DNA of 64,000 nucleotides from Hyphomicrobiales bacterium (GTDB taxonomy: Bacteria > Pseudomonadota > Alphaproteobacteria > Rhizobiales > Xanthobacteraceae): NCBI GenBank assembly GCA_017305715.1, contig JAFKKG010000018.1:283694-347693 (forward strand). The letters run 5' to 3'. The notes beneath the pieces are model-generated. The model was given only the letters and a program-made list of their open reading frames with translations, ran no database searches and was not told the DNA's origin. Each line of letters starts with the position of its first letter. Position 1 is the stretch's first letter. The translations under genes and the position numbers were made by a program. Shown piece by piece: positions 1-64,000 of the stretch.

Positions 1-101
1 AGCGAGGCGCCAAACAACGGATCGCCCGCGAGGACGCCCTCGGCCTCGCGGCGGACGGATCGCCAAAGCTGGTCGACGGGTAGTACTGCGTTCTGCGCCA
101 T
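1..101 (-). CDS. cysE: Serine O-acetyltransferase, N-terminal fragment (probable)
   Basis: Only the first 33 codons are inside the window; the gene runs off the left edge. The start is ATG at 101 with a good Shine-Dalgarno (GAGGA, 5 nt upstream). The peptide contains LWRSVRREAEG followed by DPLFGAS, which resembles the alpha-helical N-terminus of serine acetyltransferases (W-x-x-x-R-x-EAE ... DP-x-x). Such enzymes acetylate serine as the first committed step of cysteine synthesis. The catalytic left-handed beta-helix is not visible, so the call rests on N-terminal resemblance only. Confidence 0.5.
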   Translation of the reverse strand, partial: MAQNAVLPVDQLWRSVRREAEGVLAGDPLFGAS

Positions 102-222
102 GACTGTCCTCGGATTGCGTCAGTCCGAAATATAAGCCGCCCAGAGAACAGCGCCAGCGCGCATGACGCTCGGTACCGCATCCAAGGACGGGAGACGCAA
201 AGTGCAGGGCAGTTCTCTATGA

Positions 223-247
223 CCCGCCATTTGTCTGGAACGGCGGG
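223..247. repeat. Short palindromic repeat, copy 1
   Basis: CCCGCC (223-228) and GGCGGG (242-247) form a 6-bp stem around an ATTT...GGAAC loop, followed by AAAGAGA and CCGCC. A near-identical element lies at 2277-2302. It sits just downstream of the small gene ending at 284 and could act as its transcription terminator. Confidence 0.55.
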
Positions 248-283
248 CTAAAGAGACCCCGCCCCATCCACGAAGTTGGCATC

Positions 284-409
284 TCACCGGGGCGCAGGCG
301 GCGGTACCTTGACCGGGGTATGCGGCGTGGTGCTAACCACCCTGGCGCTCTCGACCGAGGCGATGCTCCTGAGCGTTTCCAGCACCAGGAAGAACTTCTC
401 CGCAAGCAT
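284..409 (-). CDS. Conserved small protein (41 aa) of unknown function
   Basis: A 41-codon ORF whose ATG at 409 is preceded by a very good ribosome-binding site (GAGGAGG, about 9 nt upstream). The protein begins MLAEKFFLVLETL and contains RVVSTTPHTPVKV, then ends in a proline-rich tail. Short Bradyrhizobium proteins with an AEKFFL...PHVPV pattern are, as far as I recall, common and uncharacterised. It has no signal peptide or membrane segment. The same reading frame is open further upstream inside the antisense of the CHAD gene, but the ribosome-binding site fixes the start here. Function unknown. Confidence 0.6.
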   Translation of the reverse strand: MLAEKFFLVLETLRSIASVESARVVSTTPHTPVKVPPPAPR

Positions 410-528
410 GGCGGACCTCCTCAGGCCAGTTGATTTGCCGGGCAGGTTACCATTTCCGCATGGCCAGACCAGACAAATCCAGCAAAGCCCACGGCAGCCG
501 GGTCGAGTCGCAGCGCACTCGCCAGACG

Positions 529-2130
529 TCAGCGCTCCCAGAACGGGGGTGTCGCCTTGAATTGCCGCCATCGCTTGCGCAGCGTTTTGACCATCGCAAT
601 CTGATCGCGGGCCAGCCAGCCGGTGACCGCGCCGATTGCAAGGTGGAGCGCAGGCTGGCCATCCTGCCGGATGCCGTCGACCAGCATGCGGGCGCTGGCG
701 ATGTCGCGCGCGCGGCCGAGACCCGCCTGGAGCCTGGCCAGCCGCTTCGCGTAACGCTTCGCGGCCCCCTGGGGAGCATACAGCGGCAGGAAGAACTCCG
801 CGGCATAGCGCAGCTTCTTGAGGTGGATTCTGAGATTGTGCTGTGCCTGGATGCTGAGCTGCCGGAAATGCGCACCACGCGCGCGCGCCTTGCGATGCAA
901 TCGGCACAGAATTTTTTCGGCAAGCACCGGTATCGGTTGCGACAGGATGGCCAGCGCTTCGCTGTCGATCTCGTTTCGCCAGCCGCGGCGTTCCACCATT
1001 TGTCCCAGCGAGAGAAGGAAGCGGCTGCAACGGGCATCGGCGAGAACGCTCTGCAAGGCGCCGTAGCCCGCCTTGCGTTGCTGCTCGACCGTCTCGCGCA
1101 GGCCGGCCAGATCAACCTCCGGCGCCGCCGCGACCAGGCGAGCGGTGGTGGCCTGGATGAAAACATCCAAATCCCGCACTGGGCCGAGTTGCTGCATCAG
1201 CCATCGCGCCTCGCTGTTGATGGCCCTGAATGCGGGCGATGGAATATCGCGGCGGAACAACGCACAGATTGTCCGCAAACGGCGCAAGGCGATGCGCATC
1301 TCGTGCACGCCTTCGGGATCCACCCCCTTTTCCGCCACCGCGTGATTTTTCAGAAGATGATGCCAGCACGCGCCCACCAGCTGCGCGATGACGTCGTCAA
1401 CCGCCTGCCCGGCGCTGATACCGACGGGTTCGGCTTTCGCCGCCGGTCGCTCGACGTCGAACGCGAGGGCATAGCCGCGTTCCGACTTGCTGCGCGTGCC
1501 GACCTGTAGCGGTGCCACGTCGAGCAATTGCGTTCCGAGATCGAACAGGACGCCGGCATTGCCGCTTTTCAACTCGAGCTCGATTTCAGACAGGACTTCC
1601 CGGCGCGCCCCGGCCTCGATCGTCCCCTCGTCGAATGCGATTTCAACCGTGGCATCGGGCAGGTCGAGTTGCCGCACATGGCGGCTAACTTTGGTCGCGA
1701 AAACCGGGATCAACGCGTCGTTGGTGAGTCCCGTCATCGGACCGCCGACCTCATCGGCAGGCAACTGCGCCAAATCGGGGGTGCCCCCGGCAACCGGCGC
1801 TTCCCAGTGCCGGCGCGTCAGAGGTTGCCCGGTATCGGGCAGGCGCTTCAGGGTCTGAACGAAGTGTTTGCCGCGGCGTCGCACGCGCAGCGACATGCCA
1901 TGTTGATAGAGCAGCCGCTCCGGCGTATCGTAATATACCGTCTCCAGCCGCCGAAACGCGCCCCGATTGCGCGCATGCTGCACGATGACGGGCATCTCGC
2001 GAAGGGTATCGAGGACTCCTTGCGGCGCAAGCAGCTTAAGTTCGATTTCCGCCAGTTCCCCCGGCCACGCGGCAACGGCCCCGCCGGAATTCCTCACGAC
2101 TGGCTGCTCCGTGTTCAACGATATCCCCAT
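529..2130 (-). CDS. CYTH and CHAD domain protein (inorganic triphosphatase-like)
   Basis: This 533-residue protein has two domains. The N-terminal CYTH domain (about residues 25-215) carries the signature E-x-E-x-K as EIELK at residues 28-32 and many conserved Arg/Lys/Glu residues. This is the tunnel-fold triphosphatase family that cleaves inorganic triphosphate with Mg2+. The C-terminal CHAD domain (about 250-520) is a helical, His/Arg-rich domain (VHEMRIALRRLR and RIHLKKLRYAAEFF are typical) thought to bind polyphosphate. I chose ATG 2130; the frame is open to 2178 and the upstream start has no better ribosome site. Role: probable polyphosphate/triphosphate metabolism; a PPK2 gene is also in this window (28463). 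Confidence 0.85.
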   Translation of the reverse strand: MGISLNTEQPVVRNSGGAVAAWPGELAEIELKLLAPQGVLDTLREMPVIVQHARNRGAFRRLETVYYDTPERLLYQHGMSLRVRRRGKHFVQTLKRLPDTGQPLTRRHWEAPVAGGTPDLAQLPADEVGGPMTGLTNDALIPVFATKVSRHVRQLDLPDATVEIAFDEGTIEAGARREVLSEIELELKSGNAGVLFDLGTQLLDVAPLQVGTRSKSERGYALAFDVERPAAKAEPVGISAGQAVDDVIAQLVGACWHHLLKNHAVAEKGVDPEGVHEMRIALRRLRTICALFRRDIPSPAFRAINSEARWLMQQLGPVRDLDVFIQATTARLVAAAPEVDLAGLRETVEQQRKAGYGALQSVLADARCSRFLLSLGQMVERRGWRNEIDSEALAILSQPIPVLAEKILCRLHRKARARGAHFRQLSIQAQHNLRIHLKKLRYAAEFFLPLYAPQGAAKRYAKRLARLQAGLGRARDIASARMLVDGIRQDGQPALHLAIGAVTGWLARDQIAMVKTLRKRWRQFKATPPFWER

Positions 2131-2276
2131 CAGGATGCTGTATGAATGATTTATGACAACCGCAAGGCATGTCCGCATTGTCCCAGGTCAAGATCGCCAG
2201 GGGACATCGCGGACATCCGGCCGCGCCGCCATGTTGATCCCCGAATCTGCGTGCAGATACCCGCGTTTTTCCGCAA

Positions 2277-2302
2277 CCCGCCATTTCGCCGGGAACGGCG
2301 GG
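2277..2302. repeat. Short palindromic repeat, copy 2
   Basis: CCCGCC (2277-2282) pairs with GGCGGG (2297-2302), with ATTT and GGAAC in the loop and AAAGAGA plus CCGCC after it. The same arrangement occurs at 223-247, so the CYTH-CHAD gene and the 41-aa gene are bracketed by two copies in the same orientation. Confidence 0.55.
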
Positions 2303-2345
2303 TCAAAGAGAACCGCCCTGGCGGTGCCGTACAGAGGCTGACCGG

Positions 2346-2864
2346 ATGGAAGCGACGATCGAGATCCGCCCGTTCGATATCGACGATGCCGTGCAGGTGC
2401 GCGACCTGTTTATCAGGGTCAATCGCCTGTTGGCGCCGCCTGACATGAAGCAGGCGTTTGAGGATTATATCGCCACCTCTCTGAAAGAAGAGATCGATCA
2501 GATCAGCAGCTACTATGGAAAAAAGCGGGGCGGCTTCTGGGTGGCGGTCGAGGGCGGGAGACTCGTCGGGATGTTCGGACTTGAGCCATCCTCGACCGAG
2601 GCGATGGAGCTGCGCCGCATGTATGTCGATCCCGATGCAAGGCGTCGGGGCATCGCACGAAGAATGCTGGGTTTCGCGGAAGACGAATGCCGGCGACGCC
2701 ATCTGTTGCGGATGGATTTGAGCACGTCCGAGCTGCAGGGCGATGCGCTGTCGCTCTATCGCAACAGCGGATATCGATTGGTGCGCGAAGAGGTTGCGAT
2801 CGCGGCCAGCAACAAGACGCTGGGCGGCGGGATCCGGCGTTTCCATTTCAGCAAATCGCTTTGA
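2346..2864 (+). CDS. GNAT family N-acetyltransferase
   Basis: A 172-residue single-domain GNAT protein. The acetyl-CoA pyrophosphate-binding motif A is visible as DARRRGIARRML (residues 98-108), preceded by the ELRRMYV beta-strand and followed by LYRNSGYRLV, the usual motif B region. These enzymes transfer acetyl from acetyl-CoA to an amine; the substrate cannot be inferred. Start ATG 2346 has AGAGG about 8 nt upstream. It is a monocistronic unit with a hairpin directly after the stop. Confidence 0.85.
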   Translation: MEATIEIRPFDIDDAVQVRDLFIRVNRLLAPPDMKQAFEDYIATSLKEEIDQISSYYGKKRGGFWVAVEGGRLVGMFGLEPSSTEAMELRRMYVDPDARRRGIARRMLGFAEDECRRRHLLRMDLSTSELQGDALSLYRNSGYRLVREEVAIAASNKTLGGGIRRFHFSKSL

Positions 2865-2876
2865 GCAACAACAAAC

Positions 2877-2906
2877 CGCCCGTCTGTGCTGATCACAAAC
2901 GGGCGG
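2877..2906 (+). terminator. Hairpin after GNAT gene, possible terminator
   Basis: CCGCCCGT (2877-2884) and ACGGGCGG (2899-2906) form a perfect 8-bp GC-rich stem 12 bp after the GNAT stop codon. It is followed by CTCGTT rather than a clean T-run, so termination is likely but not certain. Confidence 0.45.
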
Positions 2907-2984
2907 CTCGTTAGCCTTCAGGCGCTATGGGGGCATCTCGCCCGAGGCGTTAGCTCAGTCCTTGGAAGCTCAACCTCTCGAAGC

Positions 2985-3470
2985 TCAGCTTTGCGGCTGA
3001 TCGTTCGGCGGGGTCGGGCGCGGCTTGTGCTGCGCCATGAACTGGTCGAACTCTTCCTTGTCCTTGGCGTGACGCAGGCGATCGAGGAAATTGCGGAATT
3101 CGACCTGCTCTTCCTCGAGGCGCCGCAGCGTTTCGGTGCGGTACTCGTCGAAGGCGCGGTTGCCGCTCGAGGGCGAGCCGAACCCGCCGAAGCCGAAACC
3201 ACGGCGCTCCATGCGGCCGCGCATCCGGTCCATCTTGTACTGCATCCGCTCCATCTTGTTCTGCCAACGATCCTGGTGACTCCAGCAACCCATTTTTCTG
3301 CTCCCGAGTGTGAAAAAGAGAAGGGCTAGTCCGATCGGCCACCAGATGATGAAGCCGAGGATGGTCACGGCGATCCAGCCGGGATGCCACGGACTGTCCA
3401 GCATATGCGGAGGCCGTTGGTATTCTTCGGCGGGGCCGCGCCATCGATTGACATCTGCGGTGTAGGCCAT
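2985..3470 (-). CDS. DUF2852 family membrane protein
   Basis: A 161-residue protein with one hydrophobic segment (about residues 31-55, Trp/Ile/Phe-rich, after a WHPGW motif). A long charged, helical C-terminal region follows, rich in Met/Arg/Glu, including RRLEEEQVEFRNFLDRLR. This matches the DUF2852 family of alphaproteobacteria. The start is placed at ATG 3470 because GAGAGG lies just upstream; two in-frame ATGs at 3482 and 3494 lack a site. Function unknown. It lies downstream of, and on the same strand as, the TetR gene, and its upstream region carries a 19-bp palindrome matching that at the TetR start, so it is a likely TetR target. Confidence 0.75.
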   Translation of the reverse strand: MAYTADVNRWRGPAEEYQRPPHMLDSPWHPGWIAVTILGFIIWWPIGLALLFFTLGSRKMGCWSHQDRWQNKMERMQYKMDRMRGRMERRGFGFGGFGSPSSGNRAFDEYRTETLRRLEEEQVEFRNFLDRLRHAKDKEEFDQFMAQHKPRPTPPNDQPQS

Positions 3471-3504
3471 TTCCCTCTCCATAGCGGCGATCACGCCGTT
3501 GTGA

Positions 3505-3523
3505 ATGTAAATAACATTTACAT
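3505..3523. promoter_or_regulatory. Predicted TetR operator upstream of DUF2852 gene
   Basis: A perfect inverted repeat, ATGTAAAT (3505-3512), AAC spacer, ATTTACAT (3516-3523), 35 bp upstream of the DUF2852 start. It has the same length, spacing and sequence pattern (ATGT-R-AAW-N3-WTTTACAT) as the palindrome at 4304-4322 over the TetR start codon. It is AT-rich in an otherwise GC-rich sequence. Confidence 0.65.
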
Positions 3524-3576
3524 ACCTAAACCATCCGCCGTTTTTGTCAAGCGGGCGGCAAGTCGCGGCCGCAAAA

Positions 3577-4305
3577 TTATTTGGGGGTGCCCCAGGGGCC
3601 GGCCGGCGGAACCGGTGGTGGACCGGACGGCTTCGCGTTCGCCGCGTCTTTTGCGGCAGGTCTGCGGTCGGTCGGGAAGCCGAGCCCGCGCAGGTAGATC
3701 AGCACTTCGGCCTCCAGCAGATCTTCCGGCGACATCGGCAGCTTGCGGCGCGCGGCATCGCCGCGGCCGAACAATGACGCCACGCCGTGCGACATCGACC
3801 AGATGTGCAGCGCCATCATCATCGCCGGCGGTCGCGGCGTACCGGGCGGCGCCAGGGCCGCCAGCCGCTCGGCGGCGGCGCGGATGATGCCGAACGCGCG
3901 CTCGCTGGCCGCCATCAAGGTCGGGTTGGAATCGACCGGGAGCCCGGATTCGAACATCGCCGAATAGAATGCCGGTTCATTGCGCGCGAAAGCCAGATAG
4001 GCCTTGCCGACCCGCTCGAACGCCGAGACGGTGTCGGGGCGGCCATCGTCCCAGGCCTGTGTCAGCAGCGCCTCGAACTGCTCGAAGCCGCGCTGCGCGA
4101 TCGAGGACAGCAGCTCGTCACGGTCGCGAAAATGCCGGTAGGGTGCGGCCGGGCTGACGCCGGCCATCCGCGCCGCATCGGCAAAGGTGAAGCCGGCCGC
4201 GCCCTTCTCGGCGATCAGGCCGAGCGCCGCCTGCAGCAACGCCTCTTTCAGATTGCCGTGATGGTAGCCGCGCTCGGCGCGGCCGCGTTCCTTGCGCCAA
4301 CTCAT
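3577..4305 (-). CDS. TetR/AcrR family transcriptional regulator (TetR_C_33/WHG type)
   Basis: This is a 242-residue one-component regulator. The N-terminal helix-turn-helix (about residues 17-65) includes HHGNLKEALLQAALGLIAEKG, FTFADAARMAGVSPAAPYRHF and DRDELL, typical of TetR DNA-binding domains. The C-terminal ligand domain contains FARNEPAFYSAMFES and IWSMSHGVASLF, typical of the WHG-type subfamily. A proline-rich tail ends it. The ATG lies inside a 33-bp palindrome, so autoregulation is expected and there is no ordinary Shine-Dalgarno in front. The DUF2852 gene downstream carries the matching operator. The ligand is unknown. Confidence 0.88.
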   Translation of the reverse strand: MSWRKERGRAERGYHHGNLKEALLQAALGLIAEKGAAGFTFADAARMAGVSPAAPYRHFRDRDELLSSIAQRGFEQFEALLTQAWDDGRPDTVSAFERVGKAYLAFARNEPAFYSAMFESGLPVDSNPTLMAASERAFGIIRAAAERLAALAPPGTPRPPAMMMALHIWSMSHGVASLFGRGDAARRKLPMSPEDLLEAEVLIYLRGLGFPTDRRPAAKDAANAKPSGPPPVPPAGPWGTPK

Positions 4306-4329
4306 GTGAAAGGCTTTTACATGAGTTGG
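4297..4329. promoter_or_regulatory. Large palindrome over the TetR start codon (autoregulatory operator)
   Basis: The arms CCAACTCATGTGAAAG (4297-4312) and CTTTTACATGAGTTGG (4314-4329) pair at 15 of 16 positions around one central base. The core (4304-4322) is ATGTGAAA-GGC-TTTTACAT, matching the palindrome at 3505-3523. The TetR ATG (4303-4305, read on the minus strand) lies within the left arm. Bound repressor would therefore cover the start, and the transcript could fold its start codon into a hairpin. Confidence 0.7.
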
Positions 4330-4382
4330 CCGCGCCTCGCCAGTGCAAGGCGGCCCGGCGCGGGTTAAAACCCGGAAAGCCG

Positions 4383-4748
4383 TTAACCACCCGGGATCGG
4401 CAGGACCGGCATGATTTCCACTCTTTCACCCGGAAAGATCGTGAAATGCGGGTGGTTCTCGAACATTTTCGCGGCAGCCTCGTGCGAGGCGGCGCGCACC
4501 ACCGCGAAGGCCCCCATCTCGTTGGCGATGTCGGCAATACCTGTCGCATCGACCCTCTTGGTCTTGCCGAGCGGGCCGCCCATGGCGACCAGCGCGGCCT
4601 GATGTTTTTCGACCCAGGCCTTCCAGCCCGCGATGCCCTGCTGTTCCTTGGCGCGCCGCTCAGCCTCCGGCAGCGCGTTCCATGCCGCCCATTTCGGGTT
4701 GCTCTTGCTGCCGAGGAAAACAGCGAGGAAAGTATCGTTGGTGCTCAT
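4383..4748 (-). CDS. YCII-like (DGPF-related) small protein
   Basis: A 121-residue cytosolic protein starting at ATG 4748 (GAGAACG upstream). It begins with FLAVFLGS, has a helical PEAERRAKEQQGIAGWKAWVEKH segment and a GGPLGKT motif, then FAVVRAASHEAAAKMFENHPHF and EIMPV. This is the general plan of YCII-related ferredoxin-like proteins, though the classic DGPF loop is replaced by GGPLGKT. It is the last gene of a three-gene run of YCII/DGPF proteins on the minus strand, 38 bp after the previous stop. It is probably co-transcribed with them from the ECF42-like promoter at 5817-5843. No reaction is established for it. Confidence 0.7.
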   Translation of the reverse strand: MSTNDTFLAVFLGSKSNPKWAAWNALPEAERRAKEQQGIAGWKAWVEKHQAALVAMGGPLGKTKRVDATGIADIANEMGAFAVVRAASHEAAAKMFENHPHFTIFPGERVEIMPVLPIPGG

Positions 4749-4786
4749 GGGATCGTTCTCGCTTTGCTGGGGGTTGACGACGGGGA

Positions 4787-5206
4787 TTAGCGGCCGCGGG
4801 CCTTGCTCTGCAGCTCCGGAAATTTGGACGCCGCCTCCTGCACCTCTTCGGAGAAGTCGGCCATCTCCTGGACCTGGCGGATCTCGATGATCTCGTTTTC
4901 GGAAGCCGGGCACTTCTTGGCCCAGGCGATCGCCTCCTCGCGCGACTTGACGTCGATCATCCAGTAGCCGCCGAGCACTTCCTTGGCCTCGGTGAACGGG
5001 CCGTCGGTAACGATGGGCTTGCCGGACGAAAAGGAGACCCGCGCGCCCATCGACGGCGGATGCAACCCGTCGAGCGCGATCAGGATGCCGGCTTCATTCA
5101 GCGCCTCATTGTATTTCATCATCGCCGTGACGCGCTCAGGATCGAGTTGCACGTCCGGCGCCGCGGTCTCATAGCCAAGGGGAATCATCAGCATCATGAA
5201 TCGCAT
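4787..5206 (-). CDS. YCII-related DGPF domain protein
   Basis: This 139-residue protein starts MRFMMLMIPLG and contains DGLHPPSMGARV, TDGPFTEAKEVLGGYWMIDV and SREEAIAWAKKCP. These are the hallmarks of the DGPF subgroup of YCII domain proteins. The family is known to be encoded beside ECF42 sigma factors; its biochemical role is unresolved. Start ATG 5206 has AGGA upstream. It is the middle gene of the DGPF trio; its upstream 127-bp gap carries a palindromic repeat rather than a clear promoter, so it is probably transcribed from the promoter before 5750. Confidence 0.88.
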   Translation of the reverse strand: MRFMMLMIPLGYETAAPDVQLDPERVTAMMKYNEALNEAGILIALDGLHPPSMGARVSFSSGKPIVTDGPFTEAKEVLGGYWMIDVKSREEAIAWAKKCPASENEIIEIRQVQEMADFSEEVQEAASKFPELQSKARGR

Positions 5207-5286
5207 GGTGGGGGTCCTGTTGGGTTGCTGTCATTCGGGGGCATCCCGCAGGACTGAACCCGTAATCTCGACACGACAATCTCTGG

Positions 5287-5320
5287 ATTCCGGGTTCGGC
5301 TCTTCGAGCCGCCCCGGAAT
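5287..5320. repeat. Palindromic intergenic repeat between two DGPF genes
   Basis: ATTCCGGG (5287-5294) and CCCCGGAAT (5312-5320) form the outer stem, and GGCT/AGCC the inner stem around CTTCG. The surrounding CATCCCGCAG...GGAATGACG context is the layout of a repeat dispersed through Bradyrhizobium genomes. Confidence 0.5.
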
Positions 5321-5333
5321 GACGGGTGTGATT

Positions 5334-5750
5334 TTATCTCTTCCCGACCTGCGCGCGCAGGCGTTCTTCCTGATCGCGCAGTTCGGGGGTGAGGGCTTCG
5401 CCAAAATCCTCGGTCGAAAACACCTCGCGGATTTCGATCTCGGTGCCGCTGCCGAACGGCGCGCGCTTCATCCATTCGATCGCGTCATCGAGCGATTTGG
5501 CGTTGATCAGCCAGAAGCCGGCAACCAGATCGCTGGTCAGCGGAAACGGACCCTTGAGGGCGCTGGCCTGCCCGCTCTGGTATTTGACCCGGGCGCCTTT
5601 CGACGACGGATGCAGGCCCTCGCCGGCCTCGATCATGCCGGCCTTGACCAGTTCCTCGTTGAAATTACCCATCGCGGTCAACTCTTCCGTGCTGGGCATG
5701 ATTCCAGCCTCGGTATCCTTGTTGGCCTTCACAATCACCATGAATCGCAT
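5334..5750 (-). CDS. YCII-related DGPF-type protein (first gene of the trio)
   Basis: The protein has 138 residues and is a paralogue of the 4787-5206 product, with MRFMVIVKANKDTEAG, GEGLHPSSKGARV, LKGPFPLTSDLVAGFWLI and SLDDAIEWMKRAP. The DGPF loop is altered to KGPF. The start at ATG 5750 has GGAG about 9 nt upstream. It heads a minus-strand cluster (5750 to 4383), and an ECF42-like promoter lies 67 bp upstream. Function unproven; the family is linked with ECF42 sigma factors and stress responses. Confidence 0.87.
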   Translation of the reverse strand: MRFMVIVKANKDTEAGIMPSTEELTAMGNFNEELVKAGMIEAGEGLHPSSKGARVKYQSGQASALKGPFPLTSDLVAGFWLINAKSLDDAIEWMKRAPFGSGTEIEIREVFSTEDFGEALTPELRDQEERLRAQVGKR

Positions 5751-5816
5751 CGTTTCGCTCCGTTGGTCGGTCCGGCCGGTCGGCCCTTAACCCGCCGAAC
5801 GATCGCTCATCAACCA

Positions 5817-5843
5817 GACGAACCGCCGTTTACGGCGCCGACA
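5817..5843 (-). promoter_or_regulatory. Predicted ECF42-type promoter before DGPF cluster (site B)
   Basis: Reading the minus strand: TGTCGG (5843-5838), 17-bp spacer ending GGTT, then CGTC (5820-5817). The start codon at 5750 is 67 bp downstream. It shares TGTCKG-N14-GTTCGTY with the sites at 6952, 15747 and 18201, the last being in front of the ECF42 operon itself. Confidence 0.6.
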
Positions 5844-5895
5844 TGTCCCGAGAAATTATTTTGGAGATAATGGCGGCTGGAATTCGCTCCCCTAT

Positions 5896-6264
5896 CTAGA
5901 CCTGCTGCTTGACGAATTGCCCGTTCTCATAGGTCGCGCCGAAATAGACGTCGATGCGCCTGATCCGGTCGCCGGCGAAGCCGTAGGCCTCGGTGTTGCG
6001 AAAACTCTTTCCCTGTTTCGTGACGCAGCGGTAGGTGACGAACGCCGCGTCGCCCTCGACCATGATCCGTTCGAGATCCTGCCGCGCGATCCAGTCGCTG
6101 ACGCGCCAGCAACGCTCGAAATAGGTCGCCTTGTCGATCTCGTCGTCATAGGGGCTGGTGAAACGGAAATCATCGGCGAACGCGGCTTCGACGGCCGCGC
6201 GGTCGTTGTTCAGATAGGCGGCGAACAGGTTGCGGATGATTTCGTGCTTGCTGGTTGCAGCCAT
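5896..6264 (-). CDS. SnoaL-like / nuclear transport factor 2-fold protein
   Basis: A 122-residue NTF2-fold protein. It starts MAATSKHEIIRNLFAAYLNNDRA, has AFADDFRFTSPYDDEIDKATYFERCW, and ends in strands RCVTKQGKSFRNTEAYGF and RRIDVYFGATY. This matches SnoaL-like polyketide cyclase/isomerase-fold proteins, which are small alpha+beta barrels with diverse roles. It has a strong Shine-Dalgarno (AAGGAG), and its ATG directly abuts the GST stop codon (TGAATG), so it is translationally coupled to the GST. It is probably the second gene of an ECF42-controlled operon. Confidence 0.82.
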   Translation of the reverse strand: MAATSKHEIIRNLFAAYLNNDRAAVEAAFADDFRFTSPYDDEIDKATYFERCWRVSDWIARQDLERIMVEGDAAFVTYRCVTKQGKSFRNTEAYGFAGDRIRRIDVYFGATYENGQFVKQQV

Positions 6265-6918
6265 TCAGCGCTCCTTCGGCACCATGTTGAAATAGGGCTC
6301 GGCCTCCTTCAGCACGCGGGCGAACGACGGCCGGGTTTTCAGTCGCTCGAAATAGGCGGCGAGTTTTTTCTGCCCGTCGCCGAACGGCACCACCATGCTG
6401 CCATAGAACAGGGACGGCGCGGCGGCGCAGTCGGCAAGGCTGAAATCGCCGCCGGCTGCCCAGCCGCCGTCGGTCATCTGCTGTTCGATGATCGCGTACG
6501 ATGTGCGCAACTGCGCCCGCGCCTCCTCGGCGCCGTGCGGGTCCTTGCTGCCTTCGGGGCGCAGCCGGTCGAGCATGATCTTCTGCATCGGCAGGTGCAC
6601 ATAGAGATCGTAGAAGCGGTCGCGCAGCCGGGTCCGCAGCGCGCGGCCGGCATCATCGGGAATGAAGCGTGTCGGGCCGGGATAATGGCGGTCCAGATAT
6701 TCGACGATGATGCTGGATTCCGGAACCACCTCGCCCCGCGTATCGTCCTGCAGCACCGGAAATTTTCCGATCGGCCACAATTTGAGCAGCGCGGCGCGCT
6801 CGGCCGGGTTGCCGAGATCGACCAAATTCGGCGTGAACGGGGTGCCGTTCTCATAGAGCGCGATCAGCGCCTTCCAGCAGAACGAGGCGAGCGGGTGGAA
6901 ATGCAGCGTCAGAGACAT
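6265..6918 (-). CDS. Glutathione S-transferase family protein
   Basis: The protein has 217 residues. The N-terminal thioredoxin-like domain (residues 1-80) includes LHFHPLASFCWKALIALYENG, the PIGKFPVL cis-Pro motif and VPESSIIVEYLD, the gamma-glutamyl-binding E-S motif. The helical C-terminal domain has the ADCAAAPSLFYG N-capping-box region and ends in PYFNMVP. It conjugates glutathione to, or reduces, electrophilic substrates in the cytosol; the substrate is unknown. The start at ATG 6918 has CCGGAG upstream. It is the first gene of a pair with the SnoaL-like gene, divergent from an HxlR regulator, with an ECF42-like promoter 34 bp upstream. Confidence 0.9.
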   Translation of the reverse strand: MSLTLHFHPLASFCWKALIALYENGTPFTPNLVDLGNPAERAALLKLWPIGKFPVLQDDTRGEVVPESSIIVEYLDRHYPGPTRFIPDDAGRALRTRLRDRFYDLYVHLPMQKIMLDRLRPEGSKDPHGAEEARAQLRTSYAIIEQQMTDGGWAAGGDFSLADCAAAPSLFYGSMVVPFGDGQKKLAAYFERLKTRPSFARVLKEAEPYFNMVPKER

Positions 6919-6951
6919 GGGAACTCCGGATAGTTAAGGGCACGTCAGCAA

Positions 6952-6978
6952 GACGAACCGGGTTTTGGCCAACCGACA
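6952..6978 (-). promoter_or_regulatory. Predicted ECF42-type promoter before GST-SnoaL operon (site C)
   Basis: Minus strand: TGTCGG (6978-6973), a 17-bp spacer ending CGGTT, and CGTC (6955-6952), 34 bp before the GST start codon. Both elements and the GTT extension match site B exactly. Confidence 0.6.
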
Positions 6979-7027
6979 TTTGCTTTCGGCGTTGGCTGCT
7001 TTCGGCATTGGCCGTGGAGCCAACCGA

Positions 7028-7076
7028 TTGCAATTTGCAACTGGTTGCACCCTGGAACAACTGATGCAATATTGCA
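7028..7076. promoter_or_regulatory. Cluster of TTGCAA/TGCAATATTGCA palindromes, candidate HxlR binding sites
   Basis: TTGCAA occurs twice with one base between (7028-7033 and 7035-7040). A half-site GTTGCA follows (7044-7049), and a 12-bp perfect palindrome TGCAATATTGCA lies at 7065-7076, only 25 bp before the HxlR start. The cluster is in the HxlR/GST divergent region and fits an autoregulatory site for a dimeric winged-helix protein. Confidence 0.45.
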
Positions 7077-7100
7077 AGCAGTTTTTCCTGGGATGTCTGC

Positions 7101-7604
7101 ATGACCGACGACCGGCGCTCCGGCTGCCCGATCAACCTCACGCTGGAAGTGGTCGGCGACAAATGGAGCCTGCTCATCATCCGCGACATGATGTTCGGCA
7201 ACCGGCGGCATTTTCGCGAACTGCTGACCAAATCCGAGGAAGGCATCTCCTCCAACATCCTCGCCGACCGGCTGAAGACGCTGCTCGAGGCCGGGATCAT
7301 CACCCGCGAGGACGACCCCAGCCACAAGCAGAAGGGCATCTATTCGCTGACCGAACAGGGCATCGAGTTGCTGCCCATCCTCGCGCAGATGGCGGCCTGG
7401 GGTTACAAATATCTGCCGGTTTCCGAAGAACTCGGCATCCGCGCCCGGTTGCTCAGCGAGGGCGGACCGAAAATGTGGGCCGAGTTCATGGACGAATTGC
7501 GCCAGACGCATCTCGGCCATGTCAGGCGCAAGAAGGGGCTGTCGGTCGGCGAGCGCCTGCAGGCGGCGTATGAGCGCGTCGCCAAGCGCAACGACCCCGC
7601 CTAG
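7101..7604 (+). CDS. HxlR family winged-helix transcriptional regulator
   Basis: A 167-residue regulator with an N-terminal Cys (SGCPINLTLEVVGDKWSLLIIRDMMFG), typical of HxlR/YodB-type redox- or electrophile-responsive repressors. The winged helix follows: FRELLTKSEEGISSNILADRLKTLLEAGII, then the wing DDPSHKQKGIYSLTEQG. The C-terminal 50 residues form an additional helical tail. It is divergent from the GST-SnoaL operon. Conserved Cys9 may act as a sensor by analogy with YodB/HypR; that is inference. Confidence 0.88.
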   Translation: MTDDRRSGCPINLTLEVVGDKWSLLIIRDMMFGNRRHFRELLTKSEEGISSNILADRLKTLLEAGIITREDDPSHKQKGIYSLTEQGIELLPILAQMAAWGYKYLPVSEELGIRARLLSEGGPKMWAEFMDELRQTHLGHVRRKKGLSVGERLQAAYERVAKRNDPA

Positions 7605-7630
7605 CACATCCGTAAGAGTACGCAGCGACG

Positions 7631-7646
7631 CCCGTATGAATACGGG
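7631..7646 (+). terminator. Small hairpin after HxlR gene
   Basis: CCCGTA-TGAA-TACGGG, a perfect 6-bp stem with a TGAA loop, 27 bp after the HxlR stop. There is no T-run. The rest of 7605-7899 shows no convincing gene. Confidence 0.3.
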
Positions 7647-7899
7647 AACCCGACGCGACGCCCGTCGCCTGTCGTTGTGCCCATTGAAGTGCTTATGAAG
7701 AGAATTCGCTCAGCATATGAACGGCTTAAGAATCTCGCGATCAGTCACAACGCGGGGTTGATCTTATCGGGTCATCAATTGCGGCACCGAACTGCTTTAC
7801 CGTTGCGAAAGGGCAATCTGGAACTTTCATGTTGTCGCATCCAATTGCAGCGACTCTCTCCTTTCCGGTTTCGGAAACCAGCGCGCGCGGGGGCCCAAC

Positions 7900-9567
7900 G
7901 TGTTCAATCTGCAGAGCAACGCAAAGACCAGGAGCGCGCTCGCACAAGCGGCCGCCATCGACAAGTCGCAGGCCGTGATCGAGTTCAAGCTCGACGGCAC
8001 CATCGTCACGGCGAACGAGAACTTCCTGGCAGCCGTGGGCTACACGCTTGCGGAGATCCAGGGCAAGCACCACAGCATGTTCGTCGACCCGGCCGAGCGC
8101 GACAGCGCGGCCTATCGCGACTTCTGGGCCAGACTGAACCGCGGCGAATTCCAGGCCGCCCAATACAAGCGGGTCGGCAAGGGGGGCAGGGAAATCTGGA
8201 TCCAGGCGTCCTACAATCCGATCTTCGATAAGAACGGCAAGCCGGTCGGGGTGATCAAGTTCGGGACCGATATCACCGCGCAGAAAATCCACAGCATGGA
8301 GGACGCCGGCAAGATCGCGGCGATCGGCCGGGCCCAGGCCGTGATCGAATTCGACATGGACGGCACCATCGTCACCGCCAACGAGAACTTCCTCGGCGCC
8401 GTCGGTTACGCGCTGGATGAGATCAAGGGCAAGCACCACAGCCTGTTCATGGCGCCGCAAGATCGCGACAGCGCCGCATATCGCGAATTCTGGGCGCGGC
8501 TGAACCGCGGCCAGTACGATGCCGGCGAATACAAGCGCATCGCCAAGGGCGGCAAGGAGATCTGGATCCTCGCCTCCTACAATCCAATCCTCAACGAGGC
8601 CGGCAAGCCGTTCAAGGTCGTCAAATTCGCGACCGACGTCACTGCGCAAAAGCTCAAGGCGGCCGACAATGACGGCCAGATCGAGGCGATCAAGAAGTCG
8701 CAGGCGGTGATCGAATTCAACATGGACGGCACGATCCGCACCGCCAACCAGAATTTCTGCGATGCGCTTGGCTACGCGCTGCCGGAAATCCTGGGCAAGC
8801 ATCACAGCATGTTCGTCGATATGGGCGAACGCAACGCGCCCGAATACCGGGAGTTCTGGGACAGCCTCAATCGCGGCCAGTATCAGGCCGGGGAATACCG
8901 GCGGATCGCCAAGGGCGCCCGCGAGATCTGGATCCAGGCGTCCTACAACCCGATCCTCGACCTCAACGGCAAGCCGTTCAAGGTGGTGAAATACGCCGCC
9001 GACATCACCGCCCAGGCGATCGGCCGCAAGAAGGCCGAGAACGCCCGCGGCCTGATCGAGTCGGTGGCGGCCGGCAGCGAGGAAATGACCGCCTCGATCC
9101 GCGAAATCTCCGAGACCATGACCAAATCCAGGACCAATGCCGCGGCCGCGACCGCGCGGGTCGACGCCGCGGACGCCCAGGCGCAGAAGCTCAACACCGC
9201 CTCGCAGGCGATGAGCGGAATCGTCGAGCTGATCGGCAACATCACCGGGCAGATCAATCTGCTGGCGCTGAACGCCACCATCGAGTCGGCCCGCGCCGGC
9301 GAGGCGGGCCGCGGTTTTGCCGTGGTGGCCTCCGAGGTCAAGAATCTCGCCAACCAGGCCAAGCACGCGACCGACACCATCTCCAAGGAAATCGAACAGC
9401 TCAACGGCATTGCCGGCGATGTCGCCGGTTCGCTCACCGCGATCAAGCTCGCGATCGCCGAAGTCAACGAGTTCATCACTTCGACGGCGGCTGCCGTCGA
9501 GGAACAGAGCGCCGTGACGGCCGACATGTCGTCCAACATGCAGCGCGCCTCGGCCGAGTTGGCCTGA
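7900..9567 (+). CDS. Soluble methyl-accepting chemotaxis-type protein with three tandem PAS domains
   Basis: A 555-residue cytoplasmic receptor without transmembrane segments. Three PAS/PAC units repeat with a 122-residue period, each beginning QAVIEF-x-x-DGTI (residues about 24, 146, 268) and containing GKHHS(M/L)F, FWARLNRG or FWDSLNRG, and EIWI-x-ASYNPI. The C-terminal signalling domain (about 380-555) carries the conserved hairpin tip ([19 protein letters not shown]), which docks CheA/CheW. The likely start is GTG 7900, preceded by a G-rich stretch. PAS domains of this aerotaxis/DOS type often bind haem or flavin; ligand unknown. A strong terminator follows. Confidence 0.9.
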
Positions 9568-9626
9568 TACGACCCCCTCGTATCGCGCCGGACGGCCTTC
9601 GGCTCGTGGCGCCGAAGGACGGGCGT

Positions 9627-9665
9627 GGCCGGCACCGTTTTCGCGGAAGCGAAGCGGTGCCGGCC
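9627..9665 (+). terminator. Strong hairpin after PAS-MCP gene
   Basis: GGCCGGCACCG (9627-9637) and CGGTGCCGGCC (9655-9665) form a perfect 11-bp stem, followed by GTTCTT. It lies 60 bp after the stop codon. The long TTTTCGCGGAAGCGAAG loop can form a smaller inner hairpin. Confidence 0.65.
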
Positions 9666-9828
9666 GTTCTTCGGATGGGAAATTCGTGGTGATTTCGTCA
9701 TATTCGACCGAATCCTTCGCTCCCGCAGCATGACCTTTTGCGTTCCTGCGCCTAAGCTCTACCGTGCGGCGACGGTCCGCCGCCGCACACGCCGAAACTG
9801 AATCTGCGGATCGGGGGAGTGTCGCGCC

Positions 9829-10119
9829 ATGTCGGGAATGCTCGTCAGTCTGATCATCCAGATCATCAGCGGCGCCATCGGCGGAAATGTCGCCGCGGGA
9901 GCCGCCAAGAACATCGACCTCGGTACGCTTGGAAACACCATCGCCGGCGCCATCGGCGGCGGCGCCGGGGGACAGTTGCTCGGCATGCTGATTCCGCTGC
10001 TCGCCAATTCGGCCTCGACGCCGGATATCGGCAGCATCATCGGCCAGGCGGCCGGCGGCGGCGTTGCCGGAGCGGTCCTGACCGCCATCGTCGGTGCCAT
10101 CAAGAACAAGACCGCTTGA
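9829..10119 (+). CDS. Small glycine-zipper-like hydrophobic protein, unknown function
   Basis: A 96-residue protein rich in Gly, Ala, Ile and Leu. It has an N-terminal hydrophobic stretch (MSGMLVSLIIQIISGAIGG), repeated GAIGGGAGGQLLG and GQAAGGGVAGAVL glycine-zipper motifs, and a basic end (KNKTA). It could insert in or associate with membranes. A G-rich site (GGGGGAG) lies about 10 nt before ATG 9829. Small proteins of this kind are widespread in Bradyrhizobium and uncharacterised. No operon partner is obvious. Confidence 0.65.
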   Translation: MSGMLVSLIIQIISGAIGGNVAAGAAKNIDLGTLGNTIAGAIGGGAGGQLLGMLIPLLANSASTPDIGSIIGQAAGGGVAGAVLTAIVGAIKNKTA

Positions 10120-10271
10120 GATATCTGCGATCGTGATCGGGACGCCGTGGCGCCTCGACCCGGATCCGCGCATTGCGCGGCCCGGGCACAGGCTTTGTCG
10201 TGCGTGCGGGGGGACACCAAGCGGGGCATCGGCTATAGGAGCGCAAAGCCCCAGCACACGGATCCCCGACC

Positions 10272-11060
10272 ATGGCCCTGCCTCCACAAAAAACAGCTCT
10301 CGTCACCGGCGCCGCGCGCGGCATTGGGCTGGCGACGGCCAAACGGTTTCTCGCCGACGGCTGGCGGGTGGCGCTGCTCGATATCGAGCGCGAATTGCTG
10401 GACGGTGCGGTCGCGGCACTGGCAAACCCCGACCATACGCTGGCGCTGCCTTGCGACGTCTCGGATGCCGACGCGGTGGCATCCGCGATGGCGCGCGTGA
10501 GCCAGCGTTTTGGACGGCTGGATGCGCTGGTCAACAATGCCGGGGTTGCGGTGTTCGCGCCATTGCTCGAGACATCGGACAAGGACTGGAACCGGGTGCT
10601 CGCGGTCAACCTCACCGGCCCGTTCATCTGCACAAAGGCGGCCGCGCCCCTGATGCGCGAACACGGCGGCGGCGCGATCGTCAACATCACATCCATATCG
10701 GCGGTGCGCGCCTCGACGCTGCGCTCGGCCTACGGCACCAGCAAAGCCGGCCTGGCACATCTGACAAAACAGCTCGCGGTCGAGCTGGCTTCGCTCGCCA
10801 TCCGCGTCAACGGCGTGGCGCCCGGTCCGGTCGAGACGGCGATGGCCAAGGCGGTCCATACGCCGGAAATCCGCGCCGACTATCACGACGCCATCCCGCT
10901 CAACCGCTACGGCCTGGAAGAGGAGCTCGCGGAAGCGATCTTCTTCCTGTGCAGCGATCGGGCGAGCTACATCACCGGGCAGATCCTCGCCGTCGACGGC
11001 GGTTTTGACGCCGCCGGCATCGGCCTGCCGACGTTGCGCGGCGAGCGGCGCAATGGCTGA
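10272..11060 (+). CDS. Short-chain dehydrogenase/reductase (SDR)
   Basis: This 262-residue classical SDR has the cofactor motif TGAARGIG (TGxxxGxG) near residues 12-19, and NNAGV. The catalytic Ser lies in NITSIS, and Tyr-x-x-x-Lys is visible as YGTSK. It also has the PGPVETAM segment and C-terminal DGGF. It oxidises or reduces a hydroxyl/carbonyl using NAD(P); the substrate is not predictable. An acidic residue after the second strand (LLDIE) suggests an NAD preference. ATG 10272 follows an intergenic region without a strong ribosome site. It is convergent with the cobC-cobS unit. Confidence 0.9.
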   Translation: MALPPQKTALVTGAARGIGLATAKRFLADGWRVALLDIERELLDGAVAALANPDHTLALPCDVSDADAVASAMARVSQRFGRLDALVNNAGVAVFAPLLETSDKDWNRVLAVNLTGPFICTKAAAPLMREHGGGAIVNITSISAVRASTLRSAYGTSKAGLAHLTKQLAVELASLAIRVNGVAPGPVETAMAKAVHTPEIRADYHDAIPLNRYGLEEELAEAIFFLCSDRASYITGQILAVDGGFDAAGIGLPTLRGERRNG

Positions 11061-11080
11061 CGTTCAACTTCTCTCCCTCT

Positions 11081-11100
11081 CTCCCCGCAAGCGGGGCGAG
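11081..11100. terminator. Bidirectional hairpin between SDR and cobC genes
   Basis: CCCCGC (11083-11088), AA, GCGGGG (11091-11096), flanked by CT/GAG, sits in the 41-bp gap between two convergent genes. The CTCTCC...GCGGGG context resembles the larger CTCCC-type repeats at 24847 and 54841. Confidence 0.5.
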
Positions 11101-11101
11101 G

Positions 11102-11680
11102 CTAAGGAAGCCACCAGCGCTGGTTGACCGCCACCACGCGCCAGCCACCATCGAGCCGGTCGATCCGCGTCAGCGACAACGGATCGATCACGAAGCGCAG
11201 CGCATTGTCGGGTTCTAGATCCAGCGCGATCGCAAGCACCGCGCGGATGGTGCCGGAATGCACGACCAGTATCGCCTCGCCCGCGGGTAAACCCGCCAAG
11301 CCATCGCGGGCGCGGGCGATCTGGTCGACAAAGCTTTCGCCGCCGGGCGGCCGGTTGCCCGCCGGCGATTCCCAAAACGCCTGATAGGCGGCACCGGGTT
11401 CCATCGTGAGATCATCGTGCCGCCGCCCGGTCCAGGCACCAAAATCCTGCTCGCGGAAATTGGCCTCCTCCACCGGATCGAGCCCCAACGCAAGCGCGGT
11501 TTCCCGTGTCCGCCGCGCCGGACTGCAGAGCGCGCGCGCACCGGACGGCAATTTCGCTTTGAGCGCGGCAAAAGCCACCGCATGACTGAGATCGGCCGGC
11601 GCATCCGGGCCGTGAATCACCCCGCGCGGTCCATCGACCGGCGCGTGCCGGATCAGCCAGAACTTGGTTTCGCCGCTCAT
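11102..11680 (-). CDS. cobC: Histidine phosphatase family protein, alpha-ribazole phosphatase-like
   Basis: A 192-residue phosphoglycerate-mutase-fold phosphatase. The catalytic N-terminal motif is LIRHAPVDG (His nucleophile after Arg), and EQDFGAWTGR supplies the conserved acid region. VVHSGTIRAVL has the second catalytic His. CobC removes the phosphate from alpha-ribazole 5'-phosphate late in cobalamin synthesis. The assignment is supported by the 4-bp overlap (ATGA) with cobS upstream and by cobT across the divergent promoter. The longer upstream frame is the shadow of cobS; ATG 11680 is the real start. Confidence 0.82.
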   Translation of the reverse strand: MSGETKFWLIRHAPVDGPRGVIHGPDAPADLSHAVAFAALKAKLPSGARALCSPARRTRETALALGLDPVEEANFREQDFGAWTGRRHDDLTMEPGAAYQAFWESPAGNRPPGGESFVDQIARARDGLAGLPAGEAILVVHSGTIRAVLAIALDLEPDNALRFVIDPLSLTRIDRLDGGWRVVAVNQRWWLP

Positions 11681-12429
11681 GCGAGCCGCGCCGCCAGCAG
11701 CACGAGGATTGCGGTCTCGGCGACCTGCTCGGCACCGCCCAGAACATCGCCGGTCTGGCCGCCGATCTGCCGCTGCGCCAGCCATGCCATGCCGAGGCCG
11801 CTCAAGCCGGCCAACAGCGCCGCGAACAGCGCGTCGGTCCATGGCAGCGACAGCAACGCCAGAATCACCGCAAGGCCAGCGGCGATGCCCGCGGTCGCCG
11901 CATCGGGCTGGCCGGCATTGCGGGCAAGGCCATCAGTGCGCGCGTAAGGCAGCTTCACCGACATGAAGGGCAGGATGCCACGGCCGAGCGCATGCGCGGC
12001 GATCAGGCTTTGCACGACATAGCCATCCGGGATCGCGGCCAGCGCCGAAAGCTTGGCGGCGAAACTCACCAGCAGGATCAGCGCGCCATAGGTGCCGAGC
12101 CTGGAGTCGCGCATGATCTCGAGCTTGGCCGCACGGTCGCGGCCGCCGCCGAATCCGTCGGCGACGTCGGCCAGGCCGTCCTCGTGCAACGCGCCGGTCA
12201 GGATCGCACCTGCCCCCAAAGCCAGCGCGGCGGCAGCGAGTTCGGGCACGCCAAGGGAACGCAAGCCGAGACAGACCAAACCTGTCACTGCGCCGATCAG
12301 CGCGCCGACGACTGGAAACATCCGGTGCGCGCGCACGAAATTGCCGGGCATCGGGCCTTGCGGATGCGGCATCGGCCACCGCGTCAGAAACGCAACCGCC
12401 GTTTTGAAATCGTCGAGCCATTCATTCAT
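11677..12429 (-). CDS. cobS: Adenosylcobinamide-GDP ribazoletransferase
   Basis: The protein has 250 residues and is an integral membrane protein with several hydrophobic segments. It joins activated cobinamide with alpha-ribazole to make adenosylcobalamin (or its 5'-phosphate). Typical motifs are FLTRWPMP at the N-terminus, GALHEDGLADVADGFGGG (the Mg-binding acidic motif), MRDSRLGTYGA, and GGQTGDVLGGAEQ near the C-terminus. It overlaps cobC by 4 bp and is divergent from cobT. No cobalamin riboswitch was recognised in the 122-bp gap to cobT, which instead holds a palindromic repeat. Confidence 0.95.
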   Translation of the reverse strand: MNEWLDDFKTAVAFLTRWPMPHPQGPMPGNFVRAHRMFPVVGALIGAVTGLVCLGLRSLGVPELAAAALALGAGAILTGALHEDGLADVADGFGGGRDRAAKLEIMRDSRLGTYGALILLVSFAAKLSALAAIPDGYVVQSLIAAHALGRGILPFMSVKLPYARTDGLARNAGQPDAATAGIAAGLAVILALLSLPWTDALFAALLAGLSGLGMAWLAQRQIGGQTGDVLGGAEQVAETAILVLLAARLA

Positions 12430-12464
12430 GCTATCGCCTGCGGAATCGTCTTGTTTGTTTTGAC

Positions 12465-12508
12465 GCGTTTTCTTGATGCGAACCGGTACCCACTTCGCTC
12501 GAAAACGC
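12465..12508. repeat. Palindromic repeat in the cobS/cobT divergent region
   Basis: GCGTTTTC (12465-12472) and GAAAACGC (12501-12508) are perfect 8-bp arms around an ACCGGT-type core (GCGAACCGGTACCCACTTCGC). This has the plan of a mobile palindromic repeat common in Bradyrhizobium; a related element is at 18151-18195. Confidence 0.55.
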
Positions 12509-12551
12509 TGTAGGTTCGGCGATCCGCCCGAAGTTGGTTTTAAGGAATCGC

Positions 12552-13568
12552 ATGCCCTTCGACAGTCTAGACGACATCCGCGCCTTCTGTCGCGACTTGC
12601 CGAAGGGCGACGCGCGCGCCACTGAAGCTGCGATGTCGCGCCAGCAGCATCTGACCAAACCGCCGGGGAGCCTCGGCCGGCTGGAAGAGCTTGCAGTCTG
12701 GCTGGCGCACTGGCAGAGGCGCGAATCGCCGCGGCTCGATCGCGTCTCGGTCGCCGTGTTCGCTGGCAATCATGGCATCGCCAGCCGCGGCGTCTCGGCC
12801 TATCCGTCCGATGTCACCGCGCAGATGGTGGCGAATTTTGCGGCTGGCGGCGCGGCCATCAACCAGATCGCCAAACTTGCCGGCGCCGATCTGCGCGTGG
12901 TGCCGATCGAGCTCGACCGGCCGACGCGCGATTTCACCGTGGCTGCCGCGATGGATGCCGACGAGTTCCTGCACGCCGTCAATCTCGGCTACCATACGGT
13001 GCCGGAGGATTGCGATCTGCTGGCGGTCGGCGAGATGGGCATTGCCAACACCACGACGGCCGCCATGCTGTGCGCCGCGTTGCTCGGCGGCGGCGCGGCG
13101 CGCTGGGCCGGCCGCGGCACCGGCGTCGACGATGCGGGGCTGGCGCGCAAGCACGCAGCGATCGATGCCGGCCTGCAATTTCATCGCGGCATTTGCGGCG
13201 ATCCCCTGGCCGTGGCGGCAGCCCTCGGCGGCCGTGAACTGGCCGGCATCGCCGGTGCCGTGCTCGCGGCGAGGAAACACGGCATTCCGGTTCTGCTCGA
13301 CGGCTTTGTGGCGACATCCGCCGTGCTGCCGCTCACGCGCCTCCATCAAGGCATGCTCGATCATTGCCGCGCCGGACATGTCTCGGCCGAGTCCGGGCAT
13401 CGCGATCTCTTGCGCGAACTCGGTCTGGTTCCGCTGCTCGACCTCGGCATGCGGCTCGGCGAGGCCTCCGGCGCCGGCGTTGCGATTCTGCTGCTGCGCG
13501 CGGCGCTGGCCTGCCACACCGGAATGGCGACTTTTTCCGAGGCCGGGGTTTCGAACGCGGACAACTAG
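12552..13568 (+). CDS. cobT: Nicotinate-nucleotide--dimethylbenzimidazole phosphoribosyltransferase
   Basis: A 338-residue cytosolic enzyme that forms alpha-ribazole phosphate from NaMN and 5,6-dimethylbenzimidazole. The motifs seen are LTKPPGSLGRLEELA near the N-terminus, VFAGNHGIASRGVSAYP, EMGIANTTTA, a GRGTG loop, and LLDLGMRLGEASGAG at the C-terminus, including the expected catalytic Glu region. ATG 12552 has AAGGA 7 nt upstream and is preferred over an in-frame TTG at 12534. It works with cobS and cobC on the other strand. Confidence 0.95.
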   Translation: MPFDSLDDIRAFCRDLPKGDARATEAAMSRQQHLTKPPGSLGRLEELAVWLAHWQRRESPRLDRVSVAVFAGNHGIASRGVSAYPSDVTAQMVANFAAGGAAINQIAKLAGADLRVVPIELDRPTRDFTVAAAMDADEFLHAVNLGYHTVPEDCDLLAVGEMGIANTTTAAMLCAALLGGGAARWAGRGTGVDDAGLARKHAAIDAGLQFHRGICGDPLAVAAALGGRELAGIAGAVLAARKHGIPVLLDGFVATSAVLPLTRLHQGMLDHCRAGHVSAESGHRDLLRELGLVPLLDLGMRLGEASGAGVAILLLRAALACHTGMATFSEAGVSNADN

Positions 13569-13632
13569 CGAAACCTTGCCGTCTGCGTCGGAGTTGCTTA
13601 ACTGACAGGGCTCGAGGACGAAGGAGCCGCGC

Positions 13633-14070
13633 ATGCGAAGGGCGGTCATCAAGGCAATTCTTGTCACGGCAACATTATGCGCCGTCGTTGCGCCGGCTCG
13701 GGCCGAAATACGCATTCTCGCCAGCCCCGGCGGGCAGGTCGGCCCGTTTCTCGACCTGTTCGATCGCGTTCGCGAGTCCGGCGAACGGGTCGTGATCGAC
13801 GGGCCGTGCCTGTCGGCCTGCACGCTGGTGCTGAGCACGGTGCCGAGCGAGCGCATCTGCGTGACGCGCCGCGCGGTGCTCGGCTTCCACGCCGCGCGGT
13901 CGATCGACCGGCGCGGCCGGATGTATGCCGAACCGGAAGCGTCGCAGGCGGTGCTGGCGGCCTATCCGCCAGCGGTGCGGGGCTGGATCAGCCGCCGCGG
14001 CGGATTGACGTCGCGGCTGTTGTTGCTGCGCGGGCGCGAACTCGCCGCGATTTATCCGTCGTGCCGGTGA
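13633..14070 (+). CDS. Secreted protein with ClpP/SDH-like signature, unknown function
   Basis: A 145-residue protein with a clear Sec signal peptide (basic MRRAVIK, hydrophobic core, APARA cleavage site around residues 22-24). The mature part has LASPGGQVGPFLDLFDR, VIDGPCLSACTLVLST and VLGFHAAR. The PGG and SACT motifs resemble the oxyanion and serine regions of ClpP-fold (SDH-type) periplasmic proteins. The ribosome site AAGGAG lies 8 nt before ATG 13633. It is 64 bp after cobT, so it may be read from the same transcript, but there is no evident link to cobalamin. Confidence 0.68.
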   Translation: MRRAVIKAILVTATLCAVVAPARAEIRILASPGGQVGPFLDLFDRVRESGERVVIDGPCLSACTLVLSTVPSERICVTRRAVLGFHAARSIDRRGRMYAEPEASQAVLAAYPPAVRGWISRRGGLTSRLLLLRGRELAAIYPSCR

Positions 14071-14127
14071 GGAATGGCAGGGTTGGCAAAGCGTCCGCGT
14101 GCCCACCAATCCGTGCTCGATGAAGAT

Positions 14128-14160
14128 GGTGGGCACGGCGCAAGAGCGCCTTTGCCCACC
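14128..14160. terminator. Hairpin between convergent genes, dispersed repeat
   Basis: GGTGGGCA (14128-14135) with TGCCCACC (14153-14160), and inner GGCGC/GCGCC, make a two-part stem with an AAGA loop. The GTGCCCACC motif also occurs at 14099-14107 in the same gap. This is the form of a common Bradyrhizobium intergenic repeat and could terminate both flanking genes. Confidence 0.5.
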
Positions 14161-14174
14161 CTACGAAGTCACGC

Positions 14175-14585
14175 TTAATCATCCAGCGGGCTGTTGACCA
14201 TCCAGGGCGTGCCGAACTTGTCGATGCACATGCCGAACCCGTTGGAGAAGAAGGTCTTGCCGAACGGCATGGTCACGGTACCGCTGTCGGAAAGTTGCCG
14301 GAAGCGCACCGCGGCATCGCCGGGATTCTCGACCTGCAGCGAGACCGCGAAGCCCTGCGGCGGATTGAAATGGCCGGGAGGGGCATCGGAAGCCATCAGC
14401 ACCTCGCCATCGATCGTGATCTTGGCGTGCATCACCTTCTGCTTCCACTCCGGCGGGGTGGGCATGTCGGGCGGCGCGCTTTCGTAACGTATGATCGCCT
14501 CGATCCGCGCGCCAAGCACCTTCTGGTAATAATTCAACGCTGCTTCGCAATTGCCGTTGAAGAAAATATAGGGATTGACCTGCAT
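14175..14585 (-). CDS. VOC family protein (PhnB/glyoxalase-bleomycin resistance-like)
   Basis: A 136-residue protein of the PhnB/YjdN type. It starts MQVNPYIFFNGNCEAALNYYQKVLGA, and includes WKQKVMHAKITIDGEVLMASD, QGFAVSLQVE and MPFGKTFFSNGFGMCIDKFGTPWMV. This is the paired beta-alpha-beta-beta-beta vicinal oxygen chelate fold. Members bind metals or small electrophiles; the reaction is unknown. ATG 14585 has GGAG 7 nt upstream. It follows the SRPBCC gene on the same strand by 116 bp and may be the third gene of the DoxX-SRPBCC-VOC unit controlled from 15747-15773. Confidence 0.88.
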   Translation of the reverse strand: MQVNPYIFFNGNCEAALNYYQKVLGARIEAIIRYESAPPDMPTPPEWKQKVMHAKITIDGEVLMASDAPPGHFNPPQGFAVSLQVENPGDAAVRFRQLSDSGTVTMPFGKTFFSNGFGMCIDKFGTPWMVNSPLDD

Positions 14586-14701
14586 CGTTGTCTCCTGGGG
14601 GTTATCGATACTTTCTTGTCTGCTCCGGGATAACGTACCGGATGATGCTTCGCATCGCCAGCAGAAGGCTGCACTCCGCCCGGGACACGTTTCTTCCCCG
14701 G

Positions 14702-15238
14702 TTACTTCTCCGTGAGCTTCTTCAGATTGGCAAGACCGGCCTCGAAATCCCGACCGATCATGCGGTCGAGGTTCATGAACACCTGCATCACCCTGGACAT
14801 GAATACGGCGGGCCCGGTCATCGTCCAGGTCAGATCGGTAGTATCGCCCTGCGGCAGCATTGTGAACTCGGCGGTGTTGTGACCTTCGAACGGCTTGAAG
14901 AAATCGAGCTTGATAACGATCTTCGAGGGCACCGCGGTTTGCAGGATTTCCATGCGGCCGGACCCGACATTCTTGTTGCCGTCCCAGGCATAGACCGCGC
15001 CCGTGCCGCTGTCGGCGCCGCTATAGGTGCGCTTCAGGTCAGGGTCCTTGTCCTCGTAAGGCGACCAGCTGCGCCATTGGCGAAAATCGTTGATCAGCGG
15101 GAATATCCTTTCCGCCGGCGCCTTGATGCGGATCGCGCGCTGCACGCGCAGCGTATCGGACTTCGTCGTGGCAAGGATCAGCACGGCGGCGATGGCGATC
15201 GCCAGCACGATGGCGACGATGGCTATGATCTCGAACAT
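14702..15238 (-). CDS. SRPBCC family protein with N-terminal membrane anchor
   Basis: A 178-residue protein. Residues 1-25 form a hydrophobic anchor (MFEIIAIVAIVLAIAIAAVL). The rest is a START/Bet v1-like SRPBCC domain: IRIKAPAERIFPLINDFRQWRSWSPYE, GTGAVYAWDG, DLTWTMTGP. SRPBCC proteins bind hydrophobic ligands in a deep pocket. The start at ATG 15238 has a GGAG site. It is 37 bp after the DoxX stop, so the two are very likely co-transcribed. Confidence 0.85.
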   Translation of the reverse strand: MFEIIAIVAIVLAIAIAAVLILATTKSDTLRVQRAIRIKAPAERIFPLINDFRQWRSWSPYEDKDPDLKRTYSGADSGTGAVYAWDGNKNVGSGRMEILQTAVPSKIVIKLDFFKPFEGHNTAEFTMLPQGDTTDLTWTMTGPAVFMSRVMQVFMNLDRMIGRDFEAGLANLKKLTEK

Positions 15239-15275
15239 GTCAGACTCCGTAAAGACTCATGATGGACGATTCAAG

Positions 15276-15704
15276 TCAGCGGCGGAAGGGAAGCAGATTG
15301 CGCAGGTCCGGATCGCGCAGCCAAAGCCCGCCCCATGCCATCACGCCGAGGTAAAAGCCGAACAGCGTGTGGGAGAATAGCGGACTGTCGATCCGGACAT
15401 GGGAAGCCATCGCGCCGCCGAGATAACCGGTGAGCAGGATGGCGCCGAGGATCGACGTCGGCGGCACCGAATAGAGCACGGTGCAGATGATGGTGATGAT
15501 GCCGAGGCTGCGCGCCAGCGTCTCGCTGGAGCCATAGCCCATCTTGTCCATCGTTTCCGTGACGACCGGCCACGGCACCAGCTTGATGGCGCCGTCGAGC
15601 AGCAGGAACACGATGACCAGACCCGACAGAACGCCACCGGTCCAGCGCGCGGGTCTGGAAATGCCGGCGTCCCGGCCGGCTATACTTTCGGTGAAAATCG
15701 TCAT
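15276..15704 (-). CDS. DoxX-like family membrane protein
   Basis: This 142-residue protein has four predicted hydrophobic segments. The DoxX family hallmarks are present: GGVLSGLVIVFLLLDGAIKLV, a MGYGSSETLARSLGI segment, SILGAILLTGYLGGAMASHVR, and a C-terminal Trp-rich helix. DoxX-like proteins are quinone- or thiol-redox-linked inner-membrane proteins of poorly known function. ATG 15704 has CGGAG upstream and is preferred to the in-frame TTG at 15722. It is the first gene of the DoxX-SRPBCC(-VOC) unit, with an ECF42-like promoter 43 bp upstream. Confidence 0.83.
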   Translation of the reverse strand: MTIFTESIAGRDAGISRPARWTGGVLSGLVIVFLLLDGAIKLVPWPVVTETMDKMGYGSSETLARSLGIITIICTVLYSVPPTSILGAILLTGYLGGAMASHVRIDSPLFSHTLFGFYLGVMAWGGLWLRDPDLRNLLPFRR

Positions 15705-15746
15705 TGTCGGCTCCGTCGGCAAGTGAGTGGTGAGGCTCCGTCACAA

Positions 15747-15773
15747 GACGAACGAGGGAAACCCAAACAGACA
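15747..15773 (-). promoter_or_regulatory. Predicted ECF42-type promoter before DoxX-SRPBCC operon (site D)
   Basis: Minus strand: TGTCTG (15773-15768), a 17-bp spacer ending TCGTT, and CGTC (15750-15747). It is 43 bp before the DoxX ATG. It differs from the other three sites only in T for G at position 5 of the -35 element; the GTTCGTC block is identical to sites B and C. Confidence 0.55.
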
Positions 15774-15890
15774 GGGGACAGATTATTTTTCTCATGAGCC
15801 TGCATGATCGGCAGCCGGACGCCGGCCGTGGATATATCCAGGCGGATTTGCCCCGCTTGCCGCCACCGGGAGCGCGGGTATATTACGCCG

Positions 15891-16370
15891 ATGGCTGACA
15901 GCTCCCCCGATCTGAAAGCATTTTTAATCGCCACGCCCTTCTTTGGCGGCCTCTCGGACGCAAGCCTTGATCTATTGGTTTCCATGCTGGTCGAGCGCCG
16001 CTTCGAAGCCGGCGCCACGGTCGTGGCGGAAGGCGAACAGGGGCGCTCCATGTTCGTGGTTCACTCCGGCCAGTTGGTGGTGAGCAAGCGGCTCGATTCC
16101 GGGCGCATCATGCGGATGTCGGCGCTCGAGCCGGGGGATTTCTTCGGCGAGATGACGCTGATCGAAATGCAGAACCGCTCGGCCACCGTCGTCGCGGAAA
16201 ATCCGACCGTGCTCTACGAACTCACGGCGCGCGACCTCTACAAATGCTACAAGGCCGACATCCATGCCTATGTGATGGTGATGCAGAATATCAACCGCGA
16301 ACTCTGCCGGCGGCTGCGTCGCGCCGACAGCCGCATTGCCGAACTGCAAAAGCTTCACGCGGATCAATGA
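15891..16370 (+). CDS. Cyclic nucleotide-binding domain protein (no DNA-binding domain)
   Basis: A 159-residue protein made almost entirely of one cNMP-binding domain: LIATPFFGGLSDASLDLLVSML, FEAGATVVAEGEQG, MFVVHSGQLVV, and the phosphate-binding cassette region LEPGDFFGEMTLIEMQNRSATVVA. The F-G-E and R-S-A positions fit a functional pocket. The C-terminal helix (MQNINRELCRRLRRADSRIAE) is the dimerisation-like helix of Crp proteins, but there is no helix-turn-helix. It may therefore act through protein contacts. A membrane-free adenylate cyclase lies at 29403-31193. ATG 15891 is chosen because the upstream extension is not family-like. Confidence 0.82.
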   Translation: MADSSPDLKAFLIATPFFGGLSDASLDLLVSMLVERRFEAGATVVAEGEQGRSMFVVHSGQLVVSKRLDSGRIMRMSALEPGDFFGEMTLIEMQNRSATVVAENPTVLYELTARDLYKCYKADIHAYVMVMQNINRELCRRLRRADSRIAELQKLHADQ

Positions 16371-16481
16371 CGCCAGGTCACCTGTATCAGTGAGCGGGCG
16401 CGACCTCCCGACAGGAGGGGTGGAATTGCCGATGCCGGCCCTGATCCACTTAAACTCATCACCTTCCAATGCGGTGACGCG

Positions 16482-17753
16482 CTACTTCCCCGCCTTCGCG
16501 CCGCGCGTGCTGTCGCGCATCAGGCGGTCGAGGTGCATGCGGATATGGGCCGCTTCGGCCGAGGTGTTGGCCAGCGCGATGGCGCGGTCGAAGGCGATGC
16601 GGGCTTCGTCGTTGCGTCCGAGCTGCATCAGGAACGCGCCGCGCACGCCGAAATAATGGAAATAATTCGACAGCCGCGCCGCCAGCGGTTCGATCATGTC
16701 GAGCGCGGCCTCGGGGCCCTTCACCTTGGATACCGCGACGGCGCGGTTCAACGTCACCACCGGCGACGGCTGCATGATTTCGAGCGCGCCGTACAACAGA
16801 TCGATCTGGGTCCAGTCGGTATCCGCAGGCGTTTCGGCGCGGGCATGCAGAGCCGCGATCGCGGCCTGGATTTGATAGGGCCCGCTGCGGCGATGGCGCA
16901 TCGCCTTGTCGATCAGCGCCAGCCCTTCCGCGATCATCTTGCCATTCCACTTCGAGCGATCCTGGTCGTCGAGCAGGATCACCGCGCCGTCCGAATCAAA
17001 GCGGGCCGCGGCGCGCGCGTGCTGCAGCAGCAACAGCGCGGTCAGCCCCATGATCTCGGGCTCGCTTTGGAACAGCCGCAGCAACAGCCGCGCCAGCCGG
17101 ATCGCCTCCTCGCACAGCGGGCTGCGGATCTCGGCGGTGTCGCCACTTGCGGAATAACCTTCGTTGAAGACGAGATAGATCATCGCGGCGACCGCAGCCA
17201 GCCGTTCGGTGCGCTCGACCGCGCCCGGGGTCTCGAACGGAACATCGGCGTCCGCGACGCGCGCCTTGGCGCGGGTGATGCGCTGTTCCATCGCGGCTTC
17301 CGAGACCAGGAAGGCGCGCGCGATCTGCTTGACCGTCAGTCCCGAGACGATGCGCAACGCCAGCGCGATCTGCTGGGTCGCCGGCAGGTCGGGATGGCAG
17401 CAAATGAACAGCAGCCGCAGAATGTCGTCGCGGTAGTGCGAGCCGTCGAGCCGCTCGGCCAACTGCTCCTCGGCGTCACCGGTATCGGATATCGCGTGAT
17501 CGTCCTCGGGCAGCGGTTCCTGCTTGCGGCCCCGCCTGATATCGTCGATCGCGACGTTGCGGCCGACCATGATCAGCCATGCCGCAGCGTCGCGCGGCGG
17601 ACCGTTTTGCGGCCAGCTCTTCAGCGCGCGCAGGCAGGCGTTCTGAAAAGCCTCCTCGGCGGTATCGAGATTGCGGAAATAGCGCAGCAGCGCGCCGACC
17701 GCCTGGGGACGCGCCGAGGTCAGCGCGTTATCGATCCAGGCGGTATCGGTCAT
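16482..17753 (-). CDS. ECF42-type RNA polymerase sigma factor with C-terminal extension
   Basis: The protein has 423 residues, more than twice a usual ECF factor. Sigma region 2 (about residues 5-80) includes YFRNLDTAEEAFQNACLRAL and AWLIMVGRNVAIDDIRR. Sigma region 4 (about 115-170) contains LRLLFICCHPDLPATQQIALALR, SGLTVKQIARAFLVSEAAMEQRI. A long helical, TPR-like C-terminal region follows, with the group signature IYLVFNEGYSAS. These features and the overlapping DGPF gene define the ECF42 group, which lacks a classical anti-sigma factor and is thought to be controlled through its extension. The start overlaps the DGPF stop by 4 bp. Motifs for one promoter type precede its operon and three other units here. 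Confidence 0.93.
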   Translation of the reverse strand: MTDTAWIDNALTSARPQAVGALLRYFRNLDTAEEAFQNACLRALKSWPQNGPPRDAAAWLIMVGRNVAIDDIRRGRKQEPLPEDDHAISDTGDAEEQLAERLDGSHYRDDILRLLFICCHPDLPATQQIALALRIVSGLTVKQIARAFLVSEAAMEQRITRAKARVADADVPFETPGAVERTERLAAVAAMIYLVFNEGYSASGDTAEIRSPLCEEAIRLARLLLRLFQSEPEIMGLTALLLLQHARAAARFDSDGAVILLDDQDRSKWNGKMIAEGLALIDKAMRHRRSGPYQIQAAIAALHARAETPADTDWTQIDLLYGALEIMQPSPVVTLNRAVAVSKVKGPEAALDMIEPLAARLSNYFHYFGVRGAFLMQLGRNDEARIAFDRAIALANTSAEAAHIRMHLDRLMRDSTRGAKAGK

Positions 17754-18118
17754 TTCGTGACACTCCCGGGCGTGAAATGGCCGACCGGACGGATCTCATA
17801 GGCGCCGCCGGGATTGGCCTTGCCGAGATCGCGCGCGACGTCGAGCGCCTCGTCGAGATTCTTGCAGTCGACGACATAGAAGCCGAGCAACTGCTCCTTG
17901 GTCTCGGCAAAGGGGCCGTCGAGCACGACCGGCGGATCGTCCTTGCGCAGCGTGGTCGCCGCCGTGGTCGGCAGCAGCCGCGCCACCGGGCCGAGCCGAC
18001 CCTGTTTGGTCAATTTATCCTGCACCGCGGCCAGTCTGGTCATGACCGCGGCATCCTGTTCGTTGGACCAGGACCCGACCATGTCTTCGTCGTGATAGCA
18101 GAGGATGGCGTACAGCAT
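17750..18118 (-). CDS. YCII/DGPF domain protein, partner of ECF42
   Basis: A 122-residue DGPF protein: MLYAILCYHDEDMVGSWSNEQDAAVM, TTLRKDDPPVVLDGPFAETKEQLLGFYVVD, LDEALDVARDLGKANPGGAYEIRPV. The intact DGPF motif and the 4-bp overlap with the sigma gene are the standard ECF42 arrangement. The reaction is unknown; a sensory or detoxifying role is proposed in the literature. Start ATG 18118 with GGAGA about 11 nt upstream. It heads the operon, and the leader from the predicted promoter (18201-18227) contains a palindromic repeat. Confidence 0.92.
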   Translation of the reverse strand: MLYAILCYHDEDMVGSWSNEQDAAVMTRLAAVQDKLTKQGRLGPVARLLPTTAATTLRKDDPPVVLDGPFAETKEQLLGFYVVDCKNLDEALDVARDLGKANPGGAYEIRPVGHFTPGSVTK

Positions 18119-18150
18119 GCGACAGGCATCTCCGTTGTTCTCTTAGAGCG

Positions 18151-18195
18151 GCATGATCTCATCGGAAAACCGGAGCCCACTTTTCCGGATCATGT
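18151..18195. repeat. Palindromic repeat inside the ECF42 operon leader
   Basis: GCATGATC (18151-18158) and GATCATGT (18188-18195) flank GGAAAACCGG and CCCACTTTTCC, which also pair. This RIME-like palindrome is a well-known repeat type in rhizobial genomes. It lies between the predicted ECF42 promoter and the DGPF start codon, so it would be transcribed as a leader hairpin. Confidence 0.6.
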
Positions 18196-18200
18196 CTAGG

Positions 18201-18227
18201 AACGAACGAGTATGCCCGGAGCCGACA
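18201..18227 (-). promoter_or_regulatory. Predicted autoregulatory promoter of the ECF42 operon (site A)
   Basis: Minus strand: TGTCGG (18227-18222), a 17-bp spacer ending TCGTT, and CGTT (18204-18201). It lies 83 bp before the DGPF start. It has the same -35, spacing and GTTCGT block as the sites at 5817, 6952 and 15747. Autoregulation is usual for ECF factors. Confidence 0.58.
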
Positions 18228-18264
18228 GGGGAGCGAAAGAAATTTCAACCCTGTCCGCGATTTG

Positions 18265-18381
18265 TCAGGGGCCGACGATCGGCGCCGACGGCGGATAGAA
18301 ATGCCGATAGGTATGGACGGCTGCCTTGGAACAAAGGCTGCACACACAGATCACGAGGAGGATATTTTTGATCGTTTTCAT
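18265..18381 (-). CDS. Possible small membrane or secreted protein (38 aa)
   Basis: ATG 18381 opens a 38-codon frame: MKTIKNILLVICVCSLC, a basic then hydrophobic signal-like segment, followed by a short tail rich in Tyr, His and Pro. No clear Shine-Dalgarno is seen. The gene would end about 40 bp upstream of the ECF42 promoter on the same strand. Function unknown; existence uncertain. Confidence 0.3.
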   Translation of the reverse strand: MKTIKNILLVICVCSLCSKAAVHTYRHFYPPSAPIVGP

Positions 18382-18400
18382 CGGCAGGCAGTCATCCCAA

Positions 18401-18455
18401 GGATAGCTGGAGGATAGCTGGAGGATCGCTGGAGGATCGCTGGAGGATCGCTGAA
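18401..18455 (+). repeat. 11-bp tandem repeat, five copies
   Basis: The unit GGAT(A/C)GCTGGA repeats five times without gaps: two copies with A, two with C, and a last copy ending GAA. It lies between the small ORF at 18265-18381 and the ghrA-like gene. An 11-bp period is about one helical turn, so the copies face the same side of the DNA. Confidence 0.85.
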
Positions 18456-18559
18456 ATCGCGGCGCATCAACGGCCATTTTGATGGCTCGAAACTAGTGGA
18501 ATGGATCGACCTGTTGTGTGATAGGGGTCACGCCGCGTGGCAAGACGAAGGAAATGACG

Positions 18560-19525
18560 ATGAAGAAGGGTGCGCTCGCTCTGCTGGTGCGTGGCGGGAC
18601 TGACAATTGGGCGGCGTCGCGGTGGATGAAGCGGTTTGGCGACGTCTGCCCGGACCGCCCGATCGTGGAGATGCCGGATGCGGCGTTCGATCCGGCCGAG
18701 ATCCATTATGCCGCGGTGTGGAAGCCGAAGCCGGGGCAGCTCGCCGGATTCCCAAATCTGCGCGTGATCTTCAATCTCGGCGCCGGCGTCGATGCGCTGA
18801 TGGCGGATTCGTCGCTGCCCGCCGTGCCGCTGGTGCGCGTTGCGGTGAGCGACCTCACCGAACGAATGACGGAATATGTCGTGCTGCACGCGCTGATGCA
18901 TCACCGGCAGGAACTTTATCTGCGCGAGAGCCAGCGGGTAAAGCGCTGGTCGCCGCAGCCGCAATGGGCGGCGGGCGCGATCACGGTCGGTATCATGGGA
19001 CTGGGTGCGCTGGGCGCCCATGCCGCCGGGGTGCTCGGGCATGTCGGATTCAAGGTCGTGGGCTGGAGCCGGAGCCCGAAAGAGATCGCCGGCGTGCCAT
19101 GCTTTCACGGCGAGCAGCAACTGGAAACGTTCCTGCGGCGGACCGACATCCTGGTCTGCCTGCTGCCGCTGACGGCGGATACGCAAGGTATCCTCAACCG
19201 CGCCGTGTTCGAGAAACTCAACCGCGCCAGCCCGATGGGCGCGCCGGTCCTGATCAATGCCGGCCGCGGCGCGCTGCAGAACGAGGCGGATATTCTGGGC
19301 TGCCTCGAAGACGGCACGCTGGGCGGCGCATCGCTCGACGTCTACGTCACCGAGCCACTGCCCGCGGACAGCCCGTTCTGGACCCATCCAAAGGTGGTGC
19401 TGACCCCGCACAACGCCGCCGACACCGATCCCGAGGAAATATCAAAATACGTCGCGCGCCAGATCGAACGTTTCGAGGCCGGCGGCGCGCTGGAGAATGT
19501 GGTCGATCGCGGGCGCGGATATTGA
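18560..19525 (+). CDS. ghrA: Glyoxylate/hydroxypyruvate reductase A-like 2-hydroxyacid dehydrogenase
   Basis: A 321-residue D-isomer-specific 2-hydroxyacid dehydrogenase. The N-terminal part has NLRVIFNLGAGVDALM; the Rossmann motif is VGIMGLGALGAHAA; the conserved catalytic Arg is in LINAGRGALQNEADIL; the Glu in DVYVTEPLP; and the His in VVLTPHNAA. It reduces glyoxylate or hydroxypyruvate with NADPH. ATG 18560 is favoured by AAGGAA 7 nt upstream over the ATG at 18554. Convergent with a TetR gene; a hairpin separates them. Confidence 0.85.
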   Translation: MKKGALALLVRGGTDNWAASRWMKRFGDVCPDRPIVEMPDAAFDPAEIHYAAVWKPKPGQLAGFPNLRVIFNLGAGVDALMADSSLPAVPLVRVAVSDLTERMTEYVVLHALMHHRQELYLRESQRVKRWSPQPQWAAGAITVGIMGLGALGAHAAGVLGHVGFKVVGWSRSPKEIAGVPCFHGEQQLETFLRRTDILVCLLPLTADTQGILNRAVFEKLNRASPMGAPVLINAGRGALQNEADILGCLEDGTLGGASLDVYVTEPLPADSPFWTHPKVVLTPHNAADTDPEEISKYVARQIERFEAGGALENVVDRGRGY

Positions 19526-19531
19526 TTTGGA

Positions 19532-19559
19532 TGTCGTCCCGGCAAAGGCCGGAACGACA
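19532..19559. terminator. Bidirectional hairpin between ghrA-like and TetR genes (GTCGTCCCGGC palindrome)
   Basis: TGTCGTCCCGGC (19532-19543), AAAG loop, GCCGGAACGACA (19548-19559), one mismatch. It is in the 36-bp gap of two convergent genes. It belongs to the same palindrome family as 21042-21079 and 63857-63874. Confidence 0.65.
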
Positions 19560-19561
19560 AT

Positions 19562-20266
19562 TCAGCCCCGCAGCATCACGTCGATGGCGCCGTTCACGAT
19601 GGCTTCGAGGTCGGCACGCGGCATCCGGGCCCGGGCACGAATTGCAATCGTGTGGATCGTCGCCGACGCGAGACTGGCCAGCGCCTGCGGATCGGCGGAT
19701 GCGGCGAGCTCGCCGCGCTCCTGTGCCGTTCTGAACAGACGGGCGAAGAAACGATCCATCTCGACCAGGCCGCTGACCGCCATCGCGCGGATATCCGGAT
19801 CGAACACCGCTTCCGAGGCTGCCGTCATCACCGTGAAGCAGCCGCGCGGGCCGTCCTCGCCCGACAGATACATCTCGAGCGCGATGCCATAGATGCGCTC
19901 GAGCATCGGCCGCAGCGGCATGTCGGCGGCGAACACTTCGCCCATCCGCGCGCGGGCGCGATTGCGGTAGCTCTCATAGGTCTTCTTGTAGAGTTCGCGC
20001 TTGTCGCCGAACGCGCCATAGAGGCTCGGCCGGTTCATGCCGGTGGCGGCGCTGAGATCGTCGAGCGAGGTCGCGGCAAATCCGTCCTTCCAGAACACGT
20101 CGAGCGCGCGCGCCAGCGCGACATCCGGCTCGTAAGCGCGCGGCCGGCCGCGGCGTTTTGGCGGAACGCCGCCGGACGGCGGTTCCGGCCTCGCTGCCGC
20201 CGGCTTGGCCAGCCCCGGCTTTGCCGATTTAGGCCGCGGCGCCGGCGGATTTCTTTTTTGTACCAT
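19562..20266 (-). CDS. TetR/AcrR family transcriptional regulator
   Basis: A 234-residue regulator. A long Pro/Lys/Arg-rich N-terminal tail (about 40 residues, ending KRRGRPRAYEPD) precedes the HTH: ALARALDVFWKDGFAATSLDDLSAATGMNRPSLYGAFGDKRELY. The ligand domain includes GCFTVMTAASEAVFDP. It is divergent from the GST at 20386, and an AT-rich inverted repeat lies within the GST promoter, so it probably represses that GST. The ligand is unknown. Confidence 0.88.
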   Translation of the reverse strand: MVQKRNPPAPRPKSAKPGLAKPAAARPEPPSGGVPPKRRGRPRAYEPDVALARALDVFWKDGFAATSLDDLSAATGMNRPSLYGAFGDKRELYKKTYESYRNRARARMGEVFAADMPLRPMLERIYGIALEMYLSGEDGPRGCFTVMTAASEAVFDPDIRAMAVSGLVEMDRFFARLFRTAQERGELAASADPQALASLASATIHTIAIRARARMPRADLEAIVNGAIDVMLRG

Positions 20267-20280
20267 CTTGCAAATAATCC

Positions 20281-20313
20281 TTGACGCTTATTTATACGAA
20301 GCGGTACATAAAT
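20281..20313 (+). promoter_or_regulatory. Predicted GST promoter overlapped by an inverted repeat (TetR operator candidate)
   Basis: TTGACG (20281-20286) with TACATA (20305-20310) at 18-bp spacing resembles a sigma-70 promoter. ATTTAT (20290-20295) and ATAAAT (20308-20313) form an inverted repeat across the spacer and -10 element. A repressor bound there would block transcription of the GST gene. Confidence 0.45.
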
Positions 20314-20385
20314 CAAGTTTCAGCCGCGGGCTGTCTGAACCTCAACATCGAAACCCGGATACTCAGACCACAGGGAGATTCGACC

Positions 20386-21030
20386 ATGGACCTTTATTTC
20401 TCGCCCCTCGCCTGCTCGATGGCAACAAGGATCGCGCTGTATGAGGCGGGCAGCCCGGCCAACTTCATCGAGGTCGATCCCAAGACCAAGCGCGTATTGA
20501 AGGACAATTCGGATTTCTATGCGGTCAATCCGCTTGGCCTCGTCCCGGTCGTCCGCACCGATGACGGCGTCACGCTGACCGAGAATGCCGCGATCCTGCA
20601 GCATGTCGCCGAGCGACTGGCCGATTCCAATATCGGCGCGAGGCCGGGCATCGAACGCTCAAAGCTGCAGCAATGGCTGTGCTTCATCGGCACCGAACTG
20701 CACAAGGGCCTGTTCACGCCGCTGCTCGGCAAGACCGTGCCGGCCGAGGTCAAGGCCTACACGCTGGAGAAATATCTGTCGCGCCTCGATTACCTCAACA
20801 CATATCTGGAAGGACGTGAATTCGTGCTCGACCATTTCAGCGTGGCGGACGCCTACCTCACCACCGTGCTGAACTGGAGCATCGCCACCCCGATGATCGA
20901 TTTTTCCAAATATCCGGCGGTGAAGGATTATCTCGAGCGGATGAAGAAGCGGCCGAGCGTCGCCAAGGCATTGGCCGAGGAATTCGCGCTCTACCAGGCC
21001 GAAATCGCCCGCCACAAGGCGGCGGCGTAA
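20386..21030 (+). CDS. Glutathione S-transferase (beta-class/GstA-like)
   Basis: The protein is 214 residues long. The N-terminus MDLYFSPLACSMATRIALYEAG has the Cys of beta-class bacterial GSTs near position 10, NPLGLVPVV the cis-Pro, and LTENAAILQHVAE the glutathione-binding E-N motif. The C-terminal domain includes LSRLDYLNTYLEGREFVLDHFSVADAYLTTVLNW. It catalyses glutathione conjugation or disulphide chemistry in the cytosol. ATG 20386 has AGGGAG upstream. It is divergent from a TetR gene that probably controls it. Confidence 0.92.
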   Translation: MDLYFSPLACSMATRIALYEAGSPANFIEVDPKTKRVLKDNSDFYAVNPLGLVPVVRTDDGVTLTENAAILQHVAERLADSNIGARPGIERSKLQQWLCFIGTELHKGLFTPLLGKTVPAEVKAYTLEKYLSRLDYLNTYLEGREFVLDHFSVADAYLTTVLNWSIATPMIDFSKYPAVKDYLERMKKRPSVAKALAEEFALYQAEIARHKAAA

Positions 21031-21041
21031 GGCACTATCTC

Positions 21042-21079
21042 ATCACAGTCGTCCCGGCGAACGCCGGGACGACTGTGAT
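21042..21079. terminator. Perfect 17-bp palindromic hairpin between convergent genes
   Basis: ATCACAGTCGTCCCGGC (21042-21058), GAAC loop, GCCGGGACGACTGTGAT (21063-21079): a perfect 17-bp stem in the 54-bp gap between the GST and DUF1348 genes. It is the best-preserved local copy of the GTCGTCCCGGC palindrome family. Confidence 0.75.
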
Positions 21080-21084
21080 CCGGT

Positions 21085-21552
21085 TCAGAACGGGCTTTCG
21101 CCCAGCCCCGGTACATCGGCAGGCCGCGGCCCGGGCGCGGTCCAGTGAAAGCGGCGATCTTTTTCGGCGATCGCGATGTCGTTGATGCTGGCCTCGCGGC
21201 GGCGCATCAGGCCGTGCGCATCGAATTCCCACTGCTCGTTGCCATAGGAGCGATGCCATTGTCCGGCATCGTCATGCCATTCATATTGAAAACGAACCGC
21301 GATGCGGTTGGTGTCGAACGCCCAGAGATCCTTGATCAGACGGTATTCGTGTTCCTTCGCCCATTTGCGGGTGAGGAATGCAACGATGGCATCGCGGCCC
21401 TGAAAAAACTCAGAGCGGTTGCGCCAATGGCTGTCCTCGGTATAGGCCAGCGACACACGTACGGGATCGCGCGAATTCCAGGCGTCTTCGGCCATGCGGG
21501 CCTTTTGAGCGGCGGTTTCCCGGGTGAACGGTGGCAGCGGCGGACGCGACAT
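21085..21552 (-). CDS. DUF1348 / nuclear transport factor 2 family protein
   Basis: A 155-residue protein beginning [30 protein letters not shown]. It contains [32 protein letters not shown] and [18 protein letters not shown], then [14 protein letters not shown]. This is the DUF1348 branch of SnoaL-like NTF2-fold proteins. Function unknown. It lies between the GST and the YbgC thioesterase; the gap to YbgC is 81 bp, so co-transcription is possible. Confidence 0.85.
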
Positions 21553-21633
21553 GATGGCCTCGGATGCTGATCAGGCCGCAAGTCTAACGCCGTGCTTCGC
21601 AGAGTCGATGGCCATCCGCCTATCGGCCGATCG

Positions 21634-22083
21634 TCAATCCAGATCGGCCTTCATCAACTGCCGCAGCGATTTCGGGATCGGCTTGGCGCGGCCCTCGCAG
21701 ATGAAGGCAACGCGCACCTTCGCCGTGACCAGCGCTTCCGCGCCGCGCCGCACTTCCTGGCCCAGCGTGATCGAGGCGCCTTTCACCGCAATCGGCCAGG
21801 TCACCACGTCGAGCAGATCGTCCATCCGCGCCGGGCGCAGGAAATCGATCTCCATCGAGCGGACCACGAAGGCAAACCCGGGCGTCTCCGCCTGCGCCGC
21901 TTCGAACAGCGCATGCTGGTCGGCGCCCATCAGCCGCAGATGGTTGGTGCGGCCGCGCTCCATGAAGCGCAGATAATTGGCGTGATAGACGATGCCGGAA
22001 AAATCCGTGTCCTCGTAATAGACGCGGACCTGCATGTGATGGCGGCCGTTGCGGACCTCGCCGTCGATGTGGGGTAAAATCAA
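21634..22083 (-). CDS. ybgC: YbgC-family acyl-CoA thioesterase
   Basis: A 149-residue hotdog-fold thioesterase. The active-site region is VRVYYEDTDFSGIVYHANYLRFMERGR, with the catalytic Asp in EDTD. It hydrolyses acyl-CoA or acyl-ACP thioesters and in many proteobacteria is encoded before tolQ. A TTG start at 22083 is chosen because GAGGG lies 6 nt upstream and the region before VRVYYEDTD is normally present; the next ATG is at 22035. No tolQRAB follows here, in contrast to the usual order. Confidence 0.88.
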   Translation of the reverse strand: MILPHIDGEVRNGRHHMQVRVYYEDTDFSGIVYHANYLRFMERGRTNHLRLMGADQHALFEAAQAETPGFAFVVRSMEIDFLRPARMDDLLDVVTWPIAVKGASITLGQEVRRGAEALVTAKVRVAFICEGRAKPIPKSLRQLMKADLD

Positions 22084-22157
22084 TTGCGGCCCTCGATCGC
22101 CTCGAAAGCCATCGTTTTGCGCAAAATCCGCCTGCCGCGCAAGCGGCGCAGCGGGAA

Positions 22158-23069
22158 CTACGCCACCGCCGGGCCCTGCCCGCCCAGGGTCACCAGCACG
22201 ATCTCCGGGGGGACGCCGAGACGGAACGGCACGAAGCTGCAGCCGAGGCCGCCGGAGACGACAACGTCGCAGTTCATGCGGACATGGCCGTAGGTGAGAA
22301 GCCGCCCGGATATCGCCACCGGCGACCAGCCGAACAGGCGCACCTGACCGCCATGGGTATGGCCGGAGAGTTGCAGCGCAACCCGCGGCGGCACGCGCCT
22401 GGCGATATCGGGTTCGTGCGCCAGCAGAATAACCGGCGCGCTATCGGTGACCTTGCCGAGCGTCGCGGCGAGATCGTCGACGCCGATGCGCCGGATCGGC
22501 CTGAAGCGCCGCGCCGGCACATAAGCGAGCTGATCGCCAAGGCCTGCGAGCCAGAACGATCGGCCGTCCTTGGTCAGGCGCCTGGCGTCGTTTTCGTAGA
22601 CCGGAATGCCGGCAGCCTCCAGCGCGCGGCGGGCGACGGTGTGGCCCTTGCCTTCGCGCTGTACTTCCTTGTCTTCCCACCAGTCGTGATTGCCGAGAAT
22701 GGCATGCACGCCGAGCGGCGCCTTCAGCCCGGCCAGCACCGGCGCCCATTCACCGGCCGGAATGAAGCGCGTCACCTTGCGGTGCCCGGCGACATAGTCG
22801 CCGAGCATGACGATGACGTCGGCGTCCAGCGCGTTGGTTCGTTCGACGATCCCGTGAATGCGATCGAGCGACATCCAGGGATCGCAGGCATGAAGATCCG
22901 TGATGACGGCGATCTTGAGCTTGAAATCGGCCGGCCATTGCGGCGGCAACAGATTGTACCGCGTGACGCGAAGCTGCAGCGCGGGTTCAGCGAACCCGTA
23001 TGCCGTGGTGGTGACGCCGAGCGCGCCCAGGCCACCCAGGAATTTAAGGAGATGTCGGCGTGTGATCAT
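22158..23069 (-). CDS. Metallophosphoesterase with Tat-like signal
   Basis: A 303-residue protein of the calcineurin-like phosphoesterase (YaeI) type. The N-terminus MITRRHLLKFLGGLGALG has a twin-arginine-like signal. Metal-binding motifs are ITDLHACD, MLGDYVAG, ILGNHDWWED, LLAHEPD and LSGHTHGGQVRL. Probably periplasmic or membrane-associated; related YaeI proteins hydrolyse UDP-2,3-diacylglucosamine-like or phosphodiester substrates. It lies between ruvB and ybgC on the same strand. Confidence 0.87.
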   Translation of the reverse strand: MITRRHLLKFLGGLGALGVTTTAYGFAEPALQLRVTRYNLLPPQWPADFKLKIAVITDLHACDPWMSLDRIHGIVERTNALDADVIVMLGDYVAGHRKVTRFIPAGEWAPVLAGLKAPLGVHAILGNHDWWEDKEVQREGKGHTVARRALEAAGIPVYENDARRLTKDGRSFWLAGLGDQLAYVPARRFRPIRRIGVDDLAATLGKVTDSAPVILLAHEPDIARRVPPRVALQLSGHTHGGQVRLFGWSPVAISGRLLTYGHVRMNCDVVVSGGLGCSFVPFRLGVPPEIVLVTLGGQGPAVA

Positions 23070-23160
23070 GGCTTGCTGGTTCGTGATGCATCGCGAACAT
23101 GGCCGGCCATTGGAGCGGAATTGGGGTGCGTTTGTGCAGTTCGTCAGCAGTTCGAAGGCA

Positions 23161-24210
23161 TCAATCGTCGCTGTCGGTGTTGCCGAACAATCCGAATTGC
23201 GCCGGATCGCGTGCAGGCTCGGCGAGGCCGAGATGCCTGAAGGCGTGCGAGGTCAACAGCCGGCCGCGCGGGGTGCGCTGCAGGTAGCCGCACTGGATCA
23301 GGAACGGCTCGATGATGTCCTCGATCGCATCGCGCGGCTCCGACAACGCAGCGGCCATGGTTTCGACGCCGACCGGACCGCCGCCGTAATTCAGCGCGAT
23401 GGTCGAGAGATAGCGCCGGTCCATCGCGTCGAGGCCGGCAGCGTCGACCTCGAGCGCGCTTAGCGCGTGGTCGGCGATGGCGCGGTCGATCGAACTGGCG
23501 TCCGCGGCGGACGCAAAGTCGCGCACCCGGCGCAACAGCCGGCCGGCGATACGCGGCGTGCCGCGGGCGCGGCGTGCGATCTCGTTGGCCCCGTCGGGCG
23601 TCATGCCGATGTTGAGGACGCGGGCGCCGCGGGTGACGATCTTCTCCAGCTCTTCCTCGGTGTAGAAATTCAGCCGCACCGGAATGCCAAAGCGGTCGCG
23701 TAGCGGATTGGTGAGCAGGCCCGCGCGCGTCGTGGCGCCAACCAGCGTGAACTTTGCGAGCTCGATCTTGACCGAACGCGCCGCGGGCCCCTCGCCGATG
23801 ATGAGGTCGAGCTGGAAATCCTCCATCGCGGGATAGAGCACTTCCTCGACCGCCGGGCTGAGCCGGTGGATTTCGTCGATGAACAGGACGTCGCGCTCTT
23901 CGAGATTGGTCAGCAGCGCCGCAAGATCGCCGGCCTTGGCGATCACCGGCCCGGAGGTGGCCCGGAAACCGACGCCGAGCTCGCGCGCCACGATCTGCGC
24001 CAGCGTGGTCTTGCCGAGGCCGGGAGGACCGACGAACAGCACGTGATCCAGCGCCTCGCCGCGCTTGCGCGCCGCCTCGATGAAGATCGACAGGTTTTTC
24101 CGCGCCTGCGCCTGGCCGACGAATTCCGACAACAATTGCGGGCGTAGCGCGGTGTCGCCGACATCGTCGCTGCGGCGCTCGGGGGTGACGATGCGGGAGG
24201 GCGTGTTCAC
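23161..24210 (-). CDS. ruvB: Holliday junction branch migration helicase RuvB
   Basis: A 349-residue AAA+ motor. It has Walker [12 protein letters not shown], Walker [10 protein letters not shown], sensor 1 [18 protein letters not shown] with the arginine finger, and the C-terminal winged helix ([10 protein letters not shown]). It drives branch migration of Holliday junctions with RuvA. It starts at GTG 24210, overlapping the ruvA stop by 4 bp (GTGA), so it is translationally coupled. Last gene of ruvC-ruvA-ruvB. Confidence 0.97.
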
Positions 24211-24824
24211 TTAGCCAACTCCTTCAACCCCAGCCGGATCAACTGCGCCGTCTCCGCATTTTCCCCTGCGCTGCGCGAGGCGGAGGCGATGGCGGCGGCG
24301 GCCTGCGGCTGGCCGTAGCCGAGATTGACCAGCGCCGAGATCGCGTCCGTGACCGGGCGCGGCGCGCGGTCATTGTCGATGGCGCCGGACAGATGCACCA
24401 GCGCCGGATCGACATTCGCAAACGCCGGCGCCTTGTCCTTCAATTCGGTGACGATGCGCTCGGCCACTTTCGGCCCGACGCCCGGCGTGCGCGTCACCGC
24501 GGCCTTGTCGCGCAGCGCAATGGCGTTGGCGAGTTCGGCCGGCGGCAGGGTGGAGAGCACCGCCAGCGCCACCTTGGCGCCGACGCCCTGCACGGTCTGC
24601 AGCAGGCGGAACCACTCGCGCTCGATATCGCTGCGAAAGCCGAACAGCTTGATCTGGTCCTCGCGCACATAGGTCTCGATCGACAGCACCGCGGCCTCGC
24701 CGGGCGCAGGCAGCGCCTGCAGCGTGCGCGACGAGCAATGCACCTGATAGCCGACGCCGCCGACATCGAGGATCACGTAATCCTCGCCGTAGCTGTCGAT
24801 CAGGCCCTTCAATTTGCCGATCAT
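24207..24824 (-). CDS. ruvA: Holliday junction DNA helicase RuvA
   Basis: A 205-residue protein. The OB-fold N-terminus is [29 protein letters not shown]; two helix-hairpin-helix motifs ([18 protein letters not shown] and [14 protein letters not shown]) bind junction DNA; the C-terminal domain III contacts RuvB. ATG 24824 is the standard start; the longer frame upstream runs into a palindromic repeat. Between ruvC and ruvA lies the 24847-24953 repeat. Confidence 0.96.
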
Positions 24825-24846
24825 CGCCGCGTCCCAACAGTCGATG

Positions 24847-24953
24847 GGCTCCCCTCCCCCTTGCGGGGAGGGGTTGGGGAAGGGGGTCCACACGGGCAGA
24901 CTAACTCGGAGCCACCCCTCTCCCCAACCCTCCCCCGCAAGGGGGGAGGGAGC
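24847..24953. repeat. Large inverted repeat between ruvC and ruvA
   Basis: Two CTCCCC...TTGGGGA-type units face each other: GGCTCCC (24847-24853) pairs with GGGAGCC (24947-24953), and inside both halves CCTCCCC/GGGGAGG hairpins form. The unit (CTCCCCTCCCCCTTGCGGGG) is a dispersed palindrome seen again in variant form at 54841-54940. Confidence 0.7.
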
Positions 24954-24993
24954 CTGACGAGCGCGCCCACCTCACTCCGCAGCCTGACCCCAA

Positions 24994-25521
24994 TCATAGG
25001 CCCGCCACCTTCAGCCGCAGCGCCGTGCCGGCGCGGTGATGCGCGTGCGTGATCGCGATCGCCAGCGCGTCGGCGGCGTCGGCGGATTTCGGTTCGGCCT
25101 TCGGCAACAGGATTTTCAGCATCACCGCGATCTGGTTCTTGTCGGCATGGCCGGCGCCGACCACGGTCTTCTTGACCTGGTTGGGCGCGTATTCGGCAAC
25201 CGATATGCCGAACATCGCGGGCGACAGCATGGCGACGCCGCGGGCCTGGCCGAGTTTCAGCGTCGCAACGCCGTCCTTGTTCACAAAAGTCTGCTCGACC
25301 GCGGCCTCCATCGGCCTAAAATCGCCGAGCACGGCGGCGAGCCCTTCATGGATCGCGAGCAGCCGGCTCGCCAGCGGCAGATGGTCCGGCGGCTCCACCG
25401 AGCCGCAGCCGATGAAGACGAGGCGGTTGCCCTCGGTCTCGATCACGCCCCAGCCGGTGCGGCGCAGGCCGGGGTCGATGCCGATGATCCGGACGGGTTG
25501 GCGAATCGGGGGAGATGTCAT
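24994..25521 (-). CDS. ruvC: Crossover junction endodeoxyribonuclease RuvC
   Basis: A 175-residue resolvase of the RNase H fold. The first catalytic Asp is in [14 protein letters not shown]; the Glu in [13 protein letters not shown]; and the Asp pair in [14 protein letters not shown]. It cuts Holliday junctions symmetrically, acting with RuvAB. The start at ATG 25521 has GGGGGAGATGTC upstream. First gene of the ruvCAB series; YebC lies 102 bp further upstream on the same strand. Confidence 0.97.
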
Positions 25522-25623
25522 GGCCTGTGATAACGCCAGACCATCGTGAACGAAACATAAAGAGAACGGTTTCCCCTGCCCGTGACGACAACCGAACGTG
25601 GAGCCGCGTCGCGGAGCCCGGCC

Positions 25624-26370
25624 CTACCCGCCCATCTTCGCCATCAGCGCGTCGGAGACCTCGAAATTGGCGTAGACGTTCTGCACGTCGTCATGCTCGT
25701 TCAGATGGTCGATCAGCTTGAGCAGCTTCTCGCCGGTCTCGTCATCGACCGGTACGGTGTTTTGCGGCTTCCAGGTCAGCGCCGCCTTGCGGGCCTCGCC
25801 GAATTTCGCTTCCAGCGCCTTGGCAACCTCGCGAAAGGTTTCCTGCGAGGCGTAAACCTCATGGCCATTCTCGCTCGAAATCACATCGTCGGCGCCGGCC
25901 TCGATCGCCGCATCCAGCATGGCGTCGTCGGAGGCGACCTTGGCGTCGTATTCGATGATGCCGGTGCGATCGAACATGAAGGAAACCGAGCCGGTTTCAC
26001 CGAGATTGCCGCCGGATTTGGTAAAATAGGAACGGATGTCGGAGGCGGCGCGGTTGCGGTTGTCGGTCAGCGCCTCGACGATCACGGCGACACCGCCGGG
26101 GCCGTAGCCCTCGTAGCGGATCTCGTCGTAATTCTCGCCTTCGCCGCCGCTTGCCTTCTTCACGGCGCGCTCGATCGAATCCTTCGACATGTTCTCCTGG
26201 CGGGCGGAAATGATCGCCGCACGCAACCGGGCGTTCATCGCCGGATCGGGCTGCCCCATCTTGGCCGCGACCGTGATTTCGCGCGCCAGCTTGCCGAACA
26301 GTTTCGACTTCTGGGCGTCCTGCCGGCCCTTGCGGTGCATGATGTTCTTGAATTGGGAATGGCCGGCCAT
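25624..26370 (-). CDS. yebC: YebC/PmpR family DNA-binding regulatory protein
   Basis: A 248-residue YebC-type protein starting [32 protein letters not shown], the diagnostic N-terminus. It also has [38 protein letters not shown] and [13 protein letters not shown]. Members act as transcriptional regulators and/or in translation of proline-rich stretches. The 26-codon extension upstream of ATG 26370 is not family-like. The order yebC-ruvC is widely conserved. Confidence 0.95.
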
Positions 26371-26572
26371 GCGAGGTCTCTTGGATTCGTTCGGGAGCGA
26401 TTTGGGATGAAAACGCGGCCTTATAGGCCGGTATCCGGGCAAAATCAAAAGATACGCGACCGCTCTGGTACTTAAGTAGTGCCCGTATGCCGGAATATGA
26501 GGCAGTTGTTAACCATGACTTCATGCCCGGATGAGAGGATGTGCGCCACATTCTCAACTTTCAAGAGATGCC

Positions 26573-28339
26573 ATGGCCTTCGGTTTGTTTCGCAAGCGAG
26601 TGCCGGAAGCGACCGCGCCTGCCGTCGAGCCCAACGATCCGGCGGCGGTTGCGGCAGCGGCTTTGGGCGCGACGGACACGCCGGAAAGCGATTCAGCCAA
26701 GGAAATCCTCGAACTGCTGGAACTCGAACTTGGCGGCATGATCCGCCAGCTCGAGCGCGCGGCCAGTTCGGTCGCCGGCGGCGCCGAAGCGACCGCGGCG
26801 ACGCTGGTCACCATCCGCCAGCGTACCGATGCGCTGACCGGCCGCACCACCGCGGCCCAGACCACCGCGAGCGCGTTCTCGCAGGCCGCCGACAAATTCA
26901 CCCATTCGGCGCAGGGCATCGGCGAGCAGGTGCGCGACGCAGGCAAGCTCGCCGACCAGGCCAGCGAGGCCGCCCGCGAAGCCAGTGCCAATGTCGACCG
27001 GCTGCGGGAGTCCTCGGCCGCCATCGGCAATGTCGTCAATCTGATCGCGCAGATCGCGCGGCAGACCACGCTATTGGCGCTGAACTCCACCATCGAGGCC
27101 GCGCGCGCCGGCGAGGCCGGTCGCGGTTTTGCCGTCGTCGCCACCGAGGTGAAGGCGCTGGCGGTGCAGACCCAGAACGCCACCGAGGAAATCACCAGGA
27201 AGATCGAGGCGCTGCAGCGCGACGCCGCCGGCTCGGTGGATGCCGTGCATCGCATTACGCAGGCGATCGAACTGATCCGGCCGGTGTTCGACAACGTCAA
27301 TGGCGCGGTCGCCGAGCAAAGCCAGACCACCGGCGAAATGTCCGAGAATGCCGCCTCCGCATCGCACTTCATCGTCTCGGTCGGCGACAGCGCGAGCGAG
27401 ATCGACGTCGCCACCAAGCAGGCGGAAGCGCATGGCGAAAGCGTCGCGCAAGCGGGCCGGGCCGTCACGACATTCGCGCACAAACTCAAATCGCGCTGCG
27501 CGGTGCTGCTGCGCCAGAGCGAGCGCCAGGCTAGCGGCAAGCAGGAAAAGTTGCCCTGCAGCCTCAGAATCGAAATCCAGACTCCGCGCGGCCCGATCGC
27601 AGCACCGGTCTACGAGATTTCCATCGACCGCATTCTGATCAGCGGCGCCGAGGCCGACAAGCTGACGCCGAACCAAAGCCTCGCCGCCACGCTGCAAGAC
27701 ATCGGCGCCTGCAAGATTCGCATCGGCGAGCGCTCCAAGGCCGGCACTGAGGCGCAGTTCGAGCGGCCGGACGCTCGCCTGCGCGAGGCGATCGAAGACA
27801 AATTGTGGGCGATCCACGACGAGAACACCGAATTCGTCACCCGCGCCATGGAAGCGGGCGCGACGCTGACGAAAATTTTCGAGAACGGCATCGCCAGCGG
27901 CGCGATCTCGATCGAAGACATGTTCGACACCGACTATGTCGAAATACCGGGCAGCAATCCGGTGCAGTATCGCACCAAAATTCTGGACTGGGCGGAGCGG
28001 GCGCTGCCGCCGTTCCAGGAAGCCTTCCTTGCCACCGACAAGCGCATGGCGTTCTGCGCCATGATCGATCAGAACGGCTATCTGCCGGTTCATAACAAGA
28101 TCTATTCGCATCCGCAGCGCCCGGGCGACGTCACCTGGAACACCGCCAACAGCCGCAACCGCCGCATCTTCAACGATCCCGCGGGCCTCGCCGCCGGCCG
28201 CAACCAGCGCGCCTATCTGGTGCAGAGCTACGCCCGCGACATGGGCAATGGCAACCTGGTGATGATGCGCGAGATCGACGTGCCGATCCGCGTCCGGGGC
28301 CGCCATTGGGGCGGCTTCCGCACGGCCTACAAGCTGTAA
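26573..28339 (+). CDS. Soluble methyl-accepting chemotaxis-type receptor with C-terminal sensor region
   Basis: A 588-residue protein without transmembrane helices. The signalling domain is at the N-terminal side: helical heptads from about residue 40, and the hairpin tip ([32 protein letters not shown]) at about 157-195. A middle segment (about 325-390: [22 protein letters not shown]) has a PilZ-like strand pattern but no RxxxR motif. The last 200 residues include [43 protein letters not shown] and [14 protein letters not shown], a Cache-like sensor arrangement. ATG 26573 has AAGAG upstream. Divergent from yebC. Confidence 0.85.
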
Positions 28340-28462
28340 ACGCCGGACGAATCCAGACCGCAGATCTGTCTTCCGACACACCGCCCGTGCCTGTCACACC
28401 CCTGACACGCTCATTTGAAAATAACGGACACGCTATTTCCATTTCCCCGGCGGAGCACGGCG

Positions 28463-29389
28463 ATGACCGAAAAACCAGTCAATGGCGCACGATCGATCCA
28501 TGATCGCATCCACGCGGAAATGATCGACAGCTTCGACGAAGAGTTGGAGCTCGAGATCGACGACGAGCGTCTCGACGCGCTGACCAATGAATTCGAGGGC
28601 CATACATCCGAGGAAACCGTCGACCGCAGGCTTTATTTCAAGGAGCTGTTCCGCCTGCAGGGCGAACTGGTAAAGCTGCAGAGCTGGGTGCAGCACCAGA
28701 AGCTGAAGGTGGTCGTGATCTTCGAGGGACGCGATTCAGCCGGCAAGGGCGGCGTCATCAAGCGCATCACGCAGCGCCTGAACCCGCGGGTCTGCCGCGT
28801 CGCGGCGCTACCGGCGCCGAACGAGCGCGAGCGCACGCAATGGTACTTCCAGCGTTACGTCTCGCATCTGCCGGCCGGCGGCGAAATCGTGCTGTTCGAC
28901 CGCAGTTGGTACAACCGCGCCGGCGTCGAGCGCGTCATGGGATTTTGCACCGAAGCCGACGTCGAGGAGTTCTTCCGCTCGGTGCCGGAATTCGAGCGCA
29001 TGCTGGTGCGCTCCGGCATCGTCCTCATCAAATACTGGTTCTCGATCACCGACGAGGAGCAGCATCTGCGCTTCACGATGCGGATCCACGATCCCCTCAA
29101 GCAATGGAAGCTGAGCCCGATGGACGTGCAGGCGCGCAGCCGCTGGGAGCAGTACACCAAGGCCAAGGAAGCGATGCTGGAACGCACCCATATTGCGGAA
29201 GCGCCGTGGCACGTCGTCCAGGCCGTCGACAAGAAGAAGGCGCGGCTGAACTGCATCGCGCATCTGCTGGAACAGATTCCCTACAGCGAGGTCCCGCACG
29301 CCCCCGTGATCCTGCCGCCGCGCGTGCGCAATCCGGATTACCACCGCGGCCCGGTTCCGCCGGAATTGTACGTGCCGGAGCGCTACTGA
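28463..29389 (+). CDS. ppk2: Polyphosphate kinase 2 (PPK2) family protein
   Basis: A 308-residue PPK2. Walker A is FEGRDSAGKGGVIKRI, Walker B FDRSWYNRAGVERVMGF, and the lid lies in between. It also has FWFSITDEEQHLRF-like features and SPMDVQARSRWEQYTKAKEAML. These enzymes use polyphosphate to phosphorylate nucleoside mono- or diphosphates, or the reverse. A single PPK2 domain of this length fits class I. ATG 28463 follows a GGAGC site. It is 123 bp after the receptor gene. A CYTH-CHAD protein (529-2130) is a second polyphosphate-linked gene in the window. Confidence 0.92.
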   Translation: MTEKPVNGARSIHDRIHAEMIDSFDEELELEIDDERLDALTNEFEGHTSEETVDRRLYFKELFRLQGELVKLQSWVQHQKLKVVVIFEGRDSAGKGGVIKRITQRLNPRVCRVAALPAPNERERTQWYFQRYVSHLPAGGEIVLFDRSWYNRAGVERVMGFCTEADVEEFFRSVPEFERMLVRSGIVLIKYWFSITDEEQHLRFTMRIHDPLKQWKLSPMDVQARSRWEQYTKAKEAMLERTHIAEAPWHVVQAVDKKKARLNCIAHLLEQIPYSEVPHAPVILPPRVRNPDYHRGPVPPELYVPERY

Positions 29390-29402
29390 GCGCCTGAGGG
29401 GG

Positions 29403-31193
29403 TCAATCCGGCACCCCCGCGTCGCGCAACGCGGCGGCGATTTCGGCTCGCCGCTCCGGCCAGCGAACCGGGAAGGTCTCGCTGACATGGGAGGTGCGAA
29501 AGCCCGGCTGCAGTTTCAACACCCGGCTGACCGCCTTGTTGGCCTCTTCGTTGCGTCCGCAACGCACGGCGTTGATGGCAAAAGCCAGCAGCGAATGCGC
29601 GTTGGCATCGAACTGCATCGATTTCTCCGCAGCCTGACATCCTTCCTCGTGACGGCCGAGACGGAAGTAGGCATGCGACGAGCCGTTCCAGGCGCTCAAT
29701 CGCAGGGGATCCAGCGGGCTCAGCCGGATCATACGCCCAAAACTCTCGATCGCGCGTTCGGCCTCGTCGCACAGCAGGAAAACGAAGCCGCGTGAATACC
29801 AGGCCATGGCAAGGTTGGGGTTGAGCGCGACCGCCTCCTCCACCATGGCGACGCCACGCTCATACTCGTGTCCGATATAGGTCAGGACGTGACCTGCGGT
29901 TGCCAGCACATACGGATCCTCATCGGCCAGCCGCGCCGCCAGCCGGGCGTGGCGGATGGCCTCGGCGCGGTCCTCGGCCTTGAGCGGCATGCCATAGATC
30001 GCCTGCCGCGCCATCCACGACCAGGCCACCATGGCATGCGCTGCGCCGTAGTCCGGGTCCCGTTCGATCGCCTTCCTGAAGAACCCGAATGCTTCCTGTA
30101 CCGAAGAGCGGTGATGCAGCGCCGACGCGCCGCGCAGATAATGGTCATAGCTGTCGAGCTTATCGGTCGGCTTGTGCCGGATACGTTCGAATTCGGCCTG
30201 CTCGAGCCGCGGCGCGATCAGGGTGACGACGCTGGTCGCCACCTGGTCCTGCAGACCGAACACATCTTCAAGACCGCCTTCGAAACGATCGGCCCATATA
30301 TGCGTGCCGCTCGTGGCCTCGATCAGCTGGCCGCTGATGCGGACCCGGTTGCCGGATTTGCGCACGCTGCCTTCCAGCACGTAGCGCACGCCGAGTTCGC
30401 GGCCGATCTGCTTGATATCGACGGATTTGCCCTTGTAGGTGAAGGTCGAATTGCGCGCGATCACAAACAGCGACTTGAACCGCGACAGCGCGGTGATGAT
30501 CTCCTCGACCATGCCATCGGCGAAATATTCCTGCTCGGGATCGCCGCTCATGTTGATGAACGGCAACACCGCGATCGACGGCATATCGGGGGGCGCGACC
30601 GGGCGGTCGGACGATGCAGACCCGTTCGCCGGTGCGGAACCGGAAAGCTCTTGCGCCGCTTCGCCGCCGATCCGGATCCGCCATGCCCGCATCATCTCGG
30701 CGATGTTCTTCAGGGTCTGCGCCCCGAGATCGTCGAACACGAAATCGACCTTGCCGCGTATTTGCCGGTGCGCGTCATCGGAGATGCAGATGCCGCCGGG
30801 TTCGGCGAGCTTTTCCAGGCGGGCTGCGATGTTGACGCCGTCACCGAAAAGATCGTCCTCATCGATCATGACGTCGCCGAGGTGAATGCCGATGCGGAAT
30901 TCGATCCGCTCATGTTCCGGTACAGGGGCGTTTCGCACGGCCATGCCGCGCTGGACCTCGACCGCGCACTGCGCCGCCTCGACGGCGCTGGGGAATTCGA
31001 GCAGCATTTCGTCGCTGACGGTCTTGACGATGCGGCCGCGATGCGCAGTGACGGCGGGAAGGATCAAGGTCCGCCTGGCGCTCTTCAGGTCGGCCAATGT
31101 CCGCTCGTCATTGAGGTGCATCAGGCGGCCATAGGCGGGGACATCCGCTGCCACCACCGCCGCCAACCGCCGTTCCAAGCGCTCGCTGGCCAC
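29403..31193 (-). CDS. Class III adenylate/guanylate cyclase with TolB-like and TPR regions
   Basis: A 596-residue protein. The N-terminal cyclase domain (about 1-175) has ERRLAAVVAADVPAYGRLM, KTVSDEMLLEF, FRIGIHLGDV, FGDGVNIAARLEKLAEPGGICIS and LKNIAEMMRAWRI. The usual TGDG is replaced by VSDE but both metal-binding Asp positions are kept. A TolB-like domain follows (IAVLPFINMSGDPEQEYFADGMVEEI), then TPR repeats to the C-terminus. No transmembrane segment is clear. GTG 31193 is chosen because GAGGGGG lies 5 nt upstream; an ATG at 31244 has no site. It would produce cAMP for targets such as the cNMP-binding protein at 15891; that link is inference. Confidence 0.88.
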   Translation of the reverse strand: MASERLERRLAAVVAADVPAYGRLMHLNDERTLADLKSARRTLILPAVTAHRGRIVKTVSDEMLLEFPSAVEAAQCAVEVQRGMAVRNAPVPEHERIEFRIGIHLGDVMIDEDDLFGDGVNIAARLEKLAEPGGICISDDAHRQIRGKVDFVFDDLGAQTLKNIAEMMRAWRIRIGGEAAQELSGSAPANGSASSDRPVAPPDMPSIAVLPFINMSGDPEQEYFADGMVEEIITALSRFKSLFVIARNSTFTYKGKSVDIKQIGRELGVRYVLEGSVRKSGNRVRISGQLIEATSGTHIWADRFEGGLEDVFGLQDQVATSVVTLIAPRLEQAEFERIRHKPTDKLDSYDHYLRGASALHHRSSVQEAFGFFRKAIERDPDYGAAHAMVAWSWMARQAIYGMPLKAEDRAEAIRHARLAARLADEDPYVLATAGHVLTYIGHEYERGVAMVEEAVALNPNLAMAWYSRGFVFLLCDEAERAIESFGRMIRLSPLDPLRLSAWNGSSHAYFRLGRHEEGCQAAEKSMQFDANAHSLLAFAINAVRCGRNEEANKAVSRVLKLQPGFRTSHVSETFPVRWPERRAEIAAALRDAGVPD

Positions 31194-31255
31194 AAATCCC
31201 CCTCGATTTGATTGGTTGCCTCTGCCGCCATCAAAGCATGACAAAGTGTCGCAGG

Positions 31256-32080
31256 CTAGCTTGTCCAGAACCCCGGCACCGCCGGCTCCAGCCTGCCCCC
31301 GGCCCGCACCGGGGCGATTTTGAGCGCCAGCCCGGTCGCATCGTCGGTTTCGACCGCGACGCCGCTGAGTGTCGCGACCCCGAACGCCGGCTCGAAGCGG
31401 CCCGAGGGAATGCCGGTGACGAAACGGTGCAGCGGCTCTTCCTTCTGCATGCCGATGATCGAATCATAATCGCCGGTCATGCCGGCATCGCTCATATAGG
31501 CGGTGCCGCCGGGCAGCACCTGGTGATCGGCGGTCGGTACATGGGTGTGGGTGCCGACCACGAGGCTGACGCGGCCGTCGCAGAAAAATCCCATGCCCTG
31601 CTTCTCGCTGGTCGCCTCGCCATGGAAATCGACCACGATGGCGTCGGCGGCCTCGCGCAGCGGACAGGCGTCGAGCTCCTTGCCGATGGCGTGGAAGGGA
31701 TCGTTGAGCGGCTCCATGAAGACGCGGCCCATCGCGTTGATGACCAGCGCGCGCTTGCCGTTCTTGGTGTCGATCAGCGCCGCCCCCCTGCCCGGCGTAT
31801 GGCGCGGAAAGTTCAGCGGGCGGATCAGTCGCGGCGCGCGCTCGATGAACACCAGCGCCTCCTTCTGATTCCAGGCGTGGTTGCCGAGCGTGATGGCATC
31901 CGCGCCGGCGTCGAGAAAATCCTGATAGATCGCCTCGGTGATGCCAAAACCGCCGGCCGAATTCTCGCCATTGACGATGACGAGATCGAGCGACCAGTCC
32001 TTGACCATGCCGGGGAGATGCTCGGAAATGGCGGTGCGGCCGGTCTTGCCGACGACGTCACCGATGAAGAGGATACGCAA
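31256..32080 (-). CDS. TIGR00282/YmdB family metallophosphoesterase
   Basis: A 274-residue cytosolic phosphodiesterase of the YmdB type (2',3'-cyclic nucleotide phosphodiesterase in characterised members). The motifs are ILFIGDVVGKTGR, VNGENSAGGFGI, ITLGNHAWNQKE, VVDFHGEATSEKQ and GTHTHVPTADHQVLP. It starts at TTG 32080, with GGAG about 9 nt upstream; the beginning LRILFIGDVVG is the family's usual N-terminus. It follows 5-FCL with a 4-bp gap, so it belongs to the same operon. Confidence 0.92.
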   Translation of the reverse strand: MRILFIGDVVGKTGRTAISEHLPGMVKDWSLDLVIVNGENSAGGFGITEAIYQDFLDAGADAITLGNHAWNQKEALVFIERAPRLIRPLNFPRHTPGRGAALIDTKNGKRALVINAMGRVFMEPLNDPFHAIGKELDACPLREAADAIVVDFHGEATSEKQGMGFFCDGRVSLVVGTHTHVPTADHQVLPGGTAYMSDAGMTGDYDSIIGMQKEEPLHRFVTGIPSGRFEPAFGVATLSGVAVETDDATGLALKIAPVRAGGRLEPAVPGFWTS

Positions 32081-32084
32081 AATT

Positions 32085-32660
32085 TCAGCTCCGGAAATCG
32101 AACACTTTCTTTTCCGTTAGCACATAATCCAGCGCCACGTCGTGCGGCAGCGCCGGAACCGCCTTTATTTGCTGCACGGCAAACGCGATGCCGACGGCGG
32201 TAATGGCCTTCACCTTGCGCAGATGTTCCAGCGTGAAATCGTAGTGCCCGGCGCCGTAGCCGATCCTGTGCCCGAGGGGATCGAATGCCGCCAGCGGCAC
32301 CAGCATGATGTCGGGAATGAGCTCGGCGGCGGCCGGCGACGGTTCGGGAATGCCGAGCGGCCCGAGCATCAGCCGGTCGCTAACGGACCAGGCCCGGAAC
32401 GCCAGCGACTTGCCGCGCGCCATCACCGCCGGCAGCGCCAGCCGGGCGCCCGCTTCGGCGAGCTTGCGCATCAGGGGCGCCGGATCGATCTCGTTGCGGA
32501 TCGGCGAATAGCCCGAGACCACCGTGCCAGGGGCAATCTCGAACGGCAGGCCGCGTCTGGCGAGGGCCTGTGCCGCGGCGGTACGTTGCTCGTCGCTCAA
32601 TGCATCGCGCTTTGCCAGCGCGGCAGCGCGAAGGTCTGCTTTCGAAGCACTTGCCGTCAT
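32085..32660 (-). CDS. 5-formyltetrahydrofolate cyclo-ligase
   Basis: A 191-residue enzyme that converts 5-formyl-THF to 5,10-methenyl-THF with ATP. The motifs are KADLRAAALAKRDALSDEQ, SGYSPIRNEIDPAPLM, the substrate/ATP loop LVPLAAFDPLGHRIGYGAGHYD, and the end of the fold VGIAFAVQQIKAVP. ATG 32660 is the likely start (an upstream ATG at 32684 adds eight residues). The gene normally lies just downstream of 6S RNA (ssrS) in proteobacteria, and a candidate ssrS precedes it here. Confidence 0.93.
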   Translation of the reverse strand: MTASASKADLRAAALAKRDALSDEQRTAAAQALARRGLPFEIAPGTVVSGYSPIRNEIDPAPLMRKLAEAGARLALPAVMARGKSLAFRAWSVSDRLMLGPLGIPEPSPAAAELIPDIMLVPLAAFDPLGHRIGYGAGHYDFTLEHLRKVKAITAVGIAFAVQQIKAVPALPHDVALDYVLTEKKVFDFRS

Positions 32661-32739
32661 GCAGCGTTCTGTTCCGCCGAACATCGCCCGTGAGGACGGG
32701 CGAAGCGAAAGTTGCAGGGGCCGTTCGTATCCAGATGGC

Positions 32740-32920
32740 GAAGCCGATCGGGCGTTAGGCTCGACTCGGAATCAAAGTAATCGACAGCAACAAAAGTGCG
32801 AAGCCGCAGAGGCCGTTGAAGCACTCGATCCCGGAGCACCTACGAAAGTAGGTGGGCACCATATGACCGGATCCACGGACCCGGCCAGGGACAGTTCCCT
32901 GAAGGATCGATAAGGCCCCG
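32740..32920 (-). ncRNA. ssrS: Probable 6S RNA
   Basis: The region before 5-FCL has no ORF but strong secondary structure on the minus strand. CAGGGA-ACTG-TCCCTG (around 32886-32901) and CACCTAC-TTTC-GTAGGTG (around 32838-32855) are perfect hairpins. CGATCC upstream pairs with GGATCG downstream around a large bubble. A TATATCC-like -10 lies near 32923. Position between zapA and 5-FCL is the conserved home of ssrS. The ends are approximate; the call rests on synteny and structure, not on a covariance search. Confidence 0.45.
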
Positions 32921-33145
32921 GGGATATATGGCTCCTGACGCGCGACGCAGCTTCGCCCGGCTAATGTAGGGGCTAACAGGCCAATGCGCCAGCGCTAACG
33001 TCGGCACCTGTGAATAGCAGTCGGGTAGATTTACTTGATCCGCCCCAGCACGCTTGAACGTTCAGCGCTGCTGGGCCGCCGCATCCGTCCATATTGTGCC
33101 CAGCCTGACGCAAGTCGAATCGGATGGTCCAGGTGTCAGCTGCCC

Positions 33146-35077
33146 CTATCGCACGAGCGTGCCGCGCTGCTCCCATGGTCCCGGATTGAGAACCGCGCTG
33201 GTGACTTTGCCTGCGGTGTCTCTGACGAAAGCGATCCGCGTATGATCGCCGCTCTCGACCTGGAATTCATCCTTTGAGCGGACCGCTACCGATATCGGCT
33301 GGCCCCTGTCGAAATCGAGGATCGACCAGGTGCCGGTCGCTTCAACCACCAGCTTGTCGTCCGCGACACGGACCTGGAGCTCGGCACTGTGCGACGGCGC
33401 CGCTTCCCGGGCAAAAGCGATCACGAGTGGATCGGTCTGCTGCTGACGGATGATCTTGAGCTTGACTGGGGCGTTGAACGGACCCGAAATCCATCGAAAA
33501 GCTGCTTCCAGGCCCAGGCCCTTGATCGACCGGTCGTCGATCGCGGTGATGAGATCTCCCACCATCACTCCGGCTCTCGCAGCGGGACCTCCATTGGCGG
33601 GTTTGACCACTCTCAGGCCGTCCGTTTCCGCGACAACGGACTCAAGTCCAGTCCAGCCGTTACCGTCGATGAGAAGCGAGGTCTGCTTGTCCAATGCGCT
33701 GGCGGATCCGCCAAAATCGTAGCGTCCGGCATATTCCGTGAGCTCGCGTGGATTCAATTGCGTTGACGCGGTGGGTGCGGCGACTTCCGGAACCTTTAAC
33801 GCCGCATAGGGCAGACGGCGGATCGCGTTGAAATAGAATCCGTTTACGCTGTGCTGCGGTCGCTGCATCATCATAACAAGGATCAGCTTCTGGACCGGGT
33901 CGACCGAGAAGAACGTACCCCAGCTTCCCTGCCAGTTGTAGCTGCCGACCGCGCCCGGAATCCAACTGAAATCCGGGTTGGTGCGAACCGCGAAGCCGAG
34001 CCCCCACCCCGTCCCAAACGCGGGTCCAGCTTCGTGTCCCGCGAGGTGCATGTCCGATGGCAGCGAATTTATCGTCATCAGCCGGACCGTTTCCGGCTTC
34101 AGGATACGCGCGCCATCGAGTTCGCCGCCGTTGAGCAGCATCTGGCAGAAGCGCAGGAAGTCCGGGACCGTGGAGACGATCCCGCCACCACCCGAAAAGA
34201 ACGTTTGCGGCTTAGCGACGTCTCCATCCGTCAGCGGTGCGGGCAGCGCGCCCGGCACGGCTACGAGACGGGCGAGTTTATCCTCCGGCACGTGGAATCC
34301 GGTATCGACCATATGCAGCGGCGCGAACACGCGGCTTTGCAGAAACTGGTCGAATGGCCGGCCCGATACGACTTCGATAACACGGCCGAGAACATCGTAG
34401 CCCAAGGAATATTCCCAGACTTCGCCCGGCTGGTGCACGAGCGGAAGCGTGCCGACGCTCGCGACAAAGGGCGCGATCGTCTTGTCGCGTCGGAACGGCG
34501 CCTTGATGCCGTAAAGCGCATGTATCGCCGCATTGCCGAATCCGGGATCGGCATAGTCTGGGCTTGCGTAGACGAGGCCGGACGTGTTGCGCAGGAGATC
34601 ACGGATGGTCATTGCGCGCCTGGCCGGTTCGAGCTCCAGGAGGATCGGGTCCCCCGTCACCGGATGTTTCTTGACGACTTGCATATCCCTCAGCTCCGGC
34701 AAATATTTCGCCACGGGAGCATCAAGCTCGAGCTTGCCTTCATCGACCAACATCATGGTCGCGACGCTGGTGATCTGCTTGGACATCGAGCCGATGCGAA
34801 AGATCGAATCCGGCCGCATCGGAATTTTCTTGTCGTGGTCCGCAAAGCCGGTGGGCTGCAAATAGGCGAGCTTTCCGCCCCGGGCGATCGCCACGACAAA
34901 GCCGGAGGGATCGCCGTTTTTGGTCTGCGCCTCGAACCAGGAGGTCATGCGCGCCAATCGCCGCGCCGAAAAGCCTGTCACGTCGGGGTCGCCGACAGTC
35001 TGCAAATCGTCGGCCAGCGCCGCACCCGCCAGGCAGAGCGCCAGCGCCGCCATGAATGATGCCTGGATGAATTTCAT
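33146..35077 (-). CDS. Secreted serine hydrolase (beta-lactamase family) with PDZ-like region
   Basis: A 643-residue protein with a Sec signal peptide (MKFIQASFMAALALCLAGAALA). The class C beta-lactamase-like domain (about 30-420) has the S-x-x-K motif in RIGSMSKQ, YSLG as the Tyr motif, and later SGGGGIVST. After about 450 comes a PDZ-like stretch (VVKPANGGPAARAGVMVGDLITAIDDRSI), then a C-terminal beta domain. Probably a periplasmic esterase or peptidase; the substrate is unknown. Further in-frame ATGs exist upstream, but only ATG 35077 begins a signal peptide. It is 101 bp downstream of the AraC-type gene and probably under its control. Confidence 0.85.
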   Translation of the reverse strand: MKFIQASFMAALALCLAGAALADDLQTVGDPDVTGFSARRLARMTSWFEAQTKNGDPSGFVVAIARGGKLAYLQPTGFADHDKKIPMRPDSIFRIGSMSKQITSVATMMLVDEGKLELDAPVAKYLPELRDMQVVKKHPVTGDPILLELEPARRAMTIRDLLRNTSGLVYASPDYADPGFGNAAIHALYGIKAPFRRDKTIAPFVASVGTLPLVHQPGEVWEYSLGYDVLGRVIEVVSGRPFDQFLQSRVFAPLHMVDTGFHVPEDKLARLVAVPGALPAPLTDGDVAKPQTFFSGGGGIVSTVPDFLRFCQMLLNGGELDGARILKPETVRLMTINSLPSDMHLAGHEAGPAFGTGWGLGFAVRTNPDFSWIPGAVGSYNWQGSWGTFFSVDPVQKLILVMMMQRPQHSVNGFYFNAIRRLPYAALKVPEVAAPTASTQLNPRELTEYAGRYDFGGSASALDKQTSLLIDGNGWTGLESVVAETDGLRVVKPANGGPAARAGVMVGDLITAIDDRSIKGLGLEAAFRWISGPFNAPVKLKIIRQQQTDPLVIAFAREAAPSHSAELQVRVADDKLVVEATGTWSILDFDRGQPISVAVRSKDEFQVESGDHTRIAFVRDTAGKVTSAVLNPGPWEQRGTLVR

Positions 35078-35178
35078 GGGGAGGCCCTTCAGACGATTCC
35101 AAACTGCGATTCCAGAGGAGCCTGCCCGATATTTCTGGTTCCCTCTCGCCAAATTCTAAAATTCGATTGGCCAATTTC

Positions 35179-36327
35179 TTAAGCTGGCTTGTCGTTTCCT
35201 GAAACGGCGTGCGCCTTTGGCGACATCGATGCCTTCTTCGCCACGGCAAGACGCCGGAATTCGGTCGGGGTCACTTCGGTGGCTGCCTTGAAGGCGCGGT
35301 TGAACGTCCCGATCGATTGGAATCCGGTGTCCATGGCGATGGTCAACACCGGCACTTCCATCTGTTCGGGGTCGACCAAGGCGGCCTTGGCTTCCTCGAT
35401 CCGGTAGCGATTGAGGAACGCATTGAAGTTGCGGTGCCCGAGACCCTCATTGATGAGCTGCCGCAGCCGGTATTCCGGTACACCAAGCTCGGTGGACAGC
35501 GCGCCGATGGTCAACCCCTCGCGCCGATAGGCGCGTTCGACGACCATCAGCTGCTCGAGCCGGCGCAACAACGCCGGTTCGATGACGTGCTTGTCATCCA
35601 CGCCCGTCGGAGGTGTTTCGCCGAAGATTGCGGCTGCCGCCGGGAGCGCCCTGGCGCTTTCCGGCGTTCCGGTGGCCTGCAGGACACTCCATGCACTGAG
35701 GCCTAGCAGCACGCACATGACGAAGGCGTTGGCGATACTCGCGACCGACGCTTGAGAGGGGTGTGGCGGCGGAGAAAAATGCTGGAAAACGCCAAGGGCG
35801 ATATAGGCCGACGTTCCGATCAGGACCGCCAGCCGCAGCCGCCGCCGACCTTCCACCATGTCGGCCCGCCATGTCGCCAGCGTCTGCACCGCGGCCAACA
35901 AGGCCAGGCCAAGAGACCCGACTTGCACCGCACGGTCGAGCGCCTGTCCGGGCACGGGCCAATCGACGAAGCCGCCGGCGACAAGCTGTTCAATGCCGAC
36001 CGGCGCCGCCCACAAGACGCCGTGCCAGGGCCGGAGCACGAAGTCGTCATCGAAGCCCGCACGCGCCCAAAGCCAGAAGATGACCGCGCCGCCGGAGGCG
36101 AACGCCAGCAGTACCAGGCTCCACCATGGCCACCTCGGAAAATTCGGCGCCGAGCAGATCACGGACGCGGCGGCGGCGACCGCCAGCGCGGCTCCGAGGA
36201 GCGCGACCGTGCTGTCCCGGCGATCCCGCAGCGCCACGGCCGCGAACAGTAACGACAACCCGACCGCCGCGCCGCGAAGGCCGAGATCGATCGACAAGAG
36301 ACCGCTGCTGCCCGAGATGCTGCCCAA
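35179..36327 (-). CDS. AraC-family regulator with N-terminal membrane domain
   Basis: A 382-residue protein. Residues 1-225 form about six or seven hydrophobic helices (SLLFAAVALRD, AALAVAAAASVICSA, WWSLVLLAFASGGAVIFWLWA and others). The C-terminal part is an AraC double helix-turn-helix: LTIGALSTELGVPEYRLRQLINEGLGHRNFNAFLNRYRIEEA and VLTIAMDTGFQSIGTFNRAFKAATEVTPTEFRR. It probably senses a membrane or external signal and regulates the serine hydrolase gene downstream. Translation appears to start at TTG 36327 with GGGAG about 9 nt upstream. Confidence 0.87.
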   Translation of the reverse strand: MGSISGSSGLLSIDLGLRGAAVGLSLLFAAVALRDRRDSTVALLGAALAVAAAASVICSAPNFPRWPWWSLVLLAFASGGAVIFWLWARAGFDDDFVLRPWHGVLWAAPVGIEQLVAGGFVDWPVPGQALDRAVQVGSLGLALLAAVQTLATWRADMVEGRRRLRLAVLIGTSAYIALGVFQHFSPPPHPSQASVASIANAFVMCVLLGLSAWSVLQATGTPESARALPAAAAIFGETPPTGVDDKHVIEPALLRRLEQLMVVERAYRREGLTIGALSTELGVPEYRLRQLINEGLGHRNFNAFLNRYRIEEAKAALVDPEQMEVPVLTIAMDTGFQSIGTFNRAFKAATEVTPTEFRRLAVAKKASMSPKAHAVSGNDKPA

Positions 36328-36524
36328 ACTGCGAACACTCCCGATGGCTTAGCCGATGCTGCGCCGACGCCCTCGCCCGATCCACGAGCGACTGTTACCG
36401 AACATGTCGCACATCATCGTTCGATCCGCCAACCGTTCGATCGTCGGCATGCTTCGCGCAACCAACTGGAACGGGCATGCGAATGAAGGGATGCGGGCGA
36501 TACGAATCCGTTACGGGAACCGTA

Positions 36525-36908
36525 TCAACCGATCGCGATGCCGCCGCCGATGGTGCGGTTGAGCATCTGCGTGGTCTTCTCGATACGGTCGGCGGCGGCA
36601 TTGAGTGCGTTGGCGACCGCGGTCTGGGTCGATCGGGCGCGATCGGTGGCCGCGATGCGCACATTGCGCAGGGCGTCGAGCTCTTCCTCGAGCGCGCGGA
36701 TGCGATGATTGGCATCGAGCAGTTCGTCGCACACGGTCAGCGCCGCCATCACCGTGAGGCGTGAATCGCCGATCTCGCCGAACTTGCCGCGCAGCGATTC
36801 GACGCGCGCTTCCAGACTCTCGGCGAGCTTGAGCAGCCGCGCCTCCTGCCCTTCCTCGCAGGCCATCCGGTACTGCCGGCCGTTGATGGTGACGTTGATG
36901 TGGCTCAT
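36525..36908 (-). CDS. zapA: Cell division protein ZapA
   Basis: A 127-residue protein. It starts MSHINVTINGRQYRMACEEGQEARLLKLAE, the ZapA beta-hairpin and helix, with VMAALTVCDELLDANHRIRALEEELDAL as the coiled coil. It cross-links FtsZ filaments at the Z-ring. It overlaps the upstream DUF4164 gene by 4 bp. In related genomes 6S RNA and 5-FCL follow directly; here two other genes (33146-36327) lie between. Confidence 0.93.
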   Translation of the reverse strand: MSHINVTINGRQYRMACEEGQEARLLKLAESLEARVESLRGKFGEIGDSRLTVMAALTVCDELLDANHRIRALEEELDALRNVRIAATDRARSTQTAVANALNAAADRIEKTTQMLNRTIGGGIAIG

Positions 36909-37225
36909 GAGCTTTCTCCGGCAGCGAGCACGGCGCGGATGGTGCCGATCGCGGCGTCGAGTTTCTCCGATATCTCGCGGTTGGTGCGCTCCAGCCGCCG
37001 CGTCTTCACCAGCGAGCCGTCGAGTTCGTCGGCGAGGCGCGAGCGGTCGGCGCCGAGTGCCTGGATCCGGCTCGCCAGCTCGTTTTCGTCGCGGTCCGCA
37101 TCGCGCCGCCGTTCGGCCGCAGCCTCCAGCGCGTCGAGCGCCGCCATCAGCCGCCGCGTCGCGGCGTCCACATCGGCGAAGACTGGCTCGGGGTTGCCGG
37201 CCCCGTTGGCGGGACGATCGCTCAT
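36905..37225 (-). CDS. DUF4164 coiled-coil protein
   Basis: The product is a 106-residue protein: MSDRPANGAGNPEPVFADVDAATRRLMAALDALEAAAERRRDADRDENE (in heptads), then LADELDGSLVKTRRLERTNREISEKLDAAIGTIRAVL. Almost all of it is predicted coiled coil. It matches DUF4164, commonly found upstream of zapA in Rhizobiales. ATG 37225. The 4-bp overlap with zapA points to joint translation and a possible role in division. It is divergent from tkt; the 284-bp gap holds both promoters. Confidence 0.82.
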   Translation of the reverse strand: MSDRPANGAGNPEPVFADVDAATRRLMAALDALEAAAERRRDADRDENELASRIQALGADRSRLADELDGSLVKTRRLERTNREISEKLDAAIGTIRAVLAAGESS

Positions 37226-37509
37226 GAGAGACAGCGCGGACCTTCGGTTAAGCCCGCCGCACAGCAAAATCTGCGGTTCGGCAAGCGGTTAGGCCATTAA
37301 ATTTACGTGGCAAGCGAGGACAGCGCAACGCCCGCGCGAAGCTATGCACTGCTAAGCAACCTTTCACACCGGAAGTGCGTTTCCTTAGCCTTGGACTCGG
37401 GGAATTGAGGTGCTAATCACCCCTTACTCCCGTAGCCAAAACCCTCGTATTGCGGCCTTGCCCGCGACGCACCCGCAACCAAGCACCTCATTTCAGGCGG
37501 ATTTTCATC

Positions 37510-39495
37510 ATGACGCAGGTCGATCATTCCCGTATGGCCAATGCGATCCGTGGCCTTGCCATGGATGCCGTCGAGAAGGCGAAATCCGGCCATCCCGGCC
37601 TGCCGATGGGTGCGGCCGACGTCGCGACCGTGCTGTTCACGCAGTTCCTGAAATTCGACGCCGCCGCGCCCAACTGGCCGGACCGCGACCGTTTCGTGCT
37701 CTCGGCCGGGCATGGCTCGATGCTGCTCTATGCGTTGCTGTACCTCACCGGCAACAAAGACATGACGCTCGACCAGATCAAGAATTTCCGTCAGCTCGGT
37801 TCGCTGACGCCGGGTCATCCCGAGAACTTCCACACCAAGGGCATCGAGACCACCACCGGCCCGCTCGGCCAGGGCATCGCGACGTCGGTCGGCATGGCGC
37901 TGGCGGAAAAGATGCTCAGCGCCGAGTTCGGCAAGAAGGTGGTCGGCCATCACACCTATGTGCTCGCTTCCGACGGCGACCTGATGGAGGGCGTATCGCA
38001 GGAAGCGATCGCGATGGCCGGGCACTGGAAGCTCAATAAGCTGATCGTGCTGTATGACGACAACGGCATCTCGATCGACGGCCCGACCTCGATCGCCGAT
38101 TCGGTCGACCAGGTGAAGCGCTTCAAGTCGGCCGGCTGGGCCGCCGAACGGATCGATGGCCATGATCCGAAGGCGATCGCAGCGGCGATCACGCGGGCGC
38201 AGAAATCCAACAAGCCGTCGCTGATCGCCTGCAAGACCACCATCGGCTTCGGCGCACCGACCCGCGCCGGCACCGCCAAAGCCCATGGCGAAGCGCTCGG
38301 GGCCGAGGAATTGAAGGGCGCCAAGGAAAAGCTCGGCATCTCGCTGGAAGCCTTTTCGGTGCCCGACGATGTCCTGAAGGCGTGGCGCGCCGCCGGCAGC
38401 CGCGGCGCCGCCGCGCGCCAGGAATGGGAAGCCGTGTTCGGCGAATTGGGTCCGCGCAAGCGCGCCGAATTCGAGCGCCGGCTGCGCCATGAGCGGCCGG
38501 CCTCGCTCGCCAAGGCGCTGCGCGATCACAAAAAGAAGCTGCTGGAGACGCCGCAGAACATCGCGACCCGCAAATCGTCGGAATCGGCGATCGAGGCGAT
38601 TGCCGGCGCGATGCCGATGGAATTCCTCGCCGGCTCGGCCGACCTCACCGGCTCCAACAACAACAAGGCGAAATCGGCGACCGCGTTTTCCGCCAAGACG
38701 CCGAAGGGCCGCTTCATCCATTACGGCATCCGCGAGCACGGCATGGCCGCGGCGATGAACGGCATCTTCCTGCATGGCGGCTTTGCCCCGAACGGCGCCA
38801 CCTTCCTGGTGTTCACCGATTACGCACGGCCGGCGATGCGGCTTGCCGCGCTGATGGGCGCCGGCGTCGTCTATGTCATGACCCATGATTCGATCGGGCT
38901 TGGCGAAGACGGACCGACGCATCAGCCGGTCGAGCATCTGGCGGCATTGCGCGCCATGCCCAACATGCGGGTGTTCCGGCCCTGCGACGCCATTGAAGTT
39001 ACCGAATGCTGGGAGCTTGCGCTCAACCGCATCGATGGCCCGACCGTGCTGGCGCTGACCCGCCAGAACCTGCCGCAATTGCGCACCACGGCCCCGAACG
39101 ACAACCCCTGCAGCCATGGCGCCTATGAGCTGGTCGCAGCGCAGGGCGAGGCCAAGGTGTCGCTGTTCGCCTCCGGCTCCGAGGTCGAGATCGCGGTCGC
39201 CGCCCAGAAGCAGCTTGCCGAACGCGGCATCGCGTCGCGGGTGGTTTCGGTGCCCTCGCTCGAATTGCTGCTGGCGCAGCCGGCGGACCGCCGCAAGGCG
39301 GTGATCGGCAACGCCCCGGTCAAGATCGCGATCGAGGCCGCCGTGCGCTGGGGCTGGGATGCCGTGATCGGCCAGGATGGTGAATTCATAGGCATGCACG
39401 GTTTCGGTGCCAGTGCGCCCGCCAAGGACCTTTACAAGCACTTCGGAATTACCGCTGAGGCTGCGGTTAACGCTGCCCTGAAACGCTTGGGGTGA
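37510..39495 (+). CDS. tkt: Transketolase
   Basis: The enzyme has 661 residues. The motifs are [31 protein letters not shown] at the N-terminus, the thiamine diphosphate-binding [13 protein letters not shown]...[29 protein letters not shown] and [20 protein letters not shown]. It shuttles two-carbon units in the pentose phosphate and Calvin cycles. ATG 37510 has GGCGGA upstream; the frame continues upstream without family similarity. It heads a run of central carbon genes (tkt, gap, pgk, fba). Confidence 0.97.
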
Positions 39496-39635
39496 CGGTT
39501 GAGATTGCCGGAAAAAGGGTCTACCTAAATCCTCATCTTGACCGTTCTCGCCCGGCCGAACCGGGCGATCCGCCGTAAGCACCGCCGTGGAACCATTCCA
39601 CGGGGGTCGCGCCAGCTATTTAGGGAGAAACCAGC

Positions 39636-40643
39636 ATGGCAGTCCGCGTCGCAATCAACGGATTTGGCCGCATCGGCCGCAACATCTTGCGGGCGATCGC
39701 GGAATCCGGCCGCAAGGATATCGAAGTCGTCGGCATTAACGATCTCGGCCCGGTCGAGACCAACGCCCATCTGCTGCGTTTCGATTCCGTGCATGGCCGG
39801 TTCCCCGGCACCGTCACCGTTGACGGCGATTCGATCAGCCTCGGCAATGGCAAGATCAAGGTTTCCGCCGAGCGCGATCCGTCAAAACTGCCGTGGAAGG
39901 AACTCGGCGTCGACATCGCGATGGAATGCACCGGCATCTTCAGCGCCAAGGCCAAGGCGTCCGCGCATCTGACCGCCGGCGCCAGGCGCGTGCTGGTTTC
40001 GGCGCCCTCCGACGGCGCTGACGCGACGATCGTCTACGGCGTCAATCACGATACCCTGACCAAGGACCATCTCGTGGTCTCCAACGGTTCCTGCACCACC
40101 AACTGCCTGGCCCCGGTCGCCAAGGTCCTGAACGACACCGTCGGCATCGAAACCGGCTTCATGACCACGATCCACGCCTATACCGGCGACCAGCCGACGC
40201 TCGACACGCTGCACAGCGACCTCTATCGCGGTCGGGCTGCCGCGATGTCGATGATCCCGACCTCGACCGGAGCTGCGAAGGCGATCGGCCTCGTGCTGCC
40301 GGAGCTGAAAGGCAAGCTCGATGGCGTCGCGATCCGCGTGCCGACCCCGAACGTCTCGGTGATCGACCTCAAGATCGTCGCCAAGCGTGCCACCGACGCC
40401 AAGGAAATCAACGAGGCGGTGAAGCGCGCCTCCGAGCAGCAGCTCAAGGGTATCCTCGGCTTTACGGCCGCGCAGAATGTCTCGATCGACTTCAACCACG
40501 ACCCGCACTCGGCCACCTTCCACATGGACCAGACCAAGGTGCAGAACGGCACGCTGGTGCGGGTGATGGCCTGGTACGACAATGAATGGGGTTTCTCCAA
40601 CCGCATGGGCGACACCGCCGTGGCGATGGGCAAGCTGCTGTAA
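39636..40643 (+). CDS. gap: Glyceraldehyde-3-phosphate dehydrogenase (type I)
   Basis: A 335-residue enzyme. [17 protein letters not shown] is the NAD-binding N-terminus, [12 protein letters not shown] holds the active-site Cys, and [32 protein letters not shown] the phosphate site. [16 protein letters not shown] is at the C-terminus. It catalyses reversible oxidation and phosphorylation of G3P. AGGGAGAAACC precedes ATG 39636. It is 140 bp after tkt. Confidence 0.97.
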
Positions 40644-40651
40644 GTCAGTCT

Positions 40652-40781
40652 CGTGTCCCGGACGCGGTGCAGCGTGTCTTCATGCTGCTCCGCAGGGCCG
40701 GGACCATTTGTACGACGACCAGCACCACATGGTCCCGGTTCTGCACAGCGGCGCTTCGCGCCGCATCGCGCCCGGGACACG
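40652..40781. repeat. Imperfect palindromic repeat between gap and pgk
   Basis: CGTGTCCCGG (40652-40661) pairs with CCGGGACACG (40772-40781); inside, GGGCCGGGACCA and TGGTCCCGGTTC also pair, giving a long branched structure. This CCGGGACACG-type element is dispersed in Bradyrhizobium intergenic regions. Confidence 0.6.
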
Positions 40782-40804
40782 ACAGACAGCCCTAGAAGGC
40801 GCCA

Positions 40805-42001
40805 ATGACAAAATCATTCCGCACCCTCGATGACGTCGACGTGAAGGGCAAGCGCGTGCTGCTGCGCGTCGACCTCAACGTGCCCACCGATAACGGCCGC
40901 GTCACCGACGCCACCCGGCTCGAGCGCGTCGCCCCCACCATCACCGAAATCTCCGGCAAGGGCGGCAAGGTCATTCTGCTGGCGCATTTCGGCCGGCCGA
41001 AGGGACGCGATCCCAAGGAATCGTTGAAGCCGGTGGCGGAAGCCTTGTCGAAGGTGATCAACAGGCCGGTCGCGTTTGCCGACGATTGTATCGGCGAGGC
41101 CGCCGCGAAGGCCGTTGCCGCGATGAAGGATGGCGACATCCTCTGTTTGGAAAACACCCGCTTCCACAAAGAGGAAGAAAAGAACGATCCGGCGTTTGTC
41201 GGCGAGTTGGCAAAACTCGGCGACATCTGGGTCAACGATGCGTTCTCGGCGGCGCACCGCGCCCATGCCTCGACCGAAGGCCTCGGCCACAGGCTGCCGG
41301 CCTATGCCGGCCGCACCATGCAGGCCGAGCTCGACGCGCTGGGCAAGGCGCTGGAAGCGCCGACCAAGCCCGTGATCGCGATCATCGGCGGCGCCAAGGT
41401 TTCGACCAAGATCGACCTGCTGGAGAACCTGGTGACGAAAGTCGACGCGCTGGTGATCGGCGGCGGCATGGCCAACACTTTCCTGCATGCGCAGGGCGTC
41501 AGCGTCGGCAAGTCGCTGGCGGAGAAGGATCTGGCGGCGACCGCGCTGCGGATCATGGAAAAGGCCGAAGCCGCCAACTGCGCCATCATCCTCCCCGTCG
41601 ACGCCGTGGTCGCCTATCAGTTCGCGGCCAATTCGCCCTCGCACGCCTACGGCCTCGACGCCATCCCGGCCGACGGCATGATCCTCGATGTCGGTCCGCA
41701 ATCGATCGCCCGGATTCGGGCCGCGATCGACGACGCCGCGACGCTGGTCTGGAACGGGCCACTCGGCGCCTTCGAGATGACGCCGTTTGATCGCGGCACC
41801 ATGGTATCGGCCAGGCATGCCGCCGAGCGGACCAAGGCCAAAAAGCTGATTTCGGTGGCAGGCGGCGGCGATACCGTCGCAGCCCTGAACCAGGCCGGCG
41901 TGGCCGGCGATTTTTCCTACGTCTCGACCGCCGGCGGCGCGTTTCTTGAATGGATGGAGGGGAAACCTCTGCCCGGTGTCGAAGTTCTAAAAGTAAGCTA
42001 G
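40805..42001 (+). CDS. pgk: Phosphoglycerate kinase
   Basis: A 398-residue two-domain kinase. It starts [27 protein letters not shown], has [41 protein letters not shown], the nucleotide-domain [15 protein letters not shown] and C-terminal [14 protein letters not shown]. It transfers phosphate between 1,3-bisphosphoglycerate and ADP. It follows gap, separated by a palindromic repeat, and is 60 bp before fba. Confidence 0.97.
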
Positions 42002-42060
42002 AAGCTTTAATTGAGAGCGGATTGAGCGCGCAAGGCGCTATAAAGAAAGGGAGAATTCGG

Positions 42061-43128
42061 ATGGCTCGGATTACGTTGCGTCAATTGCTCGACCACGCGG
42101 CGGAGCATGATTACGGCGTGCCGGCCTTCAACATCAACAATATGGAGCAGGCACTGGCCATCATGGAGGCTGCTTCCAGCCTCGATGCGCCCGTCATCAT
42201 CCAGGCCTCGCGCGGCGCGCGCTCCTACGCCAACGACATCATGCTCAAGCACATGATGGACGCGGTCACCGAAATCTATCCGCAGATCCCGGTCTGCGTG
42301 CATCTCGATCACGGCAACGCGCCCGACACCTGCATGACCGCGATCCAGGCCGGCTTCACCTCGGTCATGATGGACGGTTCGCTGAAGGCCGACGGCAAGA
42401 GCCCGGCCGACTGGAATTACAATGTCGGCGTCACCAAGACCGTTACCGACATGGCCCATCTCGGCGGCATCTCGGTGGAAGGCGAACTCGGCGTGCTCGG
42501 CTCGCTCGAAACCGGCATGGGCGACAAGGAAGACGGCCACGGCGCCGAAGGCAAGCTGTCGCACGACCAGTTGCTGACCAATCCCGACGAAGCCGTGAAA
42601 TTTGTCAAAGAGACAAAAGTCGACGCGCTGGCGATCGCGATGGGCACCTCGCACGGCGCCTACAAGTTCACCCGCAAGCCGGACGGCGACATCCTCGCCA
42701 TGAACGTGATCGAGGAGATCCACCGCAAGCTGCCGAACACGCATCTGGTGATGCATGGTTCGTCCTCGGTGCCGCAGGATCTGCAGGACATCATCAACGC
42801 CAATGGCGGCAAGATGAAGCCGACCTGGGGCGTGCCGGTTTCCGAGATCCAGCGCGGCATCAAGCACGGCGTGCGCAAGATCAACATCGACACCGACAAC
42901 CGCATGGCGATGACCGGCCAGATCCGCAAGGTTTTGAAGGACAATCCGGAAGAGTTCGATCCGCGCAAATACCTCAAGCCCGCGATGGAAGCGATGACCA
43001 GGCTGTGCAAGCAGCGGCTGCAGGAATTCAACACTGCGGGCCAGGCCAGCAAGATCAAGAAGGTGCTGACCACGGCCGAAATGGCCAAGCGCTACGGCAA
43101 GGGCGAACTCGATCCCAAGGTCGCCTAA
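42061..43128 (+). CDS. fba: Fructose-bisphosphate aldolase, class II
   Basis: A 355-residue zinc-dependent aldolase of the CbbA/Calvin subtype. The motifs are [30 protein letters not shown], the zinc-binding [39 protein letters not shown] and [10 protein letters not shown]. It splits or forms fructose 1,6-bisphosphate and can act on sedoheptulose bisphosphate. The start at ATG 42061 has AAAGGGAGA upstream. It is followed 119 bp later by a class I enzyme for the same reaction. Confidence 0.97.
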
Positions 43129-43247
43129 GCTCGCCTGACCCCGCGCCACCGCGTCGCGGCGGCTGACCGCCGCGACCAACGTTTTCTAGGCAATTGCCCG
43201 ATAACCGCCTATTTTGGTTGCAAGGCAGGTGCCTGGAGAACGGTTCA

Positions 43248-44273
43248 ATGAATCTCGCTGACCTCAACAAGGTCGCCCTCGCCATGGTCGTACCGGGCAA
43301 GGGCGTGCTCGCCGCCGACGAATCCTCAGGAACGATCAAGAAGCGCTTCGATGCCATCAACGTCGAATCGACCGAGGAAACACGCCGCGACTACCGGGAA
43401 ATGCTGTTTCGCTCGCAGGAGGCGATGAGCAAATACGTCTCGGGCGTCATCCTCTATGACGAAACCATCTGGCAGAACGCAAAAGACGGCACGCCGCTCG
43501 TCAAGCTGATCGAACAGTCAGGCGCCATCCCCGGCATCAAGGTCGATGAGGGAACGCAAGCGCTGCCGAACTGTCCCGGCGAACTGGTCACGGCGGGGCT
43601 CGACAAGCTCGCCGAACGGCTGAAGAAATATTACGAGCGCGGCGCGCGGTTCGCCAAATGGCGGGCGGTGATCGACATCGGCAAGAATATCCCCACCATG
43701 ACCGCGATCCACGTCAACGCGCATGCGCTCGCCCGTTACGCCGCGCTGTGCCAGCAGGCGCAGATCGTTCCGATTGTGGAACCGGAAGTGCTGATGGACG
43801 GCGATCATGACATCGATCGCTGCTTTGAGGTGACCCAGCGCGTCCTCAACAAGACGTTCCAGGAATTGCGCGTCCAGCGCGTCGCGCTGGAGGGCATGAT
43901 CCTGAAACCCAACATGGCGATCGCAGGCAAGAAAAGCGCAAAACCGTCATCCGTCGAAGAGGTCGCGGAGAAGACCATCCGGCTGCTGAAGAGCTGCGTT
44001 CCCGCTGCCGTGCCCGGCATTGCCTTCCTGTCCGGCGGACAATCCGACGAGGATGCCACCGCGCATCTCAACGCCATGAACCGGATCGGCAGCCTCCCCT
44101 GGAGGCTGACCTTCTCCTACGGCCGCGCGCTGCAGGCGGCGCCGCAGAAGGCGTGGTCGGGCAAGCCCGAGAACATCGCGGCCGGCCAGCGCGCTTTCAC
44201 CCACCGGGCACGGATGAATGCGCTGGCGAGCAAGGGCGAGTGGGAAGCCGGCCTGGAAAAGAAGGTCGCATAG
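43248..44273 (+). CDS. Fructose-bisphosphate aldolase, class I
   Basis: A 341-residue Schiff-base aldolase. It has MNLADLNKVALAMVVPGKGVLAADESSGTIKKRFD, FRSQEAMSKYVSGVILYDETI, FAKWRAVIDIG, the nucleophilic lysine in LEGMILKPNM, and LSGGQSDEDAT with FSYGRALQ. This is the eukaryote-like class I family, unrelated in fold mechanism to the class II enzyme encoded directly upstream. ATG 43248 has GGAGAACGG upstream. It is nearly contiguous with the thiE-like gene. Confidence 0.97.
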   Translation: MNLADLNKVALAMVVPGKGVLAADESSGTIKKRFDAINVESTEETRRDYREMLFRSQEAMSKYVSGVILYDETIWQNAKDGTPLVKLIEQSGAIPGIKVDEGTQALPNCPGELVTAGLDKLAERLKKYYERGARFAKWRAVIDIGKNIPTMTAIHVNAHALARYAALCQQAQIVPIVEPEVLMDGDHDIDRCFEVTQRVLNKTFQELRVQRVALEGMILKPNMAIAGKKSAKPSSVEEVAEKTIRLLKSCVPAAVPGIAFLSGGQSDEDATAHLNAMNRIGSLPWRLTFSYGRALQAAPQKAWSGKPENIAAGQRAFTHRARMNALASKGEWEAGLEKKVA

Positions 44274-44275
44274 CG

Positions 44276-44971
44276 TTGGCCACCAAACCTGTTCCGCCGC
44301 GCCCGGCGCCGCGCCTCTATCTCGCTAGCCCCGTCGTGGACGATCCCTCGCAGCTCGTGGCCAGCCTTCCCGGCCTGCTCGCCGCCGCCGATGTTGCCGC
44401 CGTGCTGCTGCGGCTGCGCGAGACCGACCAGCGCACCATGATCTCGCGCATCAAGGCGCTGGCGCCCCCGGTACAGGATGGCGGCGCCGCGCTGCTGCTC
44501 GATGGCCATGTCGAACTCGTCGCCCGTGGCGGCGCCGACGGCGCGCATCTGACCGGGCTGGCTGCCCTGGAAGACGCCATGCCGTCGCTCAAACCCGACC
44601 GCATCGCCGGCGTCGGCGGCCTCGCCACACGGCACGATTCGATGGCTGCGGGCGAAGCGGGCGCGGATTACGTGCTGTTCGGCGAACCTGACATGAAGGG
44701 TGAACGCCCCTCGAGCGAGGCGATTGCCGAGCGCCTGCAATGGTGGGACGAATTGTTCGAACCGCCCTGCGTCGGCTTTGCGGTCTCGCGCGAGGAAGCC
44801 CGCGAATTCGCCGCAGCGGGCGCGGATTTCGTGCTGGTCGGTGAATTCATCTGGGCCGATCCGCGCGGGCCGGAGGCGGCGCTGATCGAGGTCGGACAGG
44901 CGATCACGCAAGCGCATGCGGCAGCGTTTGGAAAAGTCACGACGACCGGCAAGACGACCGAGCGGGGATAG
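44276..44971 (+). CDS. thiE: Thiamine phosphate synthase-like protein
   Basis: A 231-residue TIM barrel. RLYLASPVV at the start, LLLDGHVELVARGGADGAHLTG, GVGGLATRHDSMAAGEAGADYVLFG and FVLVGEFIW correspond to the ThiE/TenI fold. ThiE joins HMP-PP and thiazole phosphate to give thiamine phosphate. The typical phosphate-binding HVGQxD motif of strict ThiE is degenerate (GAHLTG), so it may be a ThiE paralogue. TTG 44276 is taken as start, two bases after the aldolase stop, and the frame upstream overlaps that gene. Thiamine diphosphate is the cofactor of tkt upstream. Confidence 0.75.
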   Translation: MATKPVPPRPAPRLYLASPVVDDPSQLVASLPGLLAAADVAAVLLRLRETDQRTMISRIKALAPPVQDGGAALLLDGHVELVARGGADGAHLTGLAALEDAMPSLKPDRIAGVGGLATRHDSMAAGEAGADYVLFGEPDMKGERPSSEAIAERLQWWDELFEPPCVGFAVSREEAREFAAAGADFVLVGEFIWADPRGPEAALIEVGQAITQAHAAAFGKVTTTGKTTERG

Positions 44972-44979
44972 TGCCGGGC

Positions 44980-46074
44980 ATGAAGCTGCTGCGTCCGATA
45001 TCGATCTTCGCGTGCTGCCTGCTGGCGGCGTCGGGCGCGTCGGCGCAAATTTCACTGACACCGCCCGCCGCGCAAGCGCCGCCGCCGGCCAGCAAGCCGG
45101 CCGCGAAGAAAGAGGCGCCCAAGGAGACGCAAAAGCCGAAAGCGTCCGCCGTCGCCAAGAAGCCAGCCGCGACGCCCAAAACCGCGGCAACGCCGACACC
45201 GGCCCCCTCGCCGACGCCCGCCTTCGAGGATCCCAATGTCGATCTGGTCTACGGCGCCTATCAGCGCGGACTCTACAAGACCGCGCTCGATCTGGCGCTG
45301 ACGCGGGCGCAATATGCCGGCGACGCCAAGGCGATGACGATGATCGGCGAGCTCTACTCCGGCGCGCTCGGCGTCAAGCGTGACTATGCGAAAGCCATCG
45401 AATGGTACCAGCGCGCCGCCGACGCCGGCGACCGCGAGGGCATGTTTGCGCTGGCGATGATGAAGCTCGCCGGCCGCGGCGGCCCGGTCAACCGCGAGCA
45501 GGCCGTCAAGCTGCTCGCCTCCTCCGCCAAGCTCGGCAATCCCAAGGCGGCGTATAATCTCGCGCTGCTCTATCTCGACGGGCAGACGCTGCCGCAGGAC
45601 CTGAAACGCTCCGCCGAATTGCTGCGGGTCGCGGCGGACGCCGGCAACGCGGAAGCGCAATACGCATTGGCGACCTTCTACAAGGAAGGCACCGGCGTCC
45701 CAAAGGACATCGACAGGGCGGTGCGCCTGCTGCAGGCCGCGTCGCTGGCCGACAATGTCGATGCCGAGGTCGAATACGCCATTGCGCTCTATAATGGCAC
45801 CGGCACGCCGAAAAACGAGGCTGCGGCGGTGGCGCTGCTGCGCAAGGCCGCCCGCCAGAACAGCCCGATCGCGCAGAACCGCCTCGCCCGCGTGCTGACC
45901 AGTGGCCAGGGTGCGCCGATGGACAAGGTCGAGGCCCTGAAATGGCACATTGTCGCCAAAACCGCCGGCAAGGGCGATCCGACCCTGGACGAGATGCTGG
46001 CGGACCTCAGCCCCGAGGACCGCGCCAAGGCCCAGGAGGCCGCCCGTAAATGGATCGGCAACGATAAGAAATGA
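44980..46074 (+). CDS. Secreted SEL1-repeat protein
   Basis: A 364-residue protein. A signal peptide (MKLLRPISIFACCLLAASGASA) is followed by a Pro/Ala/Lys-rich linker to about residue 80. Then come SEL1-like TPR repeats, for example AMTMIGELYSGALGVKRDYAKAIEWYQRAADAG, PKAAYNLALLYLDG, EAQYALATFYKEGTGV. SEL1 proteins mediate protein contacts in the periplasm. An alternative GTG at 44971 overlaps the upstream stop (ATAGTG), so this gene is coupled to the thiE-like gene. Confidence 0.85.
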   Translation: MKLLRPISIFACCLLAASGASAQISLTPPAAQAPPPASKPAAKKEAPKETQKPKASAVAKKPAATPKTAATPTPAPSPTPAFEDPNVDLVYGAYQRGLYKTALDLALTRAQYAGDAKAMTMIGELYSGALGVKRDYAKAIEWYQRAADAGDREGMFALAMMKLAGRGGPVNREQAVKLLASSAKLGNPKAAYNLALLYLDGQTLPQDLKRSAELLRVAADAGNAEAQYALATFYKEGTGVPKDIDRAVRLLQAASLADNVDAEVEYAIALYNGTGTPKNEAAAVALLRKAARQNSPIAQNRLARVLTSGQGAPMDKVEALKWHIVAKTAGKGDPTLDEMLADLSPEDRAKAQEAARKWIGNDKK

Positions 46075-46164
46075 CGCCTTGACGGCGACACATCGTCAGG
46101 GCACCCAATCCCCCAATCCTCAGGCGGCATTGGCCGTTTCCTCTCACCACGCAAGCCCCGCATC

Positions 46165-46953
46165 ATGCTGCACTCAGCCCTTATCAACGTCATGGTGAAA
46201 GCCGCGCGCCACGCCGGCCGCAGCCTCAAGCGCGACCTCGGCGAAGTCGAGCATCTGCAGGTGTCGCTGAAGGGGCCGGCGAACTTCGTCACCATGGCCG
46301 ACAAGCGCGCCGAGGAACTGCTCTATGCGGATCTGACCAAGTCGCGGCCGGGTTACGGCTTCATCGGCGAGGAAGGCGGCACCCGCGAAGGCGCCGACAA
46401 GAGCCACACCTGGATCGTCGATCCCCTGGACGGCACCACGAATTTCCTGCACGGCATTCCGCAATTTGCGATCTCGATCGGCCTGCAGCGCGAAGGTGTC
46501 ATCATCGCCGGCGTGATCTACAACCCCGCCAATGACGAACTGTACATTGCCGAGCGCGGCAAGGGCGCCTTCCTCAACGACCAGCGGCTGCGTGTCGCCG
46601 GCCGCCGCAAGCTCGACGAATGCGTGATCGGCTGCGGCCTGCCGCATATCGGGCGCGGCGATCATGCCCAGTCGCGGCTGGAAATGACCGCGATGCAGGA
46701 AAGGGTGGCAGGACTTCGCCGGTTTGGCGCGGCCTCGCTCGACCTGGCGTTCGTCGCCGCCGGACGCCTCGACGGCTATTGGGAACGCAATCTGCAGCCC
46801 TGGGACATGGCCGCCGGACAGATCATGATCCGCGAAGCCGGCGGCGTCGTCTCCGGCATGGCGGGCGATGACGACCCGCTCAAGACAGGCCACGTGATCG
46901 CGGGCAACGAGTTCGTCCACAAAGAGCTCGTGAAGATTCTCAAGCCGCTATAG
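46165..46953 (+). CDS. suhB: Inositol monophosphatase family protein
   Basis: A 262-residue Mg2+-dependent phosphatase. The motifs are GEEGGTREGADKSHTWIVDPLDGTTNFLHG (the WxxDPxDGTxNF signature), FAISIGLQREG and the second metal-site motif ERNLQPWDMAAGQIMIREAGG. It dephosphorylates myo-inositol 1-phosphate or related sugar phosphates. ATG 46165. A 47-codon ORF begins 11 bp after its stop. Confidence 0.93.
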   Translation: MLHSALINVMVKAARHAGRSLKRDLGEVEHLQVSLKGPANFVTMADKRAEELLYADLTKSRPGYGFIGEEGGTREGADKSHTWIVDPLDGTTNFLHGIPQFAISIGLQREGVIIAGVIYNPANDELYIAERGKGAFLNDQRLRVAGRRKLDECVIGCGLPHIGRGDHAQSRLEMTAMQERVAGLRRFGAASLDLAFVAAGRLDGYWERNLQPWDMAAGQIMIREAGGVVSGMAGDDDPLKTGHVIAGNEFVHKELVKILKPL

Positions 46954-46963
46954 CGGCGTTGCG

Positions 46964-47107
46964 ATGCGCAAGGTCGCCATCACAGCCGGCGTCGCCGCTG
47001 CCGCGACCTTCTCCGCTCTGATGCTGGCGCTCTATCCCTGGCGCATAGAGCCGGCAACAGGTCAGTGCGATCCCAAACCACCGGCCTCCGGTTTTACGGT
47101 AGAATAG
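46964..47107 (+). CDS. Possible small membrane-anchored protein (47 aa)
   Basis: ATG 46964 to TAG 47107. The sequence begins MRKVAITAGVAAAATFSALM, a basic then hydrophobic signal or anchor segment, and includes YPWRIEPATGQCDP. It ends 14 bp before the convergent RND gene stop. It follows the inositol monophosphatase by 10 bp, so it could be co-transcribed. There is no clear Shine-Dalgarno. Function unknown. Confidence 0.4.
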   Translation: MRKVAITAGVAAAATFSALMLALYPWRIEPATGQCDPKPPASGFTVE

Positions 47108-47121
47108 TCACGACGCCGTCC

Positions 47122-50100
47122 CTACTCCGCCGCCGCGTGTGCGCCAGCCTCGGCCTTCACCACCTTCTCCCGGTCCCCCGCCAGCACCCGCTGCACGGTG
47201 ACGAAGAACACCGGCACCATCAACAGCGCCAGGATCACGACCGCGATCATGCCGCCCATCACGCTGGTGCCGAGCGCCTGCTGGCTGGCGCCGCCGGCGC
47301 CTGACGCGATCACCATCGGCAGCACGCCGCAGACGAAAGCAAGACCGGTCATCAGGATCGGGCGGAAACGCAGGGTGCAGGCTTCGATCGTCGCCTCGAT
47401 CAGGGGCTTGCCCTGCGCGCGCAAATCCTTGGCGAATTCGATGATGAGGATGGCGTCCTTGGCGGCAAGCCCGATGATCGTGATCAGGCCGACGGTGAAA
47501 TAGACGTCGTTCGGCAAACCCCGCATCGTTGCCGCGACCACCGCGCCGCAGATTCCGAGCGGCACCGTCAGCAGCACGGCCAGCGGAATGGTCCAGCTCT
47601 CATAGAGCGCGGCCAGACACAGGAACACGACGAGCGCCGACAGCCCGAGCAGGAACGGCGCCTGTGAGCCCGACAGCTTTTCCTGCAGCGACTGCCCGGT
47701 CCATTCATAGCCGAAACCGCGCGGCAGCTTGCCCGCGAGCCGCTCCATCTCGGCGATGGCATCGCCGGAGGTGAAGCCGGGCTTCGCCTCACCGCTGATG
47801 CGCACCGCGGGATAATAATTGAAGCCGGCGATCTGCGTCGGCCCCTTCGACCATTCGACGCTGGCGAACGAGGAAAACGGCACCAGCTGGCCGCGGCTGT
47901 TCTTGACGTTGTAATTCAGGATGTCGTCGGCGTTCATGCGGCTGCCGCGGTCGGCCTGCACGATCACGCGCTGCATCCGGCCGCGGTTCGGGAAGTCGTT
48001 GATGTAGTTCGAGCCGAGATTGGTCGAGATCGTGTTGTTGATGTCCTCGAAGGTGACGCCGAATGCGCCGGCCTTCTCGCGGTCGATCATCAGATTGACC
48101 TGCGGGCCCGGCGGCAGGCCCTCGACATAGACCTTTTGCAACACGCGGCTGGCATTGGCTTCCGCGATCAGCTGTTCGGCGGCCGCCACCAGCGCCGGAT
48201 AGCCCTTCTGGCCACGGTCCTGCAGGCGGAACGAGAAGCCCGAGGAATTGCCGAGATTGTCGATCGGCGGCGGCTGCAATGCGGAAATCCGGGCATCGCG
48301 GATCGACGACAGGTCGCGGTTGATGTCGTTGACGATCGCAGCCGCCGAATCCTTCGGCCCGCGTTCCGACCAGTCCTTCAGCGTGATGAAGGCCTGCGCG
48401 GTGTTGATGCCCTGGCCGAGGAAGCTGAAGCCGGTCAGGAACGTGACGTTCTCGACGCCTTCGCGCTTGGCCAGATATTGCTCGACCTTCTCGACCGCGG
48501 CTTCGGTGCGGGCATAGGACGAGTCCGCCGGCGTCTGCACGTCGGTGGTGATAAAGCCCTGGTCGTCCACGGGGAGGAAGCCGCCGGGCAGACGAACGAA
48601 CGCCCAGCCCAGTCCGACGATCAGCGCCGCATAGATCAGCATCAGCCGACCCGTGCGTTTCAGCGAATGCCCGACGACGCGCGAATAGCCGTCCTTGGTG
48701 CCATCGAGCGCGCGGTTGAACCAGCCGAACACGCCCTTCCTGGCATGGCCGTGGCCGGCTTTGACCGGTTTGAGCAAGGTCGCGCACAGCGCCGGCGTCA
48801 GCGACATCGCCAGCAGCGCCGAGAACGCGATCGCCGACACCATCGTCACCGAGAACTGCCGGTAGATGACGCCGACCGAGCCCGGGAAGAACGCCATCGG
48901 CACGAACACCGCGATCAGCACCAGCGTGATGCCGATGATCGCGCCGGTGATCTGCGACATCGCCTTGCGGGTGGCCTCCTTCGGCGGCAGGCCTTCCTCG
49001 GCCATGATGCGCTCGACGTTCTCGACCACGACGATGGCGTCGTCGACCAGAATACCGACCGCCAGCACCATGCCGAACATCGTCAGCATATTGATGGAGT
49101 AGCCCGCGGCAAGCAGCATCGCGCAGGTGCCGAGCAGCGCCACCGGCACCACGATGGTCGGGATGATGGTGTAGCGGATGTTCTGAAGGAACAGGAACAT
49201 CACGATGAAGACCAGCACGATGGCTTCGACCAGCGTGGTCAGCACCTTCTCGATCGAGGCCTTCACCACCGGAGTGATGTTGTAGGGAATTTCATAGGCG
49301 ATATTGGCCGGGAAGAAGCGGGACAGCTCGTTCATCTTGGCTTCGACGGCGCTGGCGGTCGCCAGCGCGTTGCCGGTCGGCGACAGCAGCACCGAAAGGC
49401 CGGCGGTCGGCTTGCCGTCCAGCCGCGTGTTGAACTGATAGCTCAATCCGCCGATCTCGATCCGGGCGACATCGCGCAGCCGCACCGTCGAGCCGTCCTT
49501 GTTGGCGCGCAGGATGATGGCGCCGAATTCATCCGGCGACGACAATTGCCCCTTGACCAGCACCAGCGCCGAGATCCGCTGGTCCGACGTGCTAGGCTCA
49601 GCGCCGACGCTGCCCGAGGCGACCTGGGCGTTCTGCGCCGTGATCGCCTTGTTGACGTCGTCGGCGGTCAGGCCATAGCCGACCAGCTTCGCCGGATCGA
49701 CCCAGATCCGCAGCGAGCGTTCGGTGGAATAGAGCGTGGCGCGGCCGACGCCGGGAATGCGCCTGATTTCGCCGAGCACGTTGCGGATCATGAAATCGCC
49801 GAGGCCGACCTCGTCGAGACTGCCGTCGGTCGAGCGCAGCGTGATGATCTGCAGCACCGCGCTGGAGGCTTCCTCGACCAGGATGCCCTGCTGGATCACC
49901 GCGCGCGGCAGCCGCGCCTCGACGCGCTTGAGGCGGTTCTGCACTTCCACCGAGGCCGCGCCGGTGTCGGTGCCCGGCACGAAATTGGCGATGATTTCGA
50001 CCTGGCCGAGCGAGTCCGAGGTGGATTCGAAGTTCAGGATGCCGTTGGCGCCGTTGAGCTCTTCCTCGATCAGCCGCGTGACGCTGTTGTAGAGGTTTTC

Positions 50101-50262
50101 CGGCGATGCGCCGGGATAACTGGTCGAAATCGAGATCGAGGGCGGCGCAATGATCGGATATTGCGCGACCGCCAATAGCGGAATCGAAATGGCGCCGATC
50201 AGGCAAATGAAAAGCGCGACGACCCAGGCGAAGATCGGCCTGTCGATGAAGAAACTGGGCAT
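47122..50262 (-). CDS. RND efflux transporter permease (HAE1/AcrB-like)
   Basis: A 1046-residue inner-membrane pump with 12 transmembrane segments and two large periplasmic loops. It starts MPSFFIDRPIFAWVVALFICLIG. TM4 carries the proton-relay Asp pair in AVGILVDDAIVVVENVERIMAEEG. YPGASPENLYNSV and the hydrophobic C-terminal half (GLITIIGLAAKDAILIIEFAKDL) are typical. It exports hydrophobic or amphiphilic drugs by proton antiport with the adaptor encoded immediately upstream (6-bp gap). No outer-membrane channel or TetR regulator gene is adjacent, so a distant TolC-like partner is expected. Confidence 0.97.
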   Translation of the reverse strand: MPSFFIDRPIFAWVVALFICLIGAISIPLLAVAQYPIIAPPSISISTSYPGASPENLYNSVTRLIEEELNGANGILNFESTSDSLGQVEIIANFVPGTDTGAASVEVQNRLKRVEARLPRAVIQQGILVEEASSAVLQIITLRSTDGSLDEVGLGDFMIRNVLGEIRRIPGVGRATLYSTERSLRIWVDPAKLVGYGLTADDVNKAITAQNAQVASGSVGAEPSTSDQRISALVLVKGQLSSPDEFGAIILRANKDGSTVRLRDVARIEIGGLSYQFNTRLDGKPTAGLSVLLSPTGNALATASAVEAKMNELSRFFPANIAYEIPYNITPVVKASIEKVLTTLVEAIVLVFIVMFLFLQNIRYTIIPTIVVPVALLGTCAMLLAAGYSINMLTMFGMVLAVGILVDDAIVVVENVERIMAEEGLPPKEATRKAMSQITGAIIGITLVLIAVFVPMAFFPGSVGVIYRQFSVTMVSAIAFSALLAMSLTPALCATLLKPVKAGHGHARKGVFGWFNRALDGTKDGYSRVVGHSLKRTGRLMLIYAALIVGLGWAFVRLPGGFLPVDDQGFITTDVQTPADSSYARTEAAVEKVEQYLAKREGVENVTFLTGFSFLGQGINTAQAFITLKDWSERGPKDSAAAIVNDINRDLSSIRDARISALQPPPIDNLGNSSGFSFRLQDRGQKGYPALVAAAEQLIAEANASRVLQKVYVEGLPPGPQVNLMIDREKAGAFGVTFEDINNTISTNLGSNYINDFPNRGRMQRVIVQADRGSRMNADDILNYNVKNSRGQLVPFSSFASVEWSKGPTQIAGFNYYPAVRISGEAKPGFTSGDAIAEMERLAGKLPRGFGYEWTGQSLQEKLSGSQAPFLLGLSALVVFLCLAALYESWTIPLAVLLTVPLGICGAVVAATMRGLPNDVYFTVGLITIIGLAAKDAILIIEFAKDLRAQGKPLIEATIEACTLRFRPILMTGLAFVCGVLPMVIASGAGGASQQALGTSVMGGMIAVVILALLMVPVFFVTVQRVLAGDREKVVKAEAGAHAAAE

Positions 50263-50268
50263 ATGAAA

Positions 50269-51477
50269 TTACCGTTGCGCTTGCGCGGCCGGCTTGGCGC
50301 GGGGGCCGAAATCGGCCGACGCGTCGGCCTCCGTCAGGAGTTGCGGCCGAACCTTGTCGCCGGCGGCAAATTTCTGAAAACCTTCGACCACGACCTTGTC
50401 GCCCGATTTCAGGCCCTCGGTGACGAACCATTGGCCGCCTTGCACCGAACCGGTACGCACGGGCTGGACGGCGATGCGGCCATCATCCTTGACCACGAAC
50501 ACTTCACTGCCGCCGCCGCCATTGCGCTGGATCGCCTGCTGCGGCACCGCGATGGCGTCGCTATCGATGCCCTGCTCGATCAGCACACGGACATACATGC
50601 CCGGCAGCAATTCACGGTTCGGATTGGGAAACTCGCCGCGCAACGTCACCTGCCCGGTCTGGGCATCGACCTTGGCCTCCGAGAACAGCAATTTGCCGAC
50701 CTGCGGATAGACCGAGCCATCGTCCAGCACCAGGCGCACCTTCATGGCGTCAGGCGCGATGCGGTCGAGATCGCCGCTCTCGAACGCGCGGCGCAGCTGA
50801 TTGAGCTCGGTTACCGATTGGGTGAAATCGGCATAGATCGGATCGAGTTGCTGGATCGTCGCCAGACTCTGCGCATCGTTCTGCACCACGAGCGCGCCTT
50901 CGCTCACCAGCGCGGCGCCGACCACGCCATCGATCGGCGCGCGGATGGTCGCGTAATCCAGATTGAGCCTGGCGCGGGCGACATCGGCCTTGCGGCCCTC
51001 GACATCGGCGGCGGCCTGCCGCTCGGCCGAGACGGCTTTTTCGTTCTCGGCTTCAGGCGATGCGCGCTGGCTGGTGAGCGTCGCGATGCGGCGCGCGTGC
51101 GATGCGGCCTGGTCATGCGTGGCCTGGGCGCGCGCCAGAGCCGCCTCGGCCGATTGCAATTCGACCTCGAACGGCCGCGGATCGATCCTGTAGAGCGGTT
51201 CGCCGGCCTTGACCTCGCTGCCCTGGTGGAACAGGCGCGCGACCACGATGCCGGACACCCGGGGGCGCACTTCGGAAACACGCGTCGGCGAGATACGTCC
51301 CGGCAGTTCGCGAACGATCGCACGGGCCTGCGGCCGCACCACGATGACGCTGACGTCTGGCTCGGCAGCAGGAACGGCAGCCGTCGCGACCTTCGGCTCC
51401 TCGCATCCCGCGAGCAGCGGCGCCATCGCAAGAAGCATCAGCGAGATGCATGCCGAGTGCGCACGAAATCCAGACAT
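50269..51477 (-). CDS. RND efflux periplasmic adaptor subunit (membrane fusion protein)
   Basis: A 402-residue lipoprotein-like adaptor: signal with MLLAMAPLLAGCEEP (lipobox LAGC), PGRISPTRVSEVRPRVSGIVVARLFHQGSEVKAGEPLYRIDPRPFEVELQSAEAAL, the biotinyl-lipoyl-like and hairpin regions, and VNYATIRAPIDGVVG-type barrel motif (DYATIRAPIDGVVGAAL). It bridges the RND pump and the outer-membrane channel. It is the first gene of the two-gene operon; the promoter is in 51478-51787. Confidence 0.95.
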   Translation of the reverse strand: MSGFRAHSACISLMLLAMAPLLAGCEEPKVATAAVPAAEPDVSVIVVRPQARAIVRELPGRISPTRVSEVRPRVSGIVVARLFHQGSEVKAGEPLYRIDPRPFEVELQSAEAALARAQATHDQAASHARRIATLTSQRASPEAENEKAVSAERQAAADVEGRKADVARARLNLDYATIRAPIDGVVGAALVSEGALVVQNDAQSLATIQQLDPIYADFTQSVTELNQLRRAFESGDLDRIAPDAMKVRLVLDDGSVYPQVGKLLFSEAKVDAQTGQVTLRGEFPNPNRELLPGMYVRVLIEQGIDSDAIAVPQQAIQRNGGGGSEVFVVKDDGRIAVQPVRTGSVQGGQWFVTEGLKSGDKVVVEGFQKFAAGDKVRPQLLTEADASADFGPRAKPAAQAQR

Positions 51478-51787
51478 TGAAAGGCCGCCCCTTGGTCGAG
51501 TTGAAGCGCAAACGCAAATGCGCGCGCGGCCGTCCCGATGACGCCGCGTTGTTGTTGGGAGGAGGATAGGGTCAGCTTGCTGCGATGCAATACGTTTCGT
51601 GGCGGCCCAATGTCACACGACGCTATCATCCTGAATAAACGAGGCTTTTGGCGACTCACCGGATTGTGACAGAGATCAATTTCAGCGTGTCGGAATGGAA
51701 CTGGACAGCGTTGGGTCATTTCGACGCGCAACAAAACAGGATCGCGCGGGTTGGCGAAAAAACTGGCGCGAATCACGCGATCTCCCG
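51478..51787. other. Intergenic region between RND operon and methyltransferase gene
   Basis: About 310 bp without a convincing ORF. It should hold the promoter of the RND operon (reading left). No operator palindrome, repeat of the families seen elsewhere, or RNA structure was recognised. The methyltransferase stop codon lies at its right end. Confidence 0.5.
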
Positions 51788-52816
51788 TTAACCAGCCGCT
51801 TTCATCCGGTAATGGCTGACGCCCCATTCGCTGCCGCCCGCGTAACCGAACAGGCCTGATGTGGCCAGGAAGAACCAGCGCCAGCGCCGCATCCACAGCG
51901 CGGTGTCTTCGCCATAGACGTGGCAAAGCACCTGTTCGATCTCCTCGCGGCGCAGATCGAAATTGGCCAGCCAGTCCTCCGCGGTCCGTTGATAGTGCGT
52001 GCCGCTCCAGCGCCATTCCTTCTCGACCTCGAACAGATCGGCATATTGGCGGATCAGATGATGGCTCGGCATCACCCCGCCGCTGAAGAAATGCTGGGCG
52101 ATCCAGTCCTCGCCATCGGCGCGGTCGAACAGATAGGCGCCGGAGCGATGGGTGAAGATGTGCATGAAGAACCGGCCGTCGGGCTTCAGCCAGGACCGGA
52201 CCCGCATCATCAATTCGCGCCAGTTCATCATGTGCTCGAACATCTCGACCGAGACGATGCGGTCGAACCGGGCGACCGGATCGAACACATTCATGTCGGA
52301 GGTGACCACACGGAGATTCTTCAGCCCGCGTTTGCCGGCTTCGCTCTCGATGAATTGCCGCTGCGACGTCGAGTTCGACACCGCGGTGACGTCCGAATGC
52401 GGAAATTGCCGCGCCATCCACAGCGAGAGCGATCCCCAGCCGCAGCCGAGTTCGAGGATCGACTGGCCGTCGGCCAGATCCGCATGTTCGACGGTCTGGC
52501 GCAGCGCTTCCTCTTCGGCCTCCTGCAATGTCGAGGCCGGCTCCTTGTAGAAGCACGAGGAATATTTGCGGTTCGGTCCCAGTATGTGCGCGAAGAACGC
52601 CGCCGGCACCTCGTAATGCTGGGCGTTGGCCTCGTCGGTGTATTCGGCGATGGCACGCGCGGCCATTTCGTCGGCAAACCAGGCGTCGCTTTCGGCGTTG
52701 CCGGTGGCAAGCCGGGTGGCGGTGCGCGAGCAAAGCCGGCGGATGGCGGCGCGGATGATGACGTCAGGCAGCGGCACCCGTTCGGCGGTGCCGATGAGCG
52801 TGGAGACGAAGCTCAT
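51788..52816 (-). CDS. SAM-dependent methyltransferase, cyclopropane synthase / coclaurine N-methyltransferase-like clade
   Basis: A 342-residue class I methyltransferase. SAM motif I is ILELGCGWGSLSLWMA, motif II TAVSNSTSQRQFIE, and motif III DRIVSVEMFEHMMNWRELM. The C-terminal half (WIAQHFFSGGVMPSHHLI, then SGTHYQRTAEDWLANFD and LFGYAGGSEWGVSHY) closely resembles plant coclaurine N-methyltransferase-like proteins more than classical CFA synthases, with which it shares a fold. Substrate unknown: a lipid or an amine. It is 13 bp after the DUF1295 gene, so the two form an operon. Confidence 0.85.
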   Translation of the reverse strand: MSFVSTLIGTAERVPLPDVIIRAAIRRLCSRTATRLATGNAESDAWFADEMAARAIAEYTDEANAQHYEVPAAFFAHILGPNRKYSSCFYKEPASTLQEAEEEALRQTVEHADLADGQSILELGCGWGSLSLWMARQFPHSDVTAVSNSTSQRQFIESEAGKRGLKNLRVVTSDMNVFDPVARFDRIVSVEMFEHMMNWRELMMRVRSWLKPDGRFFMHIFTHRSGAYLFDRADGEDWIAQHFFSGGVMPSHHLIRQYADLFEVEKEWRWSGTHYQRTAEDWLANFDLRREEIEQVLCHVYGEDTALWMRRWRWFFLATSGLFGYAGGSEWGVSHYRMKAAG

Positions 52817-52829
52817 GTGACCACTCCCT

Positions 52830-53630
52830 TCATGCGTGCGGCGGTAGCGGGAAGAACGGGCTGGTACGGGACTGATAGTCGCGATAGCGGTCGCCGCGCG
52901 AGCGCAGCATCTGCGCCTCCAGCGGCGGGATGCCGGTCACGTGGACCAGGATCCAGTACATGAAGACCGGCGCCAGCAAGGTCGCCCAGCCCCACACGTA
53001 GCCGGTCGAGAGCGCAATGACGGGATAGGCCAGCCAGCCGAACCATTCGAAGAAGTAATTGGGATGGCGCGACCAGCGCCACAGCCCGACATCGCAGACC
53101 CGGCCGGTATTGGCGGGATTGTCGCGGAAGCGCTTGAGTTCTGCATCCGACAGCGCCTCGCCGACGATGCCGGCCAGCAGGATCAGCGCGCCGAGATAAT
53201 CCTGCAAGCGCAGCGCGTCCTGCGGGAAGCGCGCCGCGACGAAAATCGCAAACACCAGCGGGATCGATCCAAGCCCCTGGTTTTGCAGAAAGATGAACAT
53301 CCTTCGCGGCGAATCGACGCCCCATTCCCCGGCAAACGCCGCATAGCGGGGGTCGTCGGTGATCCCTTTGGTGCGAATGGCAATGTGCGTCCCGAGCCGC
53401 AGCGACCAGATCGCCACCAGCGCCGCGACCAGCCATTGCCGTGCATTGGGGGGAGCGCCCGCAACCGGCCACAGCGCGCTGCCGGCGCCGACCAGGCCGA
53501 GGGAAAACGTCCAGATCGTATCCACCCAGCCGGAATTGCCGGTGCGCTGCTGCACCACCCAGGCACCCGCCATCAGGACGGAAAGCGACACGGCTATCGC
53601 CGCCAGCGCCTCAAGATAGAGGACTGTCAT
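52830..53630 (-). CDS. DUF1295 family integral membrane protein
   Basis: A 266-residue protein with about six or seven transmembrane segments. The C-terminal motif VGLWRWSRHPNYFFEWFGWLAYP is shared by DUF1295, steroid 5-alpha-reductase and isoprenylcysteine methyltransferase-like families. NSGWVDTIWTFSLG lies in the N-terminal part. Probably an enzyme acting on membrane lipid or isoprenoid substrates. ATG 53630 is favoured over the upstream in-frame ATG at 53663. It is the first gene of the pair with the methyltransferase, divergent from the stator-like pair. Confidence 0.88.
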   Translation of the reverse strand: MTVLYLEALAAIAVSLSVLMAGAWVVQQRTGNSGWVDTIWTFSLGLVGAGSALWPVAGAPPNARQWLVAALVAIWSLRLGTHIAIRTKGITDDPRYAAFAGEWGVDSPRRMFIFLQNQGLGSIPLVFAIFVAARFPQDALRLQDYLGALILLAGIVGEALSDAELKRFRDNPANTGRVCDVGLWRWSRHPNYFFEWFGWLAYPVIALSTGYVWGWATLLAPVFMYWILVHVTGIPPLEAQMLRSRGDRYRDYQSRTSPFFPLPPHA

Positions 53631-53794
53631 GAAAATTCCCGGTTGGACAAAGAGCTTTTCCAAAATACGCTCAAGTCAAAGCCCGGTTTCAGCGTGAAGT
53701 TCCCCTTTCGTCGGATTGAAACAGCGCTTTTCCGATCTTTTTTCTCGGCCGCGCTGTGCCATATTGGCGTCCCAAACGCGGCTTTTCGCAACGG

Positions 53795-54805
53795 ATGACC
53801 CCCGCAATGCCCCCAGGCCCCTCCGCCCGCTCCGAAATGGAGATCGAGCTCACCAAATTGTCCTCGCCAAGGATTTTCCTGGTGCGGATGCTGGTGTTCC
53901 TGGTGCTGTGCGGCCTTGTGATGGTCGTGCTCTACAAGCAGATCGTGACCGCATTTTTCGCCAATCCCGGCCTCAACGCCCTGATCGGCGCCGTGCTCCT
54001 GATCGGCATCATCCTGTCGTTCCGGCAGGTGATCCGGCTCTACCCGGAAGTCTCCTGGGTCAACAATTTCCGGATCGCCGATCCCGGCCTCGCCATCGAG
54101 CGGCGCCCGACGCTGCTGGCGCCGATGGCGGCGATCCTCGGCGGCGAGCGCACCGGGCGGATGTCGATCTCGCAGCAGACCATGCGGCATTTGCTGGATT
54201 CGATCGCAACCCGGCTGGATGAGGCCCGCGACATCTCCCGCTACATGACGGGCTTGCTGGTCTTTCTCGGCCTGCTCGGCACCTTCTGGGGCCTGATCGA
54301 AACCGTGGGATCGGTCGGCAAGGTGATCGAGGGGTTGAAGGTCGGCGGCGATTCCGGCGCGTTGTTCGATACCCTGAAGGAGGGCCTCGCCGCGCCGCTC
54401 GGCGGCATGGGCATCTCGTTTTCGTCCTCGCTGTTCGGCCTTGCCGGATCGCTGATCCTGGGTTTCCTCGATTTGCAATCGAGCCAGGCGCAGAACCGGT
54501 TTTATACCGACCTGGAAGACTGGCTGGCCTCGACCGTGCGCGAATATTCCGGCGAAGGCTCGACCGGCGTCTCCGGCGAGTTGCAGCAGGCGATGGACCG
54601 GCTGCGCGCGGTGGTCGAGGAAGGCGGCAGCAACCGCGGCACCACGGCGGCGATGGCCAACCTCGCCGAAGCCATTCAGGGCCTCGTCGCCCATATGCGC
54701 ACCGAGCAGCAGATGATCCGCGAATGGGCGGACGGCCAGGGCGAACAGAACCGCGAGATCAAAAAGCTGCTCGAGCGGATCGCGCGCCAGCCCGAGAAGA
54801 GTTGA
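53795..54805 (+). CDS. MotA/TolQ/ExbB-like proton channel protein
   Basis: A 336-residue membrane protein. Two N-terminal transmembrane segments (FLVRMLVFLVLCGLVMVVLY and LIGAVLLIGIILSF) precede a MotA-like core: YMTGLLVFLGLLGTFWGLIETVGSVGKV, then APLGGMGISFSSSLFGLAGSLILGFLDL. These contain the Gly/Pro/Ala pattern of MotA TM3 and TM4. The C-terminal 100 residues are helical. It probably forms a proton-driven rotary stator with the OmpA/MotB-like partner at 54965. No flagellar genes are nearby. Start ATG 53795 by family length; a weak site precedes it. Confidence 0.85.
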   Translation: MTPAMPPGPSARSEMEIELTKLSSPRIFLVRMLVFLVLCGLVMVVLYKQIVTAFFANPGLNALIGAVLLIGIILSFRQVIRLYPEVSWVNNFRIADPGLAIERRPTLLAPMAAILGGERTGRMSISQQTMRHLLDSIATRLDEARDISRYMTGLLVFLGLLGTFWGLIETVGSVGKVIEGLKVGGDSGALFDTLKEGLAAPLGGMGISFSSSLFGLAGSLILGFLDLQSSQAQNRFYTDLEDWLASTVREYSGEGSTGVSGELQQAMDRLRAVVEEGGSNRGTTAAMANLAEAIQGLVAHMRTEQQMIREWADGQGEQNREIKKLLERIARQPEKS

Positions 54806-54840
54806 AGTGCGAGATATCGCGTCAACGGAAGTGCACTCCG

Positions 54841-54940
54841 TCTCCCGTGGGGAGAGGTTGGGGTGAGGGAGTACGGTCTATCGATGTACCTGAGCCCCTC
54901 ACCCGGCGCTGCGCGCCGACCTCTCCCGATGGGAGAGGAG
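54841..54940. repeat. CTCCC-type palindromic repeat between stator genes
   Basis: TCTCCCGTGGGGAGAGGTT and the facing ACCTCTCCCGATGGGAGAGG form two hairpins that also pair with each other; GGTGAGGGAG and CCCCTCACCC pair between them. A further hairpin (GGCGCTGCGCGCC) lies in the second half. Same family as 24847-24953. Confidence 0.65.
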
Positions 54941-54964
54941 AAGAATCGAGCGGAGAAGATTTAG

Positions 54965-55996
54965 ATGGCCCTCGCGCGTTCACGCCGCAACGAATCGGGA
55001 ATGAACTATTGGCCGGGCTTCGTCGACGCGCTGTCGACGCTGGTGCTCTCGATCGTCTTCCTGCTCTCGGTGTTTCTCGTCGTACAGTTCTTCCTGTCGC
55101 AGGAAGTCACCGGCAAGGACAAGGCTCTGGAGGCGCTCAACGCCAAGATCGCGCAGTTGAACGACTTGCTGTCGCTGGAAAAACTCACCGGCTTGAATCT
55201 CAACGACCAGCTCGCGCAGGCCCGCGCCGGGTTGACCTCGGCGGAGGCGGACCGCGATCGCATCAAGGGGCTTTATGACGGCCTCGCCGGCGCCGGCAAC
55301 GATGCCCAGGGCCGCGCCGCCGAACTCAACAAGGCGCTCGATTCCGAAAAATCCGTCACCTCGCGGGCGCTGGCTCAGATCGAGGTATTGAACCAGCAGA
55401 TCAGCGCGCTGCGCCGCCAATTGGCCGCGCTGGAAGAAGCGCTCGACGCGTCCGAGAAGCGCGACAAGGAATCGCAAGGCCGCATCGCCGACCTCGGCCA
55501 GCGCCTCAACGTGGCGCTGGCGCAACGCGTGCAGGAATTGACGCGCTACCGCTCGGAATTCTTCGGGCGCCTGCGCGCCATTCTCGGCAATCGGCCGGAT
55601 GTGCGGATCGTCGGCGACCGTTTTGTGTTCCAGTCGGAAGTGTTCTTTGATACCGGCCAGGCGTTGCTATTGCCCGAGGGCCGCGCCGAGCTTGACAAGC
55701 TCGCTTCCGCGCTGGTCGATCTCGACAAACGGATCCCTGCCGAAATCGCCTGGGTGCTGCGGGTCGACGGCCACACCGACGTGCGGCCGATCACCAACAG
55801 TCCGGTGTTCAAGTCGAACTGGGAACTGTCGTCGGCGCGCGCGATCTCGGTGGTGCAATATCTGGTCTCGCTCGGCGTGCCCGCGCAGCGGCTGGTCGCC
55901 GCCGGCTTTGCCGAATTCCAGCCGCTCGACACCGCGCCGACCGAGGAAGCGTATAAACGCAACCGCCGCATCGAGTTGAAGCTGACGGAACGGTAG
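54965..55996 (+). CDS. OmpA/MotB-like peptidoglycan-binding stator partner
   Basis: A 343-residue protein. One transmembrane segment (PGFVDALSTLVLSIVFLLSVFLVVQF) carries the Asp expected for the proton path of MotB/TolR/ZorB proteins. A long coiled coil follows (about 55-195). The C-terminal OmpA domain (about 215-340) has VFQSEVFFDTGQALLLPEG, VDGHTDVRP and NWELSSARAISVVQYL, and binds peptidoglycan. It starts at ATG 54965 with GGAGAAG upstream. The spacing and order (MotA-like, then MotB-like) fit a stator unit. Confidence 0.88.
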   Translation: MALARSRRNESGMNYWPGFVDALSTLVLSIVFLLSVFLVVQFFLSQEVTGKDKALEALNAKIAQLNDLLSLEKLTGLNLNDQLAQARAGLTSAEADRDRIKGLYDGLAGAGNDAQGRAAELNKALDSEKSVTSRALAQIEVLNQQISALRRQLAALEEALDASEKRDKESQGRIADLGQRLNVALAQRVQELTRYRSEFFGRLRAILGNRPDVRIVGDRFVFQSEVFFDTGQALLLPEGRAELDKLASALVDLDKRIPAEIAWVLRVDGHTDVRPITNSPVFKSNWELSSARAISVVQYLVSLGVPAQRLVAAGFAEFQPLDTAPTEEAYKRNRRIELKLTER

Positions 55997-56015
55997 GCGG
56001 GCAGCAAGAAGCACT

Positions 56016-56101
56016 GTCATTGCCGTGGGCTTGACCCGGCAATCCATCAACCAAAGATTCTGTTGAAGTAGATGGATGCCCGGATCAAGTTTGGGGATGA
56101 C
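56016..56101. repeat. Imperfect palindromic repeat between stator and ABC genes
   Basis: GTCATTGCC...TTGACCCGGCAATCCATC and GATGGATGCCCGGATCAAG...GATGAC face each other with partial pairing. The convergent neighbours end at 55996 and 56111. This is another dispersed repeat type of Bradyrhizobium, possibly serving as a bidirectional terminator. Confidence 0.5.
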
Positions 56102-56110
56102 GAGTGGGCC

Positions 56111-57970
56111 TCAAATCCCCTCGAACTGCAGCCGCGCCAGTCGCGCATAAAGCCCATTCGCCGCGACCAGCGAGGCGTGGGTGCCCTGTTCGACGATGCG
56201 GCCCTGGTCCATCACCAGGATACGGTCGCAGGACAGCACGGTGGCGAGCCGGTGCGCGATGACAAGCGTGGTGCGGTGGCGCATCAATTCTTCCAGCGCG
56301 GTCTGCACCAATGTTTCGGATTCCGCATCCAGCGCGGAGGTTGCTTCATCGAGCAGCAACAGCGGCGCATCGCGCAGGATGGCGCGGGCAATCGCGATGC
56401 GCTGGCGCTGGCCGCCCGACAGCGTGACGCCGCGCTCGCCAAGCTGCGCCTCGAAGCCGTCGGGCAGACGGCGCAGGAATTCGGTGGCATGCGCGAGATC
56501 CGCGGCGCGTTCGACTTCGGCATCGCTGGCATCGGGCCGGCCGAAGCGGATATTTTCGCGCGCGGTGGCCGCGAACACCACGGAGTCCTGCGGCACCAAC
56601 GCCATGCGCGCGCGCAACTCGCGCGGATCGACCGATTTGACCGGCATGCCGTCGACGGAGATCACACCGCTGGCGGGATCGTAGAACCGCAGCAGCAAAT
56701 GAAACAGCGTGCTCTTGCCGGCGCCCGAGGGACCTACGATCGCGACCTTCTCCCCGGCGCGCACCGACAGCGAAACGTTGTCGATTGCCCGCACATCCGG
56801 GCGCGTCGGATAGTTGAAACTGACATTCTCGAACCCGACATCGCCGCGCGCCGGTACCGGCAGCGCGGCTGGAGCCGACGGCGCCGTGATCTGCGGTTTG
56901 ACGCGCAGGATTTCGAACAGCCGCTCGGCAGCGCCTGACGCGGCCGAGACTTCGCCCCAGACCTCGCTGAGCTGGCCGAGGCCCGTCGCCGCGAACGCCG
57001 CATACAGCACGAACTGGCCGAGCCGGCCCGGGCTGATCGAGCCTGTCAGCACGTCGTGCGAGCCGACCCACAGGATGACCACGACGCTGGAAAACACGAT
57101 GAAGATGATGATCAGCGTCAGCACCGCGCGCGCCCGTGTCGAATGGCGCGCGGCGTCATAGGCCTGCTCGACCTCGCGGCCAAATCGCGTCGCGGCCAGC
57201 CGCTCGCTGGTATAGGCCTGCACGGTTCGGATGGCGCCAACCAGTTCGGAGGCATAGGCGCTGGCATCCGCCAGCGTATCCTGCGCGTTGCGCGACAGCC
57301 GCCGCACCCAGCGTCCGAACGCGACCAGTGGAATCACGATCACCGGGATCGCCAGCAGCACGAACAGCGACAGTTTCGGGCTCGTGATCACCATCATGGT
57401 GGTGGCGCCGATGAACAGCATCAAATTGCGCAGCGCGATCGACACCGACGCACCGACCGCCGACTTGATTTGCGTGGTGTCGGCGGTGAGCCGCGAGACC
57501 AACTCGCCGCTGCGGGCGGAATCGAAGAATGCCGGCGACAGCGAGATCAGGTGCGCGAACACGTCGCGCCGGAGATCCGCGACGATGCGCTCGCCGATCG
57601 TCATGACGAGGTAGAACCGCGACGCACTGGCACCGGCCAGTACCGCGACGACCGCGATCATCACGCTGAAATAGCTGTTGATCATCGCGATGCCTTCGGG
57701 CGTGAACCCGAAGTCGATCATGCGCCGCACCGCGATCGGAACCACCAGGGTCGTGATCGCCGCCACGGTCAGCGAGATGAACGCCAGCAGCGCCCGGCCG
57801 CGGTAGCGCATGACATAGGGCGCCAGCGCCAGCAACGGTCGCAGTTTTGCACGGGTCTTGGCCGGCGACTGCGTCAGCTGGCTTTCGATGAAGGCCTCTT
57901 CCTCAAGCAGCACATCGCGCCGTGGCGGCACCCCGCCACGTGGGTCTTCAAGCTGTTCGGCTGTGCTCAT
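56111..57970 (-). CDS. ABC transporter, fused permease and ATPase (exporter type)
   Basis: A 619-residue half-transporter. The six-TM permease domain (about 50-360) is followed by the ATPase: Walker [19 protein letters not shown]-loop [13 protein letters not shown], signature [16 protein letters not shown], Walker [13 protein letters not shown] and H-loop VIAHRL. It would dimerise and export lipids, peptides or drugs. ATG 57970 is used; an upstream start at 58024 overlaps nothing else but is not needed. Monocistronic, divergent from rpmE. Confidence 0.95.
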
Positions 57971-58153
57971 GAAAAGGGACCGGTTTCGACGCCCCCAGAT
58001 AGGCTGTGGGAGCGGCGCTGGCAAATCCGGCGGATCGGCCCCAATCAGACGGCTTTGGCAGCTTGTTTTGGCGGACTTCTTGCGTTATAGACCCGCCCAA
58101 ATCCCGTATCCCTGACATTTCGAGACGGGCGCAGGCGCGCCGAAGGATATCCC

Positions 58154-58381
58154 ATGAAACCCGAAATTCATCCGAATTATCATACGATTACGGTCGTTAT
58201 GACCGACGGTACGGAATACCTGACCCGCTCCACGTGGGGCAAGGAAGGCGACAAGCTGAACCTCGACATCGACTCCAAGTCGCACCCGGCCTGGACCGGC
58301 GGCACCCAGCAGATGCTCGACCGCGGCGGCCGCGTGTCGCGCTTCCAGAAGAAGTTTTCGGGCTTCCTCAAGAAGGATTGA
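58154..58381 (+). CDS. rpmE: 50S ribosomal protein L31
   Basis: A 75-residue ribosomal protein. It has [33 protein letters not shown] and [26 protein letters not shown], the type A L31 layout. The zinc-binding cysteines of the C+ form are absent (no Cys at all), so this is the zinc-independent C- form. AAGGA lies 8 nt before ATG 58154. A clear terminator follows. Confidence 0.97.
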
Positions 58382-58417
58382 GCGGTTTCGGACCGTCCCC
58401 TCTTCGGCCACGCCTAA

Positions 58418-58450
58418 CAAAAACGCCCCGGTTTCCCGAGGCGTTTTTTG
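58418..58450 (+). terminator. Rho-independent terminator of rpmE
   Basis: AACGCCCCGG and CCGAGGCGTT form a stem with one mismatch and a short loop, followed by TTTTTTG. It is 37 bp after the rpmE stop and is flanked by A-runs on the other side, so it may work in both directions. Confidence 0.8.
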
Positions 58451-58506
58451 TTTAAGCCCGTCATTCCGGGATGGTCCGACGGACCAGACGGAATGACCGA
58501 ACTGAA

Positions 58507-59019
58507 TTACTGCTCGAATGCCGCCTTCAGCCGGTTGAGCTGCGGCACCAGGGGATTGCCGATCGGGGCGCGTTCGGCCGCCGGCGCGTGGATCGAGATG
58601 TCGAGCCGACGCACGCGCGATTGCAGGCTCATCGAACGCGAAATCAGGTCCTGCAATTGCTGCGGCAGCTTGGCGATCATGTCTTCCGGGCCGGGGTCGG
58701 CGGCGGAGAGCTTGACCTTGGTCTTTTCGCGGTTGGCCTGGGTCAGCGTCATCTCGCCTTCCTTGACCGCGCGATGCAACAGCAGCCAGGAGGCGAGCTG
58801 CATCAGGCGGGTGGTCAGCCGCATGCTTTCGGTCGCATAGGTGAGGCTGGCAGAACGTTCCAGCGCCTTGGCTTCGGTCCGGCCGTCACCGTCGAGATAG
58901 GCGGCGGTCTCCTCGACCAGATCCATGCCTTCCCGGAACAGGGTTCCAAATGCCGCGGAATTGGTCAGCCGCTCGCTGAATAGAACGAGCGCGGTTTCGC
59001 CGTGCAAACGGTCCGCCAT
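58507..59019 (-). CDS. rcdA: RcdA-family protein (DUF1465)
   Basis: A 170-residue helical protein. It has RLTNSAAFGTLFREGMDLVEETAAYLDGDGRTEAKALER and TESMRLTTRLMQLASWLLLHRAVKEGEMT. This is the DUF1465 family, whose Caulobacter member RcdA is an adaptor for ClpXP-mediated degradation of CtrA during the cell cycle. ATG 59019. The disordered-looking C-terminus (IHAPAAERAPIGNPLVPQLNRL) fits the family's tail. Role in this organism is inferred from the family. Confidence 0.85.
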   Translation of the reverse strand: MADRLHGETALVLFSERLTNSAAFGTLFREGMDLVEETAAYLDGDGRTEAKALERSASLTYATESMRLTTRLMQLASWLLLHRAVKEGEMTLTQANREKTKVKLSAADPGPEDMIAKLPQQLQDLISRSMSLQSRVRRLDISIHAPAAERAPIGNPLVPQLNRLKAAFEQ

Positions 59020-59152
59020 TGGTTAACGCCCTCACGCCACTGATACGCTGCCGGCTTTGAAGCCGCCGACTTATGATGAACAAATCATTGCGCTTGCGCG
59101 GGCGAGAGTCCAGCCGCATCCGGAAATATGGTTTCCAGCGGCATGCGACGGC

Positions 59153-59300
59153 AAAAAAGAGCCGCCGTTTCCGGCGGCTTTTGAAGTTGATAACAGGGAG
59201 GCGTCAAACAGAGTGGACAGGAGCCACTCGGTGTCCAAACGAGGACGGACATAGTCATAATCGAGAAAGCTTAATTGATCGTAAACGAACGGTTTTCTTC
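59153..59300 (-). ncRNA. Candidate small RNA with a rho-independent terminator
   Basis: On the minus strand AGCCGCCG-GAAA-CGGCGGCT is followed by C and TTTTTT (59179 down to 59153), a very good intrinsic terminator. No ORF ends near it: the next minus-strand gene (DUF1192) ends at 59542, 360 bp upstream. The 120 bp before the stem contain GTTTGGACACC and a CCTCCC motif that could pair with Shine-Dalgarno sequences. The 5' end and the promoter are not defined. Confidence 0.35.
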
Positions 59301-59412
59301 AGGGTTCGTTTGCCATGTCGGCCATTGGCCGAGCGAACGTCTTGACTCATCGGTCGCCCCCACGAAGGCCGGCCGCTGGCCGAGTTTGGGACTTGCGCAT
59401 ATCTCTCCACAC

Positions 59413-59434
59413 GTCGTCCCCGCGAACGCGGGAC
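59413..59434. repeat. GTCGTCCCCGC-type palindromic repeat
   Basis: GTCCCCGC (59416-59423), GAAC loop, GCGGGAC (59428-59434). Related to the GTCGTCCCGGC family at 19532, 21042 and 63857. The stretch 59300-59541 holds only this repeat and a CGGGATCGCGCTTCGCTTGTCCGGGACC element; no gene is seen. Confidence 0.45.
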
Positions 59435-59541
59435 CCACGCCGCGGCCGGAGTAGTGAAGGAGGGTCGCCAACGATTTGTCCTAACGAGAGGCTGCGGCGT
59501 ATGGGTCCGGGATCGCGCTTCGCTTGTCCGGGACCACAATC

Positions 59542-59733
59542 TCACGATTTGAAAAAACTGTTCGCGGCATCTTTGGACGCGCGCTTTTTCGCCATCGCCG
59601 CCTGCAAACGTTCGATCTCCGAATTCATCAGCGCGATGCGCTCGGCCAATTCCTCGACCGACAATAGCGACAAATCCTGCCCGATCTCGTGAGTGACTTT
59701 CTTCCTCGGCTTGTCGTCATCCTCGATGGCCAT
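59542..59733 (-). CDS. DUF1192 family small protein
   Basis: A 63-residue protein: MAIEDDDKPRKKVTHEIGQDLSLLSVEELAERIALMNSEIERLQAAMAKKRASKDAANSFF. SVEELxxRIxxLxxEIxR is the DUF1192 hallmark; the middle is a short amphipathic helix or coiled coil. Common in Rhizobiales, function unknown. Divergent from the quinone oxidoreductase gene. Confidence 0.88.
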   Translation of the reverse strand: MAIEDDDKPRKKVTHEIGQDLSLLSVEELAERIALMNSEIERLQAAMAKKRASKDAANSFFKS

Positions 59734-59839
59734 GCGCTTGCTCCGTGGTCGGTGATCCCTTGCGGCGGTTGCCAGCCGCCAACGGTCTGGCTAATCAGGG
59801 TTCGCCTTCAAAAACTCCCGTATTTCGCAAGGACAAATC

Positions 59840-60838
59840 ATGGAAAAGCTGCCCGCGCAAATGACCGTCATCGGCATCAGCAAGCCCGGCGGCCCTGAGG
59901 TGCTGTTGCCGGAAACCCGCAACGTTCCGGTGCCCGGCCCCGGCGAAATCCTGGTCAAGGTCGCGGCCGCCGGCGTCAACCGTCCGGATGTCGCGCAGCG
60001 TTCCGGCGCCTATCCGCCGCCGCCCGGCGCCTCTGACCTGCCCGGCCTCGAAATATCGGGCGAGGTGGTCGCGCTCGGCGCGGGCGCCGCAAAGCACAAG
60101 CTCGGCGACAGGGTAATGTCGCTGGTGGCCGGCGGCGGCTACGCACAATATTGCATCGCGCAAGACGCGCAGGCGATGAGCGTGCCGCCGGCGCTGTCGA
60201 TGCCGGAAGCCGGTGCCATTCCGGAAACGCTGATGACGGTCTGGCACAATGTGTTCGAGCGCGGCGCGCTGAAGCCCGGCGAGACGCTGCTGATCCATGG
60301 CGGCTCCTCCGGCATCGGCACCATGGCGATCCAGCTCGCCAAGGCCTTTGGTTCCAAAGTGATCGTCACCGTCGGCGGCCAGGACAAGGTCGATGCCTGC
60401 CTGAAGCTCGGCGCCGACCGCGCCATCAACTACAAGACCGAAGATTTTGTGGCCGAGGTCAAGAAAGCAACGGACGGCGCAGGCGCCAACGTCATCCTCG
60501 ACATGGTCGCCGGCGACTATGTCGATCGCAACTATGACGCCGCCGCGGTCGACGGCCGTATCGTGCAGATCGCAACCCTCAACGGGCCCAAGGTCACCGT
60601 CAACATCGCCAAGGTGATGGTGAAGCGACTGACCCACACCGGTTCCACGCTGCGTCCCCGTACTAATGCGGATAAGGCGGCGATGGTCGCGGCGATCGAG
60701 GCCAAGGTGATGCCACTGCTCCGCGAGGGCAAGGTAAAGCCCCTGATGGACAGCACATTCCCGCTGGAAAAGGCGGCGGATGCGCACCGGCGCATGGAGA
60801 CCAGCGCACATATTGGCAAAATTGTGTTGGAGGTTTAA
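59840..60838 (+). CDS. NAD(P)H-quinone oxidoreductase (zinc-free MDR, PIG3/QOR-type)
   Basis: A 332-residue medium-chain reductase. The N-terminal GroES-like domain includes VPVPGPGEILVKVAAAGVNRPDVAQRSGAYPPPPGASDLPGLEISGEV; the Rossmann domain has LLIHGGSSGIGTMAIQLAKAFG (AxxGxxG-type). The catalytic zinc ligands of alcohol dehydrogenases are absent. It reduces quinones or unsaturated carbonyls with NADPH. ATG 59840 with AAGGA upstream. Confidence 0.92.
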   Translation: MEKLPAQMTVIGISKPGGPEVLLPETRNVPVPGPGEILVKVAAAGVNRPDVAQRSGAYPPPPGASDLPGLEISGEVVALGAGAAKHKLGDRVMSLVAGGGYAQYCIAQDAQAMSVPPALSMPEAGAIPETLMTVWHNVFERGALKPGETLLIHGGSSGIGTMAIQLAKAFGSKVIVTVGGQDKVDACLKLGADRAINYKTEDFVAEVKKATDGAGANVILDMVAGDYVDRNYDAAAVDGRIVQIATLNGPKVTVNIAKVMVKRLTHTGSTLRPRTNADKAAMVAAIEAKVMPLLREGKVKPLMDSTFPLEKAADAHRRMETSAHIGKIVLEV

Positions 60839-60955
60839 CTCTTCGGACCGAAGCGCAGGCGGAAACCCTTTGATTTCCTTCGCTTTCATGTCATTTATCG
60901 CGCCATCGCCGGGCTGTTCGCGCCCGACAAATCGGTTGATCGCGGAGTACTGACA

Positions 60956-63832
60956 TTGCGTCTGATCAGGTGCCTTGCGCCGCTCGCGCTGGGCTTCATG
61001 ATTGTTGCGTTCGCGCCGCAAGCGCGCGCCGTCGACGCTGTCAGCGTCCGCAGTGACGCGCCTGCGATCGACCTCACGGCGGTGCTCGATCACCAGCGCA
61101 GCGACACCGATCGCATCCAGGTTTCCACCGCCCCCGGCACCGACGGCATCGTGCGCCGCATCGAGGTGCGCGCGCGTGAAGGCGGCCAGAACTGGGTGGT
61201 GTTCGCGCTCGCCAACAACACCGACGACCAGCTCGACCGTCTGATCGTCGCGCCGCACTACCGCATCGTGTCGTCGGGATTGCTGTGGCCCGATTTGGGA
61301 CTGTCGCGCATCGCCACCATCACGCCCTCGACCGGCGACCGGCCCGAGCGCCAGGAGAGCGCCACCGCCGACATCTTCCGCATCACGCTCGATCCCGGCG
61401 CCGTCGTCACCTTCGTCGCCGAGTTGCGCACCGATAAATTGCCGCAGCTCTATCTGTGGGAACCCGACGCCTACAAGGACAAGGTCAACTCGTTCACGCT
61501 CTATCAGGGCATCGTGATCGGCATCTCCGGCCTTTTGGCCCTCGTGCTGACCATCCTGTTCGTGGTCAAGGGCTCGATCATGTTCCCGGCCGCCGCGGCG
61601 CTGGCCTGGGCAGTGCTGGTCTATATCGGCGTCGATTTCGGCTTCTGGGGCAAGGTGCTCGACATGTCGAACAACGCCGAGCGCGTCTGGCGCGCGGCGG
61701 GTGAAGCGATCCTGGCGGCGACGCTGCTGGTGTTCCTGTTCGCCTATCTCAACCTCAGCCGCTGGCATGTGCGCTATTCCCATATCACCATCGGCTGGCT
61801 GACCTTCCTCGGCTCGCTGGTGGCGCTGGCGCTGTTCGATCCCGCCGTCGCCTCCGGCATCGCGCGGATGTCGCTGGTGATGATCGCGGTCGCCGGCTTC
61901 TGCCTGATCGTTTATCTCTCGACGCACGGTTTCGACCGCGCGGTGCTGCTGATCCCGACCTGGTTCCTGCTGGTGGTGTGGGTCGGCGCGGCCGGCATGG
62001 CGGTGGCGGGAAGCGTCACCAACGACATCGTCGGCCCCGCCCTGCTCGGCGGCCTCGTGCTGATTGTGATGCTGATCGGGTTCACGGTGATGCAGCATGC
62101 CTTTGCCGGCGGCGGCGCCACCACAGGCGTGGTTTCCGACGTCGAGCGCCGCGCGCTGGCGCTGACCGGCTCCGGCGATCTGATCTGGGACTGGGACGTC
62201 TCCGCCGACAAGGTGTTCACCAGCCCCGAGACCGAAAGCCTGCTCGGGCTGAAGCGCGGCACGCTGGAAGGCCCGGCCGCGAAATGGCTCGAAGTGCTGC
62301 ATCCGCTCGACCAGGACCGGTTCCGCGCCGCGCTCGACAGCGTGCTCGACCAGCGCCGCGGCCGGCTGGTGCAGGATTTCCGCCTGCGCACCCCCGACGG
62401 CCACTTCATGTGGTTCGCGCTCAAGGCGCGCCCGGTGGTCGGCTCCGACGGCGAGGTTTCGCGCGTGGTCGGCACGCTCACCGACGTCACCGAGATCAAG
62501 AACGCCGAGGAGCGCATGCTGCATGACAGCGTGCATGACAACCTCACCGGCCTGCCGAACCGCAAATTGTTCATCGACCGCCTCGGCGCCGTGGCGAACT
62601 TCGCCAAGACCATGCCGAACCTGCGCCCGACCCTGATGGTGATCGACCTCGACCGCTTCAAGCAGGTCAACGATTCCGTCGGCATCGCGGTCGGCGACTC
62701 CATTCTGCTGACGCTGGCGCGGCGGCTGACCCGCATCCTCAAGCCGCAGGACACGCTGGCCCGGCTCGCCGGCGACCAGTTCGGCCTGATCCTGATGTCG
62801 GAACAGGATCCGGCACGCATCACCGCCTTTGCCGAGACCATCCGCAAGACCATCCGCGCGCCGATCGCCTTCAACGACCGCGAAATCTTCCTGACCGCTT
62901 CGATCGGCCTCGCGCTCTCCGATCCGCAGACCCAGCTGTCCGACGAGATCATCAAGGATGCCGAGCTGGCGATGTATCATTCCAAGCGCATCGGCGGCGA
63001 CCGCATCGACGTCTACAAGCCGGCGATGCGCGCCCGCAAGACCGACCGACTGACGCTGGAATCCGAATTGCGTCGCGCCATCGAGCGCCAGGAAATCACC
63101 ATCCTGTACCAGCCGATCGTGCGGCTGGAGGATCGCTCGATCGCCGGCTTCGAGGCGCTGGCGCGCTGGGACCACCCGAAACTCGGGCGGATGTCGCCGT
63201 CGGAATTCATCTCGATTGCGGAGGAGATCGGCCTGATCGTCGACCTCGGCATGTTCGTGATGGACCAGACCGCAAAACAGCTCGCGGTGTGGCAGCGCGC
63301 GATGCGCTCGCGCGAGCCGATCTTCGCCAGCGTCAACGTCTCCTCGCGGCAGTTGCTGCGTCACGATCTGATCCACGATATCAGAACCGTGCTGTCGCGC
63401 TCCTCGGTGGCGCGCGGCACGCTGAAGCTGGAGCTCACAGAGTCGCTGGTGATGGAGAATCCGGAGCACGCGGCGCAGATGCTGACGCGGATCCGCGAAC
63501 TCGGCACCGGACTGTCGCTCGACGATTTCGGCACCGGTCATTCCTCGCTGGCCTATCTGCAGCGCTTTCCGTTCGACACCATCAAGATCGATCAGTCGTT
63601 CGTGCGCACCACCAGCCGCGGCACCCGCCCGGTGATCCTGAAATCGATCATCGCGCTGGCCCACGACCTCGGCATGGACGTGGTCGCCGAGGGCGCCGAG
63701 ACGGACTCGGATGCAGTCGAGCTCTATCAATTGGGCTGCGAATACGCGCAGGGCTTTGCCTTCGGCGAGCCGATGGACGCCGACGCCGCGATGCGGCTCC
63801 TGACCGAAGAGCGGCTCGAAGCGGCGAGCTGA
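60956..63832 (+). CDS. Membrane PAS-GGDEF-EAL protein, probable c-di-GMP phosphodiesterase
   Basis: This 958-residue protein begins at TTG 60956 (GGAG 8 nt upstream) with a signal peptide (ending AFAPQARA). A periplasmic 7TMR-DISM-like domain (about 30-180) and seven or eight membrane helices (185-385) follow. A PAS domain (about 390-510), GGDEF (about 520-685) and EAL (about 700-945) complete it. The GGDEF signature is AGDQF (about residue 605), lacking the catalytic acidic residue, so cyclase activity is unlikely. EAL is intact (FEALARWDHP), with ELTES, DDFGTG and KIDQSFV. The enzyme would degrade c-di-GMP in response to a periplasmic or membrane cue. Confidence 0.93.
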   Translation: MRLIRCLAPLALGFMIVAFAPQARAVDAVSVRSDAPAIDLTAVLDHQRSDTDRIQVSTAPGTDGIVRRIEVRAREGGQNWVVFALANNTDDQLDRLIVAPHYRIVSSGLLWPDLGLSRIATITPSTGDRPERQESATADIFRITLDPGAVVTFVAELRTDKLPQLYLWEPDAYKDKVNSFTLYQGIVIGISGLLALVLTILFVVKGSIMFPAAAALAWAVLVYIGVDFGFWGKVLDMSNNAERVWRAAGEAILAATLLVFLFAYLNLSRWHVRYSHITIGWLTFLGSLVALALFDPAVASGIARMSLVMIAVAGFCLIVYLSTHGFDRAVLLIPTWFLLVVWVGAAGMAVAGSVTNDIVGPALLGGLVLIVMLIGFTVMQHAFAGGGATTGVVSDVERRALALTGSGDLIWDWDVSADKVFTSPETESLLGLKRGTLEGPAAKWLEVLHPLDQDRFRAALDSVLDQRRGRLVQDFRLRTPDGHFMWFALKARPVVGSDGEVSRVVGTLTDVTEIKNAEERMLHDSVHDNLTGLPNRKLFIDRLGAVANFAKTMPNLRPTLMVIDLDRFKQVNDSVGIAVGDSILLTLARRLTRILKPQDTLARLAGDQFGLILMSEQDPARITAFAETIRKTIRAPIAFNDREIFLTASIGLALSDPQTQLSDEIIKDAELAMYHSKRIGGDRIDVYKPAMRARKTDRLTLESELRRAIERQEITILYQPIVRLEDRSIAGFEALARWDHPKLGRMSPSEFISIAEEIGLIVDLGMFVMDQTAKQLAVWQRAMRSREPIFASVNVSSRQLLRHDLIHDIRTVLSRSSVARGTLKLELTESLVMENPEHAAQMLTRIRELGTGLSLDDFGTGHSSLAYLQRFPFDTIKIDQSFVRTTSRGTRPVILKSIIALAHDLGMDVVAEGAETDSDAVELYQLGCEYAQGFAFGEPMDADAAMRLLTEERLEAAS

Positions 63833-63856
63833 GCTGTCGTCCGCTTCTCTCCGTCG

Positions 63857-63874
63857 TCCCGGCGAAGGCCGGGA
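63857..63874. repeat. GTCGTCCCGGC palindrome, truncated copy beside the IS element
   Basis: TCCCGGC (63857-63863), GAAG-type loop, GCCGGGA (63868-63874), preceded by CGTCG. Compared with the perfect copy at 21042-21079 the right outer arm (CGAC) is missing and is replaced by TCTACC. The IS110 transposase stop codon is 17 bp beyond its end. Confidence 0.5.
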
Positions 63875-63890
63875 TCTACCGTGTTAGCTG

Positions 63891-64000
63891 TCAAGAGGCG
63901 GTGGCGCCTTTCCATGGCTGGCCGGACCTTATTACGGCGTTGGCGAAGACGACGAGACGTCGCAGCACGGCGATGAGGGCTAGCTTTGGCGGCTTTCCCT
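63891..64000 (-). mobile_element. IS110-family transposase, C-terminal fragment
   Basis: An open frame enters from the right edge of the window and stops at TGA (63893-63891). The 35 visible residues include KLALIAVLRRLVVFANAVIR followed by SGQPWKG, the pattern of the C-terminal end of IS110/IS1111 transposases (K-x-ALIA-hydrophobic-R-x-L ... N-A-x-I/L-R ... W). These DEDD recombinases insert without target duplication. The element's right end would be within about 20 bp downstream of the stop. The rest, including any bridge RNA, is outside the window. Confidence 0.65.

Follow-up and report, generated by a model that had tools for sequence, protein, structure and literature searches.

A shared promoter motif suggests a genome-wide ECF42 sigma factor regulon in Bradyrhizobium

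The window considered here, a stretch of 64 kb analysed as a whole, carries on its minus strand the gene for an ECF42 sigma factor and three neighbouring units, each with the same short motif in front of it. The genes and candidate promoters are as follows.

18201..18227, minus strand: candidate promoter for ECF42-I ahead of the DGPF-ECF42 operon, reading TGTCGG-N17-CGTT, 82 bp upstream of the DGPF ATG
17750..18118, minus strand: DGPF/YCII protein, encoded first in the sigma operon (Pfam YCII, 7e-21)
16482..17753, minus strand: ECF42 sigma factor, type I (Pfam sigma70 r2, r4_2 and DUF6596)
15747..15773, minus strand: candidate promoter for ECF42-I ahead of the DoxX unit, with the variant TGTCTG, 42 bp upstream of the DoxX ATG
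15276..15704, minus strand: DoxX-like membrane protein (Pfam DoxX_2, 9e-18)
14702..15238, minus strand: SRPBCC protein (Pfam Polyketide_cyc2)
14175..14585, minus strand: VOC/glyoxalase-fold protein (Pfam Glyoxalase)
6952..6978, minus strand: candidate promoter for ECF42-I ahead of the GST-SnoaL unit, 33 bp upstream of the GST ATG
6265..6918, minus strand: glutathione S-transferase family protein (Pfam GST_N_3, 4e-14)
5896..6264, minus strand: SnoaL_2-like protein (Pfam SnoaL_2), its start adjoining the GST stop
5817..5843, minus strand: candidate promoter for ECF42-I ahead of the YCII cluster, 66 bp upstream of the YCII-A ATG
5334..5750, minus strand: YCII-A (Pfam YCII, 9e-14)
4787..5206, minus strand: YCII-B (Pfam YCII, 4e-21)
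4383..4748, minus strand: third ORF of the YCII cluster, YCII assignment not confirmed

The Pfam matches agree with the GST, SnoaL, DoxX, SRPBCC, VOC and ECF42 sigma identities that a preliminary description had given to these genes. That description also held the cluster to consist of three YCII/DGPF genes; 5334-5750 and 4787-5206 are borne out by Pfam YCII, but ORF 4383-4748 is not, having no Pfam match at E 0.001 and no NCBIfam match. The VOC gene is perhaps the last of the DoxX unit, with a gap of 116 bp upstream of it. Its orthologues carry the motif upstream (one mismatch at most) in one case out of 52, and at one locus, L083, a VOC homologue stands directly after a motif site.

The sigma factor of the window has 423 residues, with Sigma70_r2 and Sigma70_r4_2 as its sigma regions, DUF6596 at 184-285 (3e-34) and, as in ECF42 proteins, a C-terminal extension of about 200 residues; of the TPR repeats in which ECF42 extensions are rich, no model is among its Pfam matches at E 0.001. 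The DGPF/YCII gene overlaps the start of the sigma gene, the two sharing an operon. An orthologue (E at most 1e-100) is found in 71 of 72 genomes of the genus, in three of the 71 merely as a split or partial gene. According to the excerpts of a review used here, no partner of ECF42 factors has yet been identified, and the YCII protein of the ECF42 neighbourhood has been suggested to take part in regulation (PMC8999054).

The pattern TGTC(G/T)G-N14-GTTCGTY has exactly four matches in the window, all on the minus strand, at the coordinates originally reported and correctly oriented 33, 42, 66 and 82 bp before start codons. It had been estimated that such a motif should occur by chance well under once in the window, and this holds: 100 dinucleotide shuffles gave a mean of 0.01 matches (maximum 1). 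The conserved core is TGTCGG-N17-CGTC. GTT was considered as an essential element and rejected, being replaced by GAT, GCC or ATT while the core persists. The choice of G or T at position 5 stands in part. TGTCTG accounts for nine of 100 sites fetched from relatives, one of which precedes an MFS gene (a recurring intergenic-site family) and two of which sit within a long ORF of one family, so that T is weak in general; before DoxX, however, TGTCTG is supported: four close strains share it at the orthologous site, and strains at a greater distance have TGTCGG there.

Conservation upstream of orthologues had been named as a check, and within the genus it is found. The 72 genomes of the genus together contain 322 sites, compared with 36 for controls. 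With at most one mismatch, the motif lies upstream of DoxX orthologues in 39 of 43 cases, GST in 22 of 30, DGPF in 54 of 78 and YCII-A in 14 of 21 (20 of 21 with up to two mismatches), as against 0 of 183 places at control ORFs. At 80 named ECF42 loci there are 109 exact sites, every one on the strand of the sigma gene, and no control match; the core with CGTC is found 189 times on the sigma strand and three times on the opposite strand, and with CGTY it is present at 79 of the 80 loci. In 67 of the 76 loci with enough upstream sequence it stands 300-700 nt before the sigma start. N17 sites cluster at -420 (34 in a 20-nt bin) and just after the sigma gene. An open pattern found no match before the type-I sigma operon in 23 of 76 loci, and in four of its 57 type-I matches position 6 was other than G.

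Other spacings, from 10 to 25, give between 0 and 39 matches each on the sigma strand of these loci. The highest counts, 39 each, belong to spacings 13 and 24, whose matches fall in groups of 1-4 per 20-nt bin, the largest 1.3-1.8 kb upstream of the sigma gene.

Could the motif nevertheless reflect chance or coding sequence? Some matches are indeed coding, namely the TGTCTG sites that in two relatives fall within long ORFs belonging to a single family. Tests by shuffling, reversed pattern, strand, spacing and control ORFs still exclude this as a general explanation, and for the four window sites it is refuted because they are conserved; we regard this account as practically negligible.

Beyond the genus, the flanks of five more distant sigma orthologues from other families were compared, those with 77, 72, 68, 67 and 55% identity but not a sixth with 46%. 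All five have the core 417-444 nt upstream of the sigma gene, as GGTCGG in one, and four of the five have it just after that gene. Genome-wide, the exact pattern shows no enrichment outside the genus, either in 15 ECF42-bearing genomes (8 matches, 6 for controls) or in 33 genomes lacking ECF42 (9 and 11).

The motif was at first taken to mark a local regulon. The ECF42 part of that description is supported and the word local is wrong, because the 7.45-Mb genome has nine exact sites, five of them beyond the window, and none for the reversed pattern. All nine stand 33-109 bp before an ORF. In all, 12 transcription units are predicted to belong to the regulon; nine have an exact site and three a relaxed one. 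Four of the 12 are in the window and the others on five further contigs. The exact-site units elsewhere are headed by a PhnB-type VOC gene, AHSA1, RibD_C, DUF2277 and ku, and the relaxed-site units by a second PhnB-type VOC gene, DUF899 and another YCII gene. This count leaves out one-mismatch sites near a thioredoxin-reductase-like ORF (locus L021) and in locus L018. With two mismatches a genome scan no longer discriminates (220 matches, 243 for the control pattern).

The genome encodes three ECF42 paralogues, that is, DUF6596 sigma factors, which raises the question of whether these are real ECF promoters used by several paralogues, or by another sigma factor that reads TGTC and CGTC, such as an ECF41 protein. 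The ECF41 factor RpoE9 of Sinorhizobium meliloti does have a TGTC...CGTC promoter, though in the form TGTCACA (excerpts of PMC6180224). Furthermore, in one genome of the genus, G041, a search at E at most 1e-100 turned up no type-I sigma factor, and yet sites are retained, three of its six core sites preceding YCII-A, VOC and DUF2277 homologues; the loss is not certain, because the assembly is 95% complete and in 160 contigs. Nearly every other genome of the genus carries the sigma factor, which, together with the lack of enrichment outside the genus, limits any comparison of motif and sigma co-occurrence across the order. Against shared use, each paralogue has a different barcode before its own operon: TGTCGG/CGTY for I (the window), TGTCGT/CGAC for II (26 of 30 loci) and TGTCGA/CGTC for III ((T/C)GTCGA/CGTC in 13 of 30 loci, the others having no match). 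The barcode II and III patterns have 44 matches in 16 same-genus genomes, against 4 for controls, and by coordinates at least 17 of the 44 precede the paralogues' own operons. Motif sites also surround the type-I sigma gene on its own strand. The barcodes being distinct, the window sites therefore point to the window's own sigma factor, and we consider shared use improbable. With three separable barcodes in one genome, sigma-promoter specificity could be tested by single-base swaps.

The ku gene is a special case. Of 30 ku genes selected through their protein match, 29 are preceded by GGAAC, the -35 element of the general stress factor EcfG; among 80 non-ku motif sites none has it. Upstream of its two further ku copies, this genome carries GGAAC-N16-GTT and GGAAC-N16-CGTT, and a Ku gene of Sphingomonas melonis is listed among EcfG-dependent genes in the excerpts of PMC6599016. 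The ku sites might thus be EcfG promoters that merely resemble the ECF42 motif, ku being no ECF42 target. However, 28 of 30 ku promoters also retain TGTC immediately ahead of GGAAC, and 29 of 30 retain CGTCTT at the ECF42 spacing; neither feature is known to be required by EcfG. In 29 of 30 the bases at N17 after GGAAC are CTT, so that neither GTT nor CGTT is found at N16-20, whereas the published EcfG promoter is GGAAC-N17-20-GTT (PMC6599016, excerpts). In the ku copy whose GGAAC-N16-CGTT is canonical, the upstream stretch examined contains no TGTCGG-N17-CGTC. An EcfG-only origin is accordingly a rather unlikely reading. Under a fused element, the ECF42 -35 (TGTCGG) would overlap the EcfG -35 and two sigma factors would share one promoter; the ku promoter is a test case for such sharing by stress sigma factors.

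The motif, its fixed spacing, placement and conservation and the three paralogue barcodes are established at the level of sequence; sigma dependence is the reading placed upon them. An ECF42 regulon is by far the best such reading, because the motif is conserved before orthologues, is absent at control ORFs and differs from the other paralogues' barcodes. Very probably, ECF42-I acts at TGTCGG-N17-CGTC/T promoters of its own operon, three neighbouring units and eight predicted units elsewhere. With its region 4 reading the -35 TGTCGG and its region 2 the -10 CGTC, it would drive the DGPF-sigma operon, the YCII cluster, GST-SnoaL, DoxX-SRPBCC and perhaps VOC, together with the five exact-site and three relaxed-site units beyond the window. 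The paralogues would be kept apart by position 6 of the -35 (G, T or A) and the third base of the -10. Instead of an anti-sigma factor, the C-terminal extension may gate the sigma factor, with the YCII/DGPF protein perhaps as its partner, along the lines of the review's suggestion (PMC8999054, excerpts). A plausible stimulus would be a reactive-molecule or oxidative insult, answered by small-molecule detoxification and end-joining repair. The joint proposal, of an ECF42-I damage response in Bradyrhizobium that spans the genome and couples detoxification to DNA end joining, with a fused ku promoter and a one-base paralogue code, is tentative, and we give it somewhat less than an even chance. 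Such a list of 12 units, predicted from sequence and mostly conserved in the genus, tells which genes to assay and hints at what the system defends against.

The closest known system is RpoE10 of S. meliloti, also an ECF42 factor with a C-terminal extension encoded downstream of a YCII gene, with the same core and spacing; excerpts of PMC6180224 list three promoter sequences TGTCGG-N17-CGTC for it (Table 1), which the window sites match. Its overexpression raises two motif-bearing operons, encoding glyoxalase-like and hydrophobic-ligand-binding proteins; the rpoE10 operon itself is not induced, and the motif before its own YCII gene overlaps a mapped start at which no rise was seen (PMC6180224, excerpts). 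The units predicted here go beyond those of RpoE10 by GST, SnoaL, DoxX, DUF899, DUF2277, RibD_C and ku. The hydrophobic-ligand-binding proteins are perhaps SRPBCC proteins. The preliminary description held that, so far as known, GST, SnoaL, DoxX, SRPBCC and VOC members had not been described together as an ECF42 regulon; RpoE10 is a precedent for the motif and for glyoxalase-like targets. For GST, SnoaL, DoxX and ku, no description as ECF42 targets was found in the excerpts covered, which for Streptomyces and Pseudomonas come from a review. In Streptomyces venezuelae, ECF42 factors reportedly act for the most part on autoregulated DGPF operons, through a -35 of TGTCGA type; the present genome, in contrast, combines one paralogue of broad predicted regulon with three distinct barcodes. 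S. venezuelae likewise has several ECF42 paralogues (Sven_0747, Sven_4377 and Sven_7131) and a YCII protein nearby, and there the C-terminal extension is essential; in Pseudomonas putida the ECF42 factor ECF-10 is tied to oxidative-stress and antibiotic phenotypes (PMC8999054, excerpts). With the EcfG regulon the system shares a link to ku and GGAAC in the ku promoter, and it departs from EcfG promoters in its non-ku sites, without GGAAC, and in CTT for GTT at N17 (PMC6599016, excerpts). The breadth of the 12 predicted units contrasts with the only six genes induced on RpoE10 overexpression in S. meliloti (PMC6180224, excerpts).

The preliminary description had placed four matches to TGTCKG-N14-GTTCGTY, here called the exact pattern, before four transcription units, and a pattern scan of the window returns the same four, all on the minus strand and at identical coordinates (given below together with other features of the region):

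About 18410-18465: short tandem repeats (CGATCCTCCAG-like, judged by eye) ahead of the sigma operon
18227-18201, minus strand: motif site, 82 bp before DGPF (DGPF-sigma operon)
16482-17753, minus strand: ECF42 sigma factor gene, termed type I
15804-16370, plus strand: gene for a cNMP-binding (Crp-like) protein, between the ECF42 gene and the DoxX unit
15773-15747, minus strand: motif site, 42 bp before DoxX (DoxX-SRPBCC, perhaps VOC)
6978-6952, minus strand: motif site, 33 bp before GST (GST-SnoaL)
5843-5817, minus strand: motif site, 66 bp before YCII-A (YCII-A, YCII-B and a third ORF)
5207-5333: intergenic stretch separating YCII-A from YCII-B; by eye it looks palindromic and may be a dispersed repeat

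The motif is rare by chance, with a mean of 0.01 matches per shuffle in 100 dinucleotide-preserving shuffles of the window. Pfam confirms the families proposed for the window genes, apart from the YCII cluster's third ORF, which has no Pfam match.

Named genomes gave 355 ECF42 loci, of which the best 80 were analysed (mainly Bradyrhizobium, also Nitrobacter, Rhodopseudomonas, Mesorhizobium and others). All 109 exact sites in these 80 lie on the sigma strand, and the reversed pattern used as the control is absent. The core, TGTCGG-N17-CGTC, occurs 189 times on the sigma strand versus three times on the other, the corresponding ranges for the other spacings between 10 and 25 being 0-39 and 0-17. 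If either CGTC or CGTT is accepted, 79 of these 80 loci have a core site, and one stands 300-700 nt before the sigma start in 67 of the 76 loci whose upstream sequence is long enough; many other loci also have a motif site soon downstream of the sigma gene. For homologues of the window proteins (at least 55% identity) in the same 80 loci, the 170 nt upstream were scanned and the closest match to the motif was scored. With at most one mismatch, the motif precedes DoxX in 39/43 cases, GST in 22/30, YCII-A in 14/21 and DGPF in 54/78, whereas it is rare before the inner genes (SRPBCC 4/35, VOC 1/52, SnoaL 3/23, YCII-B 4/23, third ORF 0/13, sigma 0/80) and was found at none of 183 places of eight control ORFs, which came from the window's ORF list and are individually unconfirmed as genes; three more control queries had no homologue in these loci. 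In some loci an inner gene comes directly behind the site (SRPBCC in L079, L081 and L084; VOC in L083). This is how a promoter would be expected to behave.

Across the window's own genome (7.45 Mb), the exact pattern occurs nine times and the control not at all. All nine sites point toward an ORF at 33-109 bp; the genes behind them are the four window units, a PhnB-type VOC, ku, DUF2277, AHSA1 and RibD_C. A relaxed core, TGTCGG-N17-CGTC-N-T, which takes in the T frequent two bases after CGTC, gives 12 sites versus one control, five of them already among the nine. Of the seven new sites, three precede fitting genes (a second PhnB VOC on contig C38, and DUF899 and a further YCII gene on C44) and four have no fitting gene downstream. 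Twelve transcription units are thus predicted, nine with exact sites and three, more tentatively, with relaxed ones; several of the target families are defined by domain alone. A one-mismatch site, TGTCCG, lies immediately upstream of an ORF that by eye is thioredoxin-reductase-like (L021; own genome, C49:174732-174758).

Within the genus, 72 genomes including this one hold 322 exact matches versus 36 controls. In G065, the single genome with no exact pattern, the core with an altered GTT still precedes the sigma operon, DoxX and YCII-A, these being three of ten core matches (controls, three). From the matches listed, as far as the second site of G007, 100 sites were fetched, four upstream of the sigma operon being skipped and four other such sites kept. 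A family was counted if it recurred among the sites, or stood behind sites in the own genome or the named loci, and 84 sites precede genes of such families: ku 19, YCII 18, a second GST family 9, AHSA1 7, VOC 7, MFS 5, DGPF 4, DoxX 3, SnoaL_3 3, DUF2277 3, GST 2, with SnoaL, SRPBCC, RibD_C and a beta-lactamase-fold protein (the last likened by eye to proteins of L055 and L096) occurring once each. Two sites fall inside long coding frames that belong to a single family, and 14 remain unclassified, among them L235, which by eye resembles a ku promoter. In five relatives (L209, L225, L237, L251, L278) the motif lies 32-34 bp before the start of an MFS transporter gene; this transporter is not among the genes behind sites in the own genome. 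In G009 (L344) the type-I gene appears as two separate matches, with core sites kept upstream and downstream.

The own genome encodes three DUF6596 sigma factors, so to which of them does the motif belong? Orthologues of paralogue II have TGTCGT-N14-(G/A)TTCGAC before the YCII-sigma operon in 26 of 30 loci (the closest 30 of 59). For paralogue III (the closest 30 of 37) it is (T/C)GTCGA-N14-(G/A)TTCGTC in 13 loci, with no match to the search pattern in 17. In type I, TGTCGG is paired with CGTC or CGTT; a search that left the -10 and both positions 5 and 6 partly open gave G at position 6 in 53 of 57 matches (A in three, C in one), and 23 of 76 type-I loci had no match. Each paralogue thus has a distinct barcode, that of type I being TGTCGG, which assigns the motif to the window's own sigma factor. 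In 16 same-genus genomes the barcode II and III pattern gives 44 sites versus four controls, one to five per genome, and by coordinates at least 17 precede the paralogues' own operons. In five more distant type-I orthologues (other families, 55-77% identity) the core stands at -417 to -444 before sigma, with GGTCGG in one, and recurs just after sigma in four. G041 counts against this assignment: its assembly has no type-I sigma factor at E<=1e-100, yet three fitting sites are kept among six (one control). Outside the genus the exact pattern has no genome-wide enrichment, either in 15 DUF6596-bearing genomes (8 versus 6 controls) or in 33 without DUF6596 (9 versus 11).

The ku promoter deserves separate comment. 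Thirty loci were chosen through protein matches, independently of the motif, by taking the closest ku copy in each of 30 genomes out of 60; 14 have the exact pattern, 11 one mismatch, three two, one three, and one, at four mismatches, is without it. TGTCGGAAC is found in 28 of them and CGTCGGAAC in one further, and CGTCTT stands at the right spacing in 29; GGAAC is absent from all 80 non-ku sites. The other two ku copies of the own genome lack TGTCGG-N17-CGTC in the stretch read, and carry GGAAC-N16-GTT (L325, C1) and GGAAC-N16-CGTT (L326, C36), the latter a canonical promoter of the type used by the general stress sigma factor EcfG. A Sphingomonas study lists a Ku gene as EcfG-dependent (PMC6599016). 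We read the promoter considered here as an ECF42-I promoter that probably carries an overlapping EcfG element; it may instead be an EcfG promoter alone.

The promoter, its spacing, placement and conservation, and the paralogue barcodes are established at the level of sequence. The type-I sigma factor would recognise the motif promoters, and its C-terminal extension may gate its activity, as suggested by statements in a review (PMC8999054) that ECF42 factors need this extension, with control proposed to be by protein interaction and the adjacent YCII protein suggested as a participant. From the target families (GST, VOC, SnoaL, SRPBCC, DoxX, DUF899, Ku), we infer that the stimulus may be reactive or oxidising molecules.

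Independent support for the assignment to type I comes from RpoE10 of Sinorhizobium meliloti, for which three promoter sequences are listed (PMC6180224). In the same account, RpoE10 overexpression raised two operons at least 2-fold, comprising four genes whose products have glyoxalase or hydrophobic-ligand domains; its own operon, where the motif overlaps the mapped start, did not rise. All three listed promoters match TGTCGG-N17-CGTC.
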